Shown piece by piece: positions 1-20,001 of a stretch of DNA of 20,001 nt. Position numbers and translations under genes: made by a program. This DNA is from a virus, in the IMG/VR virus record IMGVR_UViG_3300032323_002134, positions 1-20,001 of that record; one strand, written 5' to 3'. Numbering within the stretch: position 1 is the first letter of the stretch; every line of letters starts with the position of its first letter. The notes beneath the pieces are model-generated. The model searched no databases and was not told the DNA's origin. It saw only the letters and a program-made list of their open reading frames with translations.

Positions 1-1255
1 CCGGGTGGGGCCGCAGGCCCGCAAGCTGATGATCGTCCACAAGGACGGCGAGGCCAAGGTGTCCATCGACAAGAACGTCCGGGGTAACCTCTTGGCCCTA
101 GCCGCCGAGAACCCCGAAGAAGTGCCGCCCGACGTGGCCGAGGTCATCCAATGCGCGGACGATCTCTGGGCCTCCAGCGTGGCGAAGTTCAACCGGCTGG
201 CCGAACTGGCCGACCCTGAGGACCAGCGGGTGCGGGGCGCCTTCGTCTTTGCTGGCGGGGCCGCGACCGGCCGCGCGTCCAGCTACGGCGCCCAGGTCCA
301 TAACTTCCCCCGCAAATGCGCCGCAGAACCGGAAAATGTCCGGCAGGCGATGGTGCGGGGGCACCAGATCGTCCCGGCCTACGGCAAGCGGGTGACGGAC
401 GTCCTCAAGGGAATGCTGCGCCCGGCGCTGCTGCCCGCCCCCGGCAAGGTTCTGATTGCGGCTGACTGGTCGGCCATCGAGGCGCGGGTGAACCCCTGGC
501 TGTCCAAGTCGAACAGCGGCGCCGAGAAGCTCGGGATCTTCGAACGCGGCGAGGACGTCTACAAGGTCAACGCCGCCGCCACTTTCCGCGTCACCGTCGA
601 GGACGTGACAAAGGACCAGCGTCAGGTCGGCAAGGTGCAGGAGCTGGCCTGCGGCTTCGCTGGCGGCGTCGGCGCCTTTGCAGCCATGGGCAGGATCTAC
701 GGCATCAACCTGCCCGAGAGCGAGGCTAGGAAGATGGTGGACGCGTGGCGGCGGGCGAACTCCTGGTCCGTTCCCTTCTGGCAAGGGCTGGAGGAGGCGT
801 ACACGCGGGCGATGCGGAACCGCGGGCATGAGTTCAGCGCGGGCCGGATAACCTATTTGTTCGACGGCCAGCACCTTTGGTATGCTCTGCCTTCCGGCCG
901 CGTCCTCTGTTATCCCTTCGCGCGGCTTGAGCCCGAGGGCGTCACCTATGCGAAAGCCTCCTGGAAGCCTGCGGCGGACGCGAAAGAGTGGCCCCGCGCG
1001 CGGCTCTGGCGAGGGCTCGCGTGCGAGAACGTGACCCAGGCCACCGCGCATGATCTGCTTCGTCATACCCTGCGCCAGCTAGAGGCCGAGGGTCACGACG
1101 TCGTGCTGCACGTCCATGACGAGGTGGTGGTCGAGACGAACGACCCGGAGGCGGCGCAGGCCGCCATGCAGCGCATCATGTGTTCACCACCAGCCTGGGC
1201 GGCAGGGATACCGCTCAACATCGAGGCTGCGGTGATGTCACGCTATGGCAAGTGA
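1..1255 (+). CDS. Family-A (PolA-type) phage DNA polymerase, 5'-partial
   Basis: Copies the phage genome from primed template. The frame is open to the left edge, so the N-terminal part (any 3'-5' exonuclease) lies outside the window; the GTG at 5 is probably internal. Seen in sequence: the GR..S.G.QVHNFPR motif near nt 270-313; motif A, DWSAIEARV, near nt 464-490; the O-helix, R-x3-K-x3-L-x3-F-A-G-G, at nt 620-667; motif C, VHDEVVVE, with His-Asp-Glu at nt 1115-1123. All three palm/finger motifs are intact, so the enzyme should be active. The O-helix residue equivalent to E. coli Phe762 is Leu (CTG at 644-646). The stop overlaps the region just before the primase-helicase start, which suggests coupled expression of the two replication genes. 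Confidence 0.93.
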   Translation, partial: RVGPQARKLMIVHKDGEAKVSIDKNVRGNLLALAAENPEEVPPDVAEVIQCADDLWASSVAKFNRLAELADPEDQRVRGAFVFAGGAATGRASSYGAQVHNFPRKCAAEPENVRQAMVRGHQIVPAYGKRVTDVLKGMLRPALLPAPGKVLIAADWSAIEARVNPWLSKSNSGAEKLGIFERGEDVYKVNAAATFRVTVEDVTKDQRQVGKVQELACGFAGGVGAFAAMGRIYGINLPESEARKMVDAWRRANSWSVPFWQGLEEAYTRAMRNRGHEFSAGRITYLFDGQHLWYALPSGRVLCYPFARLEPEGVTYAKASWKPAADAKEWPRARLWRGLACENVTQATAHDLLRHTLRQLEAEGHDVVLHVHDEVVVETNDPEAAQAAMQRIMCSPPAWAAGIPLNIEAAVMSRYGK

Positions 1256-1265
1256 GGGGGAGAAG

Positions 1266-3578
1266 ATGGATTTCGTAGAGTTTCTGGAAGGGCTCGCGCC
1301 GAAGGGCGAGACGCTGTTGGTGGTGCGGCAGAAGGCGGTCATGCGGGACGGCCAGCAGGCGCTGCACGCTGACGGCACGCTGAAATATACTTGGCCCGCC
1401 TACATGCCTTCCAAGCGCCGCAACGACGGCGGGTCGTGGTATGGCAACACCGGATCCTTCATCGTTGACCGCTTCCTGGACGGCCAGCCGTCGGCGGCGG
1501 CGGCCTGCTGCGAATACGTCCTAGTGATGATGCTGGACGACGTGGGGACGAAGGCGAAGGTGCCGCCCCTGCCGCCGACCTGGATCATGCAGTCAAGCGA
1601 GGACTCCTTCCAATGGGGCTACGCCTTTGCGGAGCAGCCGACCAAGGGCGAGTTTACGGCGGCCATGACGGCCATCGCAGAGGCAGGCTACACCGATCCC
1701 GGCGCCGTCAACGCCGTCCGCAACTTCCGACTGCCGGGGTCGGTCAACGTCAAGCCCGGCCGCGACGGCTTCAAGGCGCGCCTGGTGGAGTTCCACCCCG
1801 ACCGCGAGTTCACCCTGCCGCAGATCTGCGAGGCCCTGGGCGTCACGCCAGCGCCCGCTGACACGGCCTCGCAGGGCGTCTTCCGGCTGCGCGACACGGG
1901 CAAGGACGCGGTGCTGGAGTGGCTGAACGAGCAGGGTTTGGTCCTGTCCACGCCCAACCAGGAGGGCTGGCTGGGCGTCGTCTGCCCGAACGCGGCAGAG
2001 CATACCACCGGCCAGAACGAGGCCCGCTATAACCCGATCAACCGCGCCTTCTGCTGCTATCACGGCCATTGCGAGCATCTGGACAGCGCCGCCTTTCTCA
2101 AGTGGGTCTGCGACCAGGGCGGCCCCCGTGCCGGCCACGGCCTGCGGGATGAGCTGCTGGCGGAGCAGATGGCCCGCACCCTCGACAAGCTGACGCCGAC
2201 CGAGACGTTCCCCGACCGGGCCGCCGAGATCATCGCGGAGGTGGACCGCAAGGAATTGGGCCGGGTCGAGAAGGCGAGCTGGTATGAGCGGTTCGCCTAT
2301 GTCCTGTCGGACGACTGCTACTTTGACCTAGTGGATCGCCGGGAGATCAGCCGGGGCGCCTTCAACGCCCTGTTCCGCCACATCCCCTGCCGGTCCATCC
2401 ACGGCGGGAAGAAGATCGAGGCCAGCACCTGCTATGACGAGAACCGCCAGGCGATGGGCGCCCGCGTCTTGGTGGGCGTCACCTACGCCGCAGGCGAGAG
2501 CGTCCTCGTCTCGCGCAACGGCGAGGTCTACGGCAACCGTTGGGCCAATGCCCGACCGGACGTGTCGAAGGCGCCTGGCGGCGACGTGTCGCGCTGGGTC
2601 GAGCATTGCAAGCGGCTGGTGCCGGATCCCCGCGACCTCGAACACATTTGGGACGTGATGGCGTTCAAGCTCCAGAACCCCCGCGTCAAGATCAACCACG
2701 CGATCCTCCACGGCGGCCACGGCGGCAGCGGTAAGGACACGATGTGGGCGCCGTTTATGTGGGCGGTCTGCGGCCCGACGCTGGTCAACCGGGGGCTGAT
2801 CGACGGCGACACGATCAACAGCCAATGGGGATACGCGCTGGAAAGCGAAGTGATCCTGCTGAACGAGCTGAAGGAGCCAGAGGCGCGGGAGCGCCGGGCG
2901 CTGGCGAACCGGCTGAAGCCGATCATCGCCGCCCCGCCGGAATACCTTGTGGTCAACCGCAAGGGTCTGCACCCCTATGACACGCTGAACCGGGCGTTCG
3001 TCCTGGCGTTCTCCAACGACATGATCCCGCTCACGCTGTCGAGCGACGACCGGCGCTGGTTTGTGATCTGGTCTACGGCGCCGCGCATGGACCCGAAGGA
3101 GGCGCAGGCGATCTGGCGCTGGTATAAGGAGCAGGACGGCTTCGCGGCCATTGCCCGCTGGCTCTACGCCCGCGACGTGTCGGCGTTCAACCCTGGCGCG
3201 GCCCCGCCCATGACGGACGTGAAGGCATCGCTGGTCGAACACAGCATGAGCATGGCCGAGAGCGTCATCGTCGAGATGGTGCGGAACCGCCAGGGCGAGT
3301 TCTCCCGCGGCGTGATCGGCGGGCCGTTCCAGGCGGTCTGTGATCGTCTCCAGGCGCTGATGCCGCCGGGTGCCAAGGTGCCACCAGCGGCGCTGCTGCA
3401 CGCGATCCAAGAGGCTGGCTGGATCGACATGGGCCGGCTGTATTCAACGGACTATCTGACGAAGAAGCACATTTTCGCGGCGCCGGAGATGGCGTCGTCC
3501 TACACAAAAAGCGACCTTCGGCGCATGATCGAGGACTCGACCGCGCCGAAGGTAGTTGATCTTAAGCTTGTGAAGTGA
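1266..3578 (+). CDS. Primase-helicase (RepB/PrimPol-like N-terminus, DUF5906 SF3-like helicase)
   Basis: 770-residue replication protein expected to prime and unwind phage DNA for the neighbouring polymerase. Start chosen at the ATG at 1266 because GAGGGGGAG sits just upstream; an in-frame ATG at 1245 overlaps the polymerase end. Residues ~100-190 resemble the RepB/PrimPol domain, with NFRLPGSVNVKPG at ~153. A likely zinc site follows (Cys240, then CCYHGHC at 263-269). The C-terminal half is an NrS-1-polymerase-like/DUF5906 helicase: Walker A GGHGGSGKDT at 483-492, Walker B VILLNE at 529-534, and SN..PLTLSSDDRRWFV with the probable arginine finger near 596-597. This single-protein primase-helicase plus PolA pair is common in temperate and lytic phages of Proteobacteria. 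The 3' end overlaps the convergent gene by 17 bp. Confidence 0.92.
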   Translation: MDFVEFLEGLAPKGETLLVVRQKAVMRDGQQALHADGTLKYTWPAYMPSKRRNDGGSWYGNTGSFIVDRFLDGQPSAAAACCEYVLVMMLDDVGTKAKVPPLPPTWIMQSSEDSFQWGYAFAEQPTKGEFTAAMTAIAEAGYTDPGAVNAVRNFRLPGSVNVKPGRDGFKARLVEFHPDREFTLPQICEALGVTPAPADTASQGVFRLRDTGKDAVLEWLNEQGLVLSTPNQEGWLGVVCPNAAEHTTGQNEARYNPINRAFCCYHGHCEHLDSAAFLKWVCDQGGPRAGHGLRDELLAEQMARTLDKLTPTETFPDRAAEIIAEVDRKELGRVEKASWYERFAYVLSDDCYFDLVDRREISRGAFNALFRHIPCRSIHGGKKIEASTCYDENRQAMGARVLVGVTYAAGESVLVSRNGEVYGNRWANARPDVSKAPGGDVSRWVEHCKRLVPDPRDLEHIWDVMAFKLQNPRVKINHAILHGGHGGSGKDTMWAPFMWAVCGPTLVNRGLIDGDTINSQWGYALESEVILLNELKEPEARERRALANRLKPIIAAPPEYLVVNRKGLHPYDTLNRAFVLAFSNDMIPLTLSSDDRRWFVIWSTAPRMDPKEAQAIWRWYKEQDGFAAIARWLYARDVSAFNPGAAPPMTDVKASLVEHSMSMAESVIVEMVRNRQGEFSRGVIGGPFQAVCDRLQALMPPGAKVPPAALLHAIQEAGWIDMGRLYSTDYLTKKHIFAAPEMASSYTKSDLRRMIEDSTAPKVVDLKLVK

Positions 3579-3768
3579 CGCGGCCTAAGGTCGCGTTGGC
3601 CTGTATCCGGACGTCGCGGTTGGACCAAGTCCAACACGCGCCGTCTTGGTCCTGGAAGCAGACCCACATGAGGTCGGCTTCCGGGCCGTAGTCGATCACC
3701 AGATGCGCCCAAGCTTTGCCCTTGGGCGTGAGCAGCGGCAGGGGCGGGTTGAGCTGCGTCAGCATCAT
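3562..3768 (-). CDS. Conserved phage hypothetical protein, 68 aa
   Basis: Last gene of the leftward block. It begins MMLTQLNPPLPLLTPKGK, followed by AHLVIDYGPEADLMWVCFQD and an acidic/aromatic core with WTWSN and a TLGR tail. I recognise this pattern (PLPL.TPKG.., VIDYGPE, FQD.G..WTW) from small uncharacterised proteins of alphaproteobacterial and rhizobial phages; no function is known to me. Its ATG shares an ATGA overlap (3765-3768) with the upstream gene, so it is probably translationally coupled. Its stop codon lies inside the 3' end of the rightward primase-helicase gene, giving a 17-bp tail-to-tail overlap and no room for a terminator. No signal peptide or membrane segment. Confidence 0.85.
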   Translation of the reverse strand: MMLTQLNPPLPLLTPKGKAWAHLVIDYGPEADLMWVCFQDQDGACWTWSNRDVRIQANATLGRVTSQA

Positions 3769-3989
3769 CCCGCTCGGTACTCCAGACCCGTCGGCTCCCG
3801 GTACGCCTCCGGCACCGGCAGGGCGCGGACCATAGCGCCGGCCTGCTCGTAGGTGCTGGCGACGGTGTGATCCTCGCCCGTGCGGGCTCGCAGCCGCACA
3901 TAGCGGGCGGCGTCCTCGCAGCGCCGCTCGGCCATCACCAGCGCGGCCTGGAAACCTTCCCTCCAGGCCGCGCGTTCATGCTCGCTCAT
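3765..3989 (-). CDS. Hypothetical protein, 74 aa, helical
   Basis: Unrecognised small soluble protein. Begins MSEHERAAWREGFQAAL and continues with a mixed-charge, alanine- and arginine-rich helical sequence that includes CEDAARYVRLRAR. Coding is supported by the ATGA overlaps at both ends (3765-3768 downstream, 3986-3989 upstream), by G/C-biased third positions and by an amino-acid make-up like its neighbours. Some phage proteins that begin with a W..GF.AA pattern are of similar size, but I would not assign a function. No membrane segment, metal-binding cluster or known motif is visible. Confidence 0.75.
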   Translation of the reverse strand: MSEHERAAWREGFQAALVMAERRCEDAARYVRLRARTGEDHTVASTYEQAGAMVRALPVPEAYREPTGLEYRAG

Positions 3990-4168
3990 CCGGCCAGCGC
4001 CTCCCGCGCGGAGCGCACCAGCGTCTCGGCCAGCCGCAGCGCCTGCGCCGGGGTCAGGTCGGCCACGCGGTCGTCGGCATAGGTTGAACCGTTCAGCACC
4101 AGCCGGATCTGGCCTTGATGCCAGATGGCGAAAGCCTCTTTGACAGGCGGCAGGTCGCGGTCATTCAT
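3986..4168 (-). CDS. Hypothetical protein, 60 aa
   Basis: Short soluble protein with a beta-like first half (AFAIWHQGQIRLVLNGSTY) and a helical second half (LTPAQALRLAETLVRSAREAL). Linked by an ATGA overlap to the next gene (3986-3989) and overlapping the upstream gene by 8 nt, which supports real, coupled translation. The LTPAQALRLAE segment is the kind of helix seen in many small phage accessory proteins. I do not recognise a family and see no catalytic or binding motif. Confidence 0.75.
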   Translation of the reverse strand: MNDRDLPPVKEAFAIWHQGQIRLVLNGSTYADDRVADLTPAQALRLAETLVRSAREALAG

Positions 4169-4424
4169 CGCTTATCGAGCCCCAATATTGGATTTCGTCG
4201 GCCTCTTCGAGGTCGGGCCGGTAAATGCCCTTCCGCAGCGCGGACAGGGCTTGCGATAGGTCGAGGCTGGCGCGCTTCATCGCCGCGTTGAGCGTCGGCG
4301 GCGTCTGGTTGTCGTCCTTGTCCTTCATCGCGTGTTCCAGCATCTCCAAGCGGCGCAGGAACCGGCGGGCCTCAGCCTTAGCCGTGGCCATCCGCGTCTT
4401 ATACCCGTCGTTATAGTCGCCCAT
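4161..4424 (-). CDS. Hypothetical coiled-coil-like protein, 87 aa
   Basis: Unrecognised soluble protein: MGDYNDGYKTRMATAKAEAR, then a charged helical stretch (RRFLRRLEMLEHAMKDKDDN), a TPPTLNAAMKRA linker, and an acidic C-terminus ending SISDE. The helical, heptad-compatible content suggests an oligomerising or adaptor protein, but this is inference only. Its ATG forms a TAATG one-base overlap with the stop of the upstream gene at 4424, and its 3' end overlaps the next gene by 8 nt. Both are consistent with a tightly coupled polycistronic message. Confidence 0.75.
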   Translation of the reverse strand: MGDYNDGYKTRMATAKAEARRFLRRLEMLEHAMKDKDDNQTPPTLNAAMKRASLDLSQALSALRKGIYRPDLEEADEIQYWGSISDE

Positions 4425-4675
4425 TACAGCTTCGCTCCCAGCTTGGGGTCACGCGACGGGACCAGCCCGCCGCCCGGCAGGCGCCGCCGGGGCTCGCCCA
4501 GCGTCTTGACAATCTCGCGCTCAAGCTGGCGCAGGACGTAGGTCCACGCCCCGATGGGCGCCGGGTCGTCGCCGTTGTCGCCCGCGTGGCGGTCCAGCAG
4601 CACAATGACCCGCTCGGCTGCGGCAAACGCCTCGCACATGGCCACGTCGGCGTCGTAACTCAGATCGCGTCCCAT
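4424..4675 (-). CDS. Hypothetical protein, 83 aa
   Basis: Starts at the ATG at 4675-4673, chosen over a much longer upstream reading because a near-ideal AGGAGGGA ribosome-binding site lies just before it. The longer frame is an arginine-rich shadow of the upstream gene. The protein begins MGRDLSYDADVAMCEAFAAA, has a short hydrophobic strand (ERVIVLLDRH), then GAWTYVLRQLEREIVKTLG, and a Gly/Pro/basic tail. Helical and soluble; family not recognised. Preceded by one copy of the shared ACACAAG...AGACC leader. Confidence 0.75.
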   Translation of the reverse strand: MGRDLSYDADVAMCEAFAAAERVIVLLDRHAGDNGDDPAPIGAWTYVLRQLEREIVKTLGEPRRRLPGGGLVPSRDPKLGAKL

Positions 4676-4676
4676 T

Positions 4677-4699
4677 GGTCTATCCCTCCTGTCTTGTGT
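4677..4699 (-). promoter_or_regulatory. Shared leader / strong RBS, copy 1
   Basis: Read on the minus strand: ACACAAG, then AGGAGGGA, then TAGACCA directly before the ATG at 4675. The ACACAAG...GGGAYAGACC pattern recurs before the starts at 6110 and 7683, and in weaker form at 8283 and 8552. The central purine run is a Shine-Dalgarno sequence; the conserved flanks are more than ribosome binding needs. Confidence 0.6.
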
Positions 4700-5004
4700 C
4701 AGTAGATACCGGCCATCTCGCGCAGCAGGCGCTTGCCGGCGGCGGTGACGGTCAGCCGCACCTTGCGGCGATCCTCGTCGTCCTGCACCCGCAGCAGCAG
4801 CCCCAGCAGAACCAGCCGATCGGCGGCGCGGGTGACAACGGGTTTCTGTATGTCCAGCGCGTCCGCGATTGGACCGTTGCTCAAGCCGGGGTATGCGTCG
4901 GCCAGCGCCAGGATAGCCATCTGGCGGCAGGTCATGTTGGCGTCGGCGTCGGCGGCGACGACGAACGGCCAAACGTTCGCGGGGAAGTCGAGATTGTCGG
5001 TCAT
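4699..5004 (-). CDS. MarR-like winged helix-turn-helix protein, 101 aa
   Basis: Probable DNA-binding regulator. The ATG at 5004-5002 is chosen because GAAAGGGA precedes it at good spacing; the 14 extra upstream codons have no ribosome-binding site. Residues ~25-35 form the first helix (TCRQMAILALAD). The helix-turn-helix is GLSNGPIADALDIQKPVVTR at ~39-58, and the wing is DDEDRRKVRLTVTAAGKRLL at ~76-95; this D..DRR..R..LT..G pattern is typical of the MarR family. It is shorter than most MarR proteins (about 140 aa), lacking much of the outer dimerisation helices. It could regulate the leftward block or act on host genes; it may bind repeats in 8650-9180, but nothing in the sequence proves that. 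Confidence 0.8.
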   Translation of the reverse strand: MTDNLDFPANVWPFVVAADADANMTCRQMAILALADAYPGLSNGPIADALDIQKPVVTRAADRLVLLGLLLRVQDDEDRRKVRLTVTAAGKRLLREMAGIY

Positions 5005-5018
5005 TGTATCGGTCCCTT

Positions 5019-5312
5019 TCAAATTGCGTGGCGGCAATAGCCGCACAGTCGGTTATGTGGTCCCTCGCTGTCAAACGTTTTCGAGCAGCGAAGGCAGGCT
5101 CGCTCGATGGTGCGCGGGCGGTTGACGTAGCGTTGCACGCGCTCCTCTGCGGCCCGTGCGGCCCGCAGCATCCGGGTGCGGTAGTTCCACCATGCGCTTA
5201 GGCCCTTGCCGGTGATCCCGCCGATCTGCTCGGCTAGGTCGTCCCACGTCACGCCAGCAGCGCGGCCTTGCGCCACCAGCCGTGCGCGGCGGCTCTCGGC
5301 GTCCTCCGTCAT
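5019..5312 (-). CDS. Small zinc-finger protein with putative HTH, 97 aa
   Basis: Starts at the ATG at 5312-5310, which shares one base with the stop of the upstream gene (TGATG). The N-terminal ~50 residues (RLVAQGRAAGVTWDDLAEQI, then GKGLSAWWNYR) look like a small helical DNA-binding domain of the kind that scans for a 'W-D-DLA' repertoire. The C-terminus carries CLRC...LCGYC, two CxxC pairs 13 residues apart, a likely zinc ribbon or treble-clef finger. Such HTH-plus-zinc proteins in phages are usually transcription factors or nucleic-acid adaptors. With the adjacent MarR-like gene it makes a pair of candidate regulators. Exact family not recognised. Confidence 0.75.
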   Translation of the reverse strand: MTEDAESRRARLVAQGRAAGVTWDDLAEQIGGITGKGLSAWWNYRTRMLRAARAAEERVQRYVNRPRTIERACLRCSKTFDSEGPHNRLCGYCRHAI

Positions 5313-5539
5313 CAGCGGCTCCGCAGGGGCCGCACGTTGGCGTAGGGCGTGCCGTCCCATGCCTGCTGGCGCCAATGCGGCGGGACCGTGCGGCCTTCCA
5401 GCAGCCGCGCCCGCTCGATTAGGTCGGGCATCACTAGGGCGAGCAGTTCGAGCGCCACGATGGCCCGGTCGGGGTCGCCTTCGGTCGCCAGCGTGGCGGC
5501 CATGTCAGCGATGGCCGTCAGGTCGTCCGTCAGGCTCAT
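5312..5539 (-). CDS. Hypothetical protein, 75 aa
   Basis: The internal ATG at 5539-5537 is preferred; the frame upstream of it is an Arg-rich shadow of the next gene. Begins MSLTDDLTAIADMAATLATE, contains a hydrophobic helical section (AIVALELLALVMPDLIERAR) and ends in a Trp/Pro-containing tail (PPHWRQQAWDGTPYANV). The hydrophobic stretch is interrupted by acidic residues and looks like a buried amphipathic helix, not a membrane segment. No family recognised. Two bases separate it from the upstream gene and it shares one base with the downstream gene, so it sits firmly in the operon. Confidence 0.72.
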   Translation of the reverse strand: MSLTDDLTAIADMAATLATEGDPDRAIVALELLALVMPDLIERARLLEGRTVPPHWRQQAWDGTPYANVRPLRSR

Positions 5540-5541
5540 GA

Positions 5542-5883
5542 TTAGTGCTTCTGAACCACGCGGCGGGCCTGCGCGATGGCGTCGGCGCGCTTCTCTTCGT
5601 CGCCCATATCGTGGGCGTACAGCCACGCGAGCAGCGCCGTCAGCAATTGGTCGCGCTCGTCCTGCGACCAGTCGAGTTTGATTTCTAAGATGGCCACCTC
5701 TTTACGCAGGTCCAAACCCATGTCGTCCACCATCATGCGGGCGCTATCCCGTTCGCCCCGCAGGCATTCGCGGTCCATCAGCAGGGTGCGGAACGTGTCC
5801 GCGAGGAATTGCGTCGTCTCTTCTCGGTCAAGCTGGCCGATAAGGTGCAGGATGGCGTCGTTGCTGATGTCAATCTTGCTCAT
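5542..5883 (-). CDS. Hypothetical acidic helical protein, 113 aa
   Basis: The ATG at 5883-5881 is preceded by CGGAGACA and forms an ATGA overlap (5880-5883) with the upstream gene; the 61 additional upstream codons are a shadow. Begins MSKIDISNDAILHLIGQLDR and is almost entirely helical and highly charged (RGERDSARMMVDDMGLDLR, KEVAILEIKLDWSQDERDQL). It has coiled-coil character between residues ~35 and 80 and a C-terminal EEKRADAIAQARRVVQ helix. Perhaps an oligomeric partner or inhibitor; no known family is apparent. Confidence 0.75.
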   Translation of the reverse strand: MSKIDISNDAILHLIGQLDREETTQFLADTFRTLLMDRECLRGERDSARMMVDDMGLDLRKEVAILEIKLDWSQDERDQLLTALLAWLYAHDMGDEEKRADAIAQARRVVQKH

Positions 5884-6110
5884 GTGCGTGTCTCCGTTGT
5901 GGTAGGCAGTTTGGCGGGCTCGCGCCCGTTGTGCTTGGCCCACAGGGCCTCGGCCTCGTCCAACTGGCGGCCAAGGTCGGCCAGCGTGCGGTTGATCCGC
6001 CAATGTTCTTCGCCGCCCACATACGCCAGCCGTAACAGGTGTTCTTGCATAGTGATGGCGGCGCACAAGACGCGGATCGTGCGGAAGGGTGGCGGGTTGG
6101 TTCTAATCAT
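5880..6110 (-). CDS. Hypothetical protein, 76 aa
   Basis: Begins MIRTNPPPFRTIRVLCAAIT and continues with two helices (QEHLLRLAYVGGEEHWRINR and TLADLGRQLDEAEALWAKH), ending in a Thr-rich tail. The start is supported by the second copy of the shared leader (GGGGGATAGACC) immediately upstream and by the ATGA overlap with the downstream gene. Small and soluble, with no catalytic motif. Family unknown to me. Confidence 0.75.
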   Translation of the reverse strand: MIRTNPPPFRTIRVLCAAITMQEHLLRLAYVGGEEHWRINRTLADLGRQLDEAEALWAKHNGREPAKLPTTTETRT

Positions 6111-6259
6111 GATTGCGGTCTATCCCCCTCTTGTGTAACGCTGTCTGTGGCGGTGCTGCGGTGGTCGCGCCTGCCATGCGCTGCGGCAGCCCTCCCCCGG
6201 CCCGCGCATCGCCCGGCCCGCTGCGTTGTCCCTCGCGGCGGGCCGGGCCTTTTCGTCAT
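6107..6259 (-). CDS. Doubtful 50-aa basic ORF
   Basis: The frame begins MTKRPGPPRGTTQRAGRCAG and continues Arg/Gly/Ala-rich to a stop at 6107. For: it shares ATGA overlaps with both neighbours (6107-6110 and 6256-6259) and otherwise fills a 145-bp hole in a block with almost no gaps. Against: the composition is typical of an out-of-frame high-GC reading, the region contains strong inverted repeats, and its last codons would run through a leader that is intergenic elsewhere. It may be a structured non-coding spacer instead. Confidence 0.33.
   Translation of the reverse strand: MTKRPGPPRGTTQRAGRCAGRGRAAAAHGRRDHRSTATDSVTQEGDRPQS
6114..6136 (-). promoter_or_regulatory. Shared leader / RBS, copy 2
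   Basis: On the minus strand ACACAAG is followed by AGGGGGATAGACC, then six bases (GCAATC) and the ATG at 6110. Matches copy 1 at nearly every position of the ACACAAG and GGGATAGACC blocks. Confidence 0.55.
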
Positions 6260-6268
6260 GGCAGGCGC
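6167..6268. repeat. Nested GC-rich inverted repeats
   Basis: Outer arms: GCGCCTGCCATG at 6167-6178 and its exact complement CATGGCAGGCGC at 6257-6268. Inside lies a second perfect 11-bp stem, GCCCGGCCCGC (6210-6220) pairing with GCGGGCCGGGC (6238-6248), with TTTT just after it on the plus strand (6250-6253). On the minus strand the outer arm covers the ATGA junction at 6256-6259. It could be a structured RNA, a terminator for rightward (antisense) transcription coming from the primase side, or a translation-control hairpin. Confidence 0.55.
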
Positions 6269-6474
6269 ACCCGCACGTCGATCCCGACCGTGTAAAAGAT
6301 GACGGCGCGCGGGCGGTCGGCGTCGTCCCATTCGACCGTGATGCGGTCCGGGTGGGTCCGGTCGTCCGGGATGACGATCCCATCTCGGCTTGCGAGCCAT
6401 TGGGCATAAAGCGCGGCCCGGTAGCGGTCGAGGTCTTCGCCCCGATAGCGGTGATGCATGGTGGCGGTGCTCAT
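6256..6474 (-). CDS. Hypothetical protein, 72 aa
   Basis: Begins MSTATMHHRYRGEDLDRYRA, with an early helix (YRAALYAQWLAS), then a strand-rich acidic part (DGIVIPDD, DRITVEWDDAD) and a final beta-like stretch (AVIFYTVGIDVRVRLP). GAGGAGA, a good Shine-Dalgarno sequence, lies just upstream within the tail of the preceding gene. The mixed alpha/beta pattern is like small phage accessory proteins. Family and function unknown. Confidence 0.78.
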   Translation of the reverse strand: MSTATMHHRYRGEDLDRYRAALYAQWLASRDGIVIPDDRTHPDRITVEWDDADRPRAVIFYTVGIDVRVRLP

Positions 6475-6477
6475 GTC

Positions 6478-6915
6478 CTATTTCTCCTCGATCATGCGGC
6501 GGAAACAGTCTGCCGCCTCGCGCCAGACGCCAATTGCGGCGTCCGCAGCGCGGGCGGCGTCGGCAGCAGCGCGAGCAGCGGCGCGAGCCTCTGCGCGGGC
6601 CTCGGCGGTGCGGGCGGCGGCGGCGTAATCAGAGCGGGGGGTTCCGGGAGTTAAAGCGGCGATAGCTTCCGCCCGCATCTGCATCGGTGCATGGCCGCGT
6701 GCTCTAAACCACGCGTTCTTGGTGTTAACAGTAACGTATTCGCCGGAGGGGATGACGTAGATGTCCTCGCGCCTCTCAATGGATATCGCATGGGCCTTGC
6801 GGATGGCGTCCAAGAAACACGACGTTTGCTCCAGTAAGTAAACGGGGCGCCGGTCTACTGGCGTGCTTGCGGTTTGGGACCGGCGGTAAATGTCAAAGCT
6901 ATTGGGTATGCTCAT
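6478..6915 (-). CDS. Hypothetical protein with Ala-rich coiled-coil tail, 145 aa
   Basis: Largest gene of the leftward block. The N-terminal ~85 residues look globular (MSIPNSFDIYRRSQT..., SCFLDAIRKAHAISIERRED, then IYVIPSGEYVTVNTKNAWF). Residues ~95-132 are a monotonous Ala/Arg/Glu helix (ARTAEARAEARAAARAAADA...), followed by GVWREAADCFRRMIEEK. The tail should form an extended helix or coiled coil. The DNA under the tail is a near-repeat of GCG/GCC codons. The start is in an ATGA overlap with a 23-codon membrane peptide frame and has AGAGGGGA upstream. Codon use in the N-terminal half is less GC-rich than its neighbours. No recognised family. Confidence 0.8.
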   Translation of the reverse strand: MSIPNSFDIYRRSQTASTPVDRRPVYLLEQTSCFLDAIRKAHAISIERREDIYVIPSGEYVTVNTKNAWFRARGHAPMQMRAEAIAALTPGTPRSDYAAAARTAEARAEARAAARAAADAARAADAAIGVWREAADCFRRMIEEK

Positions 6916-6983
6916 GGCGTTCCCCTCTGGCGTAGCGTCGCGGCCAGAATGGCAACGGCGCGGATGATTAGGTCCAGGATCAC
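6912..6983 (-). CDS. Putative 23-aa membrane micropeptide
   Basis: GTG start at 6983 inside a GTGA overlap (6980-6983) with the upstream stop; the stop is in an ATGA overlap (6912-6915) with the next start. The peptide is a hydrophobic helix, (M)ILDLIIRAVAILAATL, ending RQRGTP, which fits a single short transmembrane or membrane-surface helix with a positive C-terminal end. Both junctions match the coupling seen throughout the block. It is very short, so chance cannot be excluded. Confidence 0.4.
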   Translation of the reverse strand: MILDLIIRAVAILAATLRQRGTP

Positions 6984-7192
6984 GGCGCGGCCTGCGGCGC
7001 CGTTAGCTTGTGCATGTCCGCAAGCGTGCTGGCGGCGTCCTCGCAGAGCCAATGCAGCCCCATGGTGACGCTCTGCGGTAGGCGGTGCGTCTCGGCGTCG
7101 GCGTGCAGCGCGGCTAGGTCCGTGCGGATGCGCTCTAGCATCTGCACGCGGTAGGCAAGCGCGTCGGCGCTCAGGGGTGCGGGCGTGCTCAT
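6980..7192 (-). CDS. Hypothetical helical protein, 70 aa
   Basis: ATG at 7192-7190, in an ATGA overlap with the upstream gene; the longer frame to 7285 is a shadow. Begins MSTPAPLSADALAYRVQMLE, then IRTDLAALHADAETHRLPQS and GLHWLCEDAASTLADMHKL. Two or three soluble helices separated by a short loop. No DNA-binding, catalytic or membrane feature; family unknown. Position within the coupled chain supports it as real. Confidence 0.75.
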   Translation of the reverse strand: MSTPAPLSADALAYRVQMLERIRTDLAALHADAETHRLPQSVTMGLHWLCEDAASTLADMHKLTAPQAAP

Positions 7193-7437
7193 GTGAAATA
7201 GTATTCCCACGCAGCGATGACGGCGTGATCGGGCGGGAGCGTGTCGTCGTCGGAGTCGTTTTTGTAGAATTGCCGCGCGGCCCACAGTAGGTTGTCAAAC
7301 GTATCGGACGGACGTTCAGATGCGTCGAAAGGGTTTTCGGCTGCGGTGTCCAGCAGCAGCTCATCCCCCCGGCGGATTTCGAGGCTTTCGACGATGCCGC
7401 ATGCGTTGCGGCGCCAGATGACGGTGGTGGTGGGCAT
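7189..7437 (-). CDS. Hypothetical acidic protein, 82 aa
   Basis: Begins MPTTTVIWRRNACGIVESLE and is beta-like over the first 30 residues (VIWRR...IVESLEIRRGDELLLDT), then acidic and loop-rich (DNLLWAARQFYKNDSDDDTL) with a helical end (AVIAAWEYYFT). AAGGGGA lies 12-18 bases upstream of the ATG in the spacer to the next gene. Net negative charge is common in phage proteins that mimic DNA or inhibit host enzymes, but nothing here supports that specifically. Confidence 0.78.
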   Translation of the reverse strand: MPTTTVIWRRNACGIVESLEIRRGDELLLDTAAENPFDASERPSDTFDNLLWAARQFYKNDSDDDTLPPDHAVIAAWEYYFT

Positions 7438-7452
7438 AGTGCGGTGGTCCCC

Positions 7453-7683
7453 TTAGCGGTTGCAGACGAAGGCGTAGCTGGAGCCCGGCAGGCTCCCGCC
7501 CACCATGTCCTCGGGCCAGCCGTAGCGGCGGGCGAGGGCCACGGCGGCGGCCTTGTGGTTGTCATGGACGCCGAGAGCATAGTCCCATGACAGCATGATG
7601 GAGCCAGCGTCCGCGCGGGCCGAGACGCGGGCGCCGCGGGTGTTGGTCGGGCCGTGGAACTTGGTCTGGATGGCTTGATACAT
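7453..7683 (-). CDS. Conserved phage hypothetical protein, 76 aa
   Basis: Begins MYQAIQTKFHGPTNTRGARV, then SARADAGSIMLSWDYALGVH, DNHKAAAVALARRYGW and a Gly/Ser loop ending SSYAFVCNR. I recognise this pattern (MYQAI.TKF.GPTN.RG.R..A.AD.G.....WD.AL....NH..AA..LA...GW) as a widespread uncharacterised small protein of phages and some bacteria; its function is unknown. Preceded by the clearest copy of the shared leader (ACACAAGGGGACAGACC, directly before the ATG) and a possible sigma70-like promoter. Confidence 0.85.
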   Translation of the reverse strand: MYQAIQTKFHGPTNTRGARVSARADAGSIMLSWDYALGVHDNHKAAAVALARRYGWPEDMVGGSLPGSSYAFVCNR

Positions 7684-7700
7684 GGTCTGTCCCCTTGTGT
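7684..7700 (-). promoter_or_regulatory. Shared leader / RBS, copy 3
   Basis: The minus strand reads ACACAAGGGGACAGACC and runs straight into the ATG at 7683. It contains the Shine-Dalgarno AAGGGGA. This is the most compact form of the shared leader. Confidence 0.6.
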
Positions 7701-7718
7701 GCGATGGTCGCAGGAAAG

Positions 7719-7747
7719 TTTATGGCAGTTTGCTTGTCGGGTTGCAA
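7719..7747 (-). promoter_or_regulatory. Possible sigma70-like promoter inside the leftward block
   Basis: On the minus strand, TTGCAA (7747-7742), a 17-bp spacer, then CATAAA (7724-7719); each box matches four of six consensus bases. It lies in one of the few real gaps of the block (7701-7753), upstream of the leader and gene at 7683. Weak boxes, good spacing and good position. Confidence 0.35.
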
Positions 7748-7753
7748 TAGGCT

Positions 7754-7852
7754 CTATGGCGTCACGATTAGCAGCGCCCAAAAGGCGGTGACGCACAGGC
7801 CGGCGGTGATCCCGTAGGCTATGGCGGTGGCGATGATGCGAAGCGTGTTCAT
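7754..7852 (-). CDS. Small single-span membrane protein, 32 aa
   Basis: ATG at 7852-7850, with GAGAGGA 10-16 bases upstream. The peptide begins MNTLRIIATAIAYGITAGLC and continues VTAFWALLIVTP before a TAG stop. It is one hydrophobic helix of about 25 residues with a single Arg near the N-terminus, so it should sit in the inner membrane with a very short tail on either side. Small membrane proteins in phage early regions include superinfection-exclusion and lysis-timing factors, but sequence alone does not choose among these. The stop is followed by a real spacer containing the possible promoter. Confidence 0.65.
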   Translation of the reverse strand: MNTLRIIATAIAYGITAGLCVTAFWALLIVTP

Positions 7853-7865
7853 GTGTGCGGTCCTC

Positions 7866-8024
7866 TCAGTTGCTGGCGGTAGGGGCGGTATCGACCCACC
7901 AATCGGACCCGATATCGCCGCTGATTTCAGCGGCTACGCCGGCATCTATGGCGGCCTCTACCGTCTCGCACGGAGGAGTGCGGCGGCCTTGTGTGTCGAT
8001 GGCCACATACTGGGCGCGGGTCAT
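7866..8024 (-). CDS. Hypothetical protein, 52 aa
   Basis: ATG at 8024-8022; the longer frame to 8141 is a shadow of the upstream gene. Begins MTRAQYVAIDTQGRRTPPCE, then TVEAAIDAGVAAEISGDIGS and DWWVDTAPTASN. A short strand, a helix and an acidic/aromatic tail suggest a compact soluble protein. The start has only a weak ribosome-binding site, but lies four bases from the upstream stop, so translation is probably coupled. No family recognised. Confidence 0.65.
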   Translation of the reverse strand: MTRAQYVAIDTQGRRTPPCETVEAAIDAGVAAEISGDIGSDWWVDTAPTASN

Positions 8025-8028
8025 GGCG

Positions 8029-8283
8029 CTAGCGGTTCCAGAGCAACAGAGCGCCGCCCATGGCGCGGTAGGCGCGCCCCGTGGCCACGGCGCCTGCCTC
8101 GGCTTCGCGCAGGGCATCTTCCGCGTCGTCATAGCGCTCACGGAGGCCCGGCCCTGCCATGTCTAGGCACGTGCTGAACGGAGTGTTGCGGTCCGGACCG
8201 CACGCGTAGACCTGTGCCCGGACGGCATCCAGCGCGGCTTGCAGTTTGGCGACGCGGGCCTTTGTAGGCTTGTGCTGGGACAT
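8029..8283 (-). CDS. Hypothetical helical protein, 84 aa
   Basis: Begins MSQHKPTKARVAKLQAALDA, followed by VRAQVYACGPDRNTPFSTCL, DMAGPGLRERYDDAEDALRE and AEAGAVATGRAYRAMGGALL. Two long helices are separated by a loop containing two cysteines. Soluble; the basic start and acidic middle give mixed charge. The fourth, slightly divergent copy of the shared leader (AAGGGAGACTGACACC) precedes the ATG. Family unknown. Confidence 0.78.
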   Translation of the reverse strand: MSQHKPTKARVAKLQAALDAVRAQVYACGPDRNTPFSTCLDMAGPGLRERYDDAEDALREAEAGAVATGRAYRAMGGALLLWNR

Positions 8284-8303
8284 GGTGTCAGTCTCCCTTG
8301 TGT
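8284..8303 (-). promoter_or_regulatory. Shared leader / RBS, copy 4 (divergent)
   Basis: The minus strand reads ACACAAGGGAGACTGACACC directly before the ATG at 8283. The ACACAAGGGA half is exact; the AGACC half is loosely kept. Confidence 0.5.
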
Positions 8304-8317
8304 CGTCGAGCTACTGG

Positions 8318-8360
8318 CGCTCGCCATGCGCGCGGCGGGGACCGCGCGCGGGCGCGAGCG
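8318..8360 (-). terminator. GC-rich hairpin between two leftward genes
   Basis: CGCTCGC (8318-8324) pairs with GCGAGCG (8354-8360). Inside, GCGCGCGG (8328-8335) pairs perfectly with CCGCGCGC (8342-8349) around a 6-base loop. It lies immediately after the stop of the first gene of the block (8361). No U-run follows on the minus strand, so it is not a classical intrinsic terminator; attenuation, transcript processing or 3'-end protection are alternatives. Confidence 0.45.
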
Positions 8361-8552
8361 TCAGCGGGTAGCGAAGCGCGCGAACAATTCTTGCGTAGGG
8401 TATCCGCGCTGGCGGGCCACGCTGGCGACGGCATCGCAGCAGCGACGGTGCCAGTTGGTGCTGCACACATAGACCGCGCCGGATGCCGTTTTGCGGTAAA
8501 CGTCAATCTTGCGCTGAAGCTTGCCGGTGCGCTCAAACTCACTCGCGGCCAT
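8361..8552 (-). CDS. Hypothetical protein, 63 aa, first gene of the leftward block
   Basis: Begins MAASEFERTGKLQRKIDVYR and continues KTASGAVYVCSTNWHRRCCD and AVASVARQRGYPTQELFARF. A basic, probably beta-hairpin-plus-helix protein with a C-x6-HRRCC arrangement that could bind a metal, though with only three Cys and one His this is weak. Upstream AAGGGATCAGACAG resembles the 3' half of the shared leader. As the promoter-proximal gene of a leftward early transcript it is a candidate immediate-early product. Family unknown. Confidence 0.75.
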   Translation of the reverse strand: MAASEFERTGKLQRKIDVYRKTASGAVYVCSTNWHRRCCDAVASVARQRGYPTQELFARFATR

Positions 8553-8657
8553 CTGTCTGATCCCTTATCGGTTGCGACAAAGGAAGCTTATCGGCCTCAC
8601 ACACTAGGCGCAACACATTTTTTGACGGCGGGCGAAGTTTTTTCGCGCCCCCGCCAG

Positions 8658-9069
8658 CCTAGGTAATCTAGGTAGTCGAAAGCGAGGGTCGATCGGAGGG
8701 ATGCTAGGTGGGTTAGGTGTGGGGTTTGGCCTGGCCTAGGTAGTTGGCCAAAGGGCAGAAAGCGCCGCCTTTCCAACGAGATAGCGCGGGCTCTAGGTCA
8801 TCTAGGTAGTGTTGTATGTATATACTTAAGATATAATAGGTATATATACCTATATAGTATTATAGGGGTGAGTGGACGAATGACGGTTCTAGGCATGACC
8901 TAGACTGCCTAACACTACCTAGGCCCGCGCAGCCTCGCCGACGACGCCGCATCACGCCCGCGCAGCTCCGCCAGCTCCATGCCTCGCGCTGACATGTCTA
9001 GGCATGACCTAGACTACCTAGACTGCGTGTCTGGCGTTGACGCTGATAGGCATGACCTAGATTGCCTAG
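8658..9069. repeat. CTAG repeat array
   Basis: CTAG begins at 8659, 8668, 8704, 8736, 8793, 8802, 8889, 8900, 8919, 8998, 9009, 9018, 9057 and 9066, with an outlier at 8604. Right of the AT-rich core, three units share TAGGCATGACCTAGA (8890, 8999, 9047), with spacing of 11 then 9 bp; degenerate members are CTAA at 8909 and ATAG at 9046. Left of the core the copies read CTAGGTAGT, the inverted orientation. The spacing close to one helical turn suggests cooperative binding of one protein. Confidence 0.75.
8802..8922. repeat. AT-rich core bounded by a 12-bp inverted repeat
   Basis: CTAGGTAGTGTT (8802-8813) and AACACTACCTAG (8911-8922) are exact inverted copies. Between them, 8814-8864 is almost all A/T, in sharp contrast with the GC-rich surroundings. 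It contains GTATATAC (8818-8825), CTTAAG (8825-8830) and the perfect 18-bp palindrome ATAGGTATATATACCTAT (8836-8853). TATAAT occurs on the plus strand at 8832-8837 and on the minus strand at 8864-8859, but no good -35 box is correctly spaced for either. Could be a DNA-unwinding element or a divergent promoter. Confidence 0.6.
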
Positions 9070-9126
9070 GCCCGCGCCAGGCCGCGGCGTATACATTCCA
9101 ACGCCTGCACATGTGTGCACATGCAC

Positions 9127-9174
9127 AGTTGAACAGCTGTTCATATGAACAGTTGAACACCTGTTCATATGTTC
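9127..9174. repeat. 24-bp tandem repeat with GAAC-N4-GTTC palindromes
   Basis: Two units (9127-9150 and 9151-9174) match at 21 of 24 positions. Each holds a dyad: GAACAGCTGTTC at 9131-9142 (perfect) and GAACACCTGTTC at 9155-9166, 24 bp centre to centre. CATATG follows each. Just upstream, TGCACATG occurs twice 10 bp apart (9106-9113, 9116-9123). The layout is that of a cooperative repressor or activator operator. GAAC-N4-GTTC is the known form of the Bacillus/actinobacterial LexA box, not the alphaproteobacterial one (GTTC-N7-GTTC). Confidence 0.6.
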
Positions 9175-9221
9175 AGCTATCGACACTAAAACGATGCCAA
9201 AAGCCAATGGCCGGGGGGAGG

Positions 9222-9272
9222 GGCCCCGCCGGCCGCCCGGTCCAGGGCCGGAGGGGCCACAAACAATTTTTT
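9222..9272 (+). terminator. Terminator-like hairpin ahead of the terminase genes
   Basis: GGCCCC-G-CCGGCC (9222-9234) pairs with GGCCGG-A-GGGGCC (9246-9258), a 12-bp stem with one mismatch and an 11-base loop. After an eight-base gap comes a T6 run (9267-9272) in the same direction as the late genes. The gap is longer than in a textbook intrinsic terminator. It lies just upstream of the small terminase, so rightward transcripts starting in the repeat region would meet it first. Confidence 0.45.
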
Positions 9273-9320
9273 AAAATTTGCAAAATTGCCTCCGCGTCAC
9301 ACAACATGATACAAGCGGGC

Positions 9321-9770
9321 ATGTCCGTTTTCTCCCTCCCGTATGAGCCGCGCCGGCTGCAAGCGACGGAAGCGCGGCTAGAGGCCATATACAACGCGGC
9401 GCGTAAGGGCCTGCGTGGGGACACGCTGGCGCTGGCCGCCGGGATGCGCCCCACCGAGTACCGCACCTTATGCGAGTTCGACCCGCTGGCGGCGCTGGCC
9501 GAGGAGAAGGGCCGCGCCGACGGCGAACTGGAGATGGCGGGCGTGCTGTACGACGCCGCCAAAGGCGGCGACGCTAAGGCGGCGCTCGACATTCTCAAGC
9601 ACACCCACGGCTGGGTGGCAAAGCAGGCCGTGCAGGTTGAGGTCAACCAGACGATCTCGATCACGAACGCGCTACAGGAGGCGCAGCGCCGCGTCATCGA
9701 GGGGGTCGCAGAGCCCACGCTGACCGAAGACGCGAAGCCCTACCCGGAACGCATCCGTGCAGACGGTTAA
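9321..9770 (+). CDS. Terminase small subunit
   Basis: DNA-recognition subunit of the packaging motor, recruiting the large subunit to phage DNA. The ATG at 9321 gives 149 aa, normal for the family; an ATG at 9306 is an alternative. The frame is open back to 8979, but that stretch translates repeats and a hairpin and is not credible protein. Begins MSVFSLPYEPRRL; TEARLEAIYNAARKGLRGDT and LALAAGMRPTEYRTLCEFDP form the HTH-like N-terminal domain. GRADGELEMAGVLYDAAKGG and DAKAALDILKHTHGWVAKQ follow, a pattern I know from phage small terminases of Proteobacteria; the tail is acidic. It overlaps the large subunit start by 14 nt. The absence of a clear ribosome-binding site leaves the start uncertain. 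Confidence 0.82.
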   Translation: MSVFSLPYEPRRLQATEARLEAIYNAARKGLRGDTLALAAGMRPTEYRTLCEFDPLAALAEEKGRADGELEMAGVLYDAAKGGDAKAALDILKHTHGWVAKQAVQVEVNQTISITNALQEAQRRVIEGVAEPTLTEDAKPYPERIRADG

Positions 9771-11280
9771 GTACTCGCCCGACGACGAGATGGAGTTGAT
9801 GAGCCGGCTGTGGACGCCGGCCATCAAGGACGACCCGCTGAAGTTCGTGCTGTTCACCTTCCCGTGGGGGCAGAAGGGCACGCCGCTGGAGCACTTCCAG
9901 GGACCGCGTAAGTGGCAACGGGACGTGTTGCAGACCCTTGCGGACCACATCCGCAGCAACAACGGCAAGGTGGACTTCGACACCTTCCGCATGGCCATCT
10001 CATCGGGCCGCGGTATCGGCAAGTCGGCGCTCGTCTCCTGGCTGGTTATCTGGATGCTGACGACCAGGATTGGCTCGACGACCATCGTGTCGGCCAACTC
10101 CGAGGCGCAGCTTCGCTCCGTCACCTGGGCCGAAATCACCAAGTGGCTCTCAATGGCCCTCAACAGCCATTGGTTTGAGGTCAGCGCGACCCGCGTCATG
10201 CCGGCGAAATGGCTGACGGAGCTGGTCGAGCGCGACCTCAAGATGGGCACGCGCTACTGGGGTGTCGAAGGCCGGCTGTGGTCGGCGGAGAACCCCGACG
10301 CCTACGCGGGCGTCCACAACTTCGACGGCGTGATGCTGATCTACGACGAGGCCAGCGGTATCGACGACACGATCTGGTCGGTCGCCGCCGGCTTCTTCAC
10401 CGAGAACACGCCGCACCGCTTCTGGCTGGCGTTCAGCAACCCCCGCCGCAACGCGGGGTACTTCTACGAGTGCTTCCACTCCAAGCGGGACTTCTGGTCC
10501 ACCAAGATCGTGGACGCCCGGTCGGTCGAGGGCACAGACAAGCAGGTCTACCAGCAGATCATCGACGAGTACGGGCCGGACAGCACCCAGGCCCACGTCG
10601 AAGTCTACGGGCAGTTCCCCAACGCCTCCGACGACCAGTTCATCGGGGCGTCCGTGGTGGACGACGCCATGCGCCGCCCCCAGCACAAGGATCCGTCGGC
10701 GCCGGTCATCATCGGGGTGGACCCGGCGCGGTTCGGGTCGGACAGCACCGTCATCGCTGTGCGCCAGGGGCGCGACATCATCGCCATCAAGCGGCACAAG
10801 GGCGACGACACCATGACCGTCGTCGGCCACGTCATCGAGGCCATCGAGACGTACAAGCCAGCCCTAGTGGTCATCGACGAGGGCGGCCTGGGGGCTGGCA
10901 TCGTGGACCGGCTCAAGGAGCAGCGGTACAAGATCAAGGGGGTTAACTTCGGCAACAAGTCGAAGAACCCGGTGATGTGGGGCAACAAGCGGGCCGAGAT
11001 GTGGGGCGAAATGCGGGCTTGGCTGAAGGACGCATCCATCCCCCTCGACCGCTATCTGAAGAACGACCTGACCGGGCCGATGATGAAGCCGGACAGCAAG
11101 GGGACGATCTTCCTAGAGAGCAAGAAGGACATGAAGGCCCGCGGGCTGGCCAGCCCCGACGCGGCCGACGCCATTGCCGTTACCTTCGCCTTCCCGGTGG
11201 CCCATCGGGAATATGTGGACAGGACACCCCGTCGCAACTATGCTGCGGGCGGCATACAGACGTCTTGGATGGGATCTTAG
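9757..11280 (+). CDS. Terminase large subunit (ATPase-nuclease)
   Basis: 507-aa packaging motor that translocates and cuts phage DNA at the portal. The GTG start at 9757 overlaps the small subunit; the next in-frame ATG (9790) would still keep all motifs. ATPase: Walker A-like GRGIGKS at 84-90, Walker B VMLIYDEA at 192-199, and a C-motif-like AFSNP near 225-229. RNase H-like nuclease: first acid in VIIGVDPARFGSD (Asp322), second in LVVIDEGG (Asp374), third in SPDAADA (Asp468/Asp471). The full set is present, so it should be active. Placement between small terminase and the virion genes is standard. Confidence 0.96.
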   Translation: MQTVKYSPDDEMELMSRLWTPAIKDDPLKFVLFTFPWGQKGTPLEHFQGPRKWQRDVLQTLADHIRSNNGKVDFDTFRMAISSGRGIGKSALVSWLVIWMLTTRIGSTTIVSANSEAQLRSVTWAEITKWLSMALNSHWFEVSATRVMPAKWLTELVERDLKMGTRYWGVEGRLWSAENPDAYAGVHNFDGVMLIYDEASGIDDTIWSVAAGFFTENTPHRFWLAFSNPRRNAGYFYECFHSKRDFWSTKIVDARSVEGTDKQVYQQIIDEYGPDSTQAHVEVYGQFPNASDDQFIGASVVDDAMRRPQHKDPSAPVIIGVDPARFGSDSTVIAVRQGRDIIAIKRHKGDDTMTVVGHVIEAIETYKPALVVIDEGGLGAGIVDRLKEQRYKIKGVNFGNKSKNPVMWGNKRAEMWGEMRAWLKDASIPLDRYLKNDLTGPMMKPDSKGTIFLESKKDMKARGLASPDAADAIAVTFAFPVAHREYVDRTPRRNYAAGGIQTSWMGS

Positions 11281-11283
11281 GAC

Positions 11284-11697
11284 ATGTCGAGCAACACCAA
11301 GCCGATTGGCGTCGCCTACGAAGACCAGGACATCGTTGGCTCCAACCGTATTCTGTCGGGCGATGAACTGGGCTACGCGCCGGAGGCCCAGGGCGCCGTG
11401 ACCCAGGCGACCAGCAAGTCCACGGCCGTGACGCTGAACACTTCGGCGGGCCGCATCACGATGAACAACGCCTCGCTGGGCGCGACGACCAACGTGACCT
11501 TCACGCTGAACAACTCCAAGATCAGCCTCAACGACGTGATGGTTCTGAGCGTGTCGGAGAATGCGACCGCCGGGGCCTACAACTGCTGGGTTTCGGGTAA
11601 GTCGGTCGGTTCGGCCACCATCACGGTGCGGAACATCAGCGCCAGCCCGCTGTCCGAAGCGGTCGTCATCAACTTCGCCATTATCCACTGCGTGTAA
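11284..11697 (+). CDS. Probable virion-associated beta-rich protein, 137 aa
   Basis: Begins MSSNTKPIGVAYEDQDIVGS. After residue ~38 it is strand-rich with Thr/Ser/Asn (TQATSKSTAVTLNTSAGRIT, NVTFTLNNSKI, VMVLSVSE, then GAYNCWVSGKS, ATITVRNISASPLSEAVVIN). I recognise this TQATSKST..TLN...G.I.M...L pattern from uncharacterised proteins beside phage head genes; a beta-sandwich decoration or structural role is likely but unproven. TTAGGA lies just upstream of the ATG. It ends in a TAATG overlap with the next gene. Confidence 0.82.
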   Translation: MSSNTKPIGVAYEDQDIVGSNRILSGDELGYAPEAQGAVTQATSKSTAVTLNTSAGRITMNNASLGATTNVTFTLNNSKISLNDVMVLSVSENATAGAYNCWVSGKSVGSATITVRNISASPLSEAVVINFAIIHCV

Positions 11698-11954
11698 TGC
11701 CGAAGAAGGGCGTCTCCCTAGCCGTAGGCCGAGGCGAGAAGCTACCGACGAGCAAGGGCGCCGGCCTGACTGCAAAGGGCCGGGCCAAGTACAATCGCGA
11801 GACGGGCTCCAACCTCAAGCCCCCGGCTCCCAGCCCCAAGACCGAGGCTGACGCTAGACGGAAAGCTAGCTTTTGTGCGAGAATGGCACCTATCGCAAAA
11901 AAAGCGGGCGAGGGTAGCCGTGCAAAAGCCTCTATGCGTCGTTGGAAATGCTGA
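11697..11954 (+). CDS. Small basic DUF6321-like protein, 85 aa
   Basis: Begins MPKKGVSLAVGRGEKLPTSK, with the family signature KGAGLTAKGRAKYNRETGSN near residues 20-39 and a C-terminal SFCARM......RAKASMRRWKC. I recognise this as the DUF6321-type small phage protein that commonly sits between terminase and portal; its function is unknown. Its basic, Gly/Lys-rich make-up suggests nucleic-acid contact, possibly packaged with DNA. From about 11850 onward codon choice turns markedly less GC-rich than in the rest of the gene, just where the adjacent HNH gene begins. The start is in a TAATG overlap. Confidence 0.85.
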   Translation: MPKKGVSLAVGRGEKLPTSKGAGLTAKGRAKYNRETGSNLKPPAPSPKTEADARRKASFCARMAPIAKKAGEGSRAKASMRRWKC

Positions 11955-11964
11955 GGACGTTGAG

Positions 11965-12393
11965 ATGTGGCTCGACGTCAAAGGCTATGAAGGAAAATAC
12001 CAAGTCAGCAGTTTGGGCCGCGTAAAATCGCTTGCCCGAACGCGACGCGGCAAAAGTAACTGCTTGGTCCCCATTCCAGAAATTATGATGCGTCTATCGA
12101 TTAAGAAGGATAATGGGCGCACAAAGCCATATGCTGAGGTGAGGTTTCGCAATGGGGGACTTAGGACCGAACGGTGCAAAGCGTTTTTGGTGCATCGTTT
12201 AGTTGCGGACGCTTTTATTAAGCGTTTGGAACCCGGCGAACAGGTTGATCACATTAACGGTGTCCATAGCGACAACCGGGCGGCTAATTTACGGGTTATG
12301 AAATCCGTTGAACATGCTAGGATGCACCCTACTGTGGTACAGCCGAACCCGAGAGATGCCGTTTCCGGCAGGTATGCAAAGAGGACGGTGTGA
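11965..12393 (+). CDS. HNH homing endonuclease with NUMOD4 domain, 142 aa
   Basis: Free-standing homing endonuclease expected to cut an allele lacking the gene and spread by repair. The ATG at 11965 is chosen because GAGGA precedes it by seven bases; the upstream 30 codons in frame overlap the previous gene and are a shadow. Residues 2-30 are NUMOD4: W.DVKGYEGKYQVSSLGRVKSLAR. Residues ~74-118 are the HNH_3 core: LVHRLVADAF with His77, VDHINGVHSDNR with Asp95-His96-Asn98, and NLRVMKSVEHAR. All key residues are present. Codon usage is clearly more A/T-rich than its neighbours, a mark of recent insertion. It ends in a TGATG overlap with the next gene, so the operon is not broken. Confidence 0.92.
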   Translation: MWLDVKGYEGKYQVSSLGRVKSLARTRRGKSNCLVPIPEIMMRLSIKKDNGRTKPYAEVRFRNGGLRTERCKAFLVHRLVADAFIKRLEPGEQVDHINGVHSDNRAANLRVMKSVEHARMHPTVVQPNPRDAVSGRYAKRTV

Positions 12394-12554
12394 TGGCCAA
12401 GCCAGGTCTGTACGCCAACATCCACGCGAAGAAGGCCCGCATCGCCGCCGGCTCCGGCGAGAAGATGCGGAAGCCGGGCTCCAAGGGCGCGCCCACCGCG
12501 GCTGCGTTCCGCGAGTCTGCCAAGACGGCCAAGCCCGCGAAGAAGGGTAAGTGA
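12393..12554 (+). CDS. Small basic conserved phage protein, 53 aa
   Basis: Starts at the ATG at 12393 overlapping the HNH stop by one base. Begins MAKPGLYANIHAKKARIAAG, then SGEKMRKPGSKGAPTAAAFR and a Lys/Ala-rich tail (ESAKTAKPAKKGK). The PGLYANIHAK..RIAAGSGEKMR pattern is one I know from short conserved proteins next to phage portal genes and in some bacterial genomes; no function is established. The high lysine content suggests DNA or RNA contact. The overlapping longer frame (12308-12550) is a shadow. Confidence 0.85.
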   Translation: MAKPGLYANIHAKKARIAAGSGEKMRKPGSKGAPTAAAFRESAKTAKPAKKGK

Positions 12555-12555
12555 C

Positions 12556-12981
12556 ATGCCCGGCGGCGCCGCATCCGGCTACCCGCAGGGCTTTTACGGG
12601 ATAGGCGTGCGCCAGGATCTGTTCCCCGGCGAAGATGACTATTTTCGCCGCAACCCCAACGTCACGGGCATGGCGGCCGAAGACGACCGCATCATCATGA
12701 ACCCGTACAGCCGGCTAAACGACGCGCAGCGCCGTGCGGTCATGCTGAACGAGGCGGCCCGAGTTCACATGCGGCGCAACTTTGACGCCCCGCAGTTCAC
12801 CCTGACACCGACTCAAACCGAGCGGTTTAAGGGGTATTCTAACGACGAAGCGGATGTACGAGCTACCATCGCCGCACGTATTCTTTCTGGCGACACGTCC
12901 GCTGGCGATGCTACGCCGGAGCAACTAGACTACGTTTCTAGGCTTCGCCGGTTCATGGGAGTGACAGATGCCGCTCGTTAA
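12556..12981 (+). CDS. Conserved phage hypothetical protein, 141 aa
   Basis: Begins [20 protein letters not shown]; the core [20 protein letters not shown], then [21 protein letters not shown] and [15 protein letters not shown] is one I recognise from phages with P22-like portals, usually unannotated and upstream of the portal. The C-terminus is helical ([29 protein letters not shown]). The polar, acidic character and position suggest a structural or assembly role; nothing indicates an enzyme. AAGAAGGG lies about eight bases upstream, and the 3' end overlaps the next gene by 14 nt. Confidence 0.82.
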
Positions 12982-13108
12982 ATCAGCATCCAAGGATGCG
13001 TTCCGCAAGAACGTGAAGGCTGAGATTGCCGCCGGCAAGCCGCCGAAGCAGGCGGTCGCAATCGCGTACTCGACCAAGCGCGAAGCGGCCAAGAAAGGCA
13101 AGAAGTAA
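12968..13108 (+). CDS. Small basic conserved phage protein, 46 aa
   Basis: ATG at 12968 inside the end of the previous gene. Reads [20 protein letters not shown], then [20 protein letters not shown] and a Lys-rich end. The pattern [15 protein letters not shown]...[12 protein letters not shown] is strongly conserved across many unrelated tailed phages and is familiar to me, but without an assigned function. Two short helices flank the [11 protein letters not shown] motif, which is also seen in other small basic phage proteins of unknown role. It ends two bases before the portal start. Confidence 0.87.
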
Positions 13109-13110
13109 GC

Positions 13111-15264
13111 ATGGCTGCGAACGACGTACAGGCTGCCGGGCGCGTCTCCGACAGCGACGAGGCGGATCGCCTGTCCGTCATGCGGCGCCGCTACACGATG
13201 GCGCTGTCGGCTTACTCGGACAGCCGTGAAGACGAGCTGGACGACCTGCGCTTCATGGCGGGTTCGCCCGACAACCAATGGCAATGGCCCGCTGACGTGC
13301 TGGCGACTCGTGGGTCGGTGCAAGGTCAGACGATTAACGCCCGCCCCTGCCTGACGATCAACAAGCTGCCGCAGCACGTCCGTCAGGTGACGAACGAGCA
13401 GCGCCAGAACCGCCCGACGGGCAAGGTAATCCCGGCCGATGACCGCGCTGACGTGCGCGTGGCCGAGATCTTCGACGGCATGGTCCGGCACATCGAGTAC
13501 ATCTCGGACGCCGACGTCGCCTACGACACCGCCTGCGACAACCAAGTCACTTACGGCGAGGGCTACATCCGCATCCTGACGGAGTACTGCCGCGAGGACA
13601 GCTTCGACCAGGATCTGAAAATCGGCCGCATCCGCAACGCCTTCTCGGTCTACATGGACCCGGCGATCCAGGATCCATGCGGTTCGGACGCCGAGTGGTG
13701 CTTCATCACCGAGGACGTCAGCAAGGCCGATTACGAGCGGATGTTCCCCGACGCTGCGCCAATCTCCAGCCTTATGACGCAGGGCGTAGGCGACCAGAGC
13801 CTGTCGCAATGGCTGTCGGAGGACATGGTCCGCATCGCGGAGTACTTCTACTACGAGCATGAAGCCGCGACGCTGAACCTCTACCCGGACAACATCACGG
13901 CCTTCGCCAACACGCCGCAGGACAAGGCCCTTAAGGCCATGTTCGGCAAGCCGCTGCGGTCCCGCAAGGTGGATCGCAAGAAGGTCAAGTGGATCAAGAC
14001 CAACGGCTTCGAAGTGCTGGAGGAGCGCGACTGGGCGGGCAAGTGGATCCCGGTCGTGCGCGTCGTCGGCAACGAATTCGAAGTGGACGGCCAGCTCTAC
14101 GTCTCGGGCCTTGTGCGGAACGCCAAGGACGCCCAGCGCATGTACAACTACTGGGTCAGCCAGGAGGCCGAGATGCTGGCCCTGGCGCCCAAGGCGCCCT
14201 TCATTGGCTACGGTGGCCAGTTTGAAGGCTACGAGATGCATTGGAAGACGGCCAACACGAACAATTGGCCGTACCTGGAGGTCAACCCGGACGTCACGGA
14301 CGGCGCCGGCTCGCCCCTGCCGCTGCCGCAGCGCGCCCCGCCGCCGCTGGCCCAGACGGGGCTCATCCAAGCCAAGCTGGGGGCCTCTGACGACATCAAG
14401 GCCACCACGGGCCAGTACGACAGCAGCCTTGGCGCCCAGAGCAACGAGCGGTCTGGCCGGGCCATCCTGGCGCGCGAGAAGCAGGGCGACACCGGGACGT
14501 ACCACTACGTCGATAACCTCTCCCGCGCGATCCGCTACGTCACGCGCCAGCTCGTCGATCTGATCCCGAAGATCTACGACACCGCCCGCGTGGCCCGCAT
14601 CGTGGGCCTTGACGGCGAAGTCGGCATGGTCCGCATCAACCCGACCCAGCAGGAGCCCGTGAAGGAGATCCGCGACGAGAACGGGCTGGTGATCGACAAG
14701 ATCTACAACCCGTCGGTCGGCACCTACGACGTCTGCGTGACCACCGGCCCCGGCTACATGACCAAGCGCCAGGAAGCCCTGGACGCCATGTCCATGCTGC
14801 TCCAGTCCAACCCGCAGCTTTGGCAGGTTGCCGGCGACCTGTTCATCAAAAACATGGACTGGCCGGGCGCGCAGGAGATGGCTGCACGCTTCGCCAAGAT
14901 CATTGACCCGAAGGTCATGGAAGGCGAGGACCAGTCGCCCGAGATGCAGATGGCCAAAATGCAGATCGAGGCGCTGACGAAGGAGTTGAACCAAGTCGTT
15001 GGGATGCTTCAGCGCGTCGAGCAGTCCATCGAGGCGCAGGAAGTGCAGATCAAGGCGTATGACGCCGAGACGAAGCGCATTTCGGCCGTCCAGGCAGGCA
15101 TGACGCCGGAGCAGATCCAAGATATCGTGATGGGCACCATCGCCGCGGCGATGGACACGGGCGACATTGTGGGCCGAGACACCCCGATGGAGCGCCAGAT
15201 GCCCGTTATGGAACCCGAAATGGGCGGTATGCCGCCTCAAATGCCCCCTGGAGGGCCGATGTGA
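13111..15264 (+). CDS. P22-like portal protein
   Basis: 717-aa subunit of the dodecameric portal ring through which the terminase pumps DNA and to which tail parts attach; length is close to P22 portal (725 aa). Early landmarks: SVMRRRYTMALSAYSDSRED, LDDLRFMAGSP...QW, then RPCLTINKLPQHVRQVTNEQ and RQNRP near residues 75-103. Mid-protein: VTYGEGYIRI, FSVYMDPAIQDPCGSDAEWC and FITEDVSKADYERMFP, typical for this family. Later: LGAQSNERSGRAILAREKQG and DTGTYHYVDNLSRAIR, the clip/stem-proximal region. The C-terminal ~150 residues form a helical barrel-like segment (EGEDQSPEMQMAKMQIEALT, Gln/Glu-rich) with a Met/Pro/Gly tail. No truncation. Confidence 0.96.
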   Translation: MAANDVQAAGRVSDSDEADRLSVMRRRYTMALSAYSDSREDELDDLRFMAGSPDNQWQWPADVLATRGSVQGQTINARPCLTINKLPQHVRQVTNEQRQNRPTGKVIPADDRADVRVAEIFDGMVRHIEYISDADVAYDTACDNQVTYGEGYIRILTEYCREDSFDQDLKIGRIRNAFSVYMDPAIQDPCGSDAEWCFITEDVSKADYERMFPDAAPISSLMTQGVGDQSLSQWLSEDMVRIAEYFYYEHEAATLNLYPDNITAFANTPQDKALKAMFGKPLRSRKVDRKKVKWIKTNGFEVLEERDWAGKWIPVVRVVGNEFEVDGQLYVSGLVRNAKDAQRMYNYWVSQEAEMLALAPKAPFIGYGGQFEGYEMHWKTANTNNWPYLEVNPDVTDGAGSPLPLPQRAPPPLAQTGLIQAKLGASDDIKATTGQYDSSLGAQSNERSGRAILAREKQGDTGTYHYVDNLSRAIRYVTRQLVDLIPKIYDTARVARIVGLDGEVGMVRINPTQQEPVKEIRDENGLVIDKIYNPSVGTYDVCVTTGPGYMTKRQEALDAMSMLLQSNPQLWQVAGDLFIKNMDWPGAQEMAARFAKIIDPKVMEGEDQSPEMQMAKMQIEALTKELNQVVGMLQRVEQSIEAQEVQIKAYDAETKRISAVQAGMTPEQIQDIVMGTIAAAMDTGDIVGRDTPMERQMPVMEPEMGGMPPQMPPGGPM

Positions 15265-15629
15265 TGAGCAACTGCGCCGAGTTCATCGGAACGCTGTTCT
15301 TGGCCCGCGATACGGCCCATTCCGTGCATCTGAACACCCGTAGCTACGCCAAGCACAAGGCGTTAGGGAAGTTTTACGAGGGCGTTGTTGACCTCGCGGA
15401 CAAGCTGGCCGAGGCATACCAGGGCCGACATGGGCTGATTGGGCCGATTGCGCTTATGTCGGCCAAAAAGACCAACAACATCGTCGAGTTCCTTGAGGAC
15501 AACCTCAAGGACATCGAGGAGATGCGCTACAAGGTCATGGACAAGAGCGATACGGCGCTTCAGAACATCGTGGACGAGATCGTCGGGCTGTATCTGTCTA
15601 CGCTGTACAAGCTCAAGTTTTTGGCCTGA
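15264..15629 (+). CDS. DUF5856-family phage protein, 121 aa
   Basis: The ATG at 15264 shares one base with the portal stop (TGATG), with GGAGGG about nine bases upstream; a GTG one codon earlier (15261) is an alternative. Begins MSNCAEFIGTLFLARDTAHS, then VHLNTRSYAKHKALGKFYEG and VVDLADKLAEAYQGRHGLIG, ending in helices (NIVEFLEDNLKDIEEMRYKV, SDTALQNIVDEIVGLYLSTL). The LFL.RD.AH..HL.T.SYA.H.AL..FY signature is that of DUF5856. The all-helical bundle with spaced His/Glu/Asp resembles ferritin-like folds, but no metal role is known to me. Usually adjacent to portal or head genes. Confidence 0.88.
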   Translation: MSNCAEFIGTLFLARDTAHSVHLNTRSYAKHKALGKFYEGVVDLADKLAEAYQGRHGLIGPIALMSAKKTNNIVEFLEDNLKDIEEMRYKVMDKSDTALQNIVDEIVGLYLSTLYKLKFLA

Positions 15630-15643
15630 CGGAGAACGCCCTT

Positions 15644-16015
15644 ATGGCCGTCATTTACACCACAGCCGTCAAAAACGCCCGTCTTGAGGCGGTTGTCACG
15701 TCGATTGGCGCGACTGGCGTGCTGGAAATCGGCACGTCTGGCATGGGCACCGTGCTGTTTTCGGTCAATCTCAACAACCCAGCCGGCACCGCAGCCAGCG
15801 GTATCCTGACGTTTAGCGGGTTTCCAAAGAACACCACGGCGATTGCTAACGGCACGGCCGCGTCTGCGCGGATCCGCACGGCCACGGGCGGCACCGACAT
15901 TGTGACCGGACTGACGGTCGGCACGACCGGCACCGATGTTATCGTCAATACGACGACCGTCGCCATAAGCGACCCGGTGCAGGTGACGTCTGCAACCATC
16001 ACGCACGCCGCTTGA
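15644..16015 (+). CDS. Probable virion protein, beta-rich, 123 aa
   Basis: Begins MAVIYTTAVKNARLEAVVTS, then IGATGVLEIGTSGMGTVLFS, VNLNNPAGTAASGILTFSGF and VNTTTVAISDPVQVTSATIT. Entirely strand/turn-rich, with Gly, Thr and Ala dominating. I recognise the MAVIYTT.VKN.R...V...I.A....LEIGT.GM pattern from uncharacterised proteins among structural genes of alphaproteobacterial phages. Most likely a tail or capsid accessory subunit; the exact role is not assignable. CGGAGAA lies upstream of the ATG. Confidence 0.83.
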   Translation: MAVIYTTAVKNARLEAVVTSIGATGVLEIGTSGMGTVLFSVNLNNPAGTAASGILTFSGFPKNTTAIANGTAASARIRTATGGTDIVTGLTVGTTGTDVIVNTTTVAISDPVQVTSATITHAA

Positions 16016-16026
16016 GGGCATAGACC

Positions 16027-17772
16027 ATGCCGTTTATTGTAGCCGACCGCGTCAAGGAAACCTCTACCACAACCGGCACCGGCTCTTACGCGCTTGCGGG
16101 CGCCGTCGCTAACTTCCGTGCTTTCTCCAGCGTTTGCGCTAACACCGACACCGTTAACTACGCAGCCGTGGACAATAGCGGCGCGGGCTGGGAAGTCGGG
16201 CTGGGCACATGGTCTACGGGCAACACGCTGGCCCGCACTACGATCTATGCCTCCAGCAACGGCGGCGCCGCGGTTAACTGGTCCGCCGGCACCCGAGAGG
16301 TCTTTCTTACCGCCGCCGCCACATACTTGGCGTCGCGGGCTGCGTCTGGCGCAAACAGCGACATTACGAGCTTGACTGGCCTGACGACCGCGTTGTCGGT
16401 TGGCCAAGGCGGTACAGGCGCAACCACGCTGACCGCCAACAACGTTATCCTTGGCAACGGCACGTCTGCCGTTCAGTTTGTCGCCCCCGGCACCAACGGC
16501 AATGTGCTGACATCCAATGGTACCACCTGGGTGTCTCAGGCTGGCGGTGGTGGCGGGTTGTTGGGCGCTACCGACAGCGCCACGCCGTTTGAGACGTCTT
16601 TGGGCTTTGGCGCGGGGGCTAACACGACCGGCGTGAACAACACGTTTGTCGGCTATCAAGCGGGCACGGCCAACACGTCTGGCACAAACAACACCGCGCT
16701 GGGCTATCAAGCCTTTGACGCCGCCACCACCGGCTCCAACAACACGGCCATCGGTACCGCCGCTCTCGGCGCCCTTACAACCGGTAGCAACAATATTGCT
16801 CTTGGCCCTAGCGTTATGACTGGCGTTGTAACAGGCAATCAAAATATTGGCATAGGATCTTCTGCCCTCGCTGCTCTTACGGGGGGCTTTAACAATATTG
16901 CTATCGGCAATAGTTCAATCGACGTTCTCACAACTGGCTCTAGCAACATCGGCATAGGCCAGAACTCTCTCGGCGCCCTCACCGCTGGTGCCAGCAATGT
17001 CGCCATCGGTAGTGGCGCTCTAGACGCAGCCACAACTGGTGGTCAAAACATAGCCATCGGCTTAGACGCAATGGGGGCCGGTGTGGCTACGGCGGCAACC
17101 GGAAACAACGTAGCTATTGGCAACGCTGCGGGAAACGCCATTACTTCTGGGGCAAACAACATTGCTATCGGCGCGGGTGCTTTCGACGCGTCGACGGTTG
17201 GCGGTCGCAATATCGCTATCGGCCTGGACGCAATGGGTTCTGGCGCCGCAAGCAATACTTCGGGCGACAACATATGCATTGGTTATCGTGCCGGAAATTT
17301 GATTACTAGCGCGGTGGACAACGTATTTATCGGCGGAGACGCCGGAAATACAGTTACTACGGGAAACAACAACGTAGTTATTGGTCGCGGCGCCGCCGCG
17401 TCCTCTGCCACCGTATTTAACGAGATCACTCTGGGTGACGGCGCCATCACGAACTTCCGTGTGCCGGGCGTAGGCTTCCGCTTCAATACGACGAACGGCA
17501 TGGTCGTCCCTAAAACGGTTACGGCCGCAGGGACGACAGGCGCTCAGACGATCAACCGGACGGCTGGTACGGTGAACTTTGCCGCCGCCGCCGCAAGCCT
17601 TGTCGTCACGAACAGCTTTGTGGACGCGAACTCCATCATCATCGCGACGGTCGGCACCAACGACACGACCATGAAGTCGGTGGCGGCTGTCGCGGGCGCA
17701 GGGTCTTTTACGCTGCACGCGAACGCCGCCGCTACTGCGGAGACCCGCGTCAACTTCCTTGTCGTCAACTAA
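16027..17772 (+). CDS. Tail-fibre-like protein with YadA-head-like beta-roll
   Basis: 581-aa probable tail fibre/spike or adhesin. Residues 1-~105 (MPFIVADRVKETSTTTGTGS, ..., TREVFLTAAATYL) match N-terminal domains of phage fibre-like proteins. Residues ~126-172 carry the common fibre linker GQGGTGATTLTANNVILGNG...GNVLTSNGTTW. A poly-Gly hinge leads to about 15 tandem repeats (206-~455) of 17 residues, two of them 20, with consensus [TIV]xIGxxAxxxxxTGxNN, like the left-handed beta-roll head of YadA-type trimeric adhesins. The C-terminal ~110 residues (VVPKTVTAAGTTGAQTINRT, ...) form another beta domain, perhaps receptor-binding or a trimerisation tip. DNA of the repeat region is visibly less GC-rich than its flanks. 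Confidence 0.85.
   Translation: MPFIVADRVKETSTTTGTGSYALAGAVANFRAFSSVCANTDTVNYAAVDNSGAGWEVGLGTWSTGNTLARTTIYASSNGGAAVNWSAGTREVFLTAAATYLASRAASGANSDITSLTGLTTALSVGQGGTGATTLTANNVILGNGTSAVQFVAPGTNGNVLTSNGTTWVSQAGGGGGLLGATDSATPFETSLGFGAGANTTGVNNTFVGYQAGTANTSGTNNTALGYQAFDAATTGSNNTAIGTAALGALTTGSNNIALGPSVMTGVVTGNQNIGIGSSALAALTGGFNNIAIGNSSIDVLTTGSSNIGIGQNSLGALTAGASNVAIGSGALDAATTGGQNIAIGLDAMGAGVATAATGNNVAIGNAAGNAITSGANNIAIGAGAFDASTVGGRNIAIGLDAMGSGAASNTSGDNICIGYRAGNLITSAVDNVFIGGDAGNTVTTGNNNVVIGRGAAASSATVFNEITLGDGAITNFRVPGVGFRFNTTNGMVVPKTVTAAGTTGAQTINRTAGTVNFAAAAASLVVTNSFVDANSIIIATVGTNDTTMKSVAAVAGAGSFTLHANAAATAETRVNFLVVN
16642..17440 (+). repeat. Coding tandem repeats, 51-bp period
   Basis: About 15 units, each encoding ~17 residues of the pattern xxIGxxAxxxxxTGxNN. 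The protein consensus is much better kept than the DNA: codons for Asn, Ile and Gly vary freely between units, so the repeats are old or under protein-level selection, not a recent slippage expansion. Two units have three extra codons (GAGVATAATGNN-like and GSGAASNTSGDN-like). Confidence 0.75.
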
Positions 17773-17783
17773 AGGCCACAGAG

Positions 17784-18026
17784 ATGACCGACAACCCAAC
17801 CCCTGAGCAGATCGCTCAACACTACTCGGCCTGCCTCGACAGCGTGGCGTTGATCCACGACGCCGTTGCCAACCCCGCAAACTACGAAAGTGATCCCACC
17901 GCCATCGAGCGCAACGTGCGCCACCTTGAGGGTATGCAGCTGGCCGCGTTCTGGACGGACGAAGACATGGCCCCCATCGACGCCGCCATTGTAGCGGGTA
18001 ACGCCGCCATGTCGGCTAACGGCTAA
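17784..18026 (+). CDS. Hypothetical protein, 80 aa
   Basis: Begins MTDNPTPEQIAQHYSACLDS, then VALIHDAVANPANYESDPTA and IERNVRHLEGMQLAAFWTDE. Acidic and helical, with a final AIVAGNAAMSANG. Position right after the fibre gene, with CACAGAG before the ATG, suggests a small assembly helper or virion accessory protein, but the sequence shows no known domain. The pattern of alternating helices and the D.P.A.ERN..HLE stretch is seen in small phage proteins of unknown function. Confidence 0.8.
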   Translation: MTDNPTPEQIAQHYSACLDSVALIHDAVANPANYESDPTAIERNVRHLEGMQLAAFWTDEDMAPIDAAIVAGNAAMSANG

Positions 18027-18046
18027 GACAGCGTAGGGCGCCCGCT

Positions 18047-18325
18047 ATGCTTGGGTTTTCACCTCTCAGCACAACGGCCATTTCGGAAGTGCCGGCTGCG
18101 GCCGCCACCGGAATTGTCGCGTCGCTGGCGGCGTCCGAAACCGGCCCAGATATTTTTGCCGCAAACGCCTTTATCGGATATAAGGTCACGGCGGCGATGG
18201 CCGCGTCAGAGACTGGACCGGACATATTTGCAGCATCAGCCTTTATCGGCACACCCCCGCCGCCGGTCACGGACACCATATACTTTATTAAGTTGCGTTC
18301 TTTTACGGAACGTAGGAGGATCTGA
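18047..18325 (+). CDS. Small virion-type protein with internal duplication, 92 aa
   Basis: Begins MLGFSPLSTTAISEVPAAAA, a start I know from small phage structural-region proteins. Two copies of a 23-residue unit follow: LAASETGPDIFAANAFIG (residues ~26-43) and MAASETGPDIFAASAFIG (~50-68). A Pro-rich linker (GTPPPPVTD) and a strand (TIYFIKLRSFTERRR) finish it. The (A)SETG.D.FA repeat resembles those in phage proteins with repeated beta-hairpins; the role is unknown. The stop overlaps the strong ribosome-binding region of the next gene. Confidence 0.8.
   Translation: MLGFSPLSTTAISEVPAAAATGIVASLAASETGPDIFAANAFIGYKVTAAMAASETGPDIFAASAFIGTPPPPVTDTIYFIKLRSFTERRRI
18314..18319 (+). promoter_or_regulatory. 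Strong Shine-Dalgarno before the 101-aa protein
   Basis: AGGAGG, eight bases upstream of the ATG at 18328 and inside the last codons of the preceding gene. A perfect consensus, suggesting an abundant product. Confidence 0.7.
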
Positions 18326-18327
18326 CG

Positions 18328-18633
18328 ATGGCCATCAACCTTAAAGCAATCACCTCTTGCCTCGGGTACCAGCAGATCACCTCGCTGAGTAGCGCGGCTG
18401 CTCTTACCGTGCCCACGGTGGACGCCAACGGGCTGTCCGTAAAGCCGACAATCGCGATCATCACCCCCGAAGGCGCGGGTGTTCGCTGGCGCGATGACGG
18501 CGTGCTCCCGACCGGCACGGTTGGTATGCCGCTGGCCGCTGGTGTGACCCTGCAGTACGACGGAAGTCTGTCGCAGATCCGGTTTATCCAGCAGGCTCCC
18601 GGCGCGATCATCAACATCGCCTACTACGCATAA
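18328..18633 (+). CDS. Probable abundant virion protein, 101 aa
   Basis: Begins MAINLKAITSCLGYQQITSL, then SSAAALTVPTVDANGLSVKP and TIAIITPEGAGVRWRDDGVL, PTGTVGMPLAAGVTLQYDGS, LSQIRFIQQAPGAIINIAYY. Compact, all-beta pattern with the motif VRWRDDG..PT.T.GMPL.AG, familiar from small proteins in phage structural clusters. A capsid-decoration or tail-accessory role is plausible. The consensus ribosome-binding site before it and the clean spacing to the next gene suggest high expression. Confidence 0.83.
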   Translation: MAINLKAITSCLGYQQITSLSSAAALTVPTVDANGLSVKPTIAIITPEGAGVRWRDDGVLPTGTVGMPLAAGVTLQYDGSLSQIRFIQQAPGAIINIAYYA

Positions 18634-18638
18634 GGAGG
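18632..18638 (+). promoter_or_regulatory. Strong Shine-Dalgarno before the coiled-coil protein
   Basis: AAGGAGG directly after the TAA of the previous gene and five bases before the ATG at 18644. Fixes that ATG as the start. Confidence 0.65.
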
Positions 18639-18643
18639 CGATC

Positions 18644-19135
18644 ATGCCCGGCTTGACCAACGACACCCCGACTTTCGACCCCGTTGAATACTACACCAAG
18701 CAGCTACCGCTGGATTTGGCGAGGCTGACTGAGCTTCGGGACGAATTGCGCCAGCGCCAAGGCGCAATGCTGGCCGTAGACGAAATCTTGAAGGACCGTG
18801 AGGCCGCTGCGGCTGAACTTCGCGATGCGCGAGAGCAAGCCGCCGCGCTGCTGGCTGACGCCAAGGCTGCCGACGCCAAGTCCAAGGCTAAGGCGGCCCA
18901 GCTTACCGAGCGTGAGCAGGCGTTTGCCGCCTCCGAAGCGGACGCTTTGGCGGCAAACACCGCCCGCGACAGCGCGGTAGCTACGCGGGAGCGCAATGTG
19001 GCCGCGCGCGAAGAAGCCGCCGCTACCAAAGAGCAAGCCCTTGCCGACGCTGCGGCCAAGCTTGAAGCTGAAAAGACCGCCTTCAACGCGAAGGTCGCGG
19101 CCTTTCAGAGCATGGCCGCGCAGATGAAGGCCTGA
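18644..19135 (+). CDS. Ala-rich coiled-coil protein, 163 aa
   Basis: Begins MPGLTNDTPTFDPVEYYTKQ, then is a nearly continuous helix from residue ~25 to ~155, rich in Ala, Glu, Lys, Arg and Asp (KDREAAAAELRDAREQAAAL, LTEREQAFAASEADALAANT, RERNVAAREEAAATKEQALA). It should form a long coiled coil. There is no globular or catalytic domain. Lying directly before the scaffold and the expected capsid gene, it may be a second scaffold-like or assembly-chaperone protein, or an internal virion protein; none of these can be picked from sequence. Low complexity makes homology calls unreliable. Confidence 0.82.
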   Translation: MPGLTNDTPTFDPVEYYTKQLPLDLARLTELRDELRQRQGAMLAVDEILKDREAAAAELRDAREQAAALLADAKAADAKSKAKAAQLTEREQAFAASEADALAANTARDSAVATRERNVAAREEAAATKEQALADAAAKLEAEKTAFNAKVAAFQSMAAQMKA

Positions 19136-19144
19136 CCCTTTCAG

Positions 19145-19191
19145 CCGGCGGCACGCCGCCGGTCGATGCCCGTACTGGTGCGGATCACCAG
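19145..19191 (+). promoter_or_regulatory. Two adjacent hairpins before the scaffold gene
   Basis: CCGGCGG (19145-19151) pairs with CCGCCGG (19156-19162) around CACG. CTGGTG (19175-19180) pairs with CACCAG (19186-19191) around CGGAT. Neither has a U-run after it. They fill the 74-bp gap ahead of the scaffold start at 19210; a partial terminator, RNA-processing site or stability element is possible. Confidence 0.4.
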
Positions 19192-19209
19192 GGATCGTAA
19201 GGATCGAAA

Positions 19210-19995
19210 ATGTCTATCGACGAGAGTAACACCCTAGCGGAAGTGACCGCGCCGGAACAGGCGACCACGGCGGCGCCTGCGTCTGACGTTTCTACGCCGG
19301 CTGAAACGCCGAACGAGGCGTCCAAGACCTTCACCCAGGAGGAACTGGACGCGATTGTCGGCAAGCGCCTTGCCCGCGAACAGCGGAAATGGGAGCGAGA
19401 GCAAGCCCAAAAACTGGCCGAGCTGGAGGCGAAGCGGGCGGTGCCCGTCAATCCTCCGGCGCCTGACGACTTCGACAACGCTGCCAAGTACGCAGAGGCC
19501 CTAGCCGAGCAGAAAGCGCAGGAGTTGCTTCGCCATCGTGAGGCGGCCCAGCAGCAGGCTAAGGTGGTTGAAGCCTACCATGAGAAAGAGGAAGCCGCCC
19601 GCGGCAAGTACGACGACTTTGAACAGGTCGCGTACAACCCGAGCCTTCCTGTGACTGATGTTATGGCCCAGACCATCCAGGCTTCCGACGTTGGTCCCGA
19701 CATCATCTACTGGTTGGGGACCAATCCGAAGGAGTCTGCGCGTATCGCCAACCTGTCTCCGATCATGCAGGCCAAGGAAATCGGCAAAATCGAGGCCAAG
19801 CTGGCCGCCGATCCGCCGGTTAAAAAGACGTCAACCGCCCCGGCCCCTATTGCTCCGGTGACGGCTCGCTCGACGTCCACGCCTGGCTACGACACGACGG
19901 ACCCCCGTTCCGTCAAAAACATGTCTACGTCGGAGTGGATTGAGGCCGAGCGCCTGCGCCAGATCAAGAAGTGGGAAGCCACACGCAACCGCTAA
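19210..19995 (+). CDS. Head scaffolding protein
   Basis: 261-aa protein that should guide capsid-subunit assembly and leave before or during packaging. Begins MSIDESNTLAEVTAPEQATT with an acidic, disordered N-terminus. FTQEELDAIVGKRLAREQRK and WEREQAQKLAELEAKRAVPV (residues ~41-80) carry the F(T/S)Q.ELD.IV..RLARE..K motif typical of phage scaffolds, followed by helical, coiled-coil-like sequence (AEALAEQKAQELLRHREAAQ). A conserved middle is KYDDFEQVAYNPSLPVTDVM and IYWLGTNPKESARIANLSPI. The Lys/Arg-rich C-terminal helix (STSEWIEAERLRQIKKWEAT) is the usual coat-binding end. AAGGATCG lies before the ATG. The capsid gene should follow: AAGGAACC begins its likely ribosome-binding site at the window edge. 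Confidence 0.9.
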   Translation: MSIDESNTLAEVTAPEQATTAAPASDVSTPAETPNEASKTFTQEELDAIVGKRLAREQRKWEREQAQKLAELEAKRAVPVNPPAPDDFDNAAKYAEALAEQKAQELLRHREAAQQQAKVVEAYHEKEEAARGKYDDFEQVAYNPSLPVTDVMAQTIQASDVGPDIIYWLGTNPKESARIANLSPIMQAKEIGKIEAKLAADPPVKKTSTAPAPIAPVTARSTSTPGYDTTDPRSVKNMSTSEWIEAERLRQIKKWEATRNR

Positions 19996-20001
19996 GGAAC
20001 C

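Follow-up and report, generated by a model that had tools for sequence, protein, structure and literature searches.

The alpha protein of phage P4, a satellite, combines primase, helicase and C-terminal origin-binding domain in one protein. RFX1 reads DNA mainly by its wing. The P4 origin-binding domain has been grouped with RFX1 as winged-helix proteins (PMC10516667). The origins of PICIs always consist of two iteron sets around an AT-rich region (PMC6092414). In the PLEs of Vibrio cholerae, the DNA-binding domain of the initiator RepA covaries with the origin and only cognate pairs work, and the PLE origin is attacked by a phage nuclease, the origin-directed nuclease Odn (PMC8263062). The isolated C-terminal domain of SCCmec Cch2 binds its putative origin, and the binding needs the short direct repeats there (AAGTG iterons) (PMC7581432).

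The window, i.e., the whole 20,001-bp virus record analyzed here, belongs to a P22-like podophage, most likely lytic and from freshwater. The gene order on the plus strand starts with the end of a family A DNA polymerase (5-1255) and continues as listed in Table 1; a tail-spike-like gene and a scaffolding protein are also present. Upstream of the terminase genes lies an array of short repeats, which is best explained as an origin with a self-loading helicase, similar in type to those of SaPI/PICI or P4 and carried here by a tailed phage. The initial annotation had called it undescribed; this holds for the present phage group as far as searched (no papers on it were found in the openly licensed literature) but not for the general kind of origin.

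As in the SaPI/PICI origins (SaPIbov1, SaPI5 PriRep, and EcCICFT073), two iteron sets flank an AT-rich core, an AEP primase is combined with an SF3-type helicase, and the C-terminal domain is the proposed iteron reader. Unlike SaPI/PICI, the element is a tailed phage that encodes a family A polymerase, a terminase and a portal of its own, and no integrase was found in 22 contig relatives. Also, the SaPI/PICI origin is placed directly 3' of the rep gene, whereas here the primase gene ends at 3578 and the array starts 5 kb away at 8658, beside terS; the repeated word has, moreover, changed many times within one group. The resemblance to P4 alpha/ori/crr would lie in the union of primase and helicase with a winged-helix domain at the C-terminus of one protein (here predicted, with weak matches). 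No counterpart of crr was seen: most of 11 long relatives gave no convincing second array, and the window spans only 20 kb. The covariation of the initiator DNA-binding domain with the origin is shared with PLE, but PLE RepA belongs to a different protein family (RepA_N), with two origin types among five PLEs against about a dozen words here. SCCmec Cch2 is likewise a D5-type helicase with short direct repeats at a putative origin; it differs in having only three iterons and a primase that is not fused, and in residing in a staphylococcal cassette. New in the present locus are the PICI-type layout in a tailed phage without sign of lysogeny, its distance from the rep gene, and the extent to which words have switched.

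Table 1. Coordinates of the features of the window, with residue numbers for the parts of the primase-helicase.
Feature	Position	Strand	Basis or remark
Primase-helicase, 777 aa, proposed initiator	1245-3578	+	PF19263, phrog_1156; AlphaFold2 model and fold search; just downstream of family A DNA polymerase
AEP primase domain	residues about 9-199		
SF3/D5-type helicase	residues about 431-668		
Proposed origin-binding domain, C-terminal, winged-helix-like	3186-3575 (residues 648-777)	+	separate AlphaFold2 model
Wing hairpin GRLYSTDYLTKKH, candidate word reader	3432-3470 (residues 730-742)	+	covariation and model
Run of short leftward genes	about 3500-8552		between primase-helicase and array
Array	8658-9070		upstream of terminase genes
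Left iteron set, outer part	8658-8740	-	CCTAG half-sites 8659, 8668, 8704, 8736; 8713 degenerate; direct sequence
Left iteron pair adjoining core	8792-8806	-	two half-sites 9 bp apart; sequence; aligns with CCGAA/CCGAG pairs of relatives
AT-rich core, palindrome GGTATATATACC, presumed melting region	8812-8880	.	GC dip
Right unit 1	8888-8923	+	inverted half-site 8889; direct 8899, 8908 (degenerate), 8918
Right unit 2	8997-9022	+	inverted half-site 8998; direct 9008, 9017
Right unit 3	9045-9070	+	inverted half-site 9046 (degenerate); direct 9056, 9065
TerS (terminase small subunit), proposed start	9321-9770	+	close homologues align from ATG 9321; adjoins TerL
TerL	9757-11280		
HNH endonuclease	11875-12393		between TerL and portal
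P22-like portal	13111-15264		

The lifestyle assignment was examined in the relatives. A recombinase search, which covered the Phage_integrase type, gave no match in 22 contig relatives, among which several reach about 37-38 kb. When 84,980 species genomes were scanned with the primase, the only close relatives were two MAG contigs. Manatee Spring phage MW202898 carries an integrase-like gene but has no match to the primase-helicase and was therefore left out. The window holds its own terminase and portal, unlike satellites, which depend on the structural genes of a helper. Four long relatives showed end repeats of 123-127 bp, as in circular assemblies, which fits headful packaging. An ORF called as TerS from 8979 was rejected, as its N-terminal part is translated array and close homologues align from the start given in Table 1; it is probably not coding within the array.

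Direct counting in the sequence confirmed the 15 CTAG copies within 8604-9069 (481-bp stretch) that had drawn attention to the region. The number expected in such a stretch is 0.64 from the rest of the window, and 1000 dinucleotide shuffles of the stretch itself gave a mean of 4.6 and a maximum of 10; the excess stands (the earlier estimate had been about two by chance). CTAG had also been described as usually rare in bacterial and phage DNA, which does not apply to the window overall (41 found vs 40.8 expected). Its rarity is beside the point, CTAG being one of many interchangeable words. As CTAG is its own reverse complement, the orientation of a half-site must come from the flanking CC, and the true half-site is CCTAG preceded by A or G rather than CTAG itself. 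The CTAG copy at 8604 is probably unrelated to the array, while the degenerate half-sites at 8713, 8908 and 9046 are members of it despite containing no CTAG.

Half-sites in direct repeat follow each other at 9 bp, those in inverted repeat at 10 bp from start to start. The spacings of 9 or 11 bp originally reported within units were found at six CTAG pairs (9 bp at 8659/8668, 8793/8802, 9009/9018 and 9057/9066; 11 bp at 8889/8900 and 8998/9009), the 11 bp being the CTAG-to-CTAG distance of inverted half-sites. Left of the core, all sites are CCTAG on the minus strand. To its right there are three units, each with one minus site followed by two or three plus sites, at +10 and then +9. The inversion of the copies around the core, as first described, thus stands, the exception being the inverted first half-site of each right unit. 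The sequences said to be shared by the right-hand units were recovered as well, TAGGCATGACCTAGA in all three and CCTAGGCCCGCGC in units 1 and 3. The core is 79-88% identical to that of four relatives (L005, L006, L012, and L027). In L010, L017 and L025, TGTTATATTATAACA takes the place of its palindrome, with one mismatch in L017. The two core forms are not strictly tied to the word, as CCTAG occurs with both (window; L025). A hairpin or cruciform in the core was discarded, DNA folding being no better than in shuffles (z -0.75). A second conserved repeat cluster, with the palindromes TGAACAGCTGTTCA and GTTCATATG, is present at 9080-9190; it is wholly or partly replaced by GTAATAGATTGTATA repeats in L007, L012 and L017.

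The stretch upstream of terS in the relatives was scored for any five-letter word that recurs directly at 9 bp or inverted at 10 bp. Many relatives scored far above shuffles and showed the array layout at the same place with other words: CCTAG in the window, L007 and L025; CCTAA in L125; CCGAA in L005, L012, L016 and L021; CCGAG in L006 and L027; CCCAA in L010 and L019; and CGGAG/CGTAG in L008, L017 and L020. More distant groups carry (G)ACCTA, GACCCA, TGCCAA or GTCCAC. Across words, the CC stays the same, as do the grammar of 9 and 10 bp and much of the spacer sequence. Alignment of the window with L005 showed 27/27 identical CC letters, 68% identity in the spacers and 91% in the right flank, but only 16/39 identical letters in the variable triplets, indicating an exchange of the word in situ that reached nearly all copies.

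Conservation of the spacing in relatives and restriction to a single locus had been proposed as checks on the array. Spacing and core were found to be kept, and most near-complete relatives hold one array per genome. Among 11 long relatives, the array was the top-scoring repeat locus in seven and tied in G043, and it was weak or not found in G053, G055 and G049; no convincing second array of the same grammar was seen in most of them. GC skew, also suggested as a sign of an origin, was uninformative and was dropped, as the cumulative curve had no consistent extremum at the array in the 11 long relatives. No clear array of this grammar was observed in MW202483 (TerL 79%, primase 55%), and the cultured Vibrio phages 1.021.A and MZH0603, with primases about 28-29% identical, had no comparable array in the intergenic regions examined. 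Some relatives, for example seven loci with NSKEYQN wings (L276-L280, L282-L283), gave no array at the threshold. In these seven, with GRINSKEYQNKKH wings, the region downstream is there but no array with this grammar, and their origin may be of another geometry.

Close relatives are 94-99% identical in TerL and 89-94% in the primase, so that few protein differences can account for the switch of word. The variation in the primase is concentrated at the C-terminus, where it sorts by word. Over 45 loci, word distance correlated with distance in primase residues 715-765 (r = 0.59, or 0.42 when helicase core and TerL are controlled for). The correlation rose to r = 0.76 when only the 12 closest phages were compared (partial Mantel r = 0.77; p = 0.0005, the lowest value that 2000 permutations allow), and neither helicase core (0.21) nor TerL (0.21) was significant there. 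The peak of a sliding-window analysis fell on residues 724-772, around the predicted wing. Fourteen close loci served for the comparison with other genes. Covariation with the word was weak for the HTH protein (r = 0.29, p = 0.05) and not significant for TerS (r = 0.17, p = 0.18), and both were rejected as word readers; two regions between primase and array gave 0.20 and 0.31. The region 4424-5074 reached 0.66, in only six phages and in a stop-containing frame, which is probably not the one that codes. The lower scores of the genes between and around argue against simple linkage, although linkage of the 3' end of the primase gene with the array could add some correlation.

The association was also examined in 66 loci fetched later through the C-terminal domain and not used before. 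A score of 4 or more was taken as a clear array, and L243 and L244 were left out because the repeat lay in coding sequence. KSR wings went with GTCCAC in 9/9 of the later loci with a detected array (L236, L251, L252, L262, L267, L273, L281, L285, and L286; a further locus, L274, looks like a near copy of L273), and SREYQT wings with GCCAA in 4/4 (L237, L241, L253, and L266). The SKDYMNKKH wing of L264 was accompanied by GCCTAG, close to the word of the MNKKH group. With the comparison limited to phages whose helicase cores are less than 80% identical, the word was predicted correctly from the nearest wing in 33% and from the nearest core in 5%. Mapping on the helicase-core tree gave at least 17 word changes. 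At residue 733, Y corresponds to CCTAG/CCTAA in the window's group, D to CCGA, E to CGGAG and K to TCCAC, K being present in 12/12 TCCAC rows and in no other row. Independent-pair (contrast) tests on the related rows all pointed in the expected direction, with too few supported pairs for significance. ASSEYQT wings occur with both TGCCAAT and TGCCCAAA. Taken at the sequence level, the comparisons support the C-terminal domain as the putative determinant of iteron specificity.

The AlphaFold2 model of the whole protein had a mean pLDDT of 72 and a pTM of 0.36. In fold searches, the predicted AEP primase domain matched the S-2L PrimPol (6zp9, Z 13.7 over residues 9-199) and RepB' (Z 11.7), and the predicted helicase matched NrS-1 (Z 16.5), SaPI5 (7ola/7om0, Z 11.6) and the poxvirus D5 family (Z about 10). 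The C-terminal 130 residues modeled alone, with pLDDT of about 81-92 over domain residues 21-110, are predicted to be winged-helix-like; their matches were mostly winged-helix proteins, with Z of at most 6.6, which is weak by the yardstick of the tool. The P4 origin-binding domain was not listed among the matches, which does not exclude it, and a sequence profile of the domain gave only chance matches against PDB sequences. The covarying residues lie in and beside the wing hairpin, and the preceding helix AALLHAIQEAG is largely conserved. Reading by the wing is plausible because the P4 domain is grouped with RFX1, which itself reads mainly in this way.

It is highly probable that the array is the replication origin of this lytic podophage and that the primase-helicase binds the iterons through its C-terminal domain, the wing reading the triplet and word and wing switching together. 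The two sets of short iterons (NN-CC-NNN half-sites) would flank an AT-rich melting core; bound to them through its winged-helix domain, the phage's own primase-helicase would assemble as rings on both sides of the core, melt it, and prime synthesis by the family A polymerase encoded just upstream. The wing would read the variable triplet beside the invariant CC, and the repeated joint change of the wing and of the word in nearly all iterons would have given rise to distinct origin types, expected not to cross-activate.

The initial annotation had left the choice between an origin and an operator. The repeats would, in the latter case, be bound by the repressor of a temperate phage, with words as immunity types, which the word diversification does resemble; the divergent position between the leftward genes and terS and the small gene for an HTH and zinc-ribbon-like protein at 5019-5318 would also suit such a region. 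With no Phage_integrase-type match among the 22 contig relatives, no close relative of the primase in the species genomes except the two MAG contigs, weak tracking of the word by the HTH protein, no covariation of TerS, and no sigma-70-like promoter, this function is improbable. The promoter and terminator scan, which covered 8500-9350, returned neither. The origin part of the proposal, on the other hand, is well supported by the single array, the kept spacing and core, and the covariation of word and primase.

Even less probable is a pac site recognized by the small terminase encoded just downstream. TerS does not covary with the word, and its N-terminal part is nearly identical between phages with different words; such a site would be consistent with the array lying directly upstream of terS and with the end repeats of the four long relatives, yet pac has a further candidate in a conserved GC-rich block that lies apart from the array at about 9200-9265. 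The covariation in itself speaks for recognition, not initiation, and the array is 5 kb from the primase-helicase gene, so that the protein might bind the array as an assembly or regulatory site and not as the place where synthesis starts. This carries about the same small probability as the operator, since the PICI origins that have been tested share this arrangement of two iteron sets with an AT-rich core between them (PMC6092414) and most near-complete genomes hold no second array.

If the reading as an origin with a matching initiator wing is right, dozens of natural protein-word pairs would be available for reading and testing the recognition code of an initiator helicase, and the PICI-type origin layout would extend to tailed phages in whose relatives, as far as sampled, lysogeny has left no sign. 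Origin specificity could then switch with about 90% identity retained in the remainder of the replication protein, and what selects for a change of the origin address at some 15 sites at once becomes a testable question. Mapped wings may also allow the prediction of origin-initiator pairs from metagenomes. A broader proposal, offered tentatively and as somewhat short of probable, is that of a fast-switching origin recognition code: one winged-helix scaffold would read NN-CC-NNN, and small changes in the wing would accompany near-total replacement of the word. Nearly identical phages would thereby come to have mutually incompatible origin types, perhaps under pressure from co-infecting phages, satellites or origin-cutting nucleases, to which the origin is a target for hijacking or attack.

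Several further observations were made in the window and its relatives. The endonuclease gene between TerL and portal codes for a NUMOD4/HNH homing endonuclease, found among 83 searched loci only in L031. The GC-rich block (CCGGGGGGAGGGG...GGTCCAGGGCCGGAGGGGCCACAA, about 9200-9270), followed by a T-rich run just upstream of terS, is conserved in near and distant relatives and is a candidate pac site or terminator. The small minus-strand protein at 5019-5318 has an HTH-like N-terminus and a zinc-ribbon-like C-terminus (CxxC...CxxC), has no Pfam match, and is about 55-59% identical in relatives. Dishui Lake phage DSL-LC05 (L086, OR003940), with a TerL 71% identical and no homologue of the window primase, carries many TGACCCACTGGGT repeats near terS (3600-4100). 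L125 (contig 3300016469_000254) has an 83% identical primase and a CCTAA array in common with the window's group but a TerL of only 32% identity, suggesting that replication and packaging modules exchange. L206, a MAG contig (isolate Ki2-D2), combines a related primase with an AT-rich array of TTGC-based iterons at 9-bp spacing (8300-9100). The exact CCTAG unit is present in two other IMG/VR contigs, one of which (001185, with the array but no primase) comes from sample 3300022752. Of the two further contigs in which the LYSTDYLTKKH wing was seen, one (000434, without an array) belongs to this sample as well.
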